DNA from: Thermoproteota archaeon
Lineage (GTDB): Archaea > Korarchaeota > Korarchaeia > Korarchaeales > Korarchaeaceae
Assembly: GCA_027491415.1 (NCBI GenBank)
Contig: JAOZFH010000063.1
Coordinates: 32,768-96,767, forward strand
DNA: 64,000 nucleotides
Direction of reading: 5' to 3'
The position numbers and the translations under genes are program-made. This document shows, piece after piece, positions 1 through 64,000 of the stretch. Position 1 is the first letter of the stretch. Each line of letters opens with the position of its first letter. The notes beneath the pieces are model-generated. The model did no database searches, was not told the DNA's origin, and was given only the letters and a program-made list of their open reading frames with translations.

Positions 1-184
1 ACCCTCCCCCTATAGTCGACGACGACCGTTTCTCCCATCAACATTCATAGGTGGGTCCCACAAAATAATTATTGTGGGCATAAAGAAACGCGAGGGTCCG
101 CTCAGGCCCAGAATGCCGTCCGTGGAAGCTAAATTCGACCGATCGTAGATGGGATCAGGGGACCCCGGGGGTAGATGACTCGGG

Positions 185-571
185 ATGTCGAAGAGGGAAG
201 AGGTCGAGCACCTCCTCCGGAGGTCGAGGGAGTTCCTGGAGACGGCCCGGCTCCAGCTGGACAGGGGATTCTACGGGCTGGCCGTGTTCAGCCTGGAGCA
301 GTCCCTGCAGATGTTCCTCAAGGCGAGGCTCCTTGAGAGCGGGGTGTACTACCCGAGAACCCACAGCCTTAGGAGGCTGCTGGAGATGCTGGCAGAGGCG
401 TCGCCAGACTCCGCCGAGGCCCCGCGCGGGGTCCTGAGGAGGTTCATGCTGGAACTCGGCGCGCTCGAGGATGCCTACATAACCTCCAGGTACGTTCCCA
501 GAGAGTTCAGGAGGGAGGACGCCGAGAGGCTGATGGCCGTGGTCGAGGAGGTGATGAGGGCTGTCTCGTGA
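185..571 (+). CDS. HEPN-domain protein, partner of MNT
   Basis: A 128-residue all-helical protein of the HEPN superfamily. The core fits the family: an N-terminal helix with repeated Arg/Glu, a YGLAVFSLEQ segment and the conserved THSL segment near residue 55. It is followed directly by a minimal nucleotidyltransferase (MNT) gene, the classic HEPN-MNT toxin-antitoxin order, in which HEPN is an RNase-type toxin and MNT an AMP-transferring antitoxin (family knowledge). A second, clearly related pair lies at 7869-8602, so the unit is duplicated in this island. The ATG start at 185 is preceded by a purine-rich stretch. Function is inferred from family and context. Confidence 0.85.
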   Translation: MSKREEVEHLLRRSREFLETARLQLDRGFYGLAVFSLEQSLQMFLKARLLESGVYYPRTHSLRRLLEMLAEASPDSAEAPRGVLRRFMLELGALEDAYITSRYVPREFRREDAERLMAVVEEVMRAVS

Positions 572-572
572 C

Positions 573-878
573 CTGCTGATCGAGGAGGCCAGGAGGAGGC
601 GGGAGGTATTCAGAAACCTGCGAAAGTATCTCGATCTGATTAAAGAGGTAGCCAGGAGGATCGACCCAGGGGCCGAGGTGTACCTGTTCGGATCCGTCGC
701 CGAGGGGACCCACACGCTGTCAAGCGACATAGATGTGCTCGTGGTCACCACCGCCGAGCCCGCAGAGCTGCTCAAGGAGCTGTGGCTCGCGGGCGTGGGG
801 GATCCCTTCGAGGTCCACATTCAGCCGCCTCGGATGCTGAAGCTGTATGCTAGGAGGGGGAGGCTGATCAGGGTGTAA
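573..878 (+). CDS. MNT-domain nucleotidyltransferase (antitoxin), unusual start
   Basis: About 100 residues of the minimal nucleotidyltransferase fold. The signature Gly-Ser (LFGSVAEG) and the Asp-x-Asp pair (SDIDVLVV) are intact. Homology with the second MNT copy (8243-8602) reaches back to about base 573, but that frame has no ATG, GTG or TTG between the stop at 555 and the GTG at 678. Either a CTG (573 or 561) is used, with a purine-rich stretch at 546-557 as ribosome site, or a frameshift has disconnected the first residues: a GTG overlapping the HEPN stop (568) lies in another frame. Starting at 678 would remove the first helix, so I place the start at 573. Confidence 0.65.
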   Translation: MLIEEARRRREVFRNLRKYLDLIKEVARRIDPGAEVYLFGSVAEGTHTLSSDIDVLVVTTAEPAELLKELWLAGVGDPFEVHIQPPRMLKLYARRGRLIRV

Positions 879-1160
879 GTGGAAGTGGAGAGGTTACCCC
901 CGAGACCCTAGATGGGATCTGGGAAACATGACTCCACCGATGGGGCAGGTCTCTCTGCCGGGAGCTACTAGTTTTTCTGCAGGGCTCTCCCTTCTCTTCA
1001 CGCTTGGCCTCGTTCTAGCCTTGACTGGATACCCCAGCTGAGGCCCGAACCCTCCGCAGCCCCTCCCGAGACCCCCCTCCTTCCAACTAGGCATCCTAAA
1101 TACCCTGCTTGTAATGCTTTCCTCATCATGCTCTCTGGCTAAATCGTTCTTCCCAAAAAA
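879..1160. other. Non-coding gap
   Basis: Together with the promoter repeat that follows, this leaves about 370 bases between the MNT gene and the next gene. I see no plausible coding region: the only open frame here is antisense and low in complexity. The composition changes from GC-rich to AT-rich at about 1130. Confidence 0.5.
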
Positions 1161-1207
1161 GTTTCATAAAAGTATTAGAAATGTGTTAAAGCGCAGAACT
1201 TAAAATC
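1161..1207 (+). promoter_or_regulatory. Promoter-region repeat, copy 1
   Basis: An AT-rich block ending 40 bases before the start at 1247. It matches, in inverted orientation, the block at 14304-14350 upstream of another secreted-protein gene, at roughly nine positions in ten. A TATA-like ACTTAAAAT sits at its downstream end. The two genes share the block but differ in coding sequence, so it is probably a common promoter and activator region, or the edge of a duplicated unit. Confidence 0.55.
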
Positions 1208-1246
1208 AGAACATCTCGTGATTATTGTAGCCAAGGCGTAGATGCT

Positions 1247-1948
1247 ATGGGGGTGGCAAAAATGTCCTACAAGAAGATGTTATTGATCTCTATTTCAACA
1301 CTACTTATAACTTTCACAGGTATTTTTATCGTATCTGCGGCTGTTGGCCCTCCGATCGATGTTGGTGGGAAAAACTGTGCTACAAGCCTCTGCACCAGTC
1401 GGCTTCACAGAACAGGCGTAAACGGGTATATATCAGTCTCTAACCCTTACGTCCCCTCTGGAGAGTTCACGGCGCGCTACTTTGGCATAAAGGATGGCTC
1501 TGGATTCATAGGCTTCGGATGGGGGAAGGGGTATAACCCAGTATGCGGATACTTGAACTCTCCCACGGCCTACATAGACTATGTGAAGGTGAAGAAAAGT
1601 GGTAGCGAATACGATTGCATTGTTATAGGGGAGGTATCCACGACGTCTCACAGATTTGCCCTCGCCTTTGATATAGACGAGAGAAGATGGGAATTCTACC
1701 TCGACGGCTCCCTAGTCCACACCTTGCCGAGTGGCATCGCCCCGAAAGATGACGATGGAAAAGCCCTTTCTTACTCTGAATCCGGCGCTAATGCGGTCTA
1801 TCCTGACATGAGCGGTCACTTCTACGACCTGTGGTACTACGAGGGTGAGTACGGAGGCTGGTGGGACGCCTTCTATCCAGTGGACGGCTCCGACTACTAC
1901 AAAGTCAACAAAATAGCTAATTGGGAGTTTTACGTCGTGAGGGGGTGA
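1247..1948 (+). CDS. Secreted lectin-like protein (copy 1)
   Basis: A 233-residue protein with an N-terminal hydrophobic segment (residues about 8-30) ending in VSAA, fitting a signal peptide, and a Gly/Tyr/Trp-rich beta-strand body. It aligns along its length with the product of 11016-11714: both carry a CxxSLC-like pair near residue 45, the motif GWGKGY, a GHF segment and a C-terminal EFYVxRG. The fold looks like a LamG/concanavalin-type jelly roll, but I recognise no named family. The partner gene starts 5 bases after its stop, the same order as in the second copy. ATG 1247 is used; ATG 1262 is an alternative. Lower GC than its neighbours. Confidence 0.7.
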   Translation: MGVAKMSYKKMLLISISTLLITFTGIFIVSAAVGPPIDVGGKNCATSLCTSRLHRTGVNGYISVSNPYVPSGEFTARYFGIKDGSGFIGFGWGKGYNPVCGYLNSPTAYIDYVKVKKSGSEYDCIVIGEVSTTSHRFALAFDIDERRWEFYLDGSLVHTLPSGIAPKDDDGKALSYSESGANAVYPDMSGHFYDLWYYEGEYGGWWDAFYPVDGSDYYKVNKIANWEFYVVRG

Positions 1949-1953
1949 GGGAT

Positions 1954-3150
1954 ATGCGCGTAAAAATTGCGGTCTTCATGGCCGTGATTGCATCCCTAAT
2001 CTTGCTCGTGTCCTTTTACTTCCTATCTCAGCACCAGCAGGCGGCTCCACCGGTCGAGGGCCCATCCATCGGGCCCAGGTCTACAGCACCCACACTCCAG
2101 CCCGCTCAGGTTACTCCACCGAGCGGTAACTCGTCGATCGAGCCCGGATCTATAGTCCCGATATGGGCTCCCCCTGACGAGGACTACTGGGATCTCATAC
2201 CGACCGAGATGGGGCTGGAGGCCTGGAGGAGGCACGGAGGGGTCCTCCCGACATATGTGCCGAAGGGCCTGAGGTTCTTGGGCGTCGCCTGCTACTACGG
2301 GATGGAGGGCGCGAGGCAGGGAGCGCTGGATGACCCCGAGCTGATCGTCCTAGAGTACGCCCTCGAGGGCAAGAACGTCTCGATCCACGGGAAGGTCTCC
2401 AGGCTCCTCCCGGGGCCGGACGTGGTCGTGAGCATGGACTGGGGGGGGCTCGTCGGGAGGGGGAACGTGACCCTGGTTCGGGGGTGCCCCATGGAGGTTA
2501 GCCCCCCGGGGGAGGGCGTGGACTACTGGACGCGCCGGTGGACGACCCTGCCGGCCGCGGTCACGTTCCAAGTGGGCAACCTGACCTACACGATCTGGGG
2601 CCTGCTGCCGACGGGGGAGCTGGTCAGGATGGCGGAGTCCATGATCCCGGAGTCCGGGTGCAGGCCGGAGGACGTGAGGCCGGAGGTCCGCAGGGTGAGC
2701 GGGCGGGTGATACCGGTCGAGGACGTCCCGGACGTCTTCGGCCTCAACCTCAGCCTGCCGAGGGTTCTGCTGGGTAATCTGGAGCTAAGGTTGGCGGTGC
2801 AGGACACCCTGGCTGGCGAGTCTCTGAGGGAGGTCACCCTGTTCTACTGCGACCACGAGTGCGGCCCCTACTCTCCCCCCGCCCCGTGGAACCCGCGAGC
2901 GCCAAACCTGACCGTCCTGATCGACACCCTCCCGGTCAACGCCACGGCCATGGAGTGGTTCCAGTACTCGATCGAGGTCGACGGGGTAAAGCTCTACGTC
3001 TGGCCCGAGGGGGCCTACCTACCGAACGGCGTCACATTCTGGTTCGGAGGGCTGCACTACGAGATCCAGGGCTACTACCCCATCAAGGACCTCCTGGAAG
3101 TTGCCCGCGAGATAATAGCGCTTGGCTCGACGGCTCCGCCGGGGGAGTGA
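1954..3150 (+). CDS. Membrane-anchored protein with two DUF4367-like modules (copy 1)
   Basis: About 399 residues from ATG 1954, which follows a GAGG-type ribosome site. The N-terminus is a single hydrophobic anchor (residues about 5-22), then a Pro/Ser/Thr-rich spacer, then two related modules. Each module opens with a LP-x-Y-x-P-x-G-like strand and closes with Y-x-I-x-G-x-x-P followed by a helix of the type ELVRMAES. This resembles the DUF4367/MucB-like fold found in anti-sigma and lipoprotein-associated proteins, so an extracytoplasmic lipid or peptide-binding role is a fair inference. It is cotranscribed with the lectin-like gene. A full paralog is at 9696-11009 and a short one at 49490-50368. 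Confidence 0.65.
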   Translation: MRVKIAVFMAVIASLILLVSFYFLSQHQQAAPPVEGPSIGPRSTAPTLQPAQVTPPSGNSSIEPGSIVPIWAPPDEDYWDLIPTEMGLEAWRRHGGVLPTYVPKGLRFLGVACYYGMEGARQGALDDPELIVLEYALEGKNVSIHGKVSRLLPGPDVVVSMDWGGLVGRGNVTLVRGCPMEVSPPGEGVDYWTRRWTTLPAAVTFQVGNLTYTIWGLLPTGELVRMAESMIPESGCRPEDVRPEVRRVSGRVIPVEDVPDVFGLNLSLPRVLLGNLELRLAVQDTLAGESLREVTLFYCDHECGPYSPPAPWNPRAPNLTVLIDTLPVNATAMEWFQYSIEVDGVKLYVWPEGAYLPNGVTFWFGGLHYEIQGYYPIKDLLEVAREIIALGSTAPPGE

Positions 3151-3282
3151 GCGAGCTGCTGGGTCACCATTAGGGTACGACTAGCGGCCTGGGCCCCCCT
3201 CGCCTAACCTTTTTCTGATGCTTAGGAGCCCTAGACCCGTCTTATTACCTCAAGCGTTGACCTCCAGCCCCAACGCTTTTTT

Positions 3283-3768
3283 ATGCCTTGGAGTTGTGAC
3301 GAGATGGCTCACAGGGGACAACCAGCAGGCCGCTTGCCCGCGGCCTGGGCCCTTAGGTGCGGCCTGCACGACTGCCCGGGCTTCCTCGAGGATGTCCTCG
3401 GGTTCTTTCAGTCCGTACTGGGCCTCCTATGGCTCGAGGCCCTCCTCGCCGCGTCCTCGGACTGGCTGAGGGGCAGGCCGCTGCTGGCGTTCGCCCTGGG
3501 CTCCGCGGCCCTCTACTCCGTCCTCATGTCCCCGACCTCGGCCACGTTCCTGCACAAGGCCCTCGCGTATGGGAGCCGCTGGCCCCTAGAATATCTCGTT
3601 GGCCTCTTCCTCCCTCCGACCGTACTCTCGATCGCCTGGGGGTTCGGCGCCGCGGTCACATCCGGGCTGATCGGGATGGAGAGGGAGAGGAGGGAGCAGG
3701 GATACGTCATCACTGCCCTGGCGGCCCTGGCCGCCGGCCTGTTCATCTTCCTGATCACCCCACTGTGA
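3283..3768 (+). CDS. Small polytopic membrane protein (family D, type a)
   Basis: A 161-residue hydrophobic protein with about four membrane segments. The block WLEALLAASS-x-WLRGRP is almost identical in the genes at 5523-6011 and 51979-52473, and the C-terminal half has the shared WGFGAAVTSGL block. No known family is recognised. TTATTAC at 3243-3249 and a second AT-rich stretch before the ATG make a promoter likely. It follows the secreted operon 1247-3150 and may protect the cell from, or anchor, those products; that is only inference from repeated neighbourhoods. Confidence 0.65.
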   Translation: MPWSCDEMAHRGQPAGRLPAAWALRCGLHDCPGFLEDVLGFFQSVLGLLWLEALLAASSDWLRGRPLLAFALGSAALYSVLMSPTSATFLHKALAYGSRWPLEYLVGLFLPPTVLSIAWGFGAAVTSGLIGMERERREQGYVITALAALAAGLFIFLITPL

Positions 3769-3888
3769 AGACCCCTGGGGCGCGCCGACTCCCTCTCGGG
3801 GCGCGTGTGGCCAGCGGGAACTTTCTGAGACCTCAGCCCGCCCGTTTCTTACCTCAACCGCGCGACGACTCGGGGGCGCGGGGAGGTG

Positions 3889-5100
3889 TCACGCCACGAC
3901 CGCCAGGAACAGGTGAATATTCTCCTCGTCGAGGATCCTGACGCCCCTCGGATACCTCCTGTGGGGCTTCCCCGCCTTGACCTCCACCCTCAGGCCGTCC
4001 GCGAGGGCGTCGACCTCGTGCGAGTTCCGGTAGTAGAAGACCTCGCCGAACCTCCTGAGGAGGTGGGCCTGGACCACCCACTCGTACAGGGCCCCCTCCA
4101 GGAAGTCGGTCACGGTCCAGATGGACATAGCCCCGGCCGTGAAGGGATCCAGGAAGAAGAACTTCCTCTCCTTCCGCCACACCACCCTGCCGCCCCTCCT
4201 CAGCATCGCGCTGCCCAAGACCATCAGGGCCCTCAGCACCTCCACGTACTCCCTGACGGTCCTGTGGGACACGGAGAGGTCGGAGCCTATGGAGGCGTAG
4301 GACACGGGCGAGGGAGCCTTCCTCAGTATGGAGGAGATGACCCCCCTGGCGAGCTGGGGGTCCCGGCCGGCCCTCAGGATCTCTCCCTCGAGCGACCTCA
4401 CCGTGTACTCCACCGCCCTGGGGTCTCGGTTCACAGAGAGGGGGAACCCACCGACCTCCAGATAATCCAGGAACAGCTCCCTTATCTCCCTGGACTTTGG
4501 GAGGAGCCTGGCCACGTCCCTGTCCAGGTCCCCCGTAGTCCTGACCTCCACGCCCATAACCCCGAGGAACTCCCTGAAGGAGAGGGGCCACGCCACCACC
4601 TCCCTACCCGAGCCCATCCTGCCCGGGAACAGCTCGGCCTCCCCCCTCAGCCTCAGCGACGAGGAGCCGGTCAGCACCAGCACGTCCCTCGAGAAGAAGC
4701 CCGCGTCCACGTACCCCTTTATGACCCTCCACCACCCCCTCAGGCTCGTCACCTCGTCCAAGAACAGGTAGCTGGACCTCACGCCGGAGGCCCTCCTGAA
4801 GGAGTGGTACTCCTCCAGCATGGCCCTCAGCGAGCCGGGATCCGGGGCCAGGTCGAGGTTGATGTAGAGGATCGCCTCCGGCCTAACTCGCCTCAGGAGC
4901 TCGTCTATTAGCAGGTGAATGCCGGTCGTCTTGCCCACGAGCCTCGGTCCGATCAGGATGTTGAGGGAGTAGGGCTCCAGGCTTATCCGATCGAGCCAGG
5001 CGGGCCTCCACCTGATCTTCCTCCTCCTCCACTCCGTGATCACGGGGCTCTCCTTACCCACCCACCAGGGGTTGAGGAGGGGCAGGACGTCGGTCGGCAC
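3889..5100 (-). CDS. AAA ATPase of the DUF4143 type
   Basis: A 403-residue protein with a Walker A motif (GPRLVGKTT, residues about 52-60), a Walker B motif (YLFLDEVTSL) and sensor-like TGSSS, followed by a winged-helix middle and a C-terminal domain with E-V-D-A and E-V-K-A-G, the PD-(D/E)XK-like ending of DUF4143. Such ATPases are common mobile accessory genes in archaea and their biological role is poorly known. The GTG start at 5100 lies about 28 bases from a TATA box (TTTATATA near 5130), so the mRNA is probably leaderless. A second, diverged member is at 25840-27216. Confidence 0.85.
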   Translation of the reverse strand: MPTDVLPLLNPWWVGKESPVITEWRRRKIRWRPAWLDRISLEPYSLNILIGPRLVGKTTGIHLLIDELLRRVRPEAILYINLDLAPDPGSLRAMLEEYHSFRRASGVRSSYLFLDEVTSLRGWWRVIKGYVDAGFFSRDVLVLTGSSSLRLRGEAELFPGRMGSGREVVAWPLSFREFLGVMGVEVRTTGDLDRDVARLLPKSREIRELFLDYLEVGGFPLSVNRDPRAVEYTVRSLEGEILRAGRDPQLARGVISSILRKAPSPVSYASIGSDLSVSHRTVREYVEVLRALMVLGSAMLRRGGRVVWRKERKFFFLDPFTAGAMSIWTVTDFLEGALYEWVVQAHLLRRFGEVFYYRNSHEVDALADGLRVEVKAGKPHRRYPRGVRILDEENIHLFLAVVA

Positions 5101-5114
5101 TTGATACTTTGACT

Positions 5115-5148
5115 ACCAAATAATATATAAATAGTTGGGAGAGTTGGT
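5115..5148. promoter_or_regulatory. TATA box flanked by inverted half-sites
   Basis: The half-site ACCAA (5115-5119) faces TTGG (5135-5138) and a further TTGGT (5144-5148) across the TATA element of the ATPase gene on the minus strand. The arrangement resembles, more weakly, the perfect inverted repeat at 25797-25827 before the other DUF4143 ATPase. It could be an autoregulatory operator. Confidence 0.35.
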
Positions 5149-5301
5149 AACATGTAGTTCCCCGCAAGCGCGCGCCGTGTCGCGCGGGCTGCGCCCGGAA
5201 CCTCGTCGGTTACGTCCGTAGCCGCGGACGACCCGGATATCCACTTAGGACCCGCAGCCTCCCGCGCCCCTTTATCAGCCACCGGGTATAGTTTCGCCAG
5301 G

Positions 5302-5490
5302 ATGGTAGGCAGGGTTGCCTCCAGAGCCCTCGCTCTGGCCCTGGCGACGCTCTGAGGGCTCGGCTGCGCCCTCTTCGCCTCTTCGGGACCTCCAGCTTGG
5401 CATGAGAAGGTCGTTCTCGAGGTCACAAAGACTGACCTAGGGGGGAATCGGCATCAAACTCAGGCTGGGTGGGTGGAGATTCTGGGCTAA
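5302..5490 (+). pseudogene. Decayed secreted-protein gene (signal peptide with in-frame stop)
   Basis: From ATG 5302 the frame gives a basic N-terminus and an Ala/Leu-rich stretch (RALALALATL) that would be a good signal peptide, but a TGA interrupts it at codon 18. The same frame continues with GLGCALFASS and about 40 further residues before TAA at 5488-5490. It lies just upstream of a family D membrane gene, where the other copies have a secreted protein, so I read it as the remnant of such a partner. No clear homology to the other secreted families can be shown. Confidence 0.35.
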
Positions 5491-5522
5491 CACTTTAGTG
5501 CCTTCTGAGGTGAGTAGAGGCG

Positions 5523-6011
5523 GTGCGTGAGGTGAACCGCCGCCAGCCGGCCGCCTGTGCGCTCACGATCCTGCTCCCGCCAGCCGCATGGGCCTTGACC
5601 TGCGGCTGGCTGGACTGCTCGTTCTTCCTCGTGGAGCTGGGAAGGCTCCTCCAGCCGATCCTCTCGTTGATCTGGCTCGAGGCCCTCCTCGCCGCGTCAT
5701 CGAGCTGGCTGAGGGGCAGGCCGCTGCTGGCGTTTACCCTTGGCTCACTTGGCGTCTTCTCCACGCTGACTTCTCCCTTCCTGTGCCCAGAACTCCGCTG
5801 GATCCTGGCCGAAGGCCTTGCGGAGTCCCTGCGGGATCTCCTGGGCACTCCGCTCCTCCTCCCGCCCGCCCTCCTCTCCATCTCCTGGGGCCTCGGCGCC
5901 GCCGTGGCATCCGGCCTCCTTGGAGAGGGAAGGAGGGAGGCTGGATATGTGTTAACAGCCCTCGTCGCAGTCGTCGTGGCTCTTTTCACGTTCATGTTGG
6001 TCTGGGATTAA
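5523..6011 (+). CDS. Small polytopic membrane protein (family D, type a)
   Basis: A 162-residue protein with about four membrane segments, nearly identical over most of its length to the product of 51979-52473 (shared blocks WLEALLAASS, LGVFSTxTSPFL, LAEGLAESLRDLLG). It starts at GTG 5523, with gaggTGAG just upstream. The high identity between copies 46 kb apart points to recent duplication or gene conversion. Function unknown. Confidence 0.65.
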   Translation: MREVNRRQPAACALTILLPPAAWALTCGWLDCSFFLVELGRLLQPILSLIWLEALLAASSSWLRGRPLLAFTLGSLGVFSTLTSPFLCPELRWILAEGLAESLRDLLGTPLLLPPALLSISWGLGAAVASGLLGEGRREAGYVLTALVAVVVALFTFMLVWD

Positions 6012-6186
6012 TCTCCAGGCCGAGCCTGTGCTGAGACCTGTCCCTGAGTCAACCACGGTAGCTCGCTGAACTAGGTGAAGCTCGGTGTCCCTTGCCCTCG
6101 CGCGTCTCGCGCGGACGGCCAAGACCTCACCTGGCTGAGCCATATCACATGGGGGGTCGCACTGCGGGTGGACCTAAACGTGGCCC

Positions 6187-6530
6187 GTGGCCACAAGCTA
6201 CGTCTGCGAGCCCGTCTACGGCTGGGAGGCGCGGCAGGACGGTTGGGGCAGTCCCCACCCAGCGAGCGACTACGACCGCTACCACGTGAGGCTCTGGAAG
6301 GTCCACAAGTGGTGCTACGGCAGGGTCGACGTGGTGGGGCAGGCCCACGTGGACACAAATTTCCCTCACAGGGCCGTCTTATTCGAAGCCGCGGAGGAAG
6401 AGGCCGTCAAGGCCTTCAGCCTCTAACTCCCGGCTACGAGGACTGGATGCCGGAGGGGGAGGTCATCTGGCTGGGCAACTACGACAAGGGAGGTAACGGC
6501 TGGGCCGACATCATAAGGCACGATGGGTAA
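6187..6530 (+). pseudogene. Decayed Trp/Tyr-rich protein (family C, copy 1)
   Basis: Two pieces of one protein in two frames. The first (about 6187-6410) carries VYGWEA and the family hallmark YHVRLWKVHK. After a frameshift near 6400-6420 the second (to TAA 6528-6530) carries EVIWLGNYDKGG and ends in DG. The first part matches the gene at 52526-53054 and the second matches the fragment at 12663-12797. The N-terminus is also missing: a stop lies just upstream in frame. It sits directly before a family D membrane gene, as do the other family C copies. Confidence 0.6.
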
Positions 6531-6616
6531 CCTCAGCCGCCTTCTTCCTCACTATTTTCTGAAAAAACTTAGGAACTTCGGTCAAGCTTATTACTTCGGC
6601 CCGCTTTCAGATCCGC

Positions 6617-7117
6617 GTGGGCTGGAGAGACGCCTCGGCCTTCCTCTACATCTGGCTCGCCCTGCTCCTCTTCATGGCCCTCGCCCCTCCCCTGGCGGGC
6701 CTCCTCGCCAGGTGCAGAACCGCCATGGGAGTCGCCTGGACCCTGACTGGCGACCTCGCGTACCGTCCTCCCGGGCTCCTCTTCACCGTCCCCGAGTCCC
6801 TCAGGCTCGCGTACGAGCTGTCCACCCTCCTGTTCGTCCCTCCCATCATAGCCGCCCTGGCTTCCCTGTCGAGGCCCCTTAGGGACGAGCCTGCAGCGGC
6901 CTTCCTCCTTGGGTTCCTCACGTTCTCCCTTAGCCCGTTCAGCTGGCTGCGTGCCAGGCCGCCCTACCACATCGTCATGCTTGCCGTCTCCACCATCTGG
7001 GGCCTGGGGTGCGCATCCCTGACCAAGGCGGAGGATCCAAGGGACCCCTGGGCTCGCGTGGGGTACCTCGTCCTCTTCATCACCTGGTGGTTCTCCCTCG
7101 GCGGCCTGATGGACTAG
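6617..7117 (+). CDS. Small polytopic membrane protein (family D, type b)
   Basis: A 166-residue protein with four or so membrane segments. It opens with GWRDASAFLYIWLA, like the other type b copies (SWRDEPGFFYTWLA, PWRDEPGFFYTWLA), and shares the late block IWGLGCA. The GTG start at 6617 is chosen because that conserved N-terminus begins there and TTATTAC lies about 30 bases upstream, giving a leaderless message. It follows the decayed family C gene. Confidence 0.6.
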   Translation: MGWRDASAFLYIWLALLLFMALAPPLAGLLARCRTAMGVAWTLTGDLAYRPPGLLFTVPESLRLAYELSTLLFVPPIIAALASLSRPLRDEPAAAFLLGFLTFSLSPFSWLRARPPYHIVMLAVSTIWGLGCASLTKAEDPRDPWARVGYLVLFITWWFSLGGLMD

Positions 7118-7296
7118 GGGCCCGTCTCGGCTCTCCGTCCTCCTGAGTCTCGATGACCTGGTCTCTCCTCTCCGTTCGGTAGACCAGTCGGTTGAGGCAA
7201 GCCTGTGGCGACTCATTGGGGCGCGATCCGTTCCATCGGTTTGGAGCGGAACCAGCCCCCGGAGACGTCTTATTGCCCGGCGGCCCCCCTCCCGAC

Positions 7297-7757
7297 GTGT
7301 CCTGGAGGGACGAGCCCGGATTCTTCTACACCTGGCTGGCGCTCGCCGCTCTATTGACCGCGGCCCGCCTGGCCCTCGAGTTCAGGTTGCGCGACCCCTT
7401 CTTGGAGGCCGTTTACTATCTCTCCATCATGCTGTACCTCCCTCCGGTGTTTGCCACCCTGGCCTCCCTCTCCGGGCCCCTCAGGGGAGAGTCCCTGGCG
7501 GCCTTCACCCTCGGCATCTACACATACTCCGCCTCGCCCGTGCCCGGGGCTCCGCTCGGCCTCCTGGCCTGCCTCGCCCGCCGGTGCGGCTCGTTGAGCT
7601 GGCCCACGTATCCCTAGCCTTGGTTCTGGACCTGATCTGGGGCCTAGGCTGCGCCCTCCTCGCCTCGTCAAGGAGGCCCTGGGACCTCAGGGCCCTCCCA
7701 GCCTATCCAGTCCTGTTCCTCACCTGGCGATATGGTCTGACCCTATTGATCGACTAG
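7297..7757 (+). pseudogene. Family D type b membrane protein with a frameshift
   Basis: The start (GTG 7297, SWRDEPGFFYTWLA) and a TTATT element about 27 bases before it match the other copies. The reading frame is good to about 7570, then homology continues in the next frame (LDLIWGLGCALLASS, RRPWDL) to TAG 7755-7757. A single insertion or deletion between about 7570 and 7600, in a C-rich run, explains it. It may be a true pseudogene or an assembly error; read data would decide. Confidence 0.6.
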
Positions 7758-7868
7758 AATCCTAATTCTGGTACGTGGATGGCGAGGGCCCCACGAGTCC
7801 AGGATCTCCCCAGGTATCGGAACCGCCACGATTTTTTATCACCCAGGCGCCTCAGAAGGTAGATCAGC

Positions 7869-8261
7869 TTGGGACTGGAGAGGGCCGACTTCCTGAGGGC
7901 CAGGGCTGCCGCCTTCTTGGAGGCCGCCAGGTCGGACCTCTCTAGGGGAGACTACGACCTGGTCCTCTTCCACGCCGAGCAGGCCATCCAGCTGTGCCTG
8001 AAGCACCTGATATTCTCGAGAGTAGGGGACTTCCCAAAGGCCCACTCCCTAGTACGCCTGATAAGGGAGGCCCTGAAGCTGGGGGGAATCCCTGGCCTGA
8101 GGGAGCTCTACGAGGAGAACCTAGAGATGATCTACCTGCTGGAGGAGGCCTACATCTCCTCCAGATACCTTCCCCACAGCTACGGCAGGGACATAGCCGA
8201 GAGGGCCCTGAGGTTCGCTGAACACGCTCTGGGGGTGTTGGGGTGCCTGAGGAGGGCCTGA
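7869..8261 (+). CDS. HEPN-domain protein (second copy)
   Basis: A 130-residue helical protein closely related to the one at 185-571, with the AHSL segment at the same place (residues about 58-61) and the same LEEAYISSRYLP block. It begins at TTG 7869, about 30 bases after TTTTTTATC, which fits a leaderless transcript. The MNT gene overlaps its end by 19 bases, so the pair is translationally coupled. By family it is the RNase-like toxin half of a HEPN-MNT system. Confidence 0.85.
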   Translation: MGLERADFLRARAAAFLEAARSDLSRGDYDLVLFHAEQAIQLCLKHLIFSRVGDFPKAHSLVRLIREALKLGGIPGLRELYEENLEMIYLLEEAYISSRYLPHSYGRDIAERALRFAEHALGVLGCLRRA

Positions 8262-8602
8262 GCCTCGTGGATCTCGAGCTGGAGAGGCTGAGGGAGTGGA
8301 GGAGGTACTTGGAGGATCCGCTGAGGTACGCCCGGAGGATGAGGGAGGTGGCTAGGAGGGTAGACCCAGAGGCCAGGGTCATCCTATACGGCAGCAGGGT
8401 GTCTGGCGAGGCCAGGCCCGACAGCGACGTTGACGTGCTCGTGGTAACGAGGGTGGCGGGGGACGCGTGGGCGAGGGCCAGGCTGAGGGTTGAGATAGCC
8501 AGGGAGATCGGAGACTACACGCCCTTCGAGATCCACATAGTCACGCCGGAGGAGTTCGAGCGCTGGTACGGCAGGTTCATCGGAGACCACATTGAGGCGT
8601 GA
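8243..8602 (+). CDS. MNT-domain nucleotidyltransferase (antitoxin, second copy)
   Basis: 119 residues with the complete nucleotidyltransferase signature: GSRVSG followed by DSDVDVLVV. In known HEPN-MNT modules this protein adds AMP units to its HEPN partner and silences it. It starts at GTG 8243 inside the end of the HEPN gene. This copy is intact and shows how the first copy at 573 should look at its N-terminus (LEDPLRYARRMREVARR before the catalytic core). Confidence 0.85.
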   Translation: MPEEGLSLVDLELERLREWRRYLEDPLRYARRMREVARRVDPEARVILYGSRVSGEARPDSDVDVLVVTRVAGDAWARARLRVEIAREIGDYTPFEIHIVTPEEFERWYGRFIGDHIEA

Positions 8603-8691
8603 GGCACGCACCCCAGCCAGGAGGGGCAAAAGACTGTCTCCTCCTGGACGCCAAGAGCAGGATATCCAGCATCTCTCGTAGCAGCCCGCCG

Positions 8692-8721
8692 ACTTCTGAT
8701 GTTGCTATGGAAGTCAGAAGT
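8692..8721. repeat. Perfect 8-base inverted repeat
   Basis: ACTTCTGA (8692-8699) and TCAGAAGT (8714-8721) flank a 14-base loop. It lies between the HEPN-MNT pair and a short duplicated piece of the next gene. It could be a transcription end or a recombination scar. Confidence 0.35.
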
Positions 8722-8726
8722 TAGGT

Positions 8727-8757
8727 GATGGGTATAGGGACCAGCCATGCGGCGCGC
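8727..8757 (-). repeat. Short duplicated piece of the membrane gene at 8846-9505
   Basis: These bases repeat, with few changes, the stretch near 9443-9470 that encodes AAWLVAIPIP in the neighbouring membrane protein; here the frame gives AAWLVPIPI and stops. It is a remnant left by partial duplication or a failed recombination about 700 bases away. Confidence 0.5.
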
Positions 8758-8845
8758 GAAGAAGTCCCGAGTCGGCGATGCTGCTCGCGACGGTAGACCC
8801 CCCAGTCGCGGTCCATGAGGGGGCTCAGCCCAGCCTGGCCACGGG

Positions 8846-9505
8846 TCAGGCGGCCAGGGCGCCCCAGTAAAGTGCCAGGGCCCACGCCACAGTGACTGCC
8901 GCGAGCAGGGCCCCGATCCCCCTCCTCTCCTCCCCGAGGATGCCCGTGAGCATTGAAGCCGAGAGCCCGAAGGCCACGCCGGGGATCCCCCCCCAGATGA
9001 GGAAGAATATGGCGGCCTCGAGGGTCCCGCGGCCCAGGGTGAAGTCGACGAGGCCCTGGGACGCGAGGGCGGAGAAGAGCGCGGGGCCCGCCAAGACTCC
9101 CGCGGTCAGGGGCCTCCCGTAGAGGTCCTTGTGGGTGGCTAGGAGGAGCCAGAGCGTCCAAGACGCCACAACGATAGGCTGCAGCAGGTCGTAGGATGGG
9201 CACACTGTCGGAGGGAGTCGGCAGGCGCCGAAGCCGTACCTGTAGGCCCAGTAGATGGGAGAGACAGCCAGGGTGGCCAGCCACAGCGTTAAGGAGGTGT
9301 AAAAAGCCCTCCCTCCTATCGGGATTGACCTCGAGCGGGCGACCGAGGCAGCGAGGGGCGCGGCTACCACGTGGGTGCAGAGGAGGAGCGCCAGGGGGGC
9401 GGGGCCCCTCACCCCAACTCTAAGCCAGAGCAGTAAGGGAATGGGTATGGCGACCAGCCATGCGGCCAAGATTAGATGGAATAGGCTTAACCCATCCTCA
9501 CTCAC
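8846..9505 (-). CDS. Polytopic membrane protein, 219 residues
   Basis: Five to six hydrophobic segments separated by short loops, with two Cys in one loop (FGACRLPPTVCPS). The ending (SASMLTGILGEERRGIGALLAAV) resembles the ending of the type a family D proteins (ASGLLGEGRREAGYVLTALV), so it is probably a larger relative. It starts at GTG 9505. The AT-rich run at 9540-9600 supplies promoter-like sequence, with a GTACGTAC palindrome between it and the gene. No known function. Confidence 0.55.
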   Translation of the reverse strand: MSEDGLSLFHLILAAWLVAIPIPLLLWLRVGVRGPAPLALLLCTHVVAAPLAASVARSRSIPIGGRAFYTSLTLWLATLAVSPIYWAYRYGFGACRLPPTVCPSYDLLQPIVVASWTLWLLLATHKDLYGRPLTAGVLAGPALFSALASQGLVDFTLGRGTLEAAIFFLIWGGIPGVAFGLSASMLTGILGEERRGIGALLAAVTVAWALALYWGALAA

Positions 9506-9695
9506 TTGATACCCCCCATTCCTAGCGTACGTACGCGGATAAGTTAAAAAATAAAAAACACAACAGGAAATACCATGTTAATAAAAGCTCTTAATTCCCC
9601 GATCACATCCCTCAGTTCTTCATCGACCTGAAACCCTGGGATCTATTAGAGAGTGGGTCAAACAGAATAAACACCTGTCGGCTCCAGGGGCCCCA

Positions 9696-11009
9696 CTACC
9701 CACCTATTATCGACTCGGCCACCCTTAGGATCTCCTCGAGCGGGTAGTACCCCTGGATCGTGTAGGCGAGCCCCTTGAACCAGAATTCCACCCTGGTCGG
9801 GTAGTACTCGACCCTGGGCCACACGTATACAGTCACACCGTCGATCACGATCTCGTCTGCAGACTCCGGGGGGACGAGCCCGCCCTCAGACAGAGCCTCC
9901 ACCCAGATCGTCAGGTTCTGAGCGTCGGGGACCCAGGGCGCCGGGACGTTGTACACCGCGCACGGGTGGTCCGCGTAGGCCAGGATTACCTCCCTGACGG
10001 CCCACTCCCCCGCCCCGATCTCCCTCACCATCGCCGCCTCGAGCCTCAGCCCATCCGGCACGTACGTTGGGAGCACCAAGCCGGCGCCCTCCGGCACCGG
10101 CTCGCCCGCCGCCCTGTGCCTATCCAGCTCCCTCTTCAGCGCCTCCATGGCTTCCTGTAGCGAGACGAGGTACCCCTGAACCCTGTAGACCTCCGGCCTC
10201 AGGGTCGACTTGGGGCAGCCCTCGGGGGGAGCGATGGACTCGATCACCCTGTACAGCTCCCCCTCCGGGAGGTAGGCCTCCACCGTGTAGTACAGGTCTC
10301 CCACCTGGATCTCTGCGTACCCCGGCTCTAGATCTGGGACCCCGAAGTAGAGAGACGCGGTCGTCGTGCATGTGATCCTGCCTAGGAAGGGCGTGATCCG
10401 GTAGGGGCAGCCTCTGATTGTGCCATCATATCCCAGCTCCAGGTTCATCTTGCCCCTGCCCGCCCTCAGAACCATCTCTGGGCCACTCATCGCGTAGGTG
10501 ACGTAGGGGATCGCGAGGGTCACGTTTCGACCTGGGAACGCGTAGACTACCGCGAACACTTCGGGAACCCCCTGCTTCTCCGCCTCTCTCAGCTGATTCA
10601 TCGCTTGGCTGTGGTTTCCCGCCCCGACCACCATGACCCCAACGAGCCTCATCCCTCCTGAGTAGGAGGGGAGCCTGACTCCCAGATCCGTCAGGGCAGG
10701 CATCGCCTCGTCGGCTGGCAGGATGAAGCCCGTCTCCAGCGGGGGTACCCAGGAGGACGTTGGGCAGGACTCCCCAAGAGCCTTCAGAGCTGAGTCGTTG
10801 AGCCGCAGCCAGGGAGGCTCCTCCTCGGCGTCATTGGCCAGCTGGGGCTCTGAGGATTCAGAGGGTTGGGTCATGCACCCAGGGGCAGATGGCGTCGGGG
10901 ACAGCCTCCTGACGACCTCCGAACTCCGGCGCGCGACGTGAAGCAGGCAAGCCAGCGCGATTAGAGAGAACGCAAGTGCGATTAAGAGTAACCTGCGACC
11001 ATCAGCCAT
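9696..11009 (-). CDS. Membrane-anchored protein with two DUF4367-like modules (copy 2)
   Basis: A 437-residue paralog of the product of 1954-3150. The N-terminal anchor (residues about 7-24) is followed by a Ser/Pro-rich spacer and two modules, each opening with a LPSY/LPTY strand and closing with YTVEAYLPEGELYRVIESI or YTIQGYYPLEEILRVAESI. The second module opens with LPTYVPDGLR, very like LPTYVPKGLR in copy 1. Paired Cys in each module suggest disulfides outside the cell. ATG 11009 follows the stop of the lectin-like gene by a few bases, so the two are one operon, as in copy 1. Confidence 0.65.
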   Translation of the reverse strand: MADGRRLLLIALAFSLIALACLLHVARRSSEVVRRLSPTPSAPGCMTQPSESSEPQLANDAEEEPPWLRLNDSALKALGESCPTSSWVPPLETGFILPADEAMPALTDLGVRLPSYSGGMRLVGVMVVGAGNHSQAMNQLREAEKQGVPEVFAVVYAFPGRNVTLAIPYVTYAMSGPEMVLRAGRGKMNLELGYDGTIRGCPYRITPFLGRITCTTTASLYFGVPDLEPGYAEIQVGDLYYTVEAYLPEGELYRVIESIAPPEGCPKSTLRPEVYRVQGYLVSLQEAMEALKRELDRHRAAGEPVPEGAGLVLPTYVPDGLRLEAAMVREIGAGEWAVREVILAYADHPCAVYNVPAPWVPDAQNLTIWVEALSEGGLVPPESADEIVIDGVTVYVWPRVEYYPTRVEFWFKGLAYTIQGYYPLEEILRVAESIIGG

Positions 11010-11015
11010 GCCACA

Positions 11016-11714
11016 TCAACCTCTCTTGACGTAAAATTCATAGTTCGTTACTTTCTGAACGTAAAAGCACGTGCCGCTCTCATGCTTTGATAGCACATCC
11101 CAAAGGCACCAACCTCCGCAGTTGGGTATGCTGAAATAATGTAAAAGTTTGAAGTGGCCGTAAGCATTTATCCTACATCCGCAGTTAGAGTCGCAAGATA
11201 TCTCAGATACACCACGCACAAAACCTTTCTCATAATTTGGCCCAGAACCGGCGGGTAATCTGAGCTTAGTAACACCATCGATGATTATCTTCCATTTATT
11301 TATAGGTTGGTCAAACCATATCCGGATGTGATGATGCCCTGAAGAAGCTGTTCCTAGAACGTAGTACCCGTAAGTTGTCCCTCTCCTATGTTCCGCATAA
11401 AATGTAGGCTCTGTTAAGCAACCAGCGGGCGAGTATCCCTTACCCCAGCCAGCTTGTATCCACCCGCCGTTCTGAATTAGTAGGTACCTAGCCGTTTTAT
11501 CGTAACTCGAACAGTAGATCCCCGACGGATTGTAGGTATAGATATAGCCAGATACGCCCTGTCTGTCAATTCTATCGATGCAAGTAGTAAGTTCGCAGTT
11601 AGATCCGTAATACCATGCGGGAGTGGAATATACTTCCAAGACAATACCGCTGAAGCTAAGAGTAAGCAAATAAACTAGGCATACCACGTAACTTTGTCTA
11701 AAGCTCGCGGTCAT
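11016..11714 (-). CDS. Secreted lectin-like protein (copy 2)
   Basis: A 232-residue paralog of the product of 1247-1948, with a hydrophobic N-terminus and many Cys (about 12), a TARYLLI-x-N-GG strand, the shared GWGKGY motif, a GHFKLLHY segment and EFYVKRG at the end. The Cys are more numerous than in copy 1, suggesting disulfide stabilisation outside the cell. Its GC content is clearly lower than the surroundings and close to copy 1, so this family probably arrived by transfer. It is the first gene of the operon; the bases 11715-11760 are AT-rich. Confidence 0.65.
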   Translation of the reverse strand: MTASFRQSYVVCLVYLLTLSFSGIVLEVYSTPAWYYGSNCELTTCIDRIDRQGVSGYIYTYNPSGIYCSSYDKTARYLLIQNGGWIQAGWGKGYSPAGCLTEPTFYAEHRRGTTYGYYVLGTASSGHHHIRIWFDQPINKWKIIIDGVTKLRLPAGSGPNYEKGFVRGVSEISCDSNCGCRINAYGHFKLLHYFSIPNCGGWCLWDVLSKHESGTCFYVQKVTNYEFYVKRG

Positions 11715-11840
11715 CTATTATCTATGTTTTCTCCAAATTTTCCTTTTAACCCTTACGCTTGCGCGCTCTAGATGGACGAGATAGAAGAGAAGAGAATAGA
11801 GGTTCTGGTTCTCTTCTCGCGGTCTCAGAGAGAGGAGGAC

Positions 11841-11985
11841 TCAGCTGGGCAGGGACGTGAAGGAGACCAGCCACCCGCCGAACAGGAGAAAGAATCCCAC
11901 GGCGGCTCCGACATCCCTAGGGTCCTCTGACCTGGCCAGGAGCGCGCAGCCTAGGCCCCAGAGCAGTTCAGGGGTCAGGGGGGAG
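11841..11985 (-). pseudogene. C-terminal remnant of a family D type b membrane protein
   Basis: On the minus strand the frame reads LLWGLGCALLARSEDPRD and then a hydrophobic segment up to a TGA at 11841-11843. This matches the ends of the intact copies (IWGLGCASLTKAEDPRD at 6617-7117). The first half of the gene is absent. Confidence 0.55.
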
Positions 11986-12187
11986 CTCCTCACGAGGGTC
12001 TTCAGGGAGCTGGAGGGCTACGGGGATAGGAAGAGGTGGGAGGAGGCGCTGGAGGAGTGCGAGAGGAGGGGCCTCCTCTAGGCTGCTCGCCACGCCCCCC
12101 GGGCGACGCGCCGAGAGGCTGTCGGAGACCCGAGCGCTCCAACCCTCCGCCAAGCATAACGAGGTTGTGGGGGGCCTGCAGAGACTC

Positions 12188-12580
12188 TCAGTCCACCATG
12201 AGGAAGGGCACACGCCATGCGAGGAGGAGCAGAGAGTAGCCCAGGAGTGCGCTCAGGTCCCAAGGCCTCTCGGACCTAGCAACGAGCGCTGATCCGAGGG
12301 AGAAGGGGAGGCTCAGGGCGAGCCCTATGAGGCCCCAGCGGATCACCCCGAAGGGGGCGAAGAGGTAGGTGAGGAGACCCAACAGGAGGGCGAGGGCTGG
12401 CCTCCTCCTGATTGGCCCTGTGAGGCAGGCCACGGCCGAGACCGCCGGGGGGACGTAGAGGATCGTCAAGACGTAGGACAGATCCCGGAGGATGGGGTCT
12501 ACGCCCGTGACGCCCAGCGCGAGGAGGGCTATGAGCGCCAGCCAGGTGTAGAAGAACCCCGGCTCGTCCCTCCAAGGCAC
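12188..12580 (-). CDS. Small polytopic membrane protein (family D, type b)
   Basis: About 130 residues with four hydrophobic segments. GTG 12580 is chosen because it gives PWRDEPGFFYTWLA, the conserved N-terminus of this family, and has TTATTACTTT about 25 bases before it; the longer frame from 12601 is unlikely. It ends in FLMVD. It lies immediately downstream of the family C fragment at 12663-12797, repeating the C-then-D order of 6187-7117 and 51979-53054. Confidence 0.6.
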   Translation of the reverse strand: MPWRDEPGFFYTWLALIALLALGVTGVDPILRDLSYVLTILYVPPAVSAVACLTGPIRRRPALALLLGLLTYLFAPFGVIRWGLIGLALSLPFSLGSALVARSERPWDLSALLGYSLLLLAWRVPFLMVD

Positions 12581-12662
12581 GCTGATGGCAGAGCAGGTCA
12601 AAGTAATAATTCTTTCTCAGAAAAACCTGGAGAAACAAAAAATGTAGGGAAGGGTTTGCGAG

Positions 12663-12797
12663 TTAACCATCGCACCTTGTCCTAGTGGCCCAGCCGTCGC
12701 CTCCCTCATCGTAGTTCCCCAGCCAGACCACCTCGCCCTCAACCACCCAGTCGTGGTAGTAGGGGGTCTCGAAGGCCTCCCTGAACTCCTGTGCCAT
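12663..12797 (-). pseudogene. C-terminal fragment of a Trp/Tyr-rich protein (family C, copy 2)
   Basis: A 44-codon frame with EGEVVWLGNYDEGGDGW and a terminal CDG. It aligns with the second half of the decayed copy at 6187-6530. A stop closes the frame shortly upstream of the ATG, so the N-terminal two thirds are lost. Confidence 0.5.
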
Positions 12798-12854
12798 TAG
12801 ATCGGTGCTCTCAGGCGCACTCTCCTCTCAAAAATGGGGGAGGGTTGGGGGCCC

Positions 12855-13472
12855 CTACCCCTGGCCCGGAACCACCTCGAAGTCGTAAGTCTCGATCAGC
12901 GTGCCCGGCTTCGAGAGGGCGCCCCTCATTATCACGTTGATCCTGTAGCGGCCCGGGGCGACTGCTTGGCCCACCTCCAGCGTGGCGTTGAGGACTTTCA
13001 CCTCCCCCTCTTTCAGGGTGAACGCCGGGGAGGGCCGAATCGCCAGCCTGATCGCGGAGTCCCCCTCCCCGGCGACCAGCTCGAGTGCCTCGCCCTCTAC
13101 CGGCGCCTCTGCAGAGAGGTTCACCTCCAGGGGCCCGGGGAACTTGCCAGGGGTCAGCCCCTCAGGAGGCGGGAGGTCCCTGAGTCGCGTTAGCGTTATC
13201 TCGGGCCTGAAGTCGCACTCCGGCTTGAAGCAGTAGACCTTGATGACGAAGGAGACCGCCTCGCCCTGCCTCACCACGCTGGGGAGTCCCTCGACGCTGG
13301 TCGTCATCAGGGATATCGGGGTCTCGGGTATGTCCTCCGGCGGGATGGTGGGAGGCGCCTTCGTGGCCTCCGGGCTGGCGGAGCCGAATGGGTACTGGAT
13401 CCAGAGACCTAAGGCCAAGAGGGAGATGGAGGCCGCGGTCAACAGTAGGAGGCTAGACCGCCCCATGAGCAT
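12855..13472 (-). CDS. Membrane-anchored Ig-like protein
   Basis: About 205 residues: an N-terminal hydrophobic anchor (residues about 4-25), a Pro-rich spacer and a beta-rich domain resembling the NEW3/CARDB kind of Ig-like fold (VRQGEAVSFVIKVYC, VAPGRYRINVIM). ATG 13472 overlaps the stop of the preceding gene as TGATG, so translation is coupled. It takes the second place in a two-gene operon whose first gene is secreted, a layout parallel to 1247-3150 and 9696-11714, but with a different anchored partner. Confidence 0.6.
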   Translation of the reverse strand: MLMGRSSLLLLTAASISLLALGLWIQYPFGSASPEATKAPPTIPPEDIPETPISLMTTSVEGLPSVVRQGEAVSFVIKVYCFKPECDFRPEITLTRLRDLPPPEGLTPGKFPGPLEVNLSAEAPVEGEALELVAGEGDSAIRLAIRPSPAFTLKEGEVKVLNATLEVGQAVAPGRYRINVIMRGALSKPGTLIETYDFEVVPGQG

Positions 13473-14254
13473 CACCCCCAAATCTTTTCCCCGTCGCCAT
13501 AATCACATGTGGGATTCGTATACTGTCCTACTTGGATGTAATTAAATCCAAGCCTTACAATGTCGTAGTTCTGGTTGCAGTTATCCGTGGGCTCCCTGTA
13601 GGCGTAGCCCTGCTCGGCCTGCCTGAAGTAGGAGGACCCCCTGGGTTTGTACGAGATGGCCGGGTTAAAGTAAACGGGCTTAAGCCAACCCCCGTACTCC
13701 CCACCCTTCTCAGCTATTGAAGCAGGTGCGTGATATCCCGTGGAATCCACGTCAAAGAACTCAGTGCCCAAGTACTCATCGCCCCCCTTGACAAACGACC
13801 AGTATCCGTCGCCCACGTGAATTGCCGAGTAGTACATGTAGGTGTAGGTGGGGCCTGCTGATCCGTCGGGGCCCTTTCTTACGACATAATCGCCCCCAGC
13901 TGGGGGGAGGTAGCAGTAAAACCACGCACCTCTTGGCCGCTCGTGTGCCGTGAGGTAGCCGACTTGGATCCAGTATCCATTGGCTAGGTGAGACCCTATC
14001 CAATAATAGTGCGCTTCTGGGTCTGGGACGTTGTAGTCCGGAACTATGTACACCCTGGTTTTGAACCCCTCACTCCAATACGTGGTTGTCCCTCCCCTGG
14101 CACCGACAGATGGATCAAGCATTCCTGCCAAGTTAAGAGGATTCTCTTGACGGTCTAGGGGTTGCGTTGAGGTTTGGGCAATAATAGAGGCTGTAACCAG
14201 GGGAGAGAGGAGACCTAAAATCCCCAAAACTGCCAAACACCTTCTCTCATCCAT
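13472..14254 (-). CDS. Secreted Tyr/Trp/Gly-rich beta protein
   Basis: About 260 residues. ATG 14254 is chosen because GGGGTGGAG lies just before it; the longer frame from 14284 only adds ten residues. A signal peptide (residues about 5-25) is followed by a beta-rich body with GYWIQVGY, a GGEYGGW segment like that in the lectin-like copy at 1247-1948 (EGEYGGWWD) and late Cys. It belongs to the same broad group of secreted proteins but is diverged. Its promoter block is shared with 1247-1948. Confidence 0.6.
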   Translation of the reverse strand: MDERRCLAVLGILGLLSPLVTASIIAQTSTQPLDRQENPLNLAGMLDPSVGARGGTTTYWSEGFKTRVYIVPDYNVPDPEAHYYWIGSHLANGYWIQVGYLTAHERPRGAWFYCYLPPAGGDYVVRKGPDGSAGPTYTYMYYSAIHVGDGYWSFVKGGDEYLGTEFFDVDSTGYHAPASIAEKGGEYGGWLKPVYFNPAISYKPRGSSYFRQAEQGYAYREPTDNCNQNYDIVRLGFNYIQVGQYTNPTCDYGDGEKIWG

Positions 14255-14303
14255 ATCTCCACCCCGCAGGCTCCTCGCCTGCAAGAGTTTTGGTTAAATA
14301 ATC

Positions 14304-14350
14304 GAATTTAACTTCTGCGCTTTAATACATTTTCAATACTTTCATGAAAC
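14304..14350 (-). promoter_or_regulatory. Promoter-region repeat, copy 2
   Basis: The inverted partner of 1161-1207. It ends about 50 bases before the ATG at 14254. The conserved core includes GTTTCAT, TTAAAGCGCAGAA and TTAAA, with substitutions scattered through it. Confidence 0.55.
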
Positions 14351-14754
14351 TTTTCTTATATTATGTTACATCTCCACGCCACTCTGGGAGGGATCGTTCT
14401 GTATGAAGGGACACGGAGCTACGCCGGGCTGAGCATAGAGGCACGCCAGGGCCGCTACGGCCGTGGGTGATGAAGGGGAAGTTCAGGACGGTCACCGGTC
14501 CGAGTGTGACCTGTCAGTCGTCGCCTGGACACGGACTCGCTGAAGGGACGCTCCTCCAGCCCGTGGAGCTCGAGTAGACCCTCCAGATCCCCCTCTGAGA
14601 CCTCTCTCACGCTCACGCCTGGCCGCGAATTGAGGTCGGGCACCCTCCTCGGGGCCCCAGCAAGGGCTTAAGGTTGGGGCGGCCGCCTCCTTGGGACGGC
14701 TGCGGAGGGCCCTGGGGGCAAGGTTTTTATCTCCGGACCCGCGAAGGCGAGTTG
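14351..14754. other. Non-coding gap before tRNA-Lys
   Basis: I see no convincing gene. A short minus-strand frame at 14455-14643 has an antitoxin-like stretch (EGDLEGLLELHGLEER) but no recognisable N-terminal domain or partner. A TATA-like TTTTTATC at about 14723 belongs to the tRNA gene. Confidence 0.4.
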
Positions 14755-14828
14755 GGGCCCGTAGCTCAGTATGGTAGAGCGCCCGGCTCTTAACCGGGAG
14801 GTCGAGGGTTCGAAGCCCTCCGGGCCCG
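14755..14828 (+). tRNA. tRNA-Lys (anticodon CTT)
   Basis: A full cloverleaf: acceptor GGGCCCG pairs with CGGGCCC, the D arm is GCTCAG, the anticodon loop is CTCTTAA and the T arm is GAGGG-TTCGAAG-CCCTC. No intron and no encoded CCA. A TATA box lies about 30 bases upstream. The polymorphic-toxin locus begins 75 bases downstream. Confidence 0.93.
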
Positions 14829-14902
14829 CTTCTCTCGCCTTTTCTCGTCTTTTCGAGCTTTCTCCTTCCGAATTTCCGTGAAACAAGCGACCTCGTGGCG
14901 AA

Positions 14903-15475
14903 TCACGTGGCCGGCCCCTGAGGCCCCCTCTGGCCCGATCGAACAGCCTCCTCACTCAGAACCTCAGACTCGCGCCTCGCAGTCTTGTAGGCGTCGTACG
15001 CCGACAGCACAGGGGCCAACCCCGTGGAGATGGCCAGGATCGCGGTAGCGTCGGTCACGACCCCCGGCAGGTCGTAGCGCATCGACCCGACGAAGAGGAC
15101 CCAGGCGGCCGAGACGTACCCCCAGATCTTCCAAGCCCTCCCGGTCCTCCCCAGGTAGGCCTGACCCAGGCCTGGGAGGAACAGCGAGAGCAGAGCTGCC
15201 ACCCACGGCCTCGACCTGAAGTCGGCGCCCTTCGCGGTCCTCCAGGCGTCCAAGATAGACCAGGGGTAGAGGAAGACCAGGGCGAGTATGCACCACATCC
15301 CCGCGACGACGGCCGCCGGCCTCCCCCAGTAGCCGAGCGCCACCACCGCCACCACGAGGGCCCAGAACGTGAGCCATATCGCCAGGCCCCTCCTCCTCTC
15401 TCCGGCGTAGGCCGTGCCCAGGCCTGGCTGCAGGGCTGAGACGAGGGCGGCCAGCCAGGACCTCCCACCCGCCAA
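14903..15475 (-). CDS. TM2/DUF5683-like membrane protein at the toxin locus
   Basis: A 190-residue protein with two repeats of the pattern W-x-A-A-L-x-S-x-x-x-P-G-L-G-x-x-Y (residues about 7 and 97), each followed by hydrophobic helices; this is the signature of TM2/DUF5683-like proteins, which are small helical membrane proteins of uncertain role. It begins at TTG 15475. It is divergent from the toxin gene, with about 95 bases between them holding both promoters. A decayed copy of its C-terminus at 53386-53520 is again next to an immunity-gene remnant, so this protein seems to belong to the toxin system, perhaps in export or anchoring (inference). Confidence 0.6.
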   Translation of the reverse strand: MAGGRSWLAALVSALQPGLGTAYAGERRRGLAIWLTFWALVVAVVALGYWGRPAAVVAGMWCILALVFLYPWSILDAWRTAKGADFRSRPWVAALLSLFLPGLGQAYLGRTGRAWKIWGYVSAAWVLFVGSMRYDLPGVVTDATAILAISTGLAPVLSAYDAYKTARRESEVLSEEAVRSGQRGPQGPAT

Positions 15476-15568
15476 CCCGCATCACCATCGTGAAATTTGC
15501 GCTGGTGGTGGTTTGACATTAGAACAATCAAATCTTATTAGAAATTTGGTTTGAAAGTCAGCCCTTAG

Positions 15569-18433
15569 ATGGGTCAGAGGGTCAGAACATTCCTGGCCTC
15601 TCTCCTCATCTCGCTGGCCGCCTCTCCGTCGGCTGCGGTCGGGCTCGCCCTCTCCAACCCCGTGCATGTGTCCCTCTCAGTCTCGCCCACCGCGGTCGAG
15701 CCGGGAGGCTCCGTGAGCATCTCAGCGTCCGCATGGTCCTCCGACCCCTCGCTCCGCGTGGAGCTTACCGTGCTCGTGCAGGGGCCGGGGTTCTCGAGGA
15801 CGCTGCACTCGGGCGGCGCGAGCTGGTCGGGCACGTGGACGCCCCCGGCCAGGGGGAGCTACACCGTGTGGGCCCTCGCCGAGGGCAGGGACTCCTCTGG
15901 GAGCCTGGCGGGCTCGGCCACCGCCTACGCGACCGTTGTCGTGACCGACCAGGCGGGCGGCGGGTCAGGAGCGGTGGAGACAGGCTCGTCCGACGTCTCG
16001 GGCGGCTCGACTGGCTCAGGCGGACTCCTCGGCAAGATAGAGGGCCTGGCCAAGTCGGCCTGGTCCAAGGTCAAGGGAGCCCTGTCTCAGGCGAAGGAGG
16101 CCGTCGAGGGTGCGCTCTCCTCCCTGGGAGAGGTGCTCGGGGAGTACGCGGACGCCCTCGTGGATGGAGTGGGTTGGCTGGTCGGCAAGGTCAGGGGGGC
16201 CCTGAGCGAGGTTGGGGAGGCGATCTCAGGGGCCCTGGACTACCTCAGCGGCAGGACGCGCGGGCTGGTGGAGGAGGCCCTCTCGATGGCCGCCGGCGCC
16301 TACTACGACGCGGTGTCGGCGCTGTCGGACGCCGCCAGCGAGGCCGACTCCCCGGCCGCCACGTTCGTGCTCTCGGCCGCCGAGGCGATAGTCGGGGCCC
16401 CCGGCGGGACCGCCCTCGGCTTCGCGGTCGGGTCCGAGGGGTGGTATCAGATCACCGCCAGGGTGGCGGAGGTCCTGTCGGGCCTGGACGCCTGGCTCGC
16501 GAGCTGGGCGGAGGAGAACCTGCCGGAACCGCTGGCCGACCTCGTGGAGTTCGGCGCGGCCCTCGACTCCTCGATGCGCGCGGGCGCGGCCTGCCAGCTA
16601 GCCGGACTCCTGGAGGCCGCTAACTTCCTCTCGTTCGGCTTCCTCGACGCCGTGAGGGACGCCCTGGCGGGGGCGGGCGCCGAGGGCGGCCCGGGGCTCG
16701 GAGAGGCCCTCAAGGAGGAGCTGTACACCCAGACCTTCCCCGGCCAGATCCTGGGGCTGCTCGAGGAGGCCGTTGGCCCGGGGAGGAGCTGGAGGGAGAG
16801 GGCCAGGGCCGCCGGCACCCTCACAGGGCTGGCCCTCCTGGCGGCCGCGACGGCGGGCAGGAGGGACTACAGGCTTGAGTCGAACCCGGAGGCCAGGGCC
16901 CTCCTGGAGGAGATCAGGGCGGAGCTGGGTGGCAGAAAGGCCGGCGCCATCAAGAGGAGGGCCGTCGAGGTCGCTGAGCTGTTCGGGGAGGAGGACGCGA
17001 TCAGGTACCTCAGGGGCGACGCCAACTTCGTGAGGCTGCTCGTGAAGAAGAGGAAGGTCGGAGACCGCATCGTCGAGAGGATCTACCTCAAGCTGAGTTC
17101 CGACGAGATCAAGAGGCTCGGCCTCAAATCCGAAGAGTACGCGAACCTCGTGTTCAGGACCGCCGACGGCAGGACCTTCGAGCTCAGCCTGAAGGTGCCG
17201 AAGGCGATGAGCAACGGGAAGATGGAGGTGGCCCTCCCATACTTCTCCGAGCTGCACCCGGAGCTGGGCGAGCAGCTGGTGGAGATCGAGGTGAGGCCGC
17301 CGAGGGACGTCGGGTGGCTGATGCAGGTCACGGACGACAGGGGGTACAGGAAGCTCAAGGTGAGCCCGGAGTACGTCAGGATGAAGGCCTCCCTGGGGGA
17401 CGAGCTGGCGCCGGACCAGCTGGTAAGGGTGGAGGTGGACGGCCGCAAGTACTACGCGATCCTGAGGAGGTCCGGGGACGACCTCACGCTCACCCTGCCG
17501 AGGGACGTGACGGCGGAGCACCACGTGATCAGGATCGAGCGGGCGGGGCTCGAGGAGGTCTTCCCGTCCGAGCCGGTGCCGGGCCTCAAGCTGGAGTACG
17601 CCGGCGATACCCTGTCCATCAGGGTCGCGGCAGGGGCGGGCGGTGGTCCCCTGACGCTCGCCGAGGGGGTGAGGCCGGAGCTGGACCCCTACACGGGCGA
17701 GCTGAGGCTCCTGTTCAGCGTCGACGGCGTCGAGTTCGCCCTAGAGGCGGATGGAGATGTGAGGGTCAGGGTCTCCAAGAGGTGGGTCGAGGTCGAGAGG
17801 GTCAGGGTCGCGGGCAGCGAAGCGTCCATCGTAACCGGGCTGGGCGAGATCTCACTCGGCAGAGGGGTGAGAGCCGTACTCTCCACGGTCGAGGGAGATC
17901 TCACTCTGAGCGGCCCGATAGCCGTGCCCGACGAGATTCTAGAAAGTCCCGAGATTCAGGCAGGGATCTCAGAGTATGTGAACTCTCTAAAGGGCGGAGA
18001 GGAGGGCACTTTTCAGGCGGAACTGGGCAAACTTGGAGAGAAAGTGACCAAAAAATACTTTGAGCTTAGAGGGTTTGAGTTCGAGAAGCACGGAAAACCT
18101 ACTTCCCCAGTTGATGGTTTTGTAATAGAGAATGGGATAAGGATCCCAGTAGAGGTCAAGACCTCTGCCGTTGACGACTTCTCAACGCTGATCCGCAGGG
18201 CCATAAGGGGGGATGTGAGGTCTAACGGGGAAGTTAGAGGCGGCGCGCTCTACAAGTACTTCAGGAGCCACCCTGAGGTACCGTACGGATACGCCGTGGC
18301 GGTGAAATACGAGAGTGGGAGGCTGCTCATACTCATAAGGAAGGTCGTGAACCCATTCAGAAGAACCGCCAGCGCCCGTCCACCGACGCGTCCGCCGGGC
18401 AGGACCTACCTTCCCGGGAGGATACCGAGGTGA
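15569..18433 (+). CDS. Secreted polymorphic toxin with C-terminal PD-(D/E)XK-like nuclease
   Basis: A 954-residue protein. Residues 1-25 are a signal peptide; about 30-125 form an Ig-like domain (VSPTAVEPGGSVSIS, GSYTVWALAE); then a Gly/Ser linker; about 150-440 are Ala-rich amphipathic and hydrophobic helices like a translocation or pore region; about 440-790 are mixed alpha/beta with many short strands. The last 160 residues are a separate domain: a helix with GEKVTKKYFELRG, then Asp849, Glu862 and Lys864 in SPVDGF and PVEVKTS, the D...ExK arrangement of restriction-endonuclease-like nucleases. Its base composition turns AT-richer at about 17935, where this tip begins. Large secreted protein, exchangeable tip and overlapping immunity candidate define a polymorphic toxin. 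TTATTA near 15536 is the likely promoter. Confidence 0.75.
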   Translation: MGQRVRTFLASLLISLAASPSAAVGLALSNPVHVSLSVSPTAVEPGGSVSISASAWSSDPSLRVELTVLVQGPGFSRTLHSGGASWSGTWTPPARGSYTVWALAEGRDSSGSLAGSATAYATVVVTDQAGGGSGAVETGSSDVSGGSTGSGGLLGKIEGLAKSAWSKVKGALSQAKEAVEGALSSLGEVLGEYADALVDGVGWLVGKVRGALSEVGEAISGALDYLSGRTRGLVEEALSMAAGAYYDAVSALSDAASEADSPAATFVLSAAEAIVGAPGGTALGFAVGSEGWYQITARVAEVLSGLDAWLASWAEENLPEPLADLVEFGAALDSSMRAGAACQLAGLLEAANFLSFGFLDAVRDALAGAGAEGGPGLGEALKEELYTQTFPGQILGLLEEAVGPGRSWRERARAAGTLTGLALLAAATAGRRDYRLESNPEARALLEEIRAELGGRKAGAIKRRAVEVAELFGEEDAIRYLRGDANFVRLLVKKRKVGDRIVERIYLKLSSDEIKRLGLKSEEYANLVFRTADGRTFELSLKVPKAMSNGKMEVALPYFSELHPELGEQLVEIEVRPPRDVGWLMQVTDDRGYRKLKVSPEYVRMKASLGDELAPDQLVRVEVDGRKYYAILRRSGDDLTLTLPRDVTAEHHVIRIERAGLEEVFPSEPVPGLKLEYAGDTLSIRVAAGAGGGPLTLAEGVRPELDPYTGELRLLFSVDGVEFALEADGDVRVRVSKRWVEVERVRVAGSEASIVTGLGEISLGRGVRAVLSTVEGDLTLSGPIAVPDEILESPEIQAGISEYVNSLKGGEEGTFQAELGKLGEKVTKKYFELRGFEFEKHGKPTSPVDGFVIENGIRIPVEVKTSAVDDFSTLIRRAIRGDVRSNGEVRGGALYKYFRSHPEVPYGYAVAVKYESGRLLILIRKVVNPFRRTASARPPTRPPGRTYLPGRIPR

Positions 18434-19065
18434 GGGCAATGCCCAGGAGGAACGTTGAGGGGATCGAGAGGCTCGAGAAAGAGGTTCTTGACGCCATCCT
18501 CAGCGAGTACGGGTCTGCCAGAGAGAGAATGAGCGATAGGCTTAGGACGGAGTTTAGAAGGCTCGCGAGGGCCTCGGCCATAGTGATAGCCGTCTACGGG
18601 TCTGAGGAGTGGTTCGTGAAGTACGGAGGCGCGCTTGTGGCGCTCCCGGATGTGGATCCGGTGTGGACCGTACGAATAGACGGAGCGGTGCTTCCGAGGC
18701 CGGGCCCCACCTACGTCGTCCTGAGCCGGGGGCTGTATGCCGAGGGGAGGGAGTACGTGCCGTTCGACGTGCCCGGGCTGGAGCAGGTCTCCCCGGCAGA
18801 GCTGGACGCGGCCTCGTGGGAGAAATACGCCTCCGAGCACCCTGAGGCGGCCAGGCACCTGGAGACGGCGCTGAAGCTCGCCTGGGCCGCGACCCACAGG
18901 TTCAACCTGCCCGTGCTCGTGGTGAGAGGGTGGCGGCCCCCTCTAGCCTATCGGGTCCTCCTGCCTATCGACGACTTCAGGGACGAGGACGTCCTGAAGT
19001 CGCTGGAGGCGATGGAGTGGATGCTGGAGCAGCTGAAGCAGACCGGGTTCCCCCTTATGGTGTAG
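18430..19065 (+). CDS. Candidate immunity protein E1
   Basis: About 211 residues, no signal peptide, soluble alpha/beta composition. GTG 18430 overlaps the toxin stop as GTGA (ATG 18439 is an alternative), so the two are translationally coupled, as expected for an immunity protein. Conserved blocks are YGSEEWFVKYGG, PDVDPVWTV and a C-terminal MEWMLEQLKQTGFPLMV. E3 (20030-20665) is very similar, E2 and E4 less so. No named family recognised. The role is inferred from position and from multiplication of the family only around toxin sequences. Confidence 0.6.
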   Translation: MRAMPRRNVEGIERLEKEVLDAILSEYGSARERMSDRLRTEFRRLARASAIVIAVYGSEEWFVKYGGALVALPDVDPVWTVRIDGAVLPRPGPTYVVLSRGLYAEGREYVPFDVPGLEQVSPAELDAASWEKYASEHPEAARHLETALKLAWAATHRFNLPVLVVRGWRPPLAYRVLLPIDDFRDEDVLKSLEAMEWMLEQLKQTGFPLMV

Positions 19066-19118
19066 GCAGACCCCTACACCTGTAAAGCCGGAGCTGGACC
19101 TCCCTATGAAAGCACGGA

Positions 19119-19313
19119 ATGTACTTTGAGGAACGCCTAAAGATCCCGTATGGGTACGCGGTCGCAGTAAGATATGATAGGGGGAGATGGGAGATCCTCG
19201 TAGAAATAGTAATGAATCCCTATTTCCATTCATCGACGAGGAATCTTCCCAGGACAAAGTTTGCTAGGGGAGTATTGGGCTTATATGAACAAAACAAGTG
19301 GTGGAGTAGATGA
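19119..19313 (+). CDS. Orphan toxin tip (truncated)
   Basis: A 64-residue frame whose first half matches the end of the toxin at 15569-18433: IPYGYAVAVRYDRGR against VPYGYAVAVKYESGR, then MNPYF against VNPF, followed by a basic, different tail. The catalytic D...ExK part is absent. An in-frame TGA lies just upstream of ATG 19119, so no longer product is possible here. Its stop overlaps the start of the next gene as ATGA. Orphan tips followed by their own immunity genes are a hallmark of polymorphic toxin loci, where recombination swaps tips onto the long protein. AT-richer than its surroundings. Confidence 0.7.
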   Translation: MYFEERLKIPYGYAVAVRYDRGRWEILVEIVMNPYFHSSTRNLPRTKFARGVLGLYEQNKWWSR

Positions 19314-19936
19314 GAGGGGATCCACGAGCAGATTCACTTCCAGAGATTGAGAAAGAGGTTCTTTCTGCTCTAATGAGTGATCGCTTCCCACTCAGAGGGG
19401 TCGACAGGGAAGATCTTATTGAGGAACTCAAGCAGCTAGCAAAGGCTGCGGCGGCCGTGATAGCGAGGTACAGATCCAAGGACTGGTTCATCCGACGGGG
19501 GAGGTACATAGTGACGCTCCCCGACGTGGACCCCGTATGGTGGGTGAACGTGGACTGGGCCACGGGAGAAGAGCCTGGACCAGCGTACGTCTGCCTGAAC
19601 AGGCCAATCTATGAGCCGTCTCTCAGCCCACGCAGGCTAGAAGGACTAGAACGCCTGATCTCAGGCGATCCAACGGCGTCATTGAGGGGGGCAACTTCTG
19701 GAGGAGGTGAAGGTGTCGAGTACCTGCAGGGGATCCTCTTGGCCTGCTGGGAGGCCACAGTCAGATCCGGTGTCCCCACCCTGCTGCTAGTGGATGGGGA
19801 AGAGCTCTCCCTAACAGTCAGGGCGATACTGCCGCTTCACGGATTCCGGGAGAAAGACGTGGCTCGCGCGGCGGAGGCCATGGAACTCACATTGAAGAGA
19901 CTTAAGGAAATGGGCTTCCCACTGGCCAGGAGGTGA
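19310..19936 (+). CDS. Candidate immunity protein E2
   Basis: A 208-residue paralog of E1 with the same layout: an N-terminal helix (EIEKEVLSALMS), YRSKDWFIRRG, PDVDPVWWVN, and a C-terminal helix ending in MGFPLARR. It is more diverged from E1 than E3 is. ATG 19310 overlaps the stop of the orphan tip, so it presumably gives protection from the toxin that once carried that tip (inference). AT-richer in its first third, like the tip before it. Confidence 0.6.
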   Translation: MRGDPRADSLPEIEKEVLSALMSDRFPLRGVDREDLIEELKQLAKAAAAVIARYRSKDWFIRRGRYIVTLPDVDPVWWVNVDWATGEEPGPAYVCLNRPIYEPSLSPRRLEGLERLISGDPTASLRGATSGGGEGVEYLQGILLACWEATVRSGVPTLLLVDGEELSLTVRAILPLHGFREKDVARAAEAMELTLKRLKEMGFPLARR

Positions 19937-20029
19937 GGCCAAGCCCCGGCGAGGGATGGTGGTCCCCTCAACCGTCTCGCGAGGGTGGGAGGTCGTGTTG
20001 AGGGGCCCATTCCGGTGAGGGGTGGTTGT

Positions 20030-20665
20030 GTGAGCCTTAGGGGGAAGTTCGACGGGGATGAATTGAAGGGGCTTGAGAAGGAGGTTCTCCACGCCATCCT
20101 CAGCGAGTACGGGCCAGTGAGAGACGAGGATAGGAAAAGCCTGTTGGAGGAGTTTGGCAGGCTCGCGAGGGCCTCGGCCATCGTGATAGCAGTCTACGGC
20201 TCGGAAGAGTGGTTCGTGAAGTACGGGGGGGCGCTGGTCGCGTTCCCGGACGTCGACCCGATATGGACCGTCGGCCTGGACGGGGCGACGTCGCCGAGGT
20301 CCGGTCCCTCGTACATCGCGCTGAGCAGGGGGCTCTATGCTGAGGGAGAGGAGTATGTCCCGTTCAACGTCTCCGGCTTGGAAAATGTCTCTCCCGCCGA
20401 CCTAGACGCGGCCTCCTGGGAGGAGTTCTCCTCTAGGTACCCGGAGGCGGCCAGGCACCTGGAGACGGCCCTGAGGCTGGCCTGGGCCGCGACCCACAGG
20501 TTCAACGTGCCCGTGATCGTGGCGAAGTGGCGGCGCCCCCCGCTGTCCTACCGGGTCGTCCTGCCGATGTGCGACCTCGATGTCGAGGACGTCCTGATCG
20601 CGATCGACGCCATGGAGTGGATGCTGGAGCAGCTGAGGCGGACCGACTTCCCCCTGATGGTGTAA
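20030..20665 (+). CDS. Candidate immunity protein E3
   Basis: About 211 residues, nearly a duplicate of E1: shared blocks include HAILSEYG, ASAIVIAVYGSEEWFVKYGG, PDVDPIWTV and EAARHLETAL, with the end MEWMLEQL then FPLMV. GTG 20030 is chosen because GAGGGGTGG precedes it and homology to E1 starts soon after; the frame is open upstream to 19985. No toxin fragment is seen between E2 and E3. Confidence 0.6.
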   Translation: MSLRGKFDGDELKGLEKEVLHAILSEYGPVRDEDRKSLLEEFGRLARASAIVIAVYGSEEWFVKYGGALVAFPDVDPIWTVGLDGATSPRSGPSYIALSRGLYAEGEEYVPFNVSGLENVSPADLDAASWEEFSSRYPEAARHLETALRLAWAATHRFNVPVIVAKWRRPPLSYRVVLPMCDLDVEDVLIAIDAMEWMLEQLRRTDFPLMV

Positions 20666-20795
20666 CCCTCCCCTCTCCCCCCGACCGGCGCGGGCCTCTC
20701 GGAGGAGGCTGGGTTCCCCTACGAAGCGGCAGAAGTTAGAGTCAGGGAATCAAAGCGCTAGATCTTCAGTCTGGTGGGGAATTAGGCTCTACAAG

Positions 20796-21476
20796 TCACG
20801 GCCACGACTCTGAGTCCCTGATCGAGTACTCTCTATCCACGCGGTACAGGGGGAACCCCATCTCGAGAAGCCTGGCGTACACCCACTCCATGGCGTCTAT
20901 CGCTCCCAAAATGTCCTCCTCATCGAATCCCCCCGGGAGTACGGCGACGTAATTCAGCGAAGCCTCAACGTCCAAGTCCCCGAACTTCAGCGTGACCAGG
21001 GTCTCGAATCGGCGGGTCGCCGCCGAGAAGACCCTCAGCGCGCCTGACAGGTATCTCGCAGCGTCCGGATACTCCTGTTCAAACTCCTCCCACGCCGATG
21101 GATCCCCCAGAAGATCCGGGGTGACTTTCTCCATTCCCTGGATCCTGCTGTCGTTCTCCTCGAAGTCGTAGAGGGGTCTCCACAGGGAGAAGAAGAATGG
21201 CCCGTACCTCGTTGCGACCGGGCCCGACCAGACGTACCAGACGGGGTCTGCGCCCCAGATCCGGACAAGGTCTAGCAGGCCCCTCTCCTCCACCGACCAA
21301 CCGGCCGCCCCAAGCGACACTCCGGTGGTGGCCGTGACCCTCGCCAGGTCGCTGAAATAGGAGACGTTGTCGGGCTCCCTGCACTCTGGCGTGTCAAAAG
21401 TTGACTTATAGTGGCACATTTCAACAAGATTCAAGAAAAATCTCGTGTAAACTTCTAATATCTTTTCTTTCTCCAC
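20796..21476 (-). CDS. Candidate immunity protein E4 (opposite strand)
   Basis: A 226-residue, more diverged member of the same family: GADPVWYVW, EQEYPDAARYLSGALRV and MEWVYARLLEMGFPLYRV align with E1-E3. It starts at GTG 21476 and runs towards E3. The remnant at 53525-53749 is closest to this type (KFGD/KFGV, MEWVY/MVWVYGRL). Its first third is AT-richer. Presumed to protect against another tip variant. Confidence 0.55.
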   Translation of the reverse strand: MEKEKILEVYTRFFLNLVEMCHYKSTFDTPECREPDNVSYFSDLARVTATTGVSLGAAGWSVEERGLLDLVRIWGADPVWYVWSGPVATRYGPFFFSLWRPLYDFEENDSRIQGMEKVTPDLLGDPSAWEEFEQEYPDAARYLSGALRVFSAATRRFETLVTLKFGDLDVEASLNYVAVLPGGFDEEDILGAIDAMEWVYARLLEMGFPLYRVDREYSIRDSESWP

Positions 21477-21686
21477 GCCCGCCCCCCGTGCGGCCCCTCA
21501 CGCGGGCTGGAGCATGGAGAGGTTGAGCTCGGGCCCTACCTCCGGAGCATCGTGGAGAGCAGGGGACTTACGGAGGTCCTCGAGCGACGGGGGGTGAAGT
21601 GGGCGGCGCGAACATCCGACGATCTTTAGGTCCGGTAGGAGTGGAGTCCTATTACGTGACCCCCTAGCCTGTGGGGCGGATGGGGG

Positions 21687-22767
21687 ATGGAGTGGAGAGG
21701 GGCCCTCCCCCCGTTGACCCTGACGGCGCTTCTGATGGTCTCCTCGGGGAGGCCCCCTGAGGCCTTCGACCTTCAGGCCCCACCTGGGGAGCTAGGCGAG
21801 TGCCCGAGCCTGAGGGAGTTCCCTCGTCCGTTCGTCAGGAACGGGACGGTGGACTACGACTGGGACGGCTCCCCAGACGTCGCCATAGTCGTGGGCACCC
21901 ACGGCGGCTCTTGGGTGGCGCCGGAGGACCTGAAGGCCGCCGTGCTCCTGGGCGCGAAGGTCGGGTCGCACCTCTACCTCGCGCGCCTCTGGGACTCTTA
22001 CGCGAACCTCACGGGCGAGTGGAGGGGGACCAGGCTGCTCGACCCCCGGAACGGGGACGCGACTCCCCCGGGAGAGGTGGACCTGATCTACGAGGGCGAG
22101 GACGTCTTCAGCTTCGTCAGGGCGCCGTTGGTCTGGTCAGACATCGAGATACTCGATGAGAACTACGAGCCCACTCAGGCGGCCCGGGAGCTGGGCCTGC
22201 TGGACAGGGATCTCATACTGGTGGGAGGGCCCGGAGCGAACCGGCTCGTGGACTACCTGAACGACTCCGGCCTCCTGTGGATCCCCTTCGCGGGACCGGC
22301 CCTACGACTCGGGGCTCCGCGGGGGGAACGGTGGAAGCGGGAGATGCGTGAATCCCGACCGCCTGGTCAAGCTCATACCCCAGCTGGCATACGGCCACGT
22401 GAGGGGGATGGGGGTGATCCAGTACGCCAGGGGAGATCCATGGGGGGAGAGGGAGAGCCGCATACTCGTGGTGGCCGGAGACAACGGGTACGGCACCCTC
22501 ATGGCGGCCGTCGCCCTGGCGGACCCCACTAGGATAGTCAGGGTGCCCGAGGACTCTGCGGTGGCGTTCTACGACCCGTCGAGGATCTGTGGCGGTGAGT
22601 TTCCCGCCGTCGTCGTGGCCAGCGTCGTCGAAGTGTCAGAGGGCCCAGGTCCGTGCTCGCCTCCCAAGGCCGCGCCGCCCCTGAGCCGGATCCCGGTCGT
22701 CGTGATCCTGTGGCCCTGGCCAGCTGAGGCGGTTCCCGTGGGCCGGCCCTGCGCCGGCGGGGGGTGA
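21687..22767 (+). pseudogene. S-layer-domain secreted protein with a frameshift
   Basis: Two frames make one protein. The first (from ATG 21687) has a hydrophobic N-terminus, PDVAIVVGTHG with a following helix, and DLILVGGPGANRLVDYLN. Around 22285-22300 homology moves to the other frame, which continues GMGVIQYARGDPWGE and ILVVAGDNGYGTLMAAVAL up to TGA 22765-22767. The trio IVVG, LILVGGP-N and VLVVAG is the repeating pattern of archaeal S-layer domains. A frameshift, real or from assembly, breaks it. There is no visible C-terminal anchor; the end is Pro-rich. Confidence 0.6.
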
Positions 22768-22862
22768 GCCGTGGACAAGCCGAGGTCACCTCGCGTCGGC
22801 TGGGCCTACCCCGCGGTATGGTATCAACTTATTATATCAGATATCTTTCAATGATATAGAAG

Positions 22863-23078
22863 ATGCAGGTGCTCGTCAGACTCGACGAGGAGACGGGCAG
22901 GCTCTTGGACAGGGTAGCCCGAAGCCTCGGAGTCTCCAGGGCCGAGGTCGTGAGGAGGGCCCTCAGGCTGTACCTGGCCAGGGGGAGGGGGAGGATGACC
23001 AAGAGGATGAGGGGGATAGTCAGGCCTAAGCTCTCGCTCGAAGAGCTGGAGGAGCTCTACTGGGAGGGCGCCCGTTGA
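22863..23078 (+). CDS. Ribbon-helix-helix antitoxin (VapB type)
   Basis: 71 residues opening with a beta strand (QVLVRLDEE) and two helices typical of CopG-like ribbon-helix-helix proteins, then a basic tail that would bind the toxin. TTATTATAT near 22829 is the promoter. The PIN toxin gene starts inside its stop codon, so this is a VapBC operon that likely represses itself. Confidence 0.8.
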   Translation: MQVLVRLDEETGRLLDRVARSLGVSRAEVVRRALRLYLARGRGRMTKRMRGIVRPKLSLEELEELYWEGAR

Positions 23079-23542
23079 GGATCTTCCTGGACTCCTCGGT
23101 CTTCCTGCACCTCCTGCTAGACGGACCCAGGGCAGACGAGGCCGAGGAGATCCTGAGCGCTGTGGAGGAGGGAGAGGAGGAGGCTGGCGTCACGGTGATG
23201 GTCGTGGAGGAGGTGGCCTACAAGCTCCTGGTGGCCAAGGCCTCGGAGCTCGGGGTTGCTGGACCCCTGGAGCTGAGGAGGAGGCTGCTCAGGGACGGGG
23301 AGCTCAGGGAGAGGTGCCTCGAGCCGGTCGAGGAGTTCAGTCGCTACCTGAGGGGCATGGGCGGGCTCTCGTGGGTGAGGATTCTCCCGGTCGACTGGGA
23401 GGCCGCGCTGGACCTGGTGCGGAGGGCGGGCCTGCTCCCAGCGGACGCCGTGCACGCGTCGGTGAGCCTCAGGCTCGGGCTCAAGATGGCGACGTTCGAC
23501 TCTGACTTCAGGAGGGTGCCCGGGCTCGAGGTCATCCCCTGA
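23075..23542 (+). CDS. PIN-domain ribonuclease toxin (VapC type)
   Basis: A 155-residue PIN protein. The conserved acidic residues are visible: Asp in IFLDSSV at the start, Glu in VVEEVAYKLL, Asp in PADAVHASV and Asp in ATFDSDF. Such toxins cleave tRNA or rRNA. TTG 23075 overlaps the antitoxin stop. The partner is the upstream ribbon-helix-helix protein. Confidence 0.85.
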   Translation: MRIFLDSSVFLHLLLDGPRADEAEEILSAVEEGEEEAGVTVMVVEEVAYKLLVAKASELGVAGPLELRRRLLRDGELRERCLEPVEEFSRYLRGMGGLSWVRILPVDWEAALDLVRRAGLLPADAVHASVSLRLGLKMATFDSDFRRVPGLEVIP

Positions 23543-23657
23543 GGGGCTGTGGTGGGCGGAGGAAGTCGCGGGTGGGGCCTCCGTCGCCGCGAAGCGGGGT
23601 TCCGGTCGCCCACTGAGTTCAGCGTGGGGCTTCGTGGAACCAGGCCACTCCTGGGGC

Positions 23658-24128
23658 TTACCTCGTCAGCTCCCTGTGACTGACGAGTTTGCGGTGATTG
23701 AATCCCCTCCTCCTCAAGAACTCCTTGAATCGGCCGTCGAGGGTGAGGGCCGGCGCGTCGAGCCTCTCGGCAGTCGCGTAGAGGGCCGCGTCGTACAGGT
23801 CGCTCCACCCGGCGGAGATCACGCGATACGCGATCTCCAGATCTTCGTCTGTTGGGGGGACCAGCTCCACCAGCGCCCCGTGGACCACGGAGTTGAACCC
23901 GTCGAGGGCCGCCCTGGGCAGTCTGTCCATCCCCCTCTCCCTGCCCACCTTGTAAAGCACGCCCTCGAGCTCAGCCAGCATCAACGCCGGGTAGAGGGGC
24001 CGGTGGGACCTGAGGATCACGTCCAGGCGAGTCGGCCCCACCCCCACCCTTATGCCGAGGTAGGGGAGGAGGTACGTCGTGTCCAGCAGGAGCTCACCCG
24101 ATCGCCCCCCTCGAGAGATCCTCGCCAA
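23658..24128 (-). CDS. PIN-domain ribonuclease toxin (VapC type)
   Basis: 156 residues with PIN acidic motifs: LLDTTYLL at the start, LAELEGVLYK, YDAALYAT and TLDGRF. It overlaps the antitoxin gene by 35 bases when started at TTG 24128; a shorter start just before LLLDTTYLL would need a CTG. Second gene of a VapBC operon. Confidence 0.8.
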   Translation of the reverse strand: MARISRGGRSGELLLDTTYLLPYLGIRVGVGPTRLDVILRSHRPLYPALMLAELEGVLYKVGRERGMDRLPRAALDGFNSVVHGALVELVPPTDEDLEIAYRVISAGWSDLYDAALYATAERLDAPALTLDGRFKEFLRRRGFNHRKLVSHRELTR

Positions 24129-24330
24129 ACTCCTCGACCTCCTCCGGACCGACCTCCGCCCAGTACTCTCCGGGCTTGGGCCTCTTCACCGGCCTGAGCC
24201 TGATCTCCCCATCCCTCACCTCAATGGCGACGAGGTCTCCCTCCTCAATCCCGAGAGCCTCGACAACCCTCTTGGGAATGTACAGGGCGTACCTCCTCCC
24301 GACCCGAATGGTCGTAGTCGTCTGATTCAT
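24094..24330 (-). CDS. AbrB-type antitoxin (VapB)
   Basis: 78 residues: the swapped-hairpin AbrB fold at the N-terminus (TIRVGRRYALYIPKRVVEALG, GDLVAIEVRDGEIRLRP), then an acidic C-terminal tail for toxin binding. ATG 24330 is preceded by AT-richer sequence. It pairs with the PIN gene that overlaps its end. Confidence 0.85.
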   Translation of the reverse strand: MNQTTTTIRVGRRYALYIPKRVVEALGIEEGDLVAIEVRDGEIRLRPVKRPKPGEYWAEVGPEEVEEFGEDLSRGAIG

Positions 24331-24404
24331 CGGATAATTCCGAGCGATCTGACCCCTTAAGGTTTCCGTGGCCCGCGGCGGAGGCGCGAACCGATTCCGC
24401 GGGC

Positions 24405-24995
24405 TCAGGGGTCCAGATCCAACAGCAGCCTGGCGGCCTCGGCGGCCGACGAGACGTTCCTGTCCCCCCGGGCCTTCTCGCCCACGATCACCGTGAACAC
24501 CCCCAGCCTCCTGCCGGCCTCGGCGTCCCAGGGCATGTCCCCCACCAAGGCGGTCTCCCCCGGCTTCGCTCCGACCTCGCGCATGGCCGCAGCCAGCTGG
24601 ACGTCCCTCGACATTCCGTCCTCCCTGGTCACGACGACGTCGAACAGGTCCCTGACACCGAGGCCCTCCAGGGCGGTGAGGGCGGGCCTCCTGGCCTGCA
24701 GCGTCACCAGGGCTATCTTGACGCCCTTGGACCTCAGCGCCTCCAGGGCGCTCCTGAGCTCCGGATCCGGCCTCGCCTGCCTGGCCGCCTCGAGCTCGGC
24801 CTCCTCCACGATCCTGAAGGCTTCCTCCTCCAGCTCCCTGTCCCCCCTGGCCGCGACGGGTATGCTCGGGCCGAGGGGCTTGAGCGGGTGGTCCGTGCCC
24901 ATGAACTCCCTGACCCTCGCGCGCAGGGCGTCCCAGTCTATTGGAAGGTTTGCCAGGGTCCCGTCCAGGTCGAACGCGACGAGCTTGAGGCCCAC
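24405..24995 (-). CDS. HAD-superfamily phosphatase
   Basis: A 196-residue haloacid-dehalogenase-like hydrolase. Motif I is FDLDGTLA (nucleophile Asp, residue about 8), motif II is ALVTLQ, and motif IV is VGDMPWDAEAG with the metal-binding Asp residues. The helical cap is between motifs I and II, as in phosphoglycolate phosphatase-like members. The substrate cannot be told. Confidence 0.85.
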   Translation of the reverse strand: MGLKLVAFDLDGTLANLPIDWDALRARVREFMGTDHPLKPLGPSIPVAARGDRELEEEAFRIVEEAELEAARQARPDPELRSALEALRSKGVKIALVTLQARRPALTALEGLGVRDLFDVVVTREDGMSRDVQLAAAMREVGAKPGETALVGDMPWDAEAGRRLGVFTVIVGEKARGDRNVSSAAEAARLLLDLDP

Positions 24996-25083
24996 GGGCC
25001 TGATGCGCCGGGGGATCGATATATAGCTCGGGGGCGGGGTGGGTGGAAAGGGTTATATCGCCGCCCCACAAGCTATCCGGCGG

Positions 25084-25161
25084 AGCCCCGTGGTGTAGCC
25101 AGGTCAAGCACGCCGGGCTCTGGACCCGGCGACCCCGGTTCGAATCCGGGCGGGGCTACCA
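25084..25161 (+). tRNA. tRNA-Gln (anticodon CTG)
   Basis: Acceptor AGCCCCG pairs with CGGGGCT; the anticodon stem-loop is CCGGG-CTCTGGA-CCCGG and the T arm CCCGG-TTCGAAT-CCGGG. The 3' CCA is encoded. TTATATC at about 25050 is the promoter. No intron. Confidence 0.93.
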
Positions 25162-25280
25162 CTCCCCTCCTCATTTTCGGCTGGCGGCGCGCAGACCCCT
25201 GACCCTGGGTTCGCCCCCTCCGGTCCGCCTCAGAGGTTGAAGCGATGCGTTAATTTCGAAGGGGGCTCCCTGGCCGCGCC

Positions 25281-25781
25281 GTGGACGGGGAGGCTCTGCT
25301 CCACGCGTCGCTCGGTCTGATCGCGTGGCCAGCCCTCATACCGCCGATGAGCGCGCTGGTCGAGTCCGGCCACCTCGCCTACTCGTTCCTCCTGACCCTC
25401 GCGGTGCCGACGGGCGTGGCCTATCTCCACTTCAGGCTGGAGCGGAGGCTCGATCCAGAGCGCAGGCTGAGGCTGGCCAGGCTTCTGCTCGCGGGGCTAC
25501 TGGCCGGCTCCCTCGCGTCGGCGGCCCTGGCGGGGGCCCTGCTGTGGAGGGTCAGCCCCGCGAGGGTCGCCGAGCTCACCGTCTCCGCCGGCCTGGGGGT
25601 CGTGTTCAGCCTGAACTTCTGGAGCGGCGCGTTCCTCGTCGCCTCCCTGCTCTGCGCGATTGTCACTTCCTCCAGGGCTGAGGTTCCGAGGCCCGTAGAG
25701 GCGGCCGCCCACTTCGCCGCCCTCACGGCGTCGGGAGGGTCGGCCATCCTGCTGGCCTACCTCCTCGCAGCCGGCCACTAA
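25281..25781 (+). CDS. Polytopic membrane protein, 166 residues
   Basis: Five hydrophobic segments with an Arg-rich loop (RLERRLDPERRLRLAR) after the second. GTG 25281 follows the tRNA gene by 120 bases. Size and topology resemble the family D membrane proteins of the island, but no conserved block is shared. Unknown function. Confidence 0.55.
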   Translation: MDGEALLHASLGLIAWPALIPPMSALVESGHLAYSFLLTLAVPTGVAYLHFRLERRLDPERRLRLARLLLAGLLAGSLASAALAGALLWRVSPARVAELTVSAGLGVVFSLNFWSGAFLVASLLCAIVTSSRAEVPRPVEAAAHFAALTASGGSAILLAYLLAAGH

Positions 25782-25796
25782 GGTAGGTGAATTCGA

Positions 25797-25827
25797 TTCC
25801 ACCCAGCTTTATATAATGTGGGTGGAA
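25797..25827. promoter_or_regulatory. TATA box inside a perfect 9-base inverted repeat
   Basis: TTCCACCCA (25797-25805) and TGGGTGGAA (25819-25827) are exact inverted copies, flanking TTTATATA (25808-25815). A further half-site TCCACC lies at 25833-25838, right before the start. A protein bound here would block TATA-binding protein, so this is a likely operator for the ATPase gene. Confidence 0.65.
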
Positions 25828-25839
25828 CATAATCCACCT

Positions 25840-27216
25840 ATGATGACCGTGGAGGGGTTCGTGGCCAACAGACTGGCCGCGGCCCCCGGAGAGTGGAGGA
25901 GGCTCGTCGGTGGTAAGTTCAGGAGGTGGATCTTCTACAGGCTCAGGTCGATCCTCAGGAGATTCCTCGCTGGCGGAAAGACTAGGCTTGTCATAGTGCC
26001 GGGGCTGAGGGGGGTCGGGAAGAGCACGGTCCTGTGGCAGATCTACGGGGCCCTGCTGGAGGAGGGGATGGACCCCGGCAGGGTTCTCCATCTCCCCGTC
26101 GATCAGATGCTCGCCTACACGGGTAGCGACAGCGTGCTTGAAGCCTACGAGGCCTTCTCCCTGCACTCCAGGGGCAGGCGGGTCATGCTCGTCGATGAGA
26201 TAACCTACTCCGGCAGGTGGCCCCTCGAGCTGAAGGTGCTCTACGATAGAGATCCGGACATGGCCTTTGTCGTGGTCGGCTCGTCCTCCCTCCACCTCAG
26301 GGTGGCGGAGAGCGCGGATCTGGCCAGGAGAGCGGTCGTTGAGCCACTCTTCCCCATGAGCTTTGGTGAGTACCTCGGCGTGAGGGGGTCCCTGGGTCCC
26401 GTCAGGGTGGCCAGAGACCTAGAGGAGGCCGTCTACTCGCTGCCGCCCGGGGAGGCGCTGGAGAAGCTCAGGAAGGTGGAGGAGGACGTTATCTCTGACA
26501 GCAGGGGCTTCAAGCCAGATAGGGATCTGAGGGAATTCCTCGAGATCGGCGGCCTCCCGTTCTCGGCCCTGGCGGACGACAGGCTGGTAGCCTGGAGGGA
26601 GGTGGTGGACACCGTCCAGAGGGCGGTGGATGTGGACCTCCGGGGAGTCAGCTCCTTCGACCAGGAGACGGTGGTCAAGGCGAAGAGGCTAGTCTACTCC
26701 CTCGCTCTGTCTCAGGGGGCCGCCGTTAACCTGGCCAGGCTGGCCGGGGAGATAGGGATGGACAAGAAGACTCTGCTGAAGGTCGTGGACGCGCTCGAGA
26801 AGTGTGAGCTCATCTTCAGGGTCCGCCCCGCCGGAGAGCGAGCCGCCAGTGTCAGGGTCCACAAGGCGTACTTCGCCACCCCTACCCTCAGGGTGGCGAT
26901 CAGGAGGGAGGCCGGGTTTAAGACGGACAGCCTGGGGCTGCTGGCTGAGGAGGCCGTTGCCGCCTCCCTGAGGAAGGCCGCCTTCCTTGGGAGGGGGGGC
27001 TTCGGAGGAGTCGGGTACCTGCCGACCGACGGGGGGGTCGACTTCGTCCTAGAGGGCATGGGCGGGCGGAGGGTGCTCGTCGAGGTCGGGGTCGGGAGGA
27101 AGGAGAGGGGGGCCGTGTCGCGGGCTCGGGGGAGGGGGATAGTGGTCCACGGAGGGGGGTTAAGGCTTGAGGGAGACGTGCTCTTCGTTCCTCTCTGGCT
27201 CTTCCTGCTGGTATGA
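25840..27216 (+). CDS. AAA ATPase of the DUF4143 type (second member)
   Basis: About 458 residues: Walker A GLRGVGKST, Walker B VMLVDEIT, sensor VVGSSSLHL, a winged-helix middle (GEIGMDKKTLLKVVDAL) and a C-terminal nuclease-like domain (GGVDFVLE, VLVEVG). ATG 25840 is preferred over the frame-opening ATG at 25816, because the TATA box at 25808-25815 would put the transcript start at about 25838. Compared with 3889-5100 it is about 60 residues longer. The role of these ATPases is unknown; they are often found near toxin-antitoxin genes. Confidence 0.8.
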   Translation: MMTVEGFVANRLAAAPGEWRRLVGGKFRRWIFYRLRSILRRFLAGGKTRLVIVPGLRGVGKSTVLWQIYGALLEEGMDPGRVLHLPVDQMLAYTGSDSVLEAYEAFSLHSRGRRVMLVDEITYSGRWPLELKVLYDRDPDMAFVVVGSSSLHLRVAESADLARRAVVEPLFPMSFGEYLGVRGSLGPVRVARDLEEAVYSLPPGEALEKLRKVEEDVISDSRGFKPDRDLREFLEIGGLPFSALADDRLVAWREVVDTVQRAVDVDLRGVSSFDQETVVKAKRLVYSLALSQGAAVNLARLAGEIGMDKKTLLKVVDALEKCELIFRVRPAGERAASVRVHKAYFATPTLRVAIRREAGFKTDSLGLLAEEAVAASLRKAAFLGRGGFGGVGYLPTDGGVDFVLEGMGGRRVLVEVGVGRKERGAVSRARGRGIVVHGGGLRLEGDVLFVPLWLFLLV

Positions 27217-27317
27217 CCGAGCAGAGGAAAAGTTCTGCCTAGAATACTGCTAGTGGTTCGACTTGTGCTTACAATCCAAATTTTAGTTATTTAGGTTTGA
27301 TTGTGAGTAATTTAAGA

Positions 27318-28406
27318 CTATATCCATTTTTCTAATGTTTCAAATTTTACTTCTGTTTTCTCCTCTTTTAAGATTTTTCCGAATTTTTCTTTGGCGTATT
27401 TTCTCGTAAAGTAATCGAGAGGATCCTTAACTCTCAGGGGTTTCCAATAGATTACATAGTATTCCTTGCCATCTCGGGAAAGTTCGTCTGCTAGTTTTAA
27501 TTTTACTAACAATCTTAGTATCTTTCTCAAAAGAGACTTGCTAAATTGTGGGATCTTACGCCCATCGTGGGAAGAAATAAAGAAATTTTCCGCAAGCTTC
27601 TGATATAACTCATCGAAGCTAAATTCGATTCTGATCTTGCCTTCATTGCGCATTCTAAGCAGACTATCGTCGCTCAATATGTCATACGATTTGGGCAAAA
27701 CTTTCAAATAGAACTGTACCAACACAAAGGGGATCAAATAATCTTCAACTTCTTCCTCTAGTAGGAATATTTCATTCATGCGCTGGTGAAGAACTGGAAG
27801 TTCAACCGAGAAAGTGCTTTGGAGTTTACGCTGAAATTCTTTAAAGGCCGAACCTTTAAACTGGCCATAAGATAGTGAGAGTACGAGCATCTCTCCTTCA
27901 ATTCCTCTGTCGCTTCGCCTTTTATGTAAAAAATAGTTTATGATTGAAAGCCCGTGTGTGAGCTGATTTTTTATCCCTTCTAGCATTTCAATCAATAATG
28001 CTTGAAACTTATGGAGCCCGCCCTGAATCAGGAGAAATAATTGATAATTAGTTAACCAACCCTCCCTAATATCCCTATCATATTTTTCAAGCTGTCCGAT
28101 TATCTTACTTACAATGCGATCATTTTCCAGCTCACTCAAACCCTCAGGATTAGGCAAAGATGATTTGAGTTCTCCGACTGCATATTCTCCACGTATATGG
28201 ATAAGTAAATCCGGAGTTACCCGCTTATCTTGGTCAGTCCGTAACTTAGGACGAAGAAAGCACTCCCCTCCACATTCCCGCGCCAGTATCATAAGGGAAA
28301 TCGTGGCCCACAGACTCTTAACATAATCATCTATTCTCATTTTCGATCTTTTTATGAATTCTTCAACTTTTCTTAGAGTTTCACTGCCATTATCCGGGTT
28401 GCCCAT
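27318..28406 (-). CDS. AT-rich cassette protein 2, nuclease-like
   Basis: A 362-residue protein, far lower in GC than the neighbouring genes and Lys/Ile/Phe-rich. Near residue 65 it reads RVTPDLLIHI, then GEYAVGELKSS: a D...(D/E)xK arrangement found in restriction-endonuclease-like folds. The rest is helical with no motif that I recognise. The start overlaps the preceding gene by 17 bases, so the two form one operon. A defence or mobile-element role is a guess based on composition, the motif and the accessory setting. Confidence 0.6.
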   Translation of the reverse strand: MGNPDNGSETLRKVEEFIKRSKMRIDDYVKSLWATISLMILARECGGECFLRPKLRTDQDKRVTPDLLIHIRGEYAVGELKSSLPNPEGLSELENDRIVSKIIGQLEKYDRDIREGWLTNYQLFLLIQGGLHKFQALLIEMLEGIKNQLTHGLSIINYFLHKRRSDRGIEGEMLVLSLSYGQFKGSAFKEFQRKLQSTFSVELPVLHQRMNEIFLLEEEVEDYLIPFVLVQFYLKVLPKSYDILSDDSLLRMRNEGKIRIEFSFDELYQKLAENFFISSHDGRKIPQFSKSLLRKILRLLVKLKLADELSRDGKEYYVIYWKPLRVKDPLDYFTRKYAKEKFGKILKEEKTEVKFETLEKWI

Positions 28407-29451
28407 ACAAAACCTCCCCCTCCAACCCCTCGAGCAAAGATGCTAACAGATGATAGGAAGATAGTATTGACCTTGTGTTTATCCCGTTAATGTGGATTTC
28501 ATTACCCTTATAGAGCATCAAACTGTAGGAATCCCCAGTTTGATAGTCATATACCTCCAAGATGGCGTAGGGATTGCTGATCACTATGGGTGACACTCCC
28601 CATCTCGGTAGGTTCTTTCTGACGAATTGGATGAAATTTTCTATTCCTTCACGATCTTCGAAAACGTTTTTATCTAGTTTGACTACTACTCTGCTGATCC
28701 TCCTTGGGCGTGGTTTAGCGATGATGTAAAGGTAAATTGAATTTAGGACGTATGACCTTAATATTTCCCAGCCGTCAGACCTAATTATAGAGATTATCCC
28801 ATCTCTACCAATGCTGTATTTTATCCCTCCATGTGGTGTCTGCAAAGTACAGGTTGCCCTATGCATCCATAGCTTAGCCAAACGAAGCTTTTCTCGAGCT
28901 TCATCTAACGTCAAACCCTTTCCAAGAAAGGAGGACCCTCCTTTAAGATAGGATATCGATGTCTCCGGTTTTTTGCCGAAATATCTCATTCCAACAATCC
29001 TGACGACCCTCAGTTCCTCCGACATTTTTTTCATTTTTTCTAAAATATTCCATAGATCCCTTTCTCTAAATCTTAAAATCTGAAATGTGGGATATAGTTT
29101 TTTCAATATGGAAATAAATTTTTGGAAAGACGCACTACCACCAACACCAAAAGCTATCACGGGTTGAAACTTTTCTGAAGGTACTAGGAGATAATAGTTT
29201 TCTCCAGACTCCCTTCCCCCTTCCGTCTTGAGTTTAAAAGGCGTTACCCTGTAGATGACATAACCCTCTTTTTCTTTAATTTCTTGGAAATATTTCCTAA
29301 TTCCTGCCACGTTATTCACTAGAAAGCTGACCTTAGGGCTAGCCCATCCCAATAATATCTTTAGCTTTCTGATAGACCCCTCCCCTATTTTTAGCTGATC
29401 TTGTATTATTTTATTATAAAGTTCCATGTTTACTGTGCTTGACCCTTCCAT
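28390..29451 (-). CDS. AT-rich cassette protein 1, unknown
   Basis: A 353-residue alpha/beta protein, Lys/Ile-rich, with the same low GC as its downstream partner. No family is recognised. A Gly-rich run (FGVGGSASF) and alternating strands suggest a soluble enzyme-like or binding fold. It is the first gene of the two-gene cassette. AT-rich leader sequence lies upstream (29452-29490). Confidence 0.55.
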   Translation of the reverse strand: MEGSSTVNMELYNKIIQDQLKIGEGSIRKLKILLGWASPKVSFLVNNVAGIRKYFQEIKEKEGYVIYRVTPFKLKTEGGRESGENYYLLVPSEKFQPVIAFGVGGSASFQKFISILKKLYPTFQILRFRERDLWNILEKMKKMSEELRVVRIVGMRYFGKKPETSISYLKGGSSFLGKGLTLDEAREKLRLAKLWMHRATCTLQTPHGGIKYSIGRDGIISIIRSDGWEILRSYVLNSIYLYIIAKPRPRRISRVVVKLDKNVFEDREGIENFIQFVRKNLPRWGVSPIVISNPYAILEVYDYQTGDSYSLMLYKGNEIHINGINTRSILSSYHLLASLLEGLEGEVLYGQPG

Positions 29452-29713
29452 CGTCTCAATGGAGAGAGATTAGAACATAAACTTTGCATATAAGCAATGA
29501 GCCCTGTCTCCCGTCGTGAAACCAGACTTTCGCGAAATCACGAGGGGAAGGAGGGAAGCCCTCCGACGTTGTCCTTCGCCCAAGCGGCAAGTTTTCTTCC
29601 CTAAGGCTCGCCTCCAGTCCTGAAGAGACCTGTAGTCGGGCGGCCCTGCCCCCGCTGCCTGGGGCGTGGCGGCCGTGGAAAAGGATTAAACGGTCGGTGT
29701 CGCCGCGAGGCGC

Positions 29714-30256
29714 GTGAGCCGCGCGAGGCCCTCCAGGGCCCTTGTGGTGGGGAGGTTCCAGCCCTTCCACTTCGGGCACCTGCACGCGATAAGGTACGCA
29801 ATGAAGCACGCCGAGGAGATAGTAATCGGGCTCGGCTCCTCCCAGATAGCCTTCACCCTCAGGAATCCCCTGACGGTGGACGAGCGGTACGAGATGATCG
29901 TCAGGGCCCTGAGGGCCGAGGGGCTCCCCCTCGGCAAGTTCTACTTCTCCCCCATCCCGGACACGGAGTCGCCCGAGGAAGATTGGGGCCGGATAGTGCT
30001 GGACAGGGTGCCGAGGGTGGACGTGGCCTTCTCAAACGACAGGGAGACCCAGGAGGACCTCTCGAGGGTGGGGATCGAGGTCAGGCCCATCCCCTTCTAC
30101 AGGAGGGACCTCTTCCAGGCCACCCACATCAGGGAGATGGCCGCCAAGGGGGACCGTCTCTGGAGGCAGCTCGTGCCCAGGCCGGTCGCCCAGTTCCTCG
30201 ACGAGGTGGGGTTCGAGGCCCGCATGCGCTCTATAGCCGGGAACAGGCCCGGGTGA
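29714..30256 (+). CDS. nadM: Nicotinamide-nucleotide adenylyltransferase, archaeal type
   Basis: A 180-residue enzyme that joins NMN and ATP to make NAD. The nucleotidyltransferase signature is VVGRFQPFHFGHLHAI (residues about 11-26), the GSSQIAFTLRNPLT segment is the family's, and ATHIREM near residue 138 is the second ATP-binding motif. Length is normal. GTG 29714 is about 30 bases from a TTAAAC element. Soluble cytoplasmic enzyme of NAD salvage and synthesis. Confidence 0.93.
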   Translation: MSRARPSRALVVGRFQPFHFGHLHAIRYAMKHAEEIVIGLGSSQIAFTLRNPLTVDERYEMIVRALRAEGLPLGKFYFSPIPDTESPEEDWGRIVLDRVPRVDVAFSNDRETQEDLSRVGIEVRPIPFYRRDLFQATHIREMAAKGDRLWRQLVPRPVAQFLDEVGFEARMRSIAGNRPG

Positions 30257-30274
30257 TGTGGGGCGGGCAGAGGA

Positions 30275-31867
30275 TCACTCCTCGCTCGGCAGGACGCCCA
30301 GCCTGTCCCTCCTGGCCGCCTCGAGTATCCTCCTCCCGGCCGGGCTGTTCCTGGCCAGGGTTATCCTCCCCCTGGAGTCGGTGGTGAGCCTGACGAACTC
30401 CCTGCCGTCCACCGTTATGATGACCTCCTGGTCAGCCCTCTCCGGGCCCAGGTCGAGCACCACGGTGTGCTTCCTCCTGATGAGCCTGTACCTGAGGCCC
30501 TCCTCCGCCCTCTCGCGCCTGGCCCTGGCCCTCGCGGCGGCGCCGGGCCTCAGGGGCATCACCACGACCTCGTCGCCGAAGGTGTAGATCTCGTACTCCG
30601 GCACGCCCGTCTCGAAGTCGCTGACCAGCACGACGGGCCTGGCGAGGGAGGTGTCCTGCATGCCCGTCGGGAGCTTCACGGTTATCCTCAGGCTGTAGAC
30701 CTTCACGACCCTGCCGTCCCTGATGAAGATCACCGTGTCGACCACGTGCGGTAGCAGGCCCAGGTCCACCCGGCGGATGAACCTCTGCACCGCCTCGATC
30801 GGCGCCCCGCAGTGGACCACGCCGACCATGCCTATGCCCGCGAGCCTCATGTCCGTGAAAACGTTGAAGTCGTCGGTCTTCCTCATCTCGTCGAAGATGA
30901 CGTAGTCCGGCCGGACCAGGAGGAGCAGGTCGGCCGTGCCCTCGAAGCTCGGGCCGAGCTTGCCGTACTGAGTGATCTCGGGGCCGACCATGAGGTCCCT
31001 GGGCGACTCCAGGGTCTTCACTATCTTCCCCAGCGACCTGTAGAACTCCGCCAGGGCGCTGGCGAACGTCGTCTTCCCGGCCCCCGGGGGGCCAGCTATC
31101 ACCACGCCCTCTGCCCTCTCCGCGAGCCTCTCCTTGAGCCTCTCGCTCAGCTCGTAGTCGTCCAGCGTGACCCTCACCACCGGCCTGACGGCCGTGATCT
31201 CGATCCCGTCGGAGAACGGGGGAAGGGCCACCAGCACCCTGTACTCCCCGAACTGGATCACGTAGGCCCCCTTCCTCCTGACCTCCACGAAGGCGCCCGG
31301 GTCTATCTTGGCGAGCTCGATGATCTCGTAGGCCATCTTCTGGAGCTCCTGCGTGGTGAGCGGCTCTTCCCTCAGCTTCACGAGCCTGAACTCCCCGGGC
31401 CTGCCCCTCTTGGCCATCGGCGGGGCGCCCTCCTTGAGGTGGACGCTCATGGTGTCCTCCGTGAAGAACTCCTCTATGGCGAGCCTGCCCCCCTTGGGAC
31501 CGACGTACTCGACCCTCACCCCCCTCAGCCTCAGTGAGACCGCCCTTATCGAGTCCCCGGTCAGGACCGTGGCTCCGTGAGGCTTGGCAAGCTCCTCCAG
31601 GGCGTCCACCCCGCTCTTGGCGTGCTCCGCCAGCTCCAGGGCGGATATCTCGCCAGCCTTCTCCAGCTCTCTGAGCCTGGCCAGCTCGGCCAGCGCCGCC
31701 AGGTGGGTCCTGTCCCCGCGGGAGGCGCCCCTCTCGAGCCACCTGACGAGCCCCTTGGGGACGATTATCTTCGCCCCCCTCACCCTGCTCCAGAGCCTCT
31801 CATCCCTCAGGAGGCCCTGAATGAGCACCTGCTCGTCTATCACGTAGGAACTCACGGCTCCGCCCAT
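30275..31867 (-). CDS. PIN domain-ATPase-KH protein (PilT-like, COG1855)
   Basis: A 530-residue archaeal fusion. An N-terminal PIN-like domain (VIDEQVLIQG, VLTGDSIRA) covers about residues 5-140. The middle is a secretion-type ATPase with Walker A GPPGAGKTT and Walker B VIFDEMRKTDD. The C-terminus has a KH-like RNA-binding domain (about 460-515). The family is nearly universal in archaea; a role in RNA metabolism is assumed. It ends 18 bases from the convergent nadM gene and closes the translation cluster. Confidence 0.9.
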   Translation of the reverse strand: MGGAVSSYVIDEQVLIQGLLRDERLWSRVRGAKIIVPKGLVRWLERGASRGDRTHLAALAELARLRELEKAGEISALELAEHAKSGVDALEELAKPHGATVLTGDSIRAVSLRLRGVRVEYVGPKGGRLAIEEFFTEDTMSVHLKEGAPPMAKRGRPGEFRLVKLREEPLTTQELQKMAYEIIELAKIDPGAFVEVRRKGAYVIQFGEYRVLVALPPFSDGIEITAVRPVVRVTLDDYELSERLKERLAERAEGVVIAGPPGAGKTTFASALAEFYRSLGKIVKTLESPRDLMVGPEITQYGKLGPSFEGTADLLLLVRPDYVIFDEMRKTDDFNVFTDMRLAGIGMVGVVHCGAPIEAVQRFIRRVDLGLLPHVVDTVIFIRDGRVVKVYSLRITVKLPTGMQDTSLARPVVLVSDFETGVPEYEIYTFGDEVVVMPLRPGAAARARARRERAEEGLRYRLIRRKHTVVLDLGPERADQEVIITVDGREFVRLTTDSRGRITLARNSPAGRRILEAARRDRLGVLPSEE

Positions 31868-31935
31868 ACCACTACTTCACTCTCCACCTTCAGGGTTACG
31901 TGGGGGGTCTCCAGAAATAAAGCGAGGTGGTTCAC

Positions 31936-32520
31936 TCAGACCAGCAGCTCGTCCTCCTCGAATATCCTCTTGTGGGCCACGAAGATGAGGTACCTCTCGT
32001 CTCCGGTGAGCTCCTCCATCACTCTGTCCCCGATCGCCCCGGGAGGGTCTCTCAGGCCGGTCCTCTCCTCCACGTCCGAGAACGACTTGAAGGGCCTCTT
32101 CCTCCTCTCCTCCAGGATCTTCAGCATCAGCTTCTTCCCGACCCCCGGCAGGAGCTCGAGCTGGTGGAGGCGGGTAGTGACGGGACGGGCCTCGTTGAAG
32201 AACTGAACGAAGAACTCCTCCCCCTCCACCACGGCGCTCCTCACCGTCTCCTCCAGGTGCCCTTGGGCCGGGCCCCTCAGCTCCGGGTAGGAGAGGTACC
32301 TCAGGAACCTGCTGACGTAATCTCTCTGGCCCTTCCCGACGTAGACCTTCATCCCGGGCTCCACCTGGGCGCCGGGCCTCACCGCAAACTCCATCAGGAT
32401 GAAGTACCTGTCCCCGAGAACCTGGGCCCTCCTAGAGGGCTCCCCGTATACGTCAAGCACGTAGGCCCAGCCGTCGTGGGGCTTCCTCCTACCCGGAACG
32501 TACCTCCACAAGTCAGACAC
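31936..32520 (-). CDS. DUF655 protein (OB fold plus helix-hairpin-helix)
   Basis: About 195 residues. GTG 32520 is used since the frame upstream is Arg-only shadow of rpoF; homologs begin near VSDLWRYVPG. An OB-like domain (YFILMEFAVRPGAQVEPGMKVYVG) is followed by helix-hairpin-helix motifs (LELLPGVGKKLMLKIL), suggesting nucleic-acid binding. It sits after rpoF in the usual archaeal order eL21-rpoF-DUF655. Confidence 0.85.
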   Translation of the reverse strand: MSDLWRYVPGRRKPHDGWAYVLDVYGEPSRRAQVLGDRYFILMEFAVRPGAQVEPGMKVYVGKGQRDYVSRFLRYLSYPELRGPAQGHLEETVRSAVVEGEEFFVQFFNEARPVTTRLHQLELLPGVGKKLMLKILEERRKRPFKSFSDVEERTGLRDPPGAIGDRVMEELTGDERYLIFVAHKRIFEEDELLV

Positions 32521-32530
32521 CTCGAGCGGC

Positions 32531-32983
32531 CTACTCGGAATCCTCCCCCTCCTCGGGGCCTTCCTGCGCCTCCTCGCCCTCCGCCTGGGCCGCCGCCTCA
32601 GACTGGGCCTCGACCGCCTCCTCAGCCTCAACCTCGGCCTCTGCCGGCGCCTCGGCCTCCTCCAGTCCCTTGAGCACCTCGAGGATTCCCTTGTAGGCCT
32701 TCTCGTCTAGGAGCGGGTAGGAGCGGAAGAGGAAGGGCCTGAGCTCGTCCGGCGTCTTGGGGAGGACGTTGACCAGCTGGATCGCGTCCTCCTCCGACAG
32801 GTCGTACTCGCTCATCAGGACCTCGACGGCCCTCCTGGCCGCCTTCGGGTCCCTAACCTTCGTGAACTTGGCTAGGTACTCGAAGAGCCTCCTCTGGTCC
32901 GGGGTTAGGGCAGACTGGTCCCTGGCCCACCTCTCGAATATGAGGTCCCTGACCTCGGCGAGCGTCAGCGGCTTCTTCTCCAA
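32531..32983 (-). CDS. rpoF: RNA polymerase subunit F (Rpb4 homolog)
   Basis: 150 residues. The HRDC-like Rpb4 core is about residues 1-110 (LTLAEVRDLIFERW, LSEEDAIQLVNVLP). The last 40 residues are an Ala/Glu-rich acidic tail not normal for the family. With subunit E it forms the polymerase stalk. It is 6 bases downstream of the eL21 gene. Confidence 0.88.
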   Translation of the reverse strand: MEKKPLTLAEVRDLIFERWARDQSALTPDQRRLFEYLAKFTKVRDPKAARRAVEVLMSEYDLSEEDAIQLVNVLPKTPDELRPFLFRSYPLLDEKAYKGILEVLKGLEEAEAPAEAEVEAEEAVEAQSEAAAQAEGEEAQEGPEEGEDSE

Positions 32984-32989
32984 GCCGCC

Positions 32990-33307
32990 TCATCCTCCCG
33001 AACCCGGGGCGGGCTCGGAGTGTGGCTTCAGGTGAACAGGCGGTACTATCAGGTGCTTGACCTTGCCCCCTACCCTCACGTCGACGAGGTAGGCCCTGCC
33101 CCTCTTCCCCACGACCACGCCGACCTTCCCCTGGTACCTCCTGTGCGGTATACCCTCCCTCTCGGACGGCACCACGTCTATGACCACCTTCTGGCCCACC
33201 TTGAACTCCTGAAAGAACCTCGACAGCGGAGGCAGCCCTCTCTCTCTGGGACTCTTTCGCAGGAATTCCCTGGACCCGTGTAGGTATCCCTTCGACTTTC
33301 TCGTCAA
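32990..33307 (-). CDS. rpl21e: Ribosomal protein eL21
   Basis: 105 residues with family blocks SKGYLHGSREFLRKSPRERG and HRRYQGKVGVVVGKRG, and a C-terminal HLKP. TTG 33307 is the start; GGTGATTTGAA precedes it. A component of the large subunit, it lies between pus10 and rpoF as in many archaea. Confidence 0.93.
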   Translation of the reverse strand: MTRKSKGYLHGSREFLRKSPRERGLPPLSRFFQEFKVGQKVVIDVVPSEREGIPHRRYQGKVGVVVGKRGRAYLVDVRVGGKVKHLIVPPVHLKPHSEPAPGSGG

Positions 33308-33329
33308 TTCAAATCACCTTCCGTCCGGC

Positions 33330-34598
33330 TCAAGCCCTCGGGGTCAGCACGGCCATTACGTCGAGCTCCCTACAAAAAGCTTTTTTCCCCAGTATCGAGG
33401 CGACGCTCGGCCTGGTCCTTCCCTCGTCCCCCGAGACCAGTTCCTTCACGTACAGGCCGCCGTCACACTCGACGATCATCTCGAAGGTCCGATCGTCGAT
33501 CCTGCGAGTCGTCACCCCGTAGACCCTCTTTCGCCTGAGCAGGTCGCTCCTGCGCCTGAGCACCCTCGTGGGGGTCCTCTGGTCTATCGTGGCGCCCTCC
33601 AGCTCGGCCTCGAGTCTCTTGAGCTCGTCGTCGGTCACGCCGCCCTCGACCTCCACCAGCGCCCTGTAGACCTTCCGCGTCTCGGGGGCGCCCTCCTTCA
33701 GGGTCCTGATGAGCGAGGGCTCCGCGTACCTCAGCCCCACCACGGCGACCTTCTCCTCGGCGGACCTGTTGATCTCCTCCTGGAGTTCCGCCAGGTCCAC
33801 CCTCCTCTTCCTCGGCCTGACGACCTCTAGGACGAAGGGCCTGCCGGTGCCCAGCATCCTGGCGTCCACATCCTCCCTCCCGGCCGCGTGGATGTGGTAG
33901 TCCTCCGCCTGAAAGGCCCTCTTGGCGACCTCTCCTATGAGGGCCTCCACAGAGTCGGCATACCTGTACCCCGTCCAGCCGCACTCCTCGCATCCCCTGC
34001 CTCCGCAGCTGGGGCAGAGCCACCTGGCCTGGGATATCCCCCTGGCCAGCTTCAGGTACCTCCCGGCCAGGTAGACGGGATTTACCGTGATCCTCACCTC
34101 TCCCCTCCAGAGGTCCAGCAGGCCGACCAAGTCGGGCCTCACGGGGTCTATCCTGGCTCCCGTGATCGTTGAGACGACGTCGTCCGCCATCCGGGAGAGG
34201 GTGACCTTGGGGGACTCGGCCGTCCAGATCCCAAGGCTGGCCCTGACCTCGTCGTGCGCCTCGTGGACGTGCGGCGGGAGGACTGCGCCTCCCTTGAAGG
34301 TCTCGAACTCGTACTCCGACAGCCCCTGCAGCAGGTCGGAGACCAGCTCGGGGAGCGCCGAGGGTACCTCGCCCCCGCAGACGGAGCAGGAACCCCGTAG
34401 TCCGGAGGAGGCCTTCTTCCCCCTCTCCCCTCCGGCCTCAGCCTCGAGCGCCAGAACGGCGTGCCCCAGTATCCAAGAGCTGACCCTCCTGTCGAGGGAT
34501 GAGAGGAGGCTGCCGGCGCAGTAGGGGCAGACCTCCCTCTCCAAGAGTAGGCCGAGGAACCTCTCCAGCGACCTCTTCTCGGCTGCGAGCCTGGGCAA
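33330..34598 (-). CDS. pus10: tRNA pseudouridine synthase Pus10
   Basis: 422 residues. The N-terminal half has Zn-binding CPYC and CSVC pairs and a THUMP-like region, with a second Cys cluster (CPSCGGRGCEECG) about residue 190. The catalytic region reads AAGREDVDARMLGTGRPF with the nucleophile Asp. It makes pseudouridine 54/55 in the T arm of archaeal tRNAs. The end of the gene has VKELVSGDEGRTRPS, the usual closing motif of the family. Confidence 0.92.
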   Translation of the reverse strand: MPRLAAEKRSLERFLGLLLEREVCPYCAGSLLSSLDRRVSSWILGHAVLALEAEAGGERGKKASSGLRGSCSVCGGEVPSALPELVSDLLQGLSEYEFETFKGGAVLPPHVHEAHDEVRASLGIWTAESPKVTLSRMADDVVSTITGARIDPVRPDLVGLLDLWRGEVRITVNPVYLAGRYLKLARGISQARWLCPSCGGRGCEECGWTGYRYADSVEALIGEVAKRAFQAEDYHIHAAGREDVDARMLGTGRPFVLEVVRPRKRRVDLAELQEEINRSAEEKVAVVGLRYAEPSLIRTLKEGAPETRKVYRALVEVEGGVTDDELKRLEAELEGATIDQRTPTRVLRRRSDLLRRKRVYGVTTRRIDDRTFEMIVECDGGLYVKELVSGDEGRTRPSVASILGKKAFCRELDVMAVLTPRA

Positions 34599-34639
34599 CT
34601 CTGCCGTACTCTCCCGGGGGCGCCAAACGCTCTGAAACC

Positions 34640-35047
34640 TCAGCTCGGGCCCTTGACCTTCATCACCTTCTTCTTACCCAGCGCCTCCCAGTACTCCACC
34701 TCTGCCCCGGACTCGACCTTGGACCGCTCCTCCTCGTCTACAGCGGACATGGGGAGTTCGAAGGTCTCGTAGGTCTCGAGGTCCATCAGCTGTATCGTGT
34801 CGCCCATGACCGCCAGGACCTGGGCGGACCTCTTGGAGATTATAGGGATCTCGACGTCCGCGTCCGCCGGGAAGATCTTGGACCTCCGGGTTCCATCGAA
34901 CAGCCCCCTGGCCTCGACCCTCACCTTCGCGGCGCCGTGCTTCCCTGGCTTAGACTTCGCAACGCTGAGGACGACGCACGGCTCACCGTCGATGACGACG
35001 TAGCTGCCCTTCTTGAGGTCGCCGGCGGAACCGTGGGTAACTCCCAT
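34640..35047 (-). CDS. eif5a: Translation factor aIF5A
   Basis: 135 residues: an N-terminal SH3-like barrel with the hypusine loop SKPGKHGAAK (the second Lys is modified in homologs) and a C-terminal OB domain. It helps elongation over difficult peptide sequences. ATG 35047; gene between uS9 and pus10 on the same strand. Confidence 0.93.
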   Translation of the reverse strand: MGVTHGSAGDLKKGSYVVIDGEPCVVLSVAKSKPGKHGAAKVRVEARGLFDGTRRSKIFPADADVEIPIISKRSAQVLAVMGDTIQLMDLETYETFELPMSAVDEEERSKVESGAEVEYWEALGKKKVMKVKGPS

Positions 35048-35087
35048 CTAGCTCACCAGGCTGGCCCCGGGGGCTCCGATTAAAAGC

Positions 35088-35522
35088 TCACCTGTAGGAC
35101 TTCTGGAACCTGGCCCTGGCGCGCCTCCCTCCGAACTTCTTGGGTTCCCTCTGCCTGGGGTCGCCCGCGAGGATCGTCCTGTCGTACTCCCTGTAGAGCT
35201 CCTCCAGGCGCTTGGACCCGGTGTACCTGACGAGGGCCCTCCCTATGGCCATCCTGGCGGCGTCGGCCTGGGCCATAAACCCGCCTCCCCTCACCCTGAC
35301 GAAGATGTCCAGGCCCCCATAGACCTCCTCTCCCGCAAGCCAGAGCGGCTCGAGGATCTTCATCCTCACAAACTCGTTGGGGGCGTACACCTCCACCGGG
35401 AAGCCGTTGATGTACAGCCTCCCGCTGCCCCTCCTGATGACCGCGAAGGCCCTAGCGGTCTTTCGGGAGGCGGAGGCGTGCGCCAGGACCTCGCCCACCT
35501 TCTGCTGAGCCTGCCCGCTCAT
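35088..35522 (-). CDS. rps9: Ribosomal protein uS9
   Basis: 144 residues; the family ends in basic RARFQKSYR as here, and begins with a strand (SRKTARAFAVIRRGSG). The C-terminal tail reaches the P-site tRNA. ATG 35522 overlaps the stop of uL13 by four bases. Confidence 0.95.
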   Translation of the reverse strand: MSGQAQQKVGEVLAHASASRKTARAFAVIRRGSGRLYINGFPVEVYAPNEFVRMKILEPLWLAGEEVYGGLDIFVRVRGGGFMAQADAARMAIGRALVRYTGSKRLEELYREYDRTILAGDPRQREPKKFGGRRARARFQKSYR

Positions 35523-35986
35523 GCCACCTCACCCCTCCAGCCCAGCTGCTTCGCGAGCCACAGGACCGTGACGCTCTTGACGCCCGGCTTGGGCCTCAGG
35601 TGATCGACGGTGTACTTCTCGCCCAGCTCAACCGGCTGGGCATTCTTAAGCTCCGGCGGGACGCCGATGTAGACCCTCAGCCTCCGGAGGGCCTCCCTGC
35701 CCTTGGCCTTCTTCATGGGCAGCATGCCCCGGACGGTCCGCCAGACGATCCTGTCGGGAGTCCGAGGCTGAACCGGGCCCCTCTCTGGCTTGGGCTTGCC
35801 CTGGATTGCCCTCCTCTTCAGGTACTTGGAGAGGACCGTGGACGGGTTGCCCGTTATGACCGCCTTCTCCGCGTTGACTATGGCCACCCTCCTACCCTCG
35901 AGGAGCTGCTTGGCCACGTAGCTGGCCATCCTGCCGAGGATCTTCCCATCGGCGTCGACGACTACGTCGAAGTTGGTCAAGCCCAT
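35519..35986 (-). CDS. rpl13: Ribosomal protein uL13
   Basis: About 155 residues from ATG 35986 (MGLTNFDVVVDADGKILGRMAS is split over the typical start). The family block KILGRMASYVAKQLLEG and VRGMLPMKKAKGREAL are present. Frames reaching further upstream run through the end of eL18 and are not credible. Confidence 0.94.
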   Translation of the reverse strand: MGLTNFDVVVDADGKILGRMASYVAKQLLEGRRVAIVNAEKAVITGNPSTVLSKYLKRRAIQGKPKPERGPVQPRTPDRIVWRTVRGMLPMKKAKGREALRRLRVYIGVPPELKNAQPVELGEKYTVDHLRPKPGVKSVTVLWLAKQLGWRGEVA

Positions 35987-35990
35987 CACC

Positions 35991-36356
35991 TCACGCCAGT
36001 ATCTTGACCCCCGACCCCTTGGGGTTCTCTTGGGCGAGCTCCACGAGTGACACGGCCTTCCCGCCGGCCTCGGAGATCTTTCTCCTGGCGGACTCGGAGA
36101 AGGACAGCGCCGCAACGGTCACCGACTTAGTTATCATCCCCTCGCCCAGCACCTTGCCGGGAACCACCACGACATCGTCGGGACCGGTGTACTTGTCTAT
36201 CTTCCAGAGGTTCACCTCTATCCTTCTCCTGGTGGGCTTCCTCAGCCTCTCGGCCACGTCGGCCCATATCCGAGAGCCGGCGAGCCTCGAGGCTTTCTCT
36301 AGGGCGTTGATCGTCCGTATGGTCTCGGGGTTCGTTGGGCCCGTTGGCCTCGGCAT
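35991..36356 (-). CDS. rpl18e: Ribosomal protein eL18
   Basis: 121 residues from ATG 36356: PTGPTNPETIRTINAL and VVVPGKVLGEG are family blocks. First gene of the eL18-uL13-uS9 operon. TTTATTAA (near 36395-36402, minus strand) about 40 bases upstream is its promoter. The rest of the 36357-36632 interval holds no gene that I can support. Confidence 0.94.
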   Translation of the reverse strand: MPRPTGPTNPETIRTINALEKASRLAGSRIWADVAERLRKPTRRRIEVNLWKIDKYTGPDDVVVVPGKVLGEGMITKSVTVAALSFSESARRKISEAGGKAVSLVELAQENPKGSGVKILA

Positions 36357-36632
36357 ATCGGCTCGCACCTTCCTGGCACGCTGCCCACCCGCGTTAATAA
36401 ACGTGGCCTCGCCGGTGGGGCTGAGCCCCAATACCCCTCCCGGGCGAGTTGACCGATCCTCAGGAGGCCGGGGGGATCGGAGGACTGCTCTGAAGGGCAG
36501 ACCTGCCGACGCGGGCTGAACGGCGCTGTTTGATCCCCTCCCCCTCCACCACGGGCCTCTCCGGTCCACGTGGCGGGAGAGCCCTCGAGACTCCCCGTGC
36601 CTGGAGGCGAGTCCGAGTCAGGGGATTTTGGG

Positions 36633-36721
36633 TGGTGCGGGGGGTGGGATTTGAACCCACGCGGGCCTACGCCCACCCGCCCCTCAAGCGGGCGCCTTGG
36701 ACCAGGCTTGGCTACCCCCGC
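36633..36721 (-). tRNA. tRNA-Leu (anticodon GAG)
   Basis: A class II tRNA with a long variable arm. Acceptor GCGGGGG pairs with CCCCCGC; the anticodon stem CCCGC/GCGGG encloses TTGAGGG; the T arm is GTGGG-TTCAAAT-CCCAC. CCA is encoded. Its TATA box (CTTTTTAT, minus strand near 36750) overlaps the end of the rpoD gene. No intron. Confidence 0.9.
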
Positions 36722-36756
36722 CCGAGGCAAGGGTGGATGGGTCCGCGATAAAAAGT

Positions 36757-37569
36757 CTAACGGACGGCCCGGGCCGACCCCTCGACGGCCGCCTTGAGCT
36801 CCTGCTCGAACCTGTCGAACTTCTTCAGCAGCTCGTCGACCGCCGCCCTGAGTATCTCGGGCACTGTCAGCGCGCCGGTGGACTCGAACTTGATTATGAA
36901 GCGCGTGTCGTCCCACTCGACGACCCTGACGAGCTCCGGCCTCTCCCTCCTTATCTCGTCGATGCACCCCTCCAGCCCCCTGCAGGAGAGGTAGTCCCTC
37001 ACGATCACCGAGCCGTCCTCCTCCCTCTCCACCGCCCCCTCGGGGCACGACCTGAGGGCGTCGGCGCACCTCTCCGCCGCCTCTGGGGCGAGGCTGTAGA
37101 TGGGGTAGTAGGAGTAGCCGAGGCCGCTCACGGCCTGCCACTTTGCGTGCCACTTGCCCTTGCCCATCCTGACAATGGCGTCGAACCTGAGCCTGTCCCC
37201 CTTGGCCATCTTCACCAGCGGGATCTTCGGCCTCACCGGGACTATCACCGGGTCGGAGGGCTCTAGTTCGCCGGCGTAGACCACCTCCACATCCTCCGAG
37301 GCCGTCCTGTCCAGCTTCAGCGTGACGACCGCCCCGTCCCCGATGGAGTAGGTCTTGAGGTCCGTCCTTATGGGGACCATCGCCAGCCTGTGGGCTATCT
37401 CCTCGTCGAGGAACGCCGTCGTGTTGGCGTAGAAGATCACCTCGTCCACCGCCATCACGGGCACCTCGGACAGGAGGGCCCGCCTCAGCGCGTTGGCGTA
37501 GGACGGGTTCGCGTCCTCGACAACGATCCTCACGAACGGGGGATCATAGTCCACTATCCTAACCCTCAT
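36757..37569 (-). CDS. rpoD: RNA polymerase subunit D (Rpb3/alpha homolog)
   Basis: 270 residues. The dimerisation domain opens with DYDPPFVRIVVEDANPSYANALRRALLSEVP. The inserted ferredoxin-like domain keeps four Cys: two in RCADALRSCP and two in SCRGLEGC, fitting one Fe-S cluster rather than two. It builds the platform for polymerase assembly with subunits L, N and P. Its start is inside the end of the coiled-coil gene on the same strand (11 bases). Confidence 0.93.
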   Translation of the reverse strand: MRVRIVDYDPPFVRIVVEDANPSYANALRRALLSEVPVMAVDEVIFYANTTAFLDEEIAHRLAMVPIRTDLKTYSIGDGAVVTLKLDRTASEDVEVVYAGELEPSDPVIVPVRPKIPLVKMAKGDRLRFDAIVRMGKGKWHAKWQAVSGLGYSYYPIYSLAPEAAERCADALRSCPEGAVEREEDGSVIVRDYLSCRGLEGCIDEIRRERPELVRVVEWDDTRFIIKFESTGALTVPEILRAAVDELLKKFDRFEQELKAAVEGSARAVR

Positions 37570-38623
37570 TTCCCTTCACACCCTTCTTCGAGAGGACATC
37601 GGCCCAGGGGTTGTCCCTCGCGAACTCCTCTAGGAGTTCGAGGGAGGCACCCTCACCCGGGGCGGGGCGAGTCTCCGGGGCCGGACGCGGCTTGATGTCC
37701 TTAACGGTTTCGGTCTCCCGCGGCTCGGGCGCGCCCGGCGCCCCGGCTGGCCGAGGCGTCTTTGACCCCTCCTCCAGCCCCGCGGGCCTGCGGGTTGGGG
37801 GCGGCGGAGTGGGCCAAGACGGCGGCGAGACCGTGGCGCCCGAGGTCAGGAACTTGACCAGCATCAGCAGCATGTCTATGGACCTCGACAGCTCGTCGAC
37901 CCTCTTCTCCAGCGACTCGATCCTCCTCGACTCGCCCCCCCTCGAGCTCTTCAGCTCCTTGACCTCGCGTGAGAGTTCGCGAAGGGCCTCCTCAAGCTCT
38001 GCTATCTTGGCGTCGTCGCGCTCGACCCTCCCGCCAGCCCTCAGCTCAGCCAGGAGTTCCTCGATCAGCTCCTCGAGCCTGCTGCCCCTAGACTCGAGCT
38101 CCAGCTCGGCCCTGGCGCGTGCCCTCCCGGCGGAGCCGCGGGATGTAGAGACCGCGCCGACCTCCGCTCCCTCCGACCCAGGTGGCCCGAGCTCCCCGAC
38201 GTCCACCTCTCCGACGGCCTCGACCACCGAGCGGGTCGCGGTCTCGACATCCTCCATCGGCAGCTGGAGGTCCTGTATGTCTCTCAGGGCTATCGAGATC
38301 CCCCTGACGGACTCCGGGGCCCCGGACTGAAAGGCGTCAACGAGCCCGTGGGGGATCCAGAGGTCTATCCTCGTGACTCCTATCCTCCTCAGCTCGGCCC
38401 AACCTCCGAGGTATTCCGACACGAGCCTGTCGATCCACCTCGGTAGGTGGGATGGTTCGTCGGGTCCGTCGTACACCGCCACGAGGACCCGGATGGGCCT
38501 GCCGCGGACCTTCAGCTCGAGGACGGCCGCCTGGCCGTCGGAAGAGGGGGGCCCCAGTGGCCGCGCGGAGGCGTGCCTGTACATCTGAGAGATGAGCAGG
38601 TTCACCCAGGTGCGCTCCATCAC
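37559..38623 (-). CDS. Coiled-coil protein between uS11 and RpoD genes
   Basis: A 354-residue protein of no recognised family. Residues 1-120 look globular alpha/beta (LRRIGVTRIDLWIPHGLVDAF); about 185-265 are a predicted coiled coil with heptads (LEELIEELLAEL, IAELEEALRELSREVKEL, IESLEKRVDELSRSIDML); then a Pro-rich linker and a short conserved-looking tail (FARDNPWADVLSKKG). Its own TATA box (CTTAAATA, about 38660) precedes ATG 38623. The uS13-uS4-uS11-rpoD order usually has no such insertion. Confidence 0.7.
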   Translation of the reverse strand: MMERTWVNLLISQMYRHASARPLGPPSSDGQAAVLELKVRGRPIRVLVAVYDGPDEPSHLPRWIDRLVSEYLGGWAELRRIGVTRIDLWIPHGLVDAFQSGAPESVRGISIALRDIQDLQLPMEDVETATRSVVEAVGEVDVGELGPPGSEGAEVGAVSTSRGSAGRARARAELELESRGSRLEELIEELLAELRAGGRVERDDAKIAELEEALRELSREVKELKSSRGGESRRIESLEKRVDELSRSIDMLLMLVKFLTSGATVSPPSWPTPPPPTRRPAGLEEGSKTPRPAGAPGAPEPRETETVKDIKPRPAPETRPAPGEGASLELLEEFARDNPWADVLSKKGVKGNEG

Positions 38624-38673
38624 AGGGGCCCTGTGGAGGGGGGATGCGGGTCCGAGCTATTTAAGGCAGGCCC

Positions 38674-39078
38674 TCAGACCCTCCTGCCCCTCCTGCCGTG
38701 GGGCTTCCTGCAGCCGTCGTGCGGTATCGGGGTGACATCCTCTACCCTGAGCAGGAGCAGGCCGCTCCTGGCAAGACCCCTTATGGCCGCCGTCGCCCCG
38801 GGGCCGGGTATCCTGCTCTTGATGCCGCCGGGCGCCCTGACCTTGACCACCAGCTGGGTGATGCCCTTCCTCTTGAGGTCCCTGGCCGCCGCCATGGCAG
38901 CCTTGAGCGCCGCGTAGGGAGACCCCTCCAGCCTGTCGGCGTCGACGAACATCCCGCCGCTGTAGATGGCGAGGGTCTCGGCGCCGGTGATGTCCGTTAC
39001 GTGTACTATCGTGTCGTTGAAGGACGAGTAGATGTGGGCGACGGCTATCTTGCCCTTCTTCTTGGTCTCCGCCGACAT
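38674..39078 (-). CDS. rps11: Ribosomal protein uS11
   Basis: 134 residues with [24 protein letters not shown] and the C-terminal [19 protein letters not shown] typical of archaeal uS11. ATG 39078 overlaps the uS4 stop as TGATG, so translation is coupled. Confidence 0.95.
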
Positions 39079-39653
39079 CACGACTCACCTCCCTCCGGGG
39101 ACTCGGGCTGAGCCTCGGCTGGCGCCTCTGAGGGCGCCTCGGCCTGGGGGGCCTCCTCGCCAGGCAGGGCCCTGAGGTACTCCGGGTGGGTGCACTCTAT
39201 CGCGTCCTCCTCGCTCACCGGGACCAGGTACCCGGGAGACCTGATCCTCCGGCCAGCGACCCAGACGTGCCCGTGGACTATCCACTGCCTGGCCTGGAAG
39301 GGGGACTTGGCGAGTCCCTTCTTCCAGACCAGGGTCTGGAGCCTCCTCTCGAGGAAGTCCTTGGCGGTGATGTCGAGCATGTCGTCCGGGGTGGCGTCTG
39401 GTCCGAGTATGCCGAGCTTCTGGAGGCGCTGGATCGCCGGCTTCAGGATCTGCGCCGCCTCCTCCGGGTGCAGGGCCAGCGCCTCCCTGACCATCCTCCT
39501 GTACTTCCTGGCCATGTACTCGGCCCTCCAGAGCTCCCTCTTGTTCCTCAGGCCGTACATGCCAGCGAGCCTGTTGGACTCCTCGAGGACCGCCCTGTCC
39601 CAGGGCTTTAGGGGCCTCTCGTACTTCTTCCGCGGCCTCTTGGGGTCGCCCAC
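39078..39653 (-). CDS. rps4: Ribosomal protein uS4
   Basis: About 191 residues from GTG 39653 ([13 protein letters not shown] is the usual archaeal beginning; GAGGTGGG lies before it). The S4 RNA-binding domain is about 103-155 ([29 protein letters not shown]). An acidic Ala/Glu/Pro-rich tail of about 30 residues is longer than usual. Confidence 0.95.
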
Positions 39654-39663
39654 GGGTCCCACC

Positions 39664-40113
39664 TCACTTCTTCCTCTGGTAGCCGACCGTCCTGCCCACC
39701 CTGCCGGTGGTCTTGGTCCTCTGTCCCCTCACCTTGAGCCCGAGGGCGTGCCTTATGCCCTTCCAGCTCCTCATCTTCTTCATCTTGTCGATGTCCTGCC
39801 TCACCACGAAGTCCAAGTCGTCCCCTATGATGTGCTTGGACACGCCGTCCTCAGGGTCCCTCTGCCTGTTGAGCATCCACCAGGGGATGCCGAACTTGGC
39901 TGGATCTCTCATGACCTCTTCTATCTTCGCAAGTTGCTCGTCGCCGAGGGTGCCCAAGAGGGCCCACTTGTCCACGCCAGCCTTCTCCGCGATGGCGTTG
40001 GCAAGGGTGTGGCTCACCCCTTTTATGTAGGTCAGGGCTATGACGACCGGCTTGTCGCCCTCCAGGGTGGTCCCAGCGAGCCTCAGCCTCTTCAGGATCT
40101 CCCGCTGCTCCAA
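39664..40113 (-). CDS. rps13: Ribosomal protein uS13
   Basis: 149 residues; family blocks ALTYIKGVSHTLANAI and LGLKVRGQRTKTTGR. TTG 40113 is the start. First gene of the uS13-uS4-uS11 operon; GGTTAAATAG (minus strand near 40160) is the promoter, between this gene and tRNA-Ser. Confidence 0.95.
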   Translation of the reverse strand: MEQREILKRLRLAGTTLEGDKPVVIALTYIKGVSHTLANAIAEKAGVDKWALLGTLGDEQLAKIEEVMRDPAKFGIPWWMLNRQRDPEDGVSKHIIGDDLDFVVRQDIDKMKKMRSWKGIRHALGLKVRGQRTKTTGRVGRTVGYQRKK

Positions 40114-40201
40114 TTTGGCTGCACCCTCTCCCTCGATCAGGTGGGCGTGCGGCTCCCCCTATTTAACCGTTGGCTCCGACCCGCGAGAGGACCGATTAGC
40201 G

Positions 40202-40289
40202 TGGCGCCGGGGGTGGGATTTGAACCCACGCGGCCCGACGGGCCACGGGCTTAGCAGGCCCGCCCCCTACCAGGCTAGGGCACCCCGGC
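40202..40289 (-). tRNA. tRNA-Ser (anticodon GCT)
   Basis: Class II tRNA: acceptor GCCGGGG/CCCCGGC, anticodon stem-loop CGGGC-CTGCTAA-GCCCG, a long variable arm and T arm GTGGG-TTCAAAT-CCCAC. CCA is encoded. CTTTTATC near 40333 (minus strand) is the promoter. No intron. Confidence 0.9.
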
Positions 40290-40476
40290 ACTGAGGACTA
40301 AAGGCCCCGCGCTCGCCGCCCCTCCTGGGATAAAAGGTTGCCCCAGCGTCTTCAGGGTCAAGCCAATGCCTTGATTGAGATAAAATTTACTGAACTATTG
40401 TACTTTTAACTTTCTTATCCCACCTAGTCGGGCTACTCTGCAGAAATTTTTATGTTTTATGCTGGAGCCGCCGCTT

Positions 40477-43400
40477 ATGATGCCCTGCCCCCGCCTGGCG
40501 ACCCTCTTACTCGTTGTAGCCCTCGGATTGTTCCTCGTGACCGGGCTGAACTCCAACAGAATACAAGCGCAAGCTGGAGGATGGTGGGACCCGGACGGGG
40601 TCAGCGTCGGCGATGACTGGCACTTCAGGGTACCCGTTGAAGTCAAGTCGGGGTCTCCGGGCTCGTCCGTCAGGGTGCCGGTGAACTTCTCGGAACTCCT
40701 GGCCGAGCTCGGGGTGTCAGGGGACTTCGACGAGAACTCTGTCAGAGTGATATCGCCAGCCGGTGAGGCGGTCCCATACCAGAAGTTCGATGACGGCAGC
40801 TTCGAGGGATCCCCAGACGCCCTGGACAACGGCGTGGGCGACGTTGAGTTTCAACTCGACGACTCTGGACCCGGCGTGTACTACGTCTACTTTGACATAG
40901 TCGAGAACGGGCCAAAGTCGCCGGGAGGGTTCTCCCCACCCACTCCCGGGGATCTGGTTCAGGACGGCGGCTTTGAGTCCGCCTCCGTGGGAGAGGAGTC
41001 GCCGGGCGCGTGGGTTGGCGGGGGCGTGAATCACGCATGGGCCGCGCATCACGTAGTCTCCGGCTCTGACCCGCACCTGGGAGGCTCGGTGGCTCACTCG
41101 GGCTCGAGGGCATACAAGATAGGCTGGGACTACTCCGTATGGGGTCCGAGCTCGGCCTACGCATCTATTGGCGGGTGGATCTATCAGGAGGTGACGATTC
41201 CGGAGTCGGGGGCGGTCCTCTCTTTCTGGAGGAGGATGGTCACCTACGACTACTCCCCGTACGACACGTTCGACGTCCAGGTGAGGGACGCCTCGGGGAA
41301 CGTCCTCAAGACCCTGCTCCACGAGACCGCCCCCTGCTGCGGGGTCAAGTGGAAGGAGAGGTCGTGGAAGCAGTTCTCATTCGACCTGAGCGAGTTCGCC
41401 GGCAAGACCGTCAGGATCTACTTCCGGGCCGGGAACACGTACGACGGGCTCTACGGGACGTACGTCTACGTAGACGACATCCAGGTTTCCGGCTGGATTT
41501 CCGGCGAACTCGGGAACCCAGAGGGGTTCCACGTCGTCCTAGAGAGCGTAGTTGACTCCTCCAATCCCGGCGGCCCCATCAGGCGGGGCGCCCAGGTTAC
41601 GATCACGGCGCGGAGCGAGGTGGGTTCGAGGCTCGACTCCTCGACCGGGGACTACCTGACCGCCGAGGTCTACGACCCCAACGGGACCTTGGTGGGGGTA
41701 ACGACTCTGAGGGATGATGGGGCGGGCGCAGACGACGTTGCGGACGACGGGAAATACAGTGGATCCTTCACCATACCGAGTGACGCCGATCCCGGCGCGT
41801 GGACGGTGATGGTCTTCGCAGGGTCGTCCCCGTCCTACGACAACGGGTACCTAGCCCAGGACGCCGGGTTCTTCGTGGTCGAGGGGCTGCTCGTGAATCC
41901 CCCCGCCATCGGGATGAGCGTCATCGAGAACACCTCCGCGTCCGCCGGCGGCAGCGTCATCAACGCGGGGGCGTTTCAGGCTGGCCACGTGAAGTTCGCC
42001 CTCCTGACCGACCTCGCGCTGGAGGCGGATCCCACCGTGACGATAGACCCCTCGAAGGTCGTCTTCAGTCCACAGGACTTCTCGATACCGGCCCAGTCGC
42101 AGGCCAACTTCACCATCAACGTCTCCGTCCCGATTCCGCAGCAGCCGGGGGTTTACAGGGCCGTAGTAGCCGTCTTTGCCGACGAGAATCTCAACGGCGC
42201 CCCCGACGACCCGGAGGTGACCACCTTCAACCTTACGGTCGAGGTCGTGGCGCCCCTGGTGGCGGGAACGATAGAGCCGGACACGGTCAACGAGAACTTC
42301 GCCATAGCGTGCGGGGAGAACTTCACAAAGCTGTACTTGGTGCTCAGGATGACGAACCTGGCGGCCAGGGAGGACGTGGGGGACATATCGATCACCGCGA
42401 ACCGGCCGTGGAGGGTGGAGGTGTACAGGGACGTGCTGGGAGACGACGCGCCGGGCTTCTACACGTCGGACGATCAGTTCAACTTCAACGACGACGTCCT
42501 GATCGCCTACGACGGGGACGGCCAGGCGGGGGGTGACATCGCGACCAACAGCACCTGGGACTGGGTCAACCGGTCGGAGGACACCTTCGGGGACAACATC
42601 CCCGACACGGGGATGCTCGGGAACCAGACGAGCCCGGACAACTGGGTCAACGTGGTCTTCGTCGTGTACGTGAACAACTCCGAGGTGCTCGCCGGAGACG
42701 CCTATCACCTGGTCGTGAGGGGGACCTCCTACAACGACTGGGTCGAGGACCCCGAATACCCGAACATCCCCTACGACGACGACAGCCTCTACCACGACAC
42801 GGCGCACCTCGTGGCCAACGCCCTGGAGACCCCCTGCGGCTTCATATCCCCCGACGCGCTTGATTCCTCCGGGGCTCCAGAGGTCAACCTGACGGTGTGG
42901 TTCGTTCAGGACTGGGTGAACAGGGCGCCCATGACGGACAGGGGGAACGTCAAGATAGTGCAGCCGGCGGGCCTCGCCCTCTACCTGTACAGGGACGAGG
43001 GGCTCAACGACCAAGTTGGGGCCCACGCCGATCGACCGATAGACTCGGACGACGTGCTGCTGGCCGCTGACTACGACGGAGACGGCAGCTGGGACTTCGT
43101 CTCGCCAGACTACGACGCCGGTGGTGACGGAATACCAGACACCGGCGACTTGCCGCCGCACGGCGGATACGCCCGGATGATCTTCGAGGTCGTGGTGCCC
43201 AAGGGGGCTCCCCCGGGCACCCTGACGGTCGTCGTCAGGGGATGCTCCAACTGGGAGTGGGTCAACGAGCACCCCGACTTGGAGTACTGCGCCGACGAGA
43301 TATTCCACGACGAGGCCTCGATGACCATAGAGGTCCTCCCGTACCGAAGGCCCGACCTGAGGGGATCCCTAAACCTGACGCTCGGGATGATCGGGGACGA

Positions 43401-45333
43401 TGTCTACGAGTACCCCGCGGTCGAACAGCTCCTAAACAGGACGAGCAATCCCGCCAGCCCGGCCAACTTCACGATATCCGTTCAGAATGACGGGAACGTG
43501 GAGGACACGATTCGACTGACGGGCCCGACTGTGACGCCGCTTTCCCGCGTGACCTACTTCCTCAACGGTGCCAACGTGACGGACCTCGTGGGCGGTCCGG
43601 GACTCGACCTGACGCTGGCCCCTGGCGAAGAAGTCCTCCTGACCGTCCTCTTAACGCCTACGACCTACCGGCACCTGATGGTGGACGAGGTGGCAATCAC
43701 CTCCACCTCTGCCGGAGATCCGGCAAAGCTGGACTCCGTCAAGCTAACCACGACGATTGTGGACGAGGCGCCCCCCCAGGTCAGCCTGCTGGAGCCCGGT
43801 GCATCCGAGACGCTTGAGTGGGCCAGGCGGCACACCTTCAGGGTCAACCTGAGCGACGACACCGGGCTGGAGAACGCGACTCTCCTGATCATGAGGCCGG
43901 ACAGGAGCGTGGTAATGGAGCTCTCCCAGAGGGTGAGCGGGAGATGCGCCGAGGTGGAGTGGACGACGCCGGCGCTGGGCCCCGGCAACTACCTGTGGGC
44001 CGTCATGGCCTGCGACAACGTCTCGGCTTACGGACCATTCTCCAGCAACTGCGCCCTGAGCGAGCACCGCGAGTTCACAGTCCTTCCAAAGCCCCCTGTC
44101 CCAGGCGCCGTGATTTCAGGAACCATAGACGCCGAACCGGCCAAGGCGGCTCCGGGAGACGCGGTCAACCTGCGAGTGAGGGTATTCAACGAGGGGGCGG
44201 GCTCGGCCGATCAAGTCGTGGTTCAACTCGCCGTGCCGGAGGGCCTCGCCCTGGAAGGCCCATGCTCCCGGCCAGGCGGGGGAGGGGTTCTCACCGATGT
44301 CGAGGGGGGCTCTGCCTGGATTGACCTCGGTCGGCTGGATCCTGGGGGATCAGCGTCGGCTGTGTGTACCCTCAGAGTTCAGAGCTGGGCTGAAGAGGGT
44401 GTCTACGTGCTTAGAGCCCTTTACAGACGAGTCCTCCTGGACTCGGCATCCGTGGAGGTCGCCGCTCCGGCGATCGAATCAGCTCGGAGGCTAGCCGCGA
44501 GGATTCTGGTCTCTCTTGAAGTAGATCCGCCGTCCACATTGGTCGAAGAGAGGACGAGGGTCAGCATCTTGGTGAAGAACGTAGGGGCGGGGAAGTCCGG
44601 GGAGCTGATCCTAAGGATCGCGCTGCCGGAGGGCCTGAGCCCCGTAGAGGGGACATTCAGCGTGGGCGGCAGGTCCGTCGAGCCCACCCCGGTTGATGGG
44701 GGGTTGGGGGTGGTCTTAGGCGCCTTGGGCCCCGGAGACGGTGTTAACGTGACCTTACTCGTCTCCGGGGAGGTAGCTGGGACTCACGAGATCAGGGCGT
44801 GCGTCGGCGGGGTCTGTGCCCAGGCCGCGCTGGAGGTCGCCGAGGTTGAGAGGACTGAGGTCTCCCTCTCTGGATCTTCACGCGTCTCCGAAGGGTTAAC
44901 GGAGGTGACCGTTACGATAGAGGTCGTCGGGGGCGAGGTGACAACCGACTTGATAATATCGATTCCAGAGGGGACGGATCTCATTCCCAACGGCCTCACA
45001 ATCGACGGGACCCCGGTTCAGGCCGTCGTCTCGGGCGGCCGCGCCGTGGTGGCCGGGGTCAGGCTGCCTCAGGGGAGGCACGAGCTCAGGGTCGCCCTCA
45101 ACTCGTCTCAGGCAAGCCCCGGAGTGCACTACGTTGAGGTTAGGGTCGGCGATCGAAGCGTCTCGGTCGGGTTCGAGGCGGCCCCCACCGCCCCTACAGG
45201 CGCCCCGACCGAGACACCGTCGCCCACCCCGGTTGCGCCGGGCCGCGGCTTCCCCGTCCTCACCGTCCTGGGCGTGATCTTGGCTCTGGCGATGTTGGCG
45301 GCGGCGATTCTCGTCCTGAGGCGAGGGAGGTGA
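40477..45333 (+). CDS. Giant cell-surface protein with Ig-like repeats and C-terminal anchor
   Basis: About 1618 residues. A signal peptide lies just after the ATG pair at 40477/40480 (the frame also opens at ATG 40459, next to TTTTTATG). About residues 35-360 include beta-sandwich domains (YVYFDIVE, a carbohydrate-binding-like FDVQVRDASG, WISGELGN). Two related Asp-rich modules follow (DDVLIAYDGDG with IPDTG; DDVLLAADYDGDG with IPDTG), probably calcium-binding. The last 600 residues are CARDB/NEW3-like Ig domains, then a Thr/Pro-rich stalk and a final membrane helix ending in RRGR. It is anchored in the membrane and faces outwards; a surface-layer or adhesion role is inferred. Confidence 0.75.
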   Translation: MMPCPRLATLLLVVALGLFLVTGLNSNRIQAQAGGWWDPDGVSVGDDWHFRVPVEVKSGSPGSSVRVPVNFSELLAELGVSGDFDENSVRVISPAGEAVPYQKFDDGSFEGSPDALDNGVGDVEFQLDDSGPGVYYVYFDIVENGPKSPGGFSPPTPGDLVQDGGFESASVGEESPGAWVGGGVNHAWAAHHVVSGSDPHLGGSVAHSGSRAYKIGWDYSVWGPSSAYASIGGWIYQEVTIPESGAVLSFWRRMVTYDYSPYDTFDVQVRDASGNVLKTLLHETAPCCGVKWKERSWKQFSFDLSEFAGKTVRIYFRAGNTYDGLYGTYVYVDDIQVSGWISGELGNPEGFHVVLESVVDSSNPGGPIRRGAQVTITARSEVGSRLDSSTGDYLTAEVYDPNGTLVGVTTLRDDGAGADDVADDGKYSGSFTIPSDADPGAWTVMVFAGSSPSYDNGYLAQDAGFFVVEGLLVNPPAIGMSVIENTSASAGGSVINAGAFQAGHVKFALLTDLALEADPTVTIDPSKVVFSPQDFSIPAQSQANFTINVSVPIPQQPGVYRAVVAVFADENLNGAPDDPEVTTFNLTVEVVAPLVAGTIEPDTVNENFAIACGENFTKLYLVLRMTNLAAREDVGDISITANRPWRVEVYRDVLGDDAPGFYTSDDQFNFNDDVLIAYDGDGQAGGDIATNSTWDWVNRSEDTFGDNIPDTGMLGNQTSPDNWVNVVFVVYVNNSEVLAGDAYHLVVRGTSYNDWVEDPEYPNIPYDDDSLYHDTAHLVANALETPCGFISPDALDSSGAPEVNLTVWFVQDWVNRAPMTDRGNVKIVQPAGLALYLYRDEGLNDQVGAHADRPIDSDDVLLAADYDGDGSWDFVSPDYDAGGDGIPDTGDLPPHGGYARMIFEVVVPKGAPPGTLTVVVRGCSNWEWVNEHPDLEYCADEIFHDEASMTIEVLPYRRPDLRGSLNLTLGMIGDDVYEYPAVEQLLNRTSNPASPANFTISVQNDGNVEDTIRLTGPTVTPLSRVTYFLNGANVTDLVGGPGLDLTLAPGEEVLLTVLLTPTTYRHLMVDEVAITSTSAGDPAKLDSVKLTTTIVDEAPPQVSLLEPGASETLEWARRHTFRVNLSDDTGLENATLLIMRPDRSVVMELSQRVSGRCAEVEWTTPALGPGNYLWAVMACDNVSAYGPFSSNCALSEHREFTVLPKPPVPGAVISGTIDAEPAKAAPGDAVNLRVRVFNEGAGSADQVVVQLAVPEGLALEGPCSRPGGGGVLTDVEGGSAWIDLGRLDPGGSASAVCTLRVQSWAEEGVYVLRALYRRVLLDSASVEVAAPAIESARRLAARILVSLEVDPPSTLVEERTRVSILVKNVGAGKSGELILRIALPEGLSPVEGTFSVGGRSVEPTPVDGGLGVVLGALGPGDGVNVTLLVSGEVAGTHEIRACVGGVCAQAALEVAEVERTEVSLSGSSRVSEGLTEVTVTIEVVGGEVTTDLIISIPEGTDLIPNGLTIDGTPVQAVVSGGRAVVAGVRLPQGRHELRVALNSSQASPGVHYVEVRVGDRSVSVGFEAAPTAPTGAPTETPSPTPVAPGRGFPVLTVLGVILALAMLAAAILVLRRGR

Positions 45334-45385
45334 GGGGACGGGCGCCAAAGCACGGGGTGGGAATCGGTGAGGCGAGGGGGGTGGG

Positions 45386-45502
45386 TGGTGCCGGGGGCGG
45401 GACTTGAACCCGCGACCTCCGGATCTCCCACCGAGCGCCGGGAGCCGACGCGCGTGAACAGGTTATGAGTCCGGCGCTCTGACCAGTCTGAGCTACCCCG
45501 GC
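45386..45502 (-). tRNA. tRNA-Met, elongator (anticodon CAT), with intron
   Basis: Acceptor GCCGGGG/CCCCGGC, D arm GCTCAG, anticodon loop CTCATAA and T arm GCGGG-TTCAAGT-CCCGC. The anticodon stem CCGGA/TCCGG only closes when about 37-38 bases after position 37 are removed, the canonical archaeal intron site. The acceptor start with G rather than A supports elongator over initiator. CCA is encoded. ACTTTAATT near 45537 (minus strand) is the promoter. Confidence 0.88.
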
Positions 45503-45617
45503 ACCGATTCCCGGGGGACCTACGAGTCCGGGAAAATTAAAGTTCGCCGCGTCCCCGGCGCCGGCCGCAACGTTCATGTAAGATCGCCCCAAGGGCTTCG
45601 GAGCGTGGCGTGACTCG

Positions 45618-46667
45618 GTGAGTGGCTTGCGGAGAGAGGGGGTCGACGACGAGAGCACCCTTCAGGATGAGCTGCTGGCGGGGCTGGGAACCCTCAAGGC
45701 CAGGGTAACCACCGTGGTGCTTGGCATGGCTGGCCTGGCCGCCCTCGTCCTGCTCTTCAGGGGAGCCGATCCCCAGCTCCTGGCGGACGCGGTTTCGAGG
45801 ATAGGGTGGAGGCCCGTCCTCCTCTCCCTCCTCTCCTTCCACGCCGGGTTCCTGCTGTACACCCTCGGGTGGTACGTCCTGCTGGAGGGGAAGCTTTCCT
45901 TCAGGGACGCATACCTGATCTCGTGGGTCGGCACCCTGGCCAGCCTCATAATCCCGGCGGGCCCCTTATCCGCGGACGCCACGAGGACCTACCTGGCCCA
46001 CAAGAGGGGAGGGCTGAGCATAGGCGAGGCGGCGTCCTCGATAACTGCACACAGGATAACCATGCTGATGCCCTTCGTGGTGTACGTGGGAGGGGGATCG
46101 GCATACCTCCTGCTCTCAGGGATGGAGGGCTCTGAGGCCGGGGCCAGAGCCCTCCTGCTCGCGGGAGCGAGCGGGGTGCTCGTCATCGTGGGTCTTCTTG
46201 CGACCACCAGCGAGCGCGTCCTTGGGGGAATACTCAGGATGGCGGAGAGGCTCACGAGGCGGGACATATCCGCGGTGAGGGCCATGGCAGAGGACTACCT
46301 GGAGGGATACGCCCGGCTCCGAGAGAACTTCCCCCTGATGGTAAAAGTGGTCGCGATATCACTTGGCGGGTGGCTGATGGACATGACGCCCATTCTCATC
46401 TTGCTCCACGCCCTGAAGCCGGACTTCCCCCTCTTGGCCGGTGTCCTGGTATACTCGGTCAACATCATAATGCTCCGCCTTCCGCTCGGCATACCCGGCG
46501 GCAACCTCGGTCTGAGGGAGTGGGCGAGCGTCGGCCTACTCGAGGCTCTTGGCCTCACGAGAGAGATGGCCGCAGCCCTGATCCTGGTGGCGTCGGACGT
46601 GATCACGCTGCTGAACCAACTCACCTTTGGCCTCCTGGCCTACCTGATCGTCTTGAAGGGGGGTTGA
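45618..46667 (+). CDS. UPF0104/LPG-synthase-like membrane protein
   Basis: A 349-residue protein with eight or so membrane helices. The family's blocks are visible: LISWVGTLASLIIPAGPLSADATRTYL (split by loops) and PLGIPGGNLGLREWASVGLL. Archaeal members of this group are linked to lipid or glycolipid transfer (AglD-like flippase-related). GTG 45618. The next small gene starts 4 bases after it. Confidence 0.8.
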   Translation: MSGLRREGVDDESTLQDELLAGLGTLKARVTTVVLGMAGLAALVLLFRGADPQLLADAVSRIGWRPVLLSLLSFHAGFLLYTLGWYVLLEGKLSFRDAYLISWVGTLASLIIPAGPLSADATRTYLAHKRGGLSIGEAASSITAHRITMLMPFVVYVGGGSAYLLLSGMEGSEAGARALLLAGASGVLVIVGLLATTSERVLGGILRMAERLTRRDISAVRAMAEDYLEGYARLRENFPLMVKVVAISLGGWLMDMTPILILLHALKPDFPLLAGVLVYSVNIIMLRLPLGIPGGNLGLREWASVGLLEALGLTREMAAALILVASDVITLLNQLTFGLLAYLIVLKGG

Positions 46668-46670
46668 CCG

Positions 46671-46955
46671 TTGGAGGCACCCCTCCGCCAGCCCGAGGAA
46701 CGCGAGGGCGCCAGGTGGGCCAGAAAGGCCCACGCCTATCTGGTCAGACACGGATACTTCCGTGGCTTTAGGAGGCTCAGCGACGGGCAGAGGTACCAGC
46801 TCATCAGGGAGGGGCTGAGGGAATACATGAGGCTGAACCCTCTCCCGCCCGAGCACGTGGACGAGGCCCTGGAATGGATGCTGGAGAGCAGGAGGATCCA
46901 CGAGGCCAGGGCCTTGGCCAAGCTCACTGGCAGGCGCCTTCCTACGAGGAGATGA
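46671..46955 (+). CDS. Small helical protein, unknown
   Basis: 94 residues, charged and helical, with no Cys (RWARKAHAYLVRHGYF, SDGQRYQLIREGLREYM). TTG 46671 follows the UPF0104 gene at once, so it is probably cotranscribed. It overlaps the end of rpiA on the other strand by 14 bases. I know no family. Confidence 0.55.
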   Translation: MEAPLRQPEEREGARWARKAHAYLVRHGYFRGFRRLSDGQRYQLIREGLREYMRLNPLPPEHVDEALEWMLESRRIHEARALAKLTGRRLPTRR

Positions 46956-47631
46956 CCCTGACCTCTCTTCCCTCGGCGACGTACGCCTCGTCGGCGAGCC
47001 CCACGAATAGACCCACCTCGACCACGCCCGGGATGAGCTTCAGCTGGGTCAGCGTCGCCTCTGGATCCTCGAGGGGCTCCGGCATGGTCACGTCCAGCAC
47101 GTAGTTCCCGTTGTCCGTGGTGAAGGGGATGCCGAACCTGGTGAGCCTGAGCTCGGGTATCCCGTTGACCGCCTCGGCTATCAGCCTCGCCACGTGGGTC
47201 CTCCCGTACCTGAGGACCTCCACGGGAAGGGCGTGGGTAGAGCAGAGGGACCTCACCAGCTTCCTGTGGTCCGCTATGATCACGTAGACGTCGGAGTTCA
47301 CGGCCAGGACCTTCTCCCTGGTCAGGGCCCCGCCGCCTCCTTTCAGAAGGTTCAGGTTGGGGTCGATCTCGTCGGCCCCGTCGACGGTGAAGTCGACGGT
47401 CTCCACGTGGTCTATGTCCACCAACTCTAGGCCAGCCCGCAGGGCCGCCTCCTCTATCTGGCTGGAGGTGGGCACGAACCTCAGCCTCTTGGACAGGTCG
47501 GACCTCCTGAGCTCCCTGACAAAGGCCTCGACCGTGCTGCCGCTCCCCAGACCGACGATCCTCGCGTCCGAGGGAATCCTCTCGAGGGCGTACCTGGCGG
47601 CTAGGGCCTTCTCCTCCTCGACTGTAGTCAT
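46942..47631 (-). CDS. rpiA: Ribose-5-phosphate isomerase A
   Basis: 229 residues with all active-site blocks: VGLGSGSTVEAFV, TVDGADEIDP and LLKGGGGALTREK (catalytic Glu). It interconverts ribose-5-phosphate and ribulose-5-phosphate for nucleotide synthesis. ATG 47631, just after the GTPase stop at 47647 on the same strand. Confidence 0.95.
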   Translation of the reverse strand: MTTVEEEKALAARYALERIPSDARIVGLGSGSTVEAFVRELRRSDLSKRLRFVPTSSQIEEAALRAGLELVDIDHVETVDFTVDGADEIDPNLNLLKGGGGALTREKVLAVNSDVYVIIADHRKLVRSLCSTHALPVEVLRYGRTHVARLIAEAVNGIPELRLTRFGIPFTTDNGNYVLDVTMPEPLEDPEATLTQLKLIPGVVEVGLFVGLADEAYVAEGREVRVISS

Positions 47632-47646
47632 GGCGGGTCACTCCAC

Positions 47647-48807
47647 TCAGGCGTGGATCTCTATTACGTCTCCGTCTTCGAGCTCGAAATCGGCGCCCAC
47701 CCTCATGGGGCTGTAGGGCAGCCTGGAGCTCCAGACCTTGGCGTACTTGAATCGCCTGTACAGGTGCTCGTGTATGGCCCTCGCCGCGTCGGCGACCGTG
47801 GACCCCCTCTCCAAGATGAGGGCCTTCTCTGAGGGCTCCTTCCTCCCGACTGGCTTGGTGAATATCCTTATGACGCCCGTGAGGTCCAGGACCAGCTCGC
47901 CCAACTCCTCTCTGTCGGGGGGCTCTCTGGGGGAGATCGGGACCACGGGCATGAGGTGCCCAAACTCCTCCCTCACCCTCTCGAGCCCCTCGGTAGTGAG
48001 GTCGCACCTGGTGACAAAGACCAGGGCTGGCTTGTACCTTTTCTCTCCCAGGAGGGCCTCTTCCACGTCCGAGAGGCGAACCCTGCCGTCTATCTCCACG
48101 ATAACCCTGTCCATTCCGTAGGACTCTAAGAGCCTCCTGACGTCGGCCTCGGTCCCGTCGACTATGGCCCCCCTTCTCCTCACTATTATGCTATCTACGC
48201 CCCTGGACCTGACTATCCTAACCTTCCCCTCCGGCCTACCGACCTTTATGCCAGCAGACTCCACTATTGTCAGGAGGTCCCTCAGGTCGCCGACCGGGTC
48301 TCTGGAGCCATCGACCACGAACCCTATCGCGTCGGCGTTCCCAGCGAGCCCGAGGGCCAGTCTAGTGAGGTGCCCACCCTCTCTCAGGACAGGTGGAGCC
48401 TCAACGAAGTGTATCTGGGCGCCCCTGAACTCCATCATTCCCTCCTCGGGCCTGCCGACGGTTGTGAATGGGGCGGGGGATACCTCGGGCCTCGCGTTGG
48501 TCAGCACGCTCAGCACGGTGCTCCTGCCCGAGTTGGTGAACCCCAGGAGCACGACTTGGGCCGCCCCCTTCTTCTCGACGAATATCCCTGGGCCCCCGCG
48601 CCTCGCCTTCCTCGCCCTTTTGCGCTCGATCTCCTCCCTGAGCTCGGCCATCTTCCTCCTGAGGAACTTCTCCATCTTCTCCGTGCCCTTGTGCTTGGGC
48701 ATGAGGGCCATGAACTCTTGGAGCTTCCTCAGCTTCTCCTCCGGGGTCTTGACCCTCCTGTACTCCTCGAACTTCGCCCAGGCCTCGGGCGGTATGTTGG
48801 TGGGCAA
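47647..48807 (-). CDS. TGS-domain GTPase of the Obg/DRG group, with altered G motifs
   Basis: 386 residues in the usual order: N-terminal helical arm (about 1-85), G domain (about 85-315) and C-terminal TGS domain (about 315-386). The G motifs are changed: the P-loop reads GFTNSGRST (Lys to Arg), the expected Asp-x-Pro-Gly is VEAPPV, and the expected NKxD is TRCD. Normal DRG proteins bind ribosomes through a partner. The Lys to Arg change would weaken nucleotide binding, so it may have lost or altered GTPase activity. It is 2 bases from the MBF1 gene. Confidence 0.8.
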   Translation of the reverse strand: MPTNIPPEAWAKFEEYRRVKTPEEKLRKLQEFMALMPKHKGTEKMEKFLRRKMAELREEIERKRARKARRGGPGIFVEKKGAAQVVLLGFTNSGRSTVLSVLTNARPEVSPAPFTTVGRPEEGMMEFRGAQIHFVEAPPVLREGGHLTRLALGLAGNADAIGFVVDGSRDPVGDLRDLLTIVESAGIKVGRPEGKVRIVRSRGVDSIIVRRRGAIVDGTEADVRRLLESYGMDRVIVEIDGRVRLSDVEEALLGEKRYKPALVFVTRCDLTTEGLERVREEFGHLMPVVPISPREPPDREELGELVLDLTGVIRIFTKPVGRKEPSEKALILERGSTVADAARAIHEHLYRRFKYAKVWSSRLPYSPMRVGADFELEDGDVIEIHA

Positions 48808-48809
48808 CC

Positions 48810-49448
48810 TCAGCCCACCCCCTTTCCCTTACCCTTCTCTCCCTTCTTCTTGATGTTGAGGACCTCTCCCAGCGTCAGGGGCCTGTCGGGCTGAGGCGGG
48901 GCGTAGCTGGGCGCCTCCTCCTCTGGCGGGGGACCCCTCGAGATTATCCTTACCTCCAAGATTCTCTCCAGCGTCCGAGCGACCCTGTAGCTGGGCGCGA
49001 TCTTCTGGGCCTCGATGTTCCTGAGGAGCGAGGCCTTGATGTTGGCGGCCTCTGCGACCCACTCTACCGTGAGGCCGAGTTCCTGCCTGGCCCTCCTGAG
49101 CACCTGCCCGTAGTTCTCCACGAGGGTGAACTCCCCGGGGCCCGGCTCCCTCCTGGCCCTCCTCCTGGGCTTTGGAGCCTCGACCTTCGGCTTGGCCCCC
49201 GCGCCCTTGAGGGGTCGGACCTTCTCGGGGGCCTCAGCCAGAGGGGCCCTGACGGGCCTCCTGGGCAGGGGAACCTTCTCCCTGCCTTTAGCGGCGGCCC
49301 TCCTGCTGGCCTGTATCTTCCTGGCGCAGGAGGGGCAGACTGTAGCCTTGTATCCGCCCAGGTCGATCACCACAGGCCTCCCGACGAACGTGCCGCCGCA
49401 GATCTCGCAGACGTAGACCTGAGACAAGGCTACCCTCCAGACGGGCAT
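48810..49448 (-). CDS. mbf1: Multiprotein bridging factor 1 (aMBF1)
   Basis: 212 residues: a zinc ribbon (CEICGG, CPSCARK) at residues about 13-45, a basic Ala/Pro linker and a helix-turn-helix of the Cro/C1 type (LRRARQELGLTVEWVAEAA). The true start may be at SQVYVCEICG. Archaeal MBF1 binds ribosomes and is thought to act in translation. The tail is Lys/Gly-rich. Confidence 0.9.
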   Translation of the reverse strand: MPVWRVALSQVYVCEICGGTFVGRPVVIDLGGYKATVCPSCARKIQASRRAAAKGREKVPLPRRPVRAPLAEAPEKVRPLKGAGAKPKVEAPKPRRRARREPGPGEFTLVENYGQVLRRARQELGLTVEWVAEAANIKASLLRNIEAQKIAPSYRVARTLERILEVRIISRGPPPEEEAPSYAPPQPDRPLTLGEVLNIKKKGEKGKGKGVG

Positions 49449-49489
49449 GCTGGCGGATGGGTATTAAGGGCTTGGGGTTCTAGGCATCG

Positions 49490-50368
49490 ATGTCGTGGTG
49501 GGTAATGTCTCTCCTCAAAGCACGGGGGTATCGTGACATAATTGCAGTAGCGGGTCTTCTCTTGGTAGGTTCGCTGCTCATCAGCGCTACATTCAGCGAC
49601 TCGCCCAACTCGGCTCAAGAGAAGGCTGAAGCGGTCGTTGGAGCGTACCCTCAAATATTCACGAGCCAAAAAGGTTTCTTAGGAATGGTGGATGGTGTGA
49701 GGGTATACGCAATTCCCGAGGAGTACCTCGGTCTCATTGAAGATCTTGCTTCGCCCACTCCATCGCAGCCCATCAGGCTTAAAGCAGCAGATCTCGCCAA
49801 AATCTGTGATCTCCCCCAGTTTATCTCAGTTTGTGGCGTGGCAGTCCCAATTCCCAAGGAAATCCCCGAGGAGGTCTCTGTCTACAACCTAACGCTGAGT
49901 CAGGATACAGCTGCGCTTTTGTTCTATAACTCGATCGAATCTGCTCTAGAAAACCCAGATAGACCAGCTCTAGCGATCTCCATATCTTGCCTAAGCGCCT
50001 TCCCCTCGAGAGAGGGGGAGCACGATCCCCAGCGCGTGCTGAATTCCCTGTCGAATGAGACCCAGTTCGTGGTAGAGGTAGCTAAACTAGCCTGTGGCGT
50101 TGACCTAAGCCCGGCAAAGCTTGTTGAAATCAGTAAGCTGAATGCATGGGCCCTGGTGAAGCCGCGCTGGGAGTACGTCCCGATCATATGGAAGAGGGGA
50201 GAGAAGCCCGGCGCGATATACGCCGGGTGCAAGCCCGGGCCTCTGGCTGGATCCGTGACGCTGATAATACCCTGCGAGGGGTTGTGGTGTGAGTACAGGA
50301 TCTCCGGGTGGTTTGATGCCGACACCCTGCTCAAAATTGCGGAGAGCCTAGGACCCCCAGGAGGCTAA
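49490..50368 (+). CDS. Membrane-anchored DUF4367-like protein, short form
   Basis: 292 residues: an N-terminal anchor (residues about 17-33), a spacer, and one module whose ending (YRISGWFDADTLLKIAESLG) is the same as in the two-module proteins at 1954-3150 and 9696-11009. Paired Cys occur along the module. ATG 49490 or 49505. It has no lectin-like partner here and is AT-richer than its neighbours, so it is probably a copy moved into a core region. Confidence 0.6.
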   Translation: MSWWVMSLLKARGYRDIIAVAGLLLVGSLLISATFSDSPNSAQEKAEAVVGAYPQIFTSQKGFLGMVDGVRVYAIPEEYLGLIEDLASPTPSQPIRLKAADLAKICDLPQFISVCGVAVPIPKEIPEEVSVYNLTLSQDTAALLFYNSIESALENPDRPALAISISCLSAFPSREGEHDPQRVLNSLSNETQFVVEVAKLACGVDLSPAKLVEISKLNAWALVKPRWEYVPIIWKRGEKPGAIYAGCKPGPLAGSVTLIIPCEGLWCEYRISGWFDADTLLKIAESLGPPGG

Positions 50369-50504
50369 CCGAGCTCATGAGCGAGCGGACCTGTGGATGA
50401 GGCGATGGATCAGGGTGATCCCACAAGGCGCTAGGAGATCACTCTGCCTGGCCGCGGATGGGAAAGCGATAATAGCTGCCCCGTTTCGACCTCTCTGAGC
50501 GCTC

Positions 50505-50993
50505 ATGGAGAGGATCTGGGCCGTCTGGAGGGCTGATTACGTCAAGATCGCGGCCAAGGGAGAGTCCGGGTGCATATTCTGTGAGTTGCCAGCAAAGGAA
50601 GACGACAGGGAAGCCCTCATACTGGCTAGGGGGAAGCTGGGGTTCGTCCTGCTGAACCGCTTCCCGTACAACCCCGGCCACCTCATGGTCGCCCCCTACA
50701 GGCACGTCCCCTCCCTCGAGGACCTGACCCCGGAGGAGGCCCTAGAGATCTGGAAGCTCACCGTGAGGGCCATGAGGTCCCTGAGGGAGGCTTTCTCGCC
50801 CCACGGGTTCAACGTGGGCGTGAATGTCGGCAGGGTCGCTGGCGCGGGGTTCGAGGGGCACGTCCACATCCACGTGGTGCCCAGGTGGAACGGGGACACC
50901 AACTTCATGCCCGTCGTCGCGAACACGAAGGTCATCAGCGAGTCGCTGGAGAGGGTGTACGAGGAGCTGAAGGAGGCGATGGAGGAGACCTAA
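50505..50993 (+). CDS. HIT-family nucleotide hydrolase
   Basis: 162 residues. The histidine triad is HVHIHVVPR (about residues 113-121), and CIFCELP near residue 23 is the usual zinc-binding Cys pair. The enzymes hydrolyse dinucleoside polyphosphates or AMP conjugates. GCGATAATAGC about 30 bases before ATG is the promoter. Confidence 0.92.
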   Translation: MERIWAVWRADYVKIAAKGESGCIFCELPAKEDDREALILARGKLGFVLLNRFPYNPGHLMVAPYRHVPSLEDLTPEEALEIWKLTVRAMRSLREAFSPHGFNVGVNVGRVAGAGFEGHVHIHVVPRWNGDTNFMPVVANTKVISESLERVYEELKEAMEET

Positions 50994-51042
50994 GGCTAAA
51001 CAGGGAGGATACTGGGTTTGGGGGCCTTTCGCCTGGTCGGCC

Positions 51043-51408
51043 TCAGTCCACGGGCGCAAGCTTCAACCCATACCTGACGAGCCTCTCGTAGTGCCCCCTG
51101 TTCCTGGTCATAAGGGGGAGGTCGTGGGAGATGGCTGAGGCGGCTACTATTACGTCCCTCTCATCTAGGGGCTCTCCCCTCCTCCTCAAGTCCCTGTAGA
51201 TCTTCGCGGCGAGCCTCAATACCTCGTTGGAGGGATAAACTACCTTGAACACCCTCTCGAGTATCTCCTTGACCTCCCCGTAGTCCTCCCTCCCCCTCAG
51301 GAACTCGTACAGGGAGATCCAAGATATGAAGAGGTGTGCCCTGGGGAGGTGTCTCCTCCCCTTCTCAACGTCAATTAGAACGTCGGCGTCGATCATCACC
51401 CGCCTCAT
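51043..51408 (-). CDS. PIN-domain ribonuclease toxin (VapC type)
   Basis: 121 residues with MIDADVLIDVEKG, SLYEFLRG and DVIVAASAI, the acidic PIN residues. Overlaps the upstream antitoxin gene by 38 bases in another frame, a tight VapBC pair. Confidence 0.85.
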   Translation of the reverse strand: MRRVMIDADVLIDVEKGRRHLPRAHLFISWISLYEFLRGREDYGEVKEILERVFKVVYPSNEVLRLAAKIYRDLRRRGEPLDERDVIVAASAISHDLPLMTRNRGHYERLVRYGLKLAPVD

Positions 51409-51613
51409 CGTCCATCAGCCTCAGCCGAACCCTCTCAAACGGGAGATCCCTCCTGTCCGGGGTCTCCCTGAGGAAGGCCTCAGCCGCCTCTATCCTCCGC
51501 TCCAGGGCCTCCTCGACCAGCTCCGACAGGAACTCGTCCCAGGTCTTCTCGCCCTTCAGGGCCGCGAGCCTCCTCTTCAGATCCTCGCTGACGGTGATGG
51601 TTGTCCTGCTCAC
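51371..51613 (-). CDS. VapB-type antitoxin (DUF7557-like)
   Basis: 80 residues from GTG 51613: a strand (RTTITVSEDL), then helices with RRLAALKGEKTWDEFLSELVEEAL, then a basic tail. The pattern fits ribbon-helix-helix-like antitoxins paired with PIN toxins. The frame is open upstream, but the GTG lies about 27 bases from the TATA-like CTTAAAAT. Confidence 0.75.
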   Translation of the reverse strand: MSRTTITVSEDLKRRLAALKGEKTWDEFLSELVEEALERRIEAAEAFLRETPDRRDLPFERVRLRLMDDEAGDDRRRRSN

Positions 51614-51615
51614 AA

Positions 51616-51629
51616 GAATTCGTGAATTC
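51616..51629. promoter_or_regulatory. Palindrome at the VapBC promoter
   Basis: GAATTC repeated with two bases between (GAATTC-GT-GAATTC), between the TATA-like element near 51640 and the antitoxin start at 51613. A dimeric antitoxin could bind it to repress the operon. Confidence 0.5.
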
Positions 51630-51895
51630 AACCATTTTAAGATTAATCGTCGGACGATGGACCCCCCACACACCGAGGCCCAACTCTGAGCGGCCCCCGC
51701 GTCGACCCTCGCGGGCTGGCCGTCGGTTGGCTTGCTACGTGCTGATTTGGATGCCAAGGGCCGTGGGTAAGGCGCGCGTTACCAACGCGCCGGCCACACG
51801 AGTCCCGGGAGGTAGGTTGTAGACCTCCAGGGGTTTTTCACAGAAGGACGATCAGGGAGGTGAGTAGCGCGTGTGGTGTAATGAACATCCCGCCC

Positions 51896-51934
51896 TCAGT
51901 CCACCATCAGGAAGGGCCTAACGTGGTACCTGTC
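51896..51934 (-). pseudogene. Hybrid remnant of families C and D
   Basis: The minus strand reads DRYHVR, which is the start of the family C hallmark (DRYHVRLWKVHK), running straight into PFLMVD and a stop, which is the end of the family D protein at 12188-12580. The few bases are what a deletion between adjacent C and D genes would leave. No other coding sequence lies between here and the antitoxin at 51613. Confidence 0.45.
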
Positions 51935-51978
51935 GTGGAGGCCCCCTGTGGCGGCCGCTGCGGGGCCCGGCTGGGGGG

Positions 51979-52473
51979 TCAGTCCACAACGAGCGCGAGG
52001 TTGAACAGGCCGCCGGCAAGCGCGACCAGGGCCGTCAGGACGTAGCCCGCCTCCCTCCTTCCCTCTCCAAGGAGGCCGGATGCCACGGCGGCGCCGAGGC
52101 CCCAGGCCAGGGAGAGGAGGGCGGGCGGGAGGAGGAGCGGAGTGCCCAGGAGATCCCGCAGGGACTCCGCAAGGCCTTCGGCCAGGATCCAGCGGAGTTC
52201 TGGGCACAGGAAGGGGGACGTGAACGTGGAGAACACGCCGAGCGATCCCAGGAGGAAGGCCGGGGCTGGCCTCCCCCGCAACCACTCCGAGGAGGCCGCC
52301 AACAGGGCCTCGAGCCAGATCAACGAGAGGATCGGCTGGAAGAGCCTCCCCAGCTCCACGAGGAAGAACGGGCAGTCCCGCCAGCCGCAGGCCAGGGCCC
52401 AAGCCAGGGGAGGGAGCAGGATCGTCAGGGCCCAGGCCGCGGGCAGGCGGCCCGATCTCCGCTCTTCGGGCAC
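51979..52473 (-). CDS. Small polytopic membrane protein (family D, type a)
   Basis: 164 residues, nearly identical in long blocks to the product of 5523-6011 and clearly related to 3283-3768; about four membrane segments. GTG 52473 precedes PEERRSGRLPAAWALT, the type a N-terminus. It follows the family C gene at 52526-53054. Unknown function. Confidence 0.65.
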   Translation of the reverse strand: MPEERRSGRLPAAWALTILLPPLAWALACGWRDCPFFLVELGRLFQPILSLIWLEALLAASSEWLRGRPAPAFLLGSLGVFSTFTSPFLCPELRWILAEGLAESLRDLLGTPLLLPPALLSLAWGLGAAVASGLLGEGRREAGYVLTALVALAGGLFNLALVVD

Positions 52474-52525
52474 GTTGGCCAGCCCACCGGCATCCCAAAA
52501 AAAGGTCGAGGGGCGGGAGTCAGCC

Positions 52526-53054
52526 CTAGGGGTAGAGCCACTTCGGCGCCCAGCCGTCGTTGTAGTGCTCTGGGTCCCCGGGGCTCCCCTCGGCGTTGTG
52601 CAGGTAGACCTGCTCGGCGTAGTCCCAGCCCCAGAAGGCGTCGGACGCCTCGTCCGTACCCGCCCTTATGGACCTTCCACAGCCTCACGTGGTACCTGTA
52701 GTATGTTGGGTGCTCCTTCCTTAGTGAGTAGGCATCAGGCCTCCACCCGTAAATCGGGTCGTAGACGTAGTTCGGGTTGCCAGAAGCATAGTCCCACCCG
52801 TGGCCAATGAAGGTCGTGTGGACCGTGTAGGGGTACAGGTCTCCGCTGGACTTCTCCCACGGCAGGTTTATCGGGTCGGCCACGCAGTAGTGGAACCCAG
52901 TCTGGCTGGACCCGTAGCGGGCCCAGCTGTACCTGGGGTAGCTGTAGCGCGCGAGTCTGCTCGGCCAAAAGAGGGAGATCTCCCCTTTGCACGTTACTAG
53001 AACGATCCCCACCCCTTTCAGCCGCCTCTCAACTACGTTTGGGTTCCCATCCAC
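52526..53054 (-). pseudogene. Trp/Tyr-rich protein with a frameshift (family C, longest copy)
   Basis: From GTG 53054 the frame gives an N-terminal part, YSYPRYSWARYGSS, an IYGWRPDA segment and the hallmark YHVRLWKVHKGGYG. About base 52655 homology moves to the next frame (DEASDAFWGWDYAEQVY, HYNDGWAPKWLYP), ending in TAG at 52526-52528. One insertion or deletion explains it. The protein is very rich in Tyr and Trp. No clear signal peptide is visible in this frame, so export is uncertain. It is directly before a family D gene. Confidence 0.6.
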
Positions 53055-53236
53055 CTCTAGGAGTTATGCGCTGTTCCTCGCCTCTTACGCTCTTTCCGCT
53101 GAGTTTCAGTTCCACCCTCGGATGTCAAAGTGGCAGGAACGGCTCTCATAGGCGACAGCAGTACACCGGCACCGGGGCATCCTCACGATGCCCGACTCAA
53201 GCTTTAAGTAGTGGATGCTGGCACGAGTCGACTGGT

Positions 53237-53358
53237 GGGGCCGTGGTCTAGCTTGGCAGGATGAGGGCTTCGGGAGCCCTTGGCCAGGGTTCAAAATCCG
53301 AACCTCATATGTTCGGATTCCGAACGAGGTTCGGATGGAAGTCCCTGCGGCCCCACCA
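53237..53358 (+). tRNA. tRNA-Pro (anticodon CGG) with a T-loop intron
   Basis: Acceptor GGGGCCG/CGGCCCC; anticodon stem-loop GGGCT-TCGGGAGCCC region with CGG. The T stem CAGGG (53285-53289) pairs with CCCTG (53343-53347), but about 46 bases lie in the T loop, after TTCAA. Those bases form a long hairpin (TCCGAACCTC with GAGGTTCGGA) like a bulge-helix-bulge intron. Compare the intron-free tRNA-Pro at 55092-55168. CCA is encoded. CTTTAAG near 53205 is the promoter. Confidence 0.8.
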
Positions 53359-53385
53359 CCTCCATTCGAGCCCGAGAGGTTCCGC

Positions 53386-53520
53386 CTAGGGATCAGGCAG
53401 CCCCTTCCTGGCTCTCCTGGCCAACTTGTAGGCGTCCCACGCGGTCAAGATGGGAGCCGCCCCGGTAGACAGGGCCAGGATGGTGGAGACATCGGAAAGA
53501 AGCCCCGAGATACCCCGCTC
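53386..53520 (-). pseudogene. C-terminal remnant of the TM2-like toxin-locus gene
   Basis: The frame reads TILALSTGAAPILTAWDAYKLARR, matching the end of the protein at 14903-15475 (AILAISTGLAPVLSAYDAYKTARR). Homology stops at about 53520, directly beside the next remnant on the other strand. It begins 28 bases after a tRNA gene, as the intact copy begins 75 bases after tRNA-Lys. Confidence 0.65.
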
Positions 53521-53524
53521 CCAA

Positions 53525-53749
53525 GTCATGGCCCTCAGGATCCTCGCCTCGGCCACAAATCGGTTTGAGGTTCCCGTCGCGCTCAAGTTCGGAGTGTGGT
53601 CAAGAGAAACCTCGCTGACTTACGAGGCGCTCCTTCCAGATCGCTTCAGAGACGAAGATGTAGCGAGAGCGATTGAGGCGATGGTCTGGGTATACGGCCG
53701 GCTGAGGGAGGTGGGGTTCCCGCTGTTTGGCGTGAAGGTCCAGTGGTAA
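53525..53749 (+). pseudogene. C-terminal remnant of an immunity-family (E) gene
   Basis: About 74 codons ending in TAA 53747-53749: ATNRFEVPVALKFG, RDEDVARAIEAMVWVYGRL and EVGFPL align with the last third of E4 (20796-21476) and, less well, E1-E3. The first two thirds and any toxin are missing. Confidence 0.6.
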
Positions 53750-53814
53750 GAGCCCGTTATAGGAAGTCTAACCGTACTAAGCAGCCAGAATTCGCGTGTT
53801 GGAGTCCGTGAGGC

Positions 53815-54225
53815 CTACACCGAGCGCAGGTCTATCCAGCCAGACTCGCACCCGGAGTGGGCTCTGTCCGCGCTTAGAATGGGGATTCCCCCGGTCTCCG
53901 CAAGAGCCCTGTGCAGGCTGTCGAAGAAGCCCATCCCGTCTGACCTTAGCTTCCACGCCCTGACGTGTACCTCTGGCTTCGGCGATGCGACCGATACCCT
54001 TCCCATGCGGAGTTCTCTTGCCACGTCTCGCGAGAACTCCCCGGGATCTTCGACTTCTATCCGCCCGGATAGGATGAGGAGATCAAGCTCTATGAGGCTG
54101 TAGGGAGAGAGAAACAACCTGAACCTCTTAAGAGCCCTGAGAGCGGCCTCGTGGAGCGGATCGGACCTGTTGATGAGTGCTAGGAGGAAGTCCGTCTCAA
54201 CCAGAGCTGGAGAGGTCTTCTGCAA
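53815..54225 (-). CDS. PIN-domain ribonuclease toxin (VapC type)
   Basis: 136 residues with VETDFLLALINR, IELDLLILSG, FFDSLHRALAE and LSADRAH, the positions of the PIN acidic residues. It overlaps the AbrB antitoxin gene upstream by 29 bases. VapBC pair. Confidence 0.8.
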   Translation of the reverse strand: MQKTSPALVETDFLLALINRSDPLHEAALRALKRFRLFLSPYSLIELDLLILSGRIEVEDPGEFSRDVARELRMGRVSVASPKPEVHVRAWKLRSDGMGFFDSLHRALAETGGIPILSADRAHSGCESGWIDLRSV

Positions 54226-54433
54226 GCTTCGTCAGCTCCCCCCTTATCTTCGGAATGTCGACAGAGGTCACTTTGAATTTCGCCCTCTCGATGGGCCTCT
54301 CTGGAAGGGGCTCTATGACGATCTTTCCGCGAACCAGCCTCATCCTCACCAGCTCCTTCAGACCGGCCCTCTCCCTCATCTCCTTCGGTATTGTAACCCT
54401 GCCTCTCCTATCGACTCTTCCCACCGTTTCCAC
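54197..54433 (-). CDS. AbrB-type antitoxin (VapB)
   Basis: 78 residues from GTG 54433: VGRVDRRGRVTIPKEMRERAG is the AbrB beginning, then a tail with KFKVTSVDIPKIRGELTKLAED. TTATTATT near 54465 lies about 30 bases upstream, fitting a leaderless start; the longer open frame is not needed. Confidence 0.85.
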   Translation of the reverse strand: METVGRVDRRGRVTIPKEMRERAGLKELVRMRLVRGKIVIEPLPERPIERAKFKVTSVDIPKIRGELTKLAEDLSSSG

Positions 54434-54523
54434 ACGCCCACCATACTGTGAGGTGGGTCTGCAATAATAAAGTTGAGACACCACGGCTACCACCGTAATA
54501 GGCATCTTCGTTCCCGAACCGAG

Positions 54524-55060
54524 ATGCCCGCGAGAGATCTCAGGTCCAAGAGGGTGATCCTGCTCGCTCACTGCCTGCTCAACCAGAACTCCGTGGTCTT
54601 CGGTAAGGCCAGGAGGCCCGGGCCGGTCGGGGAGCTCGTGAAGCTCCTCGTCGACGCGGGAGTAGGCATGGTGCAGCTCCCCTGCCCCGAACTCACCCAC
54701 TACGGGCTCAGGAGGTTCTGGGCTGTGAAGGAGCAGTTCGACAATCCGGGATTCAGGGCCCGCTGCCGGAGGATAGCCTCCGAGGTCGCCGAGGTGGTCG
54801 GGGAGTACCTCAGGAACGGCTACGAGGTGCTCGGCTTCGTCGGCGTGAACGGGAGCCCATCCTGCGGTGTCAGAGAGCACGGCAGCGGGGACTGGATGGG
54901 GGATCCTAGGGAAGCTGGAGGGTACTCGAGGGAGCCGGGGCCGGGCATCTTCGTCGAGGAACTCATGAGGGTCTTGAATGTGAGGTTCGAGGAGTGGGAC
55001 TGGAGGGACGTGGAGGGCTCGCTCGAGAGAATCGCGGGCTTGATGAGGTCGAGTCAATAG
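54524..55060 (+). CDS. TudS-like (DUF523) Fe-S protein
   Basis: About 178 residues from ATG 54524. Three Cys motifs are in line with DUF523/TudS: HCLLNQN (residue about 18), QLPCPELTHYG (about 55) and NGSPSCGV (about 118), the ligands of a [4Fe-4S] cluster. Known members remove sulfur from thiouracil; specificity here is unknown. The open frame extends upstream to 54473 but lacks support. Confidence 0.75.
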   Translation: MPARDLRSKRVILLAHCLLNQNSVVFGKARRPGPVGELVKLLVDAGVGMVQLPCPELTHYGLRRFWAVKEQFDNPGFRARCRRIASEVAEVVGEYLRNGYEVLGFVGVNGSPSCGVREHGSGDWMGDPREAGGYSREPGPGIFVEELMRVLNVRFEEWDWRDVEGSLERIAGLMRSSQ

Positions 55061-55091
55061 TTAAATTTCCCGGCGACATCGAGGCTGCGAG

Positions 55092-55168
55092 GGGGCCGTG
55101 GTCTAGCTTGGTAGGATGCCGGCCTTGGGAGCCGGTGGTCGTGGGTTCGAATCCCACCGGCCCCACCA
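55092..55168 (+). tRNA. tRNA-Pro (anticodon TGG)
   Basis: Acceptor GGGGCCG/CGGCCCC, anticodon stem-loop CCGGC-CTTGGGA-GCCGG, T arm GTGGG-TTCGAAT-CCCAC, CCA encoded, no intron. GTTAAATT near 55060 is the promoter. Confidence 0.93.
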
Positions 55169-55329
55169 TCTCTCGCCCGTGATTCAGTCGGCTGGATCCC
55201 CTGCTCCCGCGTTAGTTCACGCAGGCCTCCTGACCTGTACATTCCGCTATCCACAGGCCGACGCGGTCGAGATCAGATCGGAACCTGAAGGTGTGTTTTT
55301 ATTCTTCTCAGGGTTTTTCCCTTTTACAG

Positions 55330-56206
55330 CGGCGCCTGGCAAGATTCGGCTAGCCGCATTCTTCGCTGCAGCTGTCCTTCTGATCGCGCTAACCGCGGCC
55401 CTACCATCTAGGGGAACACCTCACGGATCACTGAGGTGCCTCACTCGCTTGAGACCTCTGAGAGGCGGACTCTCAACAGCTCGTCATCTAGCCGCCAGGG
55501 CCGCATCCCACGGGCCGATCTCGGACGAATGTAACTCACCTATGCGTCCTGTCGAGAAAGAGCAACGTCAGCGCGTGTAGGGCGTATGAGGTTGGAAATG
55601 CAACGGTGTACGTCCCAGAGGATATCGACCTCTTCTTCAAGTGGAGGGCCGCGGCCGTGGCGTCGGAGATGGGGGCCGAGGAGCTCAGCCAGAGGATGGA
55701 CACATTGTTCGATCTTCTAGGGAGAGGGCCCGAAGGAGATGAGGGCTCTGATAATGAGCCGATTAACGAAACGCTCAGGCTCGTTCACGGCCCGATCAGG
55801 AACCTGTCCGTGGACAGGCTCAGGGAGGGGGCGCTGTTCGTCCTTTATGAGCTGTCGCTTGGGAGGGAGTACGTACTAGCAGCCTGCGATCCCCCCGCGT
55901 GTCTCATTTCCGACGGACTGGAGATATCTCTACAATTTCGACGGGGCTGGGTGCCTGGTCTAGATAGGCTGCTACAGCTCTCCCACTCCTCGGAGGTACG
56001 CCTTCATTGGAGAGACCTGCACGACCACCTACACCACCGACATGGACTACTACTGGCAAGAGGCAAATCGATACTGTGATTCAAGCCTACTAAGGTCCAT
56101 CCAGGTCAAGTGGTTCCACAGGGCTTTAGCGCTGAGTCCTTACGGTTGGAGGCACGACATCATATGGGAGGGGAACAAGAACTCCAGTGCAGAGTGGTAC
56201 ACATGA
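55330..56206 (+). pseudogene. Decayed secreted-protein gene
   Basis: Pieces of one protein in changing frames. A signal-peptide-like run (KIRLAAFFAAAVLLIALTA) begins near 55340 in one frame. A second frame, about 55546-55900, reads SACRAYEVGNATVYVPEDI. A third, interrupted by one TAG, reads YLYNFDGAGCLV and later TTDMDYYWQEANRYCDS, ending at TGA 56204-56206. The pieces are Tyr/Trp/Cys-rich like the secreted proteins of the island. I cannot place it in a named family; start and breaks are approximate. Confidence 0.4.
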
Positions 56207-56216
56207 AGTGAGCCAT

Positions 56217-56333
56217 GTGAGACTACTACCCCCTCGTCTGGCTGGTACTATCATCCGCCACAATTACTACTACGTGCTCTATTGCTGCTACCCCCCGAGG
56301 TACTACTGCAACACCCACTGTGGAGATTACTGA
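56217..56333 (+). CDS. Possible small Cys/Tyr-rich peptide
   Basis: A 38-codon frame from GTG 56217 to TGA 56331-56333, containing RHNYYYVLYCCYPPRYYC and CGDY. Five Cys and nine Tyr in 38 residues is far from random. It may be a small secreted peptide without its leader, or the last piece of the decayed gene before it. The following 56334-56624 holds no gene that I can support. Confidence 0.25.
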   Translation: MRLLPPRLAGTIIRHNYYYVLYCCYPPRYYCNTHCGDY

Positions 56334-56624
56334 TCCGCGTGCGACGAGGATGCGACGCAGCACTTTGTTGGGAGACCCTAGAGAGAATCTGGAGGGACGC
56401 GGTGGTCTCTTAAGTAAAGGGAGCCAGAGGGACCGAGCCGAGGGTTCATGTAACCTGCGGGTCGCTGATCCCTGACCCTCCTCAATAGGCCGACAAGCAG
56501 CTGATCCAACCTCTTTTCGGCTCTACCATTAGCGATCTGGGTAAGCATCGATCTACTTGCTGCTCCCTCGCGCGCGGAGACGTCTCCAGAGTGCCGGTTC
56601 ATAGAGACCGCCTGAGCCAATTCC

Positions 56625-57017
56625 CTACTTGTACCAAGTCGCCTTGACGCCTAACACCCGGAAGTGGGGGTCGTCGCTGACCACTATCCCTCTCGTGGAC
56701 TTGGCCACGGCCGCCACGAGGGCGTCGGCCAAGGGGACCCCCCTGGCCAGTGTCATCCTCCCCGCCTCGAGGGCCACGCGCTCGTCTATCGGCTCCACCT
56801 TGGCTCCGCTCGAGATCCAGACCTTTAGCTTCACCTCAGCCGCCTCGGAGCCGAGCCTCCTCCCCGCGACCTTGATGAACTCGGCGACGACGACGGCCGG
56901 TATGACGAAGCCCTCTCCCGCCCTTCTGACGACGAACTCCCTAAGCTTCTCTCTATCCCGCTCTGTGGGCGGGAAGGTGTAGGCTATGAGGAAGCGGGTG
57001 TCGAGTATCAGCGCCAA
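56625..57017 (-). CDS. PIN-domain ribonuclease toxin (VapC type)
   Basis: 130 residues with ILDTRFLIAY, VVAEFIKV, LADALVAAVAKS and VVSDDPHF, a full set of PIN acidic residues. Overlaps the AbrB antitoxin by 10 bases. Confidence 0.85.
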   Translation of the reverse strand: MALILDTRFLIAYTFPPTERDREKLREFVVRRAGEGFVIPAVVVAEFIKVAGRRLGSEAAEVKLKVWISSGAKVEPIDERVALEAGRMTLARGVPLADALVAAVAKSTRGIVVSDDPHFRVLGVKATWYK

Positions 57018-57232
57018 CGCGCCCTCTCCTCCTCGAGGTCGGACAGGATCTTGAGGTACTCCTCCTCACCCACCGCCTCTCCCGGCTCCGGGAGCCCAGG
57101 CTTCCACAGCACTATCCTGTCTCCCTCGATCTCCGTGTATATCAGATCACCTTCCCCTATTCCCAACATTTCCCTGAACTTCTTTGGGATGGTCACCTGG
57201 CCCTTCCTAGTCACCTTCAGCGAAACTGGCAT
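57008..57232 (-). CDS. AbrB-type antitoxin (VapB)
   Basis: 74 residues: SLKVTRKGQVTIPKKFREMLGIGEGDL is the classic AbrB half, then an acidic tail (EEYLKILSDLEEERARW). ATG 57232. GTACTTTATAGTAC just upstream (about 57239-57252) is palindromic and contains a TATA-like core, so it may be the operator. Confidence 0.88.
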   Translation of the reverse strand: MPVSLKVTRKGQVTIPKKFREMLGIGEGDLIYTEIEGDRIVLWKPGLPEPGEAVGEEEYLKILSDLEEERARWR

Positions 57233-57473
57233 CGGTTGTACTTTATAGTACTACTTAAAAAAGGTTTGCGAAAAAGTAGGACCAAAGGGCGGGAGGCGGG
57301 GATCCCGCGAATGCCGCGCTCCTCCTGCGCGGAGTTAGGCCTATGCGAGTCTCACCTCGCGAGAGTCCTCGCTTAAGGCCGTTCCAGACGCGGTTAGAGG
57401 GGAAATCACGGAGAGGCGCTCGCGGATCGGCGGTACGCAACACCGTTTTATGGGAGGGGGGCTTGGGAGGAGA

Positions 57474-58133
57474 GTGCCCCTCAGCCTAGGCTTCAGGGAC
57501 CGCATGTGGAGGTCAAGCTTCGAACTCGTCAGGGAGCACGCCGCCCTAGTCGAGGAGACCGTCTCGGAGCTGGTCAGGGCGCTGAGGGCGAAGGCCGAGG
57601 GGAGGGATGCCGAGGCCCTCAGGGTGATAGGGGAGGTCAGGGCGTCCGAGGAGGCCGCGGACTCGAAGCGAAGGGAGGTCGTTGCCTCTCTGGGAAAGGG
57701 GGTGCTTCCACCCCTCAGCAGGCAGGACGTCATCCACCTGGTCAGGAGGCTGGACCGCATAGCCGACAGCGCGATGGACGCCGCGAGGTACCTGACTCAC
57801 GTGAGGTTTCACGGCGAGCTAAGCGTGCTCGCCGAGGATCTCGTGAAGATGGCCGAGGCCGACCTGGAGACCGTCAAGTCCCTGAGGAGGGCGATAGACT
57901 CCATAGGGTCCGACTACGAGTCGTGCTCAAGACGCTGCGACGAGGTGGAGGAGGGGGAGAGGCTGTGCGACTCCCTACACATGAGGGCCCTGCGTACCTT
58001 CTCCGGCATGAACCCCCCGTCCGGGCTGGCGTCGGTGGTGGCCGAACTCATAGAGGAGCTGGAAAGCATAGCAGACTTCTGTGAGGACGCCTCAGACGTT
58101 CTCAGGGCCATCGTGGTCAGGATGCAGGGGTGA
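57474..58133 (+). CDS. DUF47 (PhoU-like) phosphate-transport partner
   Basis: About 219 residues, nearly all helix, with the family's three-helix repeats (LVREHAALVEETV, VIHLVRRLDRIADSAMDAA, ELIEELESIADFCEDASDVLR). GTG 57474 is preferred to ATG 57450, because GTTTTATG overlaps that ATG and would place the transcript start at about 57472. DUF47 proteins regulate or assist PiT transporters, one of which faces it 15 bases away. Confidence 0.85.
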   Translation: MPLSLGFRDRMWRSSFELVREHAALVEETVSELVRALRAKAEGRDAEALRVIGEVRASEEAADSKRREVVASLGKGVLPPLSRQDVIHLVRRLDRIADSAMDAARYLTHVRFHGELSVLAEDLVKMAEADLETVKSLRRAIDSIGSDYESCSRRCDEVEEGERLCDSLHMRALRTFSGMNPPSGLASVVAELIEELESIADFCEDASDVLRAIVVRMQG

Positions 58134-58148
58134 TAGGCGGGGAGGACC

Positions 58149-59108
58149 TCAGGCGAGGTATAGGTAGGCACGCGTTAGGGCGAAGGCGAGCGCGCCGGCC
58201 GCGGGGAACGTCACGGTCCAGGCGAACGCGACCGAGGCGAGTTCGGACACGTTCACTGGGGATCCCCTTGCGGCGGCTATTCCCACCAGGGAGGAGACCA
58301 GGATGTGCGTTCCGGAGAGAGGGAAGCCCAGCAGAGTTCCCACGAACATCACGGAGGCCGTCGAGAGCTGGGCGACCATAGCCGATGTCGGGGTCAGGTC
58401 CACGAGCTTCCCCCCGACCGACTCCAAGACCCTCCTTCCCAGGGTCGCCAGGCCCAGGGCCATGCCGACCCCCCCGAGCACCGTGACCATCGTCGAACCG
58501 CCTAAGGCGGCCTTGAGGAAAGCGGTCGCGTTTGCGACGTCGTTCCCACCCCGGGAGAGGGCGGTCAGGGAGGAGGCGAGCAGGAGAACGTAGGAGGAGT
58601 AGTACTCGACCCTGCACCTGGAGTACAGCCCCCTCGCCCTGCTCAGCACGAATCGGCGAAAGGCCGAGTACGCTAGCCACGATCCTGCGGCCCCGAGGGC
58701 GGGTGAGACGACCCACCCCAGGGCCACCTCGCCCAGCACGCCGTAGTTCACCCCTCTCCCCACGGCCAGGCCCAGCCCCACGGCCGCGCCGACCGCCGCG
58801 TGGGTGGTCGAGACCGGCCAGCCCCAAGATGAGGCCGCCACCAGCCAAGTCGCAACGGCCAGCGAGATTATCGCCGCCTCCGCCAGCCCTATGTCGGGTA
58901 CCAGATCCTGACCGAGCGTCTCCTCGACGTTGGAGCTGAGCAGGGTCGCGCCCACGAAGTCTAGGGCGGCGCCGAGCAGGGCGGCCTGGCCCACCCTCAG
59001 GATCCTGCTCCCGCCGACCGCGGCCATGGTCTCGTCGTTCGCCCCGATGGACCAGGCTATGTAGGTCGTGAGAGCGCCGGACAGCAGCAGGAACGCCAGG
59101 GCAGGCAT
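58149..59108 (-). CDS. PiT-type inorganic phosphate transporter
   Basis: 319 residues, ten or so membrane helices in two inverted halves. Each half has the PiT signature: SIGANDETMAAVGGSRI at residue about 20 and SRGGNDVANATAF at about 185, plus VSTTHAAVGAAVG and SGTHILVSSLVGI. A cation-coupled phosphate importer. It converges with the DUF47 gene, a known partnership. Confidence 0.9.
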   Translation of the reverse strand: MPALAFLLLSGALTTYIAWSIGANDETMAAVGGSRILRVGQAALLGAALDFVGATLLSSNVEETLGQDLVPDIGLAEAAIISLAVATWLVAASSWGWPVSTTHAAVGAAVGLGLAVGRGVNYGVLGEVALGWVVSPALGAAGSWLAYSAFRRFVLSRARGLYSRCRVEYYSSYVLLLASSLTALSRGGNDVANATAFLKAALGGSTMVTVLGGVGMALGLATLGRRVLESVGGKLVDLTPTSAMVAQLSTASVMFVGTLLGFPLSGTHILVSSLVGIAAARGSPVNVSELASVAFAWTVTFPAAGALAFALTRAYLYLA

Positions 59109-59263
59109 GAGAGGTCACCCGGGGTGGCTCAGCCCGAGGGGTGGGCCGTCATCCCTGAGTCCGTTGTCCCCTCCCGGCATCATCGCCCCGTGGCCGTGGT
59201 GAGGCACCCTCCTACTAAAGTTTGAGCGGGGGCCGGTGTGGGGGGCTGTGACGTGGGGGAACC

Positions 59264-60235
59264 TCAGCCGGGAAAGAAGTGAGACCAGGCGGCGTCCACG
59301 AGGGCGTGCGTTAGCGCGGCGGCGGACACGTTCCTGCCCGAGAATAGGTAAGCCCTCGCGTAGAAGTAACCCGCCGCAGTCGCCAGCGCGGCGTACTTGA
59401 CGTTCGGGACAGGCCCGTTGTTCAGGTGAGCCGCCCCGAAGATCAGGGAAGATGCAAGGATAGCCAGCCTGCCGGGCCCCAGCCTGACCTCGCACAGCTC
59501 GTGGACCACCCCCCTGAACAGGATCTCCTCGGGGAGGCCGGTCCCCACGTATACGACGAGCAGGCTCAGGGGAAGGAGTTCGAGATCCCTTGGCCCGGGG
59601 CGGATGAAGTCTAGAGCGAGACCACCTGGGACGAGGATAGCGGCCGCCAGGGCGAACTCCCTCACGGACGCCACGACGCCCCCGCGCCCCAGGCCGTGGT
59701 CTACCCTCACTTCGAGGCCCCGGAGGAGCATGATGGAACCGGCCCCGGAGGTCATCGGGGCCAAGGTGGAGAGCGAGAGGCCCGAAGTCAGGTCGGCGCC
59801 ACTGAGCAGACCGAATTCGGCGGGCAGCCAGGCCGCCAAGATGAGCGGGACGTCCCAGAGGTCTAGCCTTTTCCCCCTGAGGGGGAGGGCCAGAGCCGTC
59901 AGGGCGGCAGAGTACGCCACCAGTCTCACGGGGCTCTCGTCGGTCCACCCCGCCGTCATGAAGGCGACGTGAACCATCGCCGGCAGCCAGACGACCGTCG
60001 CCGCCACGAGGGTGCTACTGAGGAGGCGTCTGGCCGTGGGGGAGCCTAGGAGTATGAACGACCCGACCGTCGCGGCAAAGGCCGCGGTTCTGGCCGCCAA
60101 CCCGCCTGCGGCTACCCCCGGAGTCCATGAGATCTCGGCGAATATAAACGCCGTCAGCCCGAAGAGAGCTAGAGCAACCCAATCGCTCCGCGAGAGTTCC
60201 GTGCGCACCTCGTGCCGAACCGTCAGCCTGCCCAA
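59264..60235 (-). CDS. CPBP intramembrane metalloprotease
   Basis: 323 residues, about eight membrane helices. The last third has the family motifs: LPEEILFRGVV, FGAAHLNNG and ALVDAAW (Glu-Glu, then two His-type sites). Eukaryotic relatives remove CAAX peptides; some bacterial ones confer bacteriocin self-immunity. GTG or TTG start near 60235. Confidence 0.85.
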   Translation of the reverse strand: MGRLTVRHEVRTELSRSDWVALALFGLTAFIFAEISWTPGVAAGGLAARTAAFAATVGSFILLGSPTARRLLSSTLVAATVVWLPAMVHVAFMTAGWTDESPVRLVAYSAALTALALPLRGKRLDLWDVPLILAAWLPAEFGLLSGADLTSGLSLSTLAPMTSGAGSIMLLRGLEVRVDHGLGRGGVVASVREFALAAAILVPGGLALDFIRPGPRDLELLPLSLLVVYVGTGLPEEILFRGVVHELCEVRLGPGRLAILASSLIFGAAHLNNGPVPNVKYAALATAAGYFYARAYLFSGRNVSAAALTHALVDAAWSHFFPG

Positions 60236-60302
60236 AATGCGGCGGCCGGTCGCCGACTCGCCGCGGTTGGACGTCCAGCGGGCGAGGAGTCGAGGTGGGT
60301 GG

Positions 60303-60376
60303 AGCCCCGGGCGGGACTCGAACCCGCGACCTGCCGCTTACGAGGCGGCCGCTCTGCCGAGCTGAGCTACCGGGGC
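60303..60376 (-). tRNA. tRNA-Thr (anticodon CGT)
   Basis: Acceptor GCCCCGG/CCGGGGC with U73, anticodon stem-loop GCCGC-CTCGTAA-GCGGC, T arm GCGGG-TTCGAGT-CCCGC. No intron; no CCA encoded. ATTTTATAG near 60403 (minus strand) is the promoter, shared spacer with TFE. Confidence 0.92.
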
Positions 60377-60438
60377 TCGCTGACTCTGCTCCGTAGGCTC
60401 TATAAAATTCCTGCGGGAACATTACCGAAGAGGTAGTG

Positions 60439-60969
60439 ATGGAAGAGAGGGACTTGGCGCTCGCCGCGGTCGCCGCAGCCGTCGGCGACGTTGAGGTTGC
60501 AAAGTCGCTGATGGAGTTAGCCTCCGCCGAGGAGTTTCACGAGGTGGAGCTGGCGCAGAGGCTCGATATGACCCAGCAGGAGGTCAGGAGGATACTCTAC
60601 GCCCTCCAGGACGCGAACCTCGCCCACCAGCTCAGGACCGAGGAGCTGGAGGAAGGAGGGAGGAGGGTCTACTGGAGGCTGAATCTCGCCAACTCAAGGG
60701 ACTTCCTGAGGTCAAGGCTGAAGAGGATCCGGGATCTCCTTATTGGTCGGCGGAGGCTGGAAGAGTTCAGCGAGTTCTACGTGTGCGCCAACGACCCAAG
60801 CCACCACAGGGTGAGATCGGATGATATCCTCCCGATGCTCATGGACGGTGGGGAGGTCACCTGCCCGGTGTGCGGAGCCTCCTTAGAACCCGAAAACAGG
60901 GAGGCCATGCTGTCCAAGATTGATGGGCTCGTTGAGGCCATAGACGAGGTGCTCAGGCTGCTGGGGTGA
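60439..60969 (+). CDS. tfe: Transcription initiation factor TFE alpha
   Basis: About 176 residues: an N-terminal winged helix (ELAQRLDMTQQEVRRILYAL) and a C-terminal zinc ribbon. The second half of the ribbon is CPVCG; the first has one Cys only (YVCANDPSHHRV), so His may replace the missing ligand. It helps open the promoter with TBP and TFB. Overlaps the next gene as TGATG. Confidence 0.92.
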   Translation: MEERDLALAAVAAAVGDVEVAKSLMELASAEEFHEVELAQRLDMTQQEVRRILYALQDANLAHQLRTEELEEGGRRVYWRLNLANSRDFLRSRLKRIRDLLIGRRRLEEFSEFYVCANDPSHHRVRSDDILPMLMDGGEVTCPVCGASLEPENREAMLSKIDGLVEAIDEVLRLLG

Positions 60970-61760
60970 TGGCCCTGGTTCAGAGGGTACTGCTCGCCGA
61001 GAAGATCTACGGAAGGTCTCTAGACAGGAGGCTCGAGGAATTTGGCTGGGAGATCATGTCGCAGATCGAGGAGATGGACGTCGAAGGTCTCGATCTGGAC
61101 GTCGTCGATAAGGACTGGGTGCTCGCCACGGTCGAGGGCAGGGACGAAGTCGCGGTGGCCAACCTTCTGAGGTTGAGGTACGGCGAGGTGAAGAGCATGG
61201 AGGAGGTGTCGGAAGGAGAGGAGCTCAGGGGCTTCATCACGGACCTCGGCAGGGTGGGCTACGGGGTGTACGTCGACGCCTTCGTGGAGGACAAAGACGC
61301 CCTCGTGCCCCTGTACGAGCTGAGGAGATCTCTGGTAGGCGGGAAGAGGCTCCCAGCCAGGCTGATTGCGAGGCTCTTCGGGTTCGTGGAGCGGATGCCC
61401 CTGAGGATCGTGGTAGAGAGGAGGAAAAATGGGACCGTCGACGCGTCCATAGCCCCGAGGCAGGCGGCGGAGTTCCAGAGGTGGATCAGGAGGGGCCTCG
61501 ACGTGCTCGTGGTGTCTGGCTACACGGCCAGAGAGATAAGGAGGGCCCTCAGGAAGACCGGACACGCGGTGGACGTGATAAGGATTGAGAGGCTCGCCTT
61601 CCTCTGTCACGCCCTAGTCTGCAAGGCCGACACCCAGGCCAGGGGCCTAGTGCCAGCCGTCGGCCCGCACCTCCCCGGGGCGCCGCTGGGGGTCTTCTCT
61701 CCCAGGGAGATAAGGCGCACCATCAGCCAGGCAGATGGGTCCCAAGAGGAAGCCGAGTAG
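60969..61760 (+). CDS. DUF2110 protein
   Basis: About 263 residues. An N-terminal region and a Tyr/Val-rich middle (LGRVGYGVYVDAFVED), then KNGTVDASIAPRQ and a C-terminal helix-rich part. The family is archaeal, of unknown function, and often follows TFE as here. Translation is coupled to tfe through TGATG. Confidence 0.8.
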   Translation: MALVQRVLLAEKIYGRSLDRRLEEFGWEIMSQIEEMDVEGLDLDVVDKDWVLATVEGRDEVAVANLLRLRYGEVKSMEEVSEGEELRGFITDLGRVGYGVYVDAFVEDKDALVPLYELRRSLVGGKRLPARLIARLFGFVERMPLRIVVERRKNGTVDASIAPRQAAEFQRWIRRGLDVLVVSGYTAREIRRALRKTGHAVDVIRIERLAFLCHALVCKADTQARGLVPAVGPHLPGAPLGVFSPREIRRTISQADGSQEEAE

Positions 61761-61782
61761 CTCGGCTGGGCGCCTAATCAAG

Positions 61783-63048
61783 TCAGGAGAGGTAGTCCGT
61801 GAGGTCTTCGAAGTCGGGTGGGTCTCTGGACGTCTCCCCGGGAGGGATGATCTTTCCGTACACGCCGTCGTAGCCGGGTTCTATCCTCAGGCTACCCTCA
61901 CGCATGACGCGCACGGACTGCGCCACCAGGTCGCCGGCAATGCTCCGCAGCCTCTCCAAGTCGCCAGACATGAGCGCCTCGAGCTCGGATCCGAACTCCC
62001 GAATCAAGGCCTCGTAGACGACCTGCGGCTTGTCGGGAAGCGCCCTCCTTGAGTTGGCCATGGCCAGAAGTTCCTCGAGCGGGATGAGGCTGTAGAACGG
62101 CCTTTTGTCAGGCGGCCTGTACCCCTCGGGCCTGTCGGCCAGCTCCTCCACTCTGTGCAGCACCCCGAGTGTCAGGGGCCTGCCGCACACCGGGCAGGTG
62201 TTCCCCCTCCTCGTGGCCTCCTTTGGGTGGAGCCTTACCCCGCAGTCCCTGTGCCCATCGTAGTGGTACTTCCCGTACTCCGGCGGGACCTCGACCGTGT
62301 AGGCTATCCTAGAAGTCCCCTCTCCGCGGATCGCCCTTACTATCTCCCTGTACTCCGGGGCCCTGACCTCGAAGGCCGTGAGTTCCCTCCCCAACCTCAG
62401 GGGGCTCGGGGAGTGTGCGTCTGAGAAGCTGACCAGCGAGTACCTGTCGAGGGAGCTCAGCCTCCAGTTCATCGGGGGGTCCGAGGAGAGGCCAGTCTCT
62501 ATGGCGTGTATCCTCACGACCTGATCCCCGAAGGCCTCCTCAAGGGAGTCGAACCCGCTCCTGCTTCCGAATACGGAGTACCATGGCGTCCAAGCGTGGG
62601 CGGGGATCACCTCGATCCAAGGGTCCACCTCCGCGATCGCCTCCACGAACTCGGCCGGCTCCACCGAGAGGGTCGGCCTCCCGTCCACGGCTAGGTCACC
62701 CCAGCTGGACGCGACCTCCGAGGCCTGCTCCGCCGCCTCGAGGCTCGGGGCGAGGACCACAACGTGAATTCGGTGGATCTTCTCGCCCCTCCTGAACTGA
62801 AGGTTGACCTCGGTCTGCGGAAGAAAGAGAACGCCGCCGTACTCATAGAGATCTCCCGATTCGCCTCTCGAGAGCCAAGACCTGAGTTCCCTCATCCAGC
62901 CCGGGTGGGTGAAGTCACCGGTGCCGAGCAGGTCCACCCCCTTGAGCCTGGCCGCCGAGACCAGGTGCGGGATGTCCATCCTTGGGCTGGTGGCGCGGCT
63001 GTACCTCGAGTGAATGTGGAGGTCTGCCCTCAGGATCGTCCCCCTCAC
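61783..63048 (-). CDS. Endonuclease Q (EndoQ), PHP-type DNA repair nuclease
   Basis: About 421 residues from GTG 63048. The PHP catalytic part opens with ADLHIHSRYSRATSP and has GTGDFTHPGW, AHAWTPWYS and FSDAHSP (metal-binding His/Asp). The zinc-binding part reads CGVRLHPKEA and CPVCGRPLTLGVLHRVEELADRP. Known EndoQ cleaves DNA 5' of deaminated bases. GTGA overlaps the stop of the regulator gene upstream. Confidence 0.88.
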   Translation of the reverse strand: MRGTILRADLHIHSRYSRATSPRMDIPHLVSAARLKGVDLLGTGDFTHPGWMRELRSWLSRGESGDLYEYGGVLFLPQTEVNLQFRRGEKIHRIHVVVLAPSLEAAEQASEVASSWGDLAVDGRPTLSVEPAEFVEAIAEVDPWIEVIPAHAWTPWYSVFGSRSGFDSLEEAFGDQVVRIHAIETGLSSDPPMNWRLSSLDRYSLVSFSDAHSPSPLRLGRELTAFEVRAPEYREIVRAIRGEGTSRIAYTVEVPPEYGKYHYDGHRDCGVRLHPKEATRRGNTCPVCGRPLTLGVLHRVEELADRPEGYRPPDKRPFYSLIPLEELLAMANSRRALPDKPQVVYEALIREFGSELEALMSGDLERLRSIAGDLVAQSVRVMREGSLRIEPGYDGVYGKIIPPGETSRDPPDFEDLTDYLS

Positions 63049-63737
63049 CCCCCAGAGATTCGGCTGCAGATCGCCTCTGTGAGCCCGTCGAGGCTCGTGT
63101 ATATCCCAACCCACCCGGCGGATTCGTCTTGCTCCCACATCACCGCCGCGCGGGGGGATGAGGAGCACGCGCCCCCTATGCCGCCGGGCAGCTCCACCGT
63201 TAGGTCCAGCTCGACGCCCCGCCTCGACTCCGCCAGCTTCAGTATCCTGCTCCAGAAGGGCGGCCGTGGATCTCCAGGGGAGAGAATGAGTCTTTCGCTG
63301 GCGGATCGGATCAGGGCGGAGGCGGCGGCCTCGAGGGCCCTGGCACTCCTCAGAGGGACAAGCCAGGCGCCAGTGGAGACCTCAAACTCCACGTGCGGCG
63401 GGTCTGAGCTCGACGGGAGGAGGCTGACCAGACCCGCGGCGGCCTCTATGGCCCTCTCCATCGCCAGACTGAGGGCGGAGGAGATTACGTCCGCGGCCGG
63501 CTTGGACCTGAACGTCATGGGCCTTCCAGGCGCGACTTCCACCAACCCCTTGGCGTGGAGCGAGTTCAGCGCCCTGTATGCTGTGGACAGTGGGAGCCCA
63601 GTCTCACGCGAGACCTGATCGGCAGTGAGCCCCACGCCCGTCTCCAGCAGACAGAGGAGGCTCTCCGCCTCAGACCTGGTCAGGCCGAGTGCCCTCAGCA
63701 GGTCCCCCGCACCGCGCCCGTCCTCTCGCCTCCTCAG
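63045..63737 (-). CDS. TrmB-like transcription regulator
   Basis: About 230 residues. The frame before GTG 63635 has LLRALGLTRSEAESLLCLLETG, the first half of the TrmB helix-turn-helix; starting at 63635 would cut it off. The only start in the longer frame is CTG 63737, right after the stop of the upstream gene, so a CTG start is likely. The C-terminal domain (PHVEFEVSTG, LILSPGDPRPPFW) is a ligand-type region. Coupled to EndoQ by GTGA overlap. Confidence 0.7.
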   Translation of the reverse strand: MRRREDGRGAGDLLRALGLTRSEAESLLCLLETGVGLTADQVSRETGLPLSTAYRALNSLHAKGLVEVAPGRPMTFRSKPAADVISSALSLAMERAIEAAAGLVSLLPSSSDPPHVEFEVSTGAWLVPLRSARALEAAASALIRSASERLILSPGDPRPPFWSRILKLAESRRGVELDLTVELPGGIGGACSSSPRAAVMWEQDESAGWVGIYTSLDGLTEAICSRISGG

Positions 63738-63740
63738 GGC

Positions 63741-64000
63741 TCAGGCCACCTCGGCGAACACGCCATCCCTGGTTATCCTCTTAATCACCGCGGTGACGAC
63801 CTCTCCGGGGTCCGCCGCCCCCCTCACTATGACCGTCCTGCCCCTGTACTGGCCGATCCCCTCGCCCCTCCTGGTGACGTCGGTTATCAAGAGTTCGATG
63901 ACATCGCCCACCCTCAGCGAGGACTCCCTGCCAAACTGGGTCGCTCCGGCCCTCGGGGCGTATATGTCTATCCTCCTCTTACGTCCCAGGCGTCCCTTCC
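63741..64000 (-). CDS. TRAM-domain protein, partial
   Basis: The last 86 codons of a gene that begins beyond the window. The ending is a TRAM domain: VGDVIELLITDVTRRGEGIG, then TVIVRGAADPGEVVTAVI and DGVFAEVA. TRAM occurs in RNA-modifying enzymes and small RNA chaperones; the visible part does not say which. Arg/Lys-rich residues precede it. Confidence 0.7.
   Translation of the reverse strand, partial: KGRLGRKRRIDIYAPRAGATQFGRESSLRVGDVIELLITDVTRRGEGIGQYRGRTVIVRGAADPGEVVTAVIKRITRDGVFAEVA

What the first reader, a model, noticed from the sequence alone, without database searches (positions are those of the whole stretch)
27318..29451. AT-rich two-gene cassette with a nuclease-like motif
Two overlapping genes of about 350 codons each stand out by low GC between GC-rich neighbours. 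One carries TPDLLI followed by GELKSS, a D...ExK arrangement. Neither is a family I know; a defence system is possible.
Basis: partly seen in the sequence, partly recalled or inferred. Interest (0 to 1): 0.68.

Follow-up and report, generated by a model that had tools for sequence, protein, structure and literature searches.

The report
Orphan nuclease-like gene pair in archaeon
A recently acquired, AT-rich pair of overlapping genes, absent from the closest sequenced relative and unlike any catalogued protein found here, encodes a probable DNA- or RNA-cutting enzyme and an unknown partner, and may be a small defence or mobile-element module, although its function is not shown.

Summary
Two overlapping minus-strand genes (27318-28406, 362 aa; 28390-29451, 353 aa) have 39-40% GC and GC3 of 0.39-0.42, against GC3 of 0.84-0.94 in neighbouring archaeal genes. 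A congener, G001, has both flanks at 94-96% DNA identity but only an unrelated 128 bp GC-rich spacer between them. The cassette is therefore a lineage-specific segment of about 2.3 kb, most likely acquired.

The pair is an orphan in everything searched: Pfam, NCBIfam, PADLOC, PHROGs, phages, plasmids, viral contigs, GTDB contigs and roughly 200-350 archaeal genomes.

D66, E79-x-K81 and also Q105-x-x-x-Y109 sit in an order that fits a RecB-type PD-(D/E)xK nuclease. A C-terminal winged helix (about 256-325) is the best-modelled part. The nuclease fold itself could not be verified, because single-sequence models reach pLDDT 36-41. The partner has no assignable fold.

A defence or mobile-element module is plausible but unproven. 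No defence island surrounds it; the one hint is that the neighbouring AAA_14/DUF4143 ATPase matches a PADLOC candidate family. A conserved housekeeping operon is excluded.

The parts
27217..29511 (.). AT-rich insertion: the segment present here and absent from congener G001, where 128 bp of unrelated GC-rich spacer joins the same flanks
   Evidence: blastn of the window against G001:C12: homology 20070-27216 at 94.2% and 29512-37829 at 96.2%, adjacent in G001 apart from a 128-bp spacer of 71% GC; GC profile
28390..29451 (-). first gene of the operon, 353 aa, orphan, no assignable domain (P0002)
   Evidence: ORF; no match above noise in Pfam, PADLOC, PHROGs, NCBIfam; no relatives in genomes, viruses, plasmids, phages; model pLDDT 36
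27318..28406 (-). second gene, 362 aa, predicted PD-(D/E)xK (RecB-type) nuclease with C-terminal winged helix (P0001)
   Evidence: ORF and sequence; D66, E79xK81, Q105xxxY109; winged-helix part of the model and Foldseek matches to wHTH proteins
28074..28214 (-). coding stretch of the candidate nuclease motif, residues 65-111 (PD...ExK...QxxxY)
   Evidence: direct reading of the translation; motif positions and shuffle counts
27432..27641 (-). coding stretch of the predicted winged-helix domain, residues about 256-325
   Evidence: the region of the single-sequence model with the highest block pLDDT (60-71 in residues 261-270 and 291-320); helix 264-274, helix 290-302, strands 306-311 and 314-321
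28413..28420 (-). Shine-Dalgarno-like GGGGGAGG just before the ATG of the second gene, inside the first gene: suggests translational coupling
   Evidence: direct reading of the minus strand, GGGGGAGGTTTTGTATGGGC
29486..29497 (-). archaeal TATA-box-like element TTGCTTATATGC about 35-46 nt before the first start codon
   Evidence: direct reading of the minus strand; not statistically tested

Best explanation
The finding is a horizontally acquired two-gene operon, inserted between an AAA_14/DUF4143 ATPase gene and an NMN-adenylyltransferase-like gene of a GC-rich archaeon. The downstream gene encodes a metal-dependent nuclease of the PD-(D/E)xK superfamily (D66, E79, K81 and RecB-type Q105xxxY109), tethered to a C-terminal winged helix that would bind nucleic acid. 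The upstream gene encodes a partner translated first and coupled to it, most likely a recognition or regulatory subunit of the same complex. The pair would act as a small restriction-like or effector module against foreign nucleic acid. Shown: the operon layout, foreign composition, absence in the congener, and lack of relatives in the searched collections. Inferred with moderate support: the nuclease and winged-helix assignments. Inferred only: complex formation and the defence role.
For: Two overlapping ORFs with a strong ribosome-binding site for the second inside the first. Foreign codon composition and an empty site in G001 with flanks at 94-96% identity. The D-ExK-QxxxY order is rare in shuffles and in other ORFs. 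[quoted passage not shown] PMC1913061), and QxxxY is a RecB-like nuclease motif (PMC4454674). The winged helix is the best-modelled region and retrieves MarR, PadR, HlyU, ORC and crenarchaeal-virus F93 wHTH proteins. The adjacent ATPase matches PADLOC candidate family PDC-S01.
Against: No profile library recognises the nuclease domain even at relaxed E-values. The AlphaFold models were made without an alignment and are poor (pLDDT 41 and 36), so the fold is not confirmed; the best Foldseek E-value for the nuclease gene is 0.11 and to a wHTH protein, not a nuclease. The motif statistics are post hoc. There are no homologues, so neither residue conservation nor recurrent pairing can be tested. 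No defence island was found.
Confidence: 0.4

Rival explanations
1. The cassette is the remnant or cargo of an archaeal virus or plasmid: genes for replication, packaging or takeover (nuclease plus partner) left after integration, with no host-protective role.
For: AT-rich and absent from the congener. No relatives in cellular genomes, as is common for archaeal virus genes (PMC4625639, listed, says many proteins of crenarchaeal viruses lack detectable homologues). The winged helix retrieves STIV and SSV1 F93 among others, and a 49-aa PHROG of unknown function matches weakly at 0.0013.
Against: No integrase, capsid or replication gene, no tRNA target and no terminal repeats at the borders. No match in viral contigs, phages or plasmids.
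Confidence: 0.3
2. The D..ExK motif is a coincidence: the pair is an acquired operon of unrelated function (for example a regulatory or structural pair) whose downstream protein merely has a winged helix.
For: The bare D..ExK pattern occurs in about 10% of shuffles. No family library supports a nuclease. Only the winged helix is modelled with any confidence.
Against: The added QxxxY at a fitting spacing, in a predicted helix after the ExK strand, is much rarer.
Confidence: 0.22
3. A toxin-antitoxin pair: a nuclease toxin with its cognate antitoxin translated first.
For: Two overlapping genes, the nuclease second, and two PIN-domain proteins (VapC-like) within 5 kb.
Against: Both proteins are about 350 aa, unusually large for a type II toxin-antitoxin pair (general knowledge), and no antitoxin family is recognised.
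Confidence: 0.08

Closest known systems
PD-(D/E)xK nucleases with the RecB-type QxxxY motif (RecB, HsdR nuclease domains; from general knowledge also Cas4 and NucS)
   Same: D - ExK - QxxxY order, the acidic residue and ExK in adjacent predicted strands, QxxxY in the following helix
   Different: No profile match to any Pfam or NCBIfam member; C-terminal winged helix in place of helicase or Fe-S elements; fold unverified
Two-gene nuclease-plus-partner antiviral systems (for example Hachiman HamAB, described in PMC12278908, listed)
   Same: Short operon with a predicted nuclease effector and a second protein that could be the sensor
   Different: The partner has no helicase, ATPase or other recognisable sensor domain; no similarity to any PADLOC model
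PADLOC candidate PDC-S01 (AAA_14/DUF4143 ATPases)
   Same: The gene next to the cassette (25816-27216) matches it (E 3.5e-22)
   Different: That gene is GC-rich, on the other strand, convergent and present in the congener without the cassette, so it is not part of the pair

Membership tests
PD-(D/E)xK nuclease superfamily | Catalytic motif D ... (D/E)xK | tested here: met
   D66 ... E79-L-K81 in P0001; the bare pattern alone is not significant
[quoted passage not shown]
   Predicted element order is compatible, but model pLDDT is about 40 and Foldseek shows no nuclease among the best 50
PD-(D/E)xK nuclease superfamily | Conservation of the motif across homologues | not testable with these tools
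   No homologue was found
PD-(D/E)xK nuclease superfamily | Profile match to a known family of the superfamily (common but not required: members often escape sequence methods, PMC1913061) | tested here: not met
   No Pfam or NCBIfam nuclease model at E up to 10 and 1 respectively
RecB-like subgroup | QxxxY motif after ExK | tested here: met
   Q105-L-E-K-Y109, 24 residues after K81; motif described in PMC4454674
Known anti-phage defence system | Match to a catalogued defence protein | tested here: not met
   No PADLOC match for either protein
Known anti-phage defence system | Location in a defence island or recurrence near defence genes | tested here: inconclusive
   Only the neighbouring ATPase clearly matches a candidate defence family; the other neighbours are housekeeping, PIN or unassigned genes; no second copy exists to test recurrence
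Housekeeping operon | Present in close relatives | tested here: not met
   Absent from G001 at the same site and from all relatives searched
TATA-binding-protein-like fold (considered for the partner) | Profile similarity to TBP | tested here: not met
   hhalign probability below 1%, same as shuffled controls; Pfam scan of the C-terminal part empty

The most novel reading that the evidence does not exclude
The pair is a previously undescribed archaeal two-component immune system: a RecB-like nuclease with a winged helix guided or triggered by a partner of a new fold, carried on a rare mobile cassette.
Probability: 0.2. Interest if true: 0.6.

Novelty: new member of a known kind. Interest (0 to 1): 0.36.

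Why it matters
If the nuclease prediction holds, this is a new family of the PD-(D/E)xK superfamily with an unknown partner, found in a sparsely sampled archaeal phylum (29 genomes held) and gained or lost between two species of one genus. That would make it a candidate for a new defence or mobile-element module. As it stands it is an orphan pair whose main firm result is its patchy, probably recently acquired presence.

Tried and rejected
Weak genome hits were examined and discounted. L002 in G014 lies in a frame with 8 stops across the end of a Cas6 gene. L003 lies beside thymidylate-synthase- and methionine-synthase-like genes. L004 is a Cdc48-like ATPase. L037 is a DRG-like GTPase, L036 a DnaG-like primase and L033 a Hef-like helicase; these names are my reading of the sequences. 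L034 and L035 have stops in frame. A TBP-like C-terminus and an internal repeat in the partner, suggested by reading the sequence, failed hhalign and shuffle tests. Structure searches with the single-sequence models gave no match at E of 0.001 or better; only the winged helix is usable. Terminal or long direct repeats marking a transposon were not found. Sequence searches of the PDB gave nothing significant. Laying the whole genome in the Python box was not available. A radical-SAM search of the own genome was uninformative for this question.

Full report
Observation. On the minus strand the order of transcription is 29451-28390 (353 aa, P0002) and then 28406-27318 (362 aa, P0001), with a 17-nt overlap. 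The second start codon is preceded by GGGGGAGG at a normal spacing inside the end of the first gene, and a TATA-like TTGCTTATATGC lies about 40 nt before the first start. This is the layout of one operon with coupled translation. GC is 0.39-0.40 and GC3 0.39-0.42, against GC3 0.84-0.94 in the eight neighbouring genes examined.

Surroundings. The window lies in an archaeal genome of 1.78 Mb (63 contigs, 96% complete) from a phylum with only 29 genomes held. To the left lie PIN-domain genes, a HAD hydrolase, tRNA-Gln, a predicted membrane protein and an AAA_14/DUF4143 ATPase. To the right lie an NMN-adenylyltransferase-like gene, a PIN/ATPase gene, DUF655 and Pus10. The adenylyltransferase-like and PIN/ATPase genes stay adjacent in relatives across the family and class, while among the loci read the AAA_14 gene is next to them only in this genus. 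The cassette therefore sits at the edge of a conserved block.

Empty site. The same-genus genome G001 matches 20070-27216 at 94.2% and 29512-37829 at 96.2%. Between the two matches it has only 128 bp of spacer with 71% GC, unrelated to the cassette. Neither gene is found elsewhere in G001. Given the composition and the absence of both genes from all other relatives, gain in this lineage is more likely than loss in G001, but two genomes cannot prove the direction. No integrase, tRNA target or terminal repeat marks the borders.

Relatives. No relative of either gene was found in 101 related genomes, in the own phylum, or in a second archaeal phylum of 115 genomes; for P0001 a third phylum of 152 genomes was also empty. 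These sets overlap in part, which leaves roughly 200 genomes for P0002 and 350 for P0001. None was found in GTDB contigs, viral contigs, phages or plasmids. The GTDB and viral scans rest on exact short peptide patterns from a single sequence, so they find close relatives only. The weak hits were spurious.

What the proteins are. P0001 carries D66, E79-x-K81 and Q105-x-x-x-Y109. The bare D..ExK pattern is cheap, found in 10% of shuffles. The whole series is found in 2 of 20000 shuffles with a strict pattern and in 388 of 20000 with a relaxed one. Among 427 ORFs only one other protein carries it, a 451-aa protein beside a Cas6 gene in G014. These patterns were written after the sequence was seen. 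The predicted element order fits the superfamily core described in PMC1913061, and QxxxY is a RecB-like nuclease motif (PMC4454674). The C-terminus, about 256-325, folds in silico as a winged helix with block pLDDT up to 71 and retrieves winged-helix proteins in the PDB, though at weak E-values. A weak, sub-threshold Pfam match to the ORC2 winged helix points the same way. The rest of the model is unreliable. P0002 has no profile match above noise and no usable model.

Mechanism. The most economical reading is a nuclease that binds nucleic acid through its winged helix and is directed or restrained by the co-translated partner. Acquired restriction-like or antiviral modules fit the gene number, composition and patchy distribution, and so do the leftovers of a virus or plasmid. 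The only local hint for defence is the neighbouring ATPase that matches PADLOC PDC-S01, and that gene belongs to the flank shared with G001, not to the cassette. I put 0.4 on the nuclease module with a defence-like role, 0.3 on a virus or plasmid remnant with no host-protective role, 0.22 on a chance motif and 0.08 on a toxin-antitoxin pair. The first two share the nuclease prediction and differ in the role.

Verdict. This is an orphan, probably recently acquired operon with a candidate new PD-(D/E)xK family. Function cannot be settled without homologues or biochemistry.

Noticed in passing
L032 (G014:C55:1-4770), 466-4189: A Cas6 gene (Pfam CRISPR_Cas6, E 2.3e-11) lies next to an unassigned 451-aa protein with the same D-ExK-QxxxY series and an unassigned 521-aa protein: a possible unusual CRISPR-associated locus in a related archaeon.
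   Followed up: partly
window 23075-24350: Two PIN-domain genes, one of them next to the AbrB-like end of a minus-strand ORF (VapBC-like), in the stretch left of the cassette.
   Followed up: partly
window 1001-1700 and 11001-11700: Two other short stretches with GC below 0.48 in an otherwise 55-70% GC window.
   Followed up: no
window 18430-20665: Three successive plus-strand ORFs share a start-proximal motif (LEKEVLxAILSEYG and variants), a local tandem family; the one tested (19310-19936) has no Pfam match.
   Followed up: no
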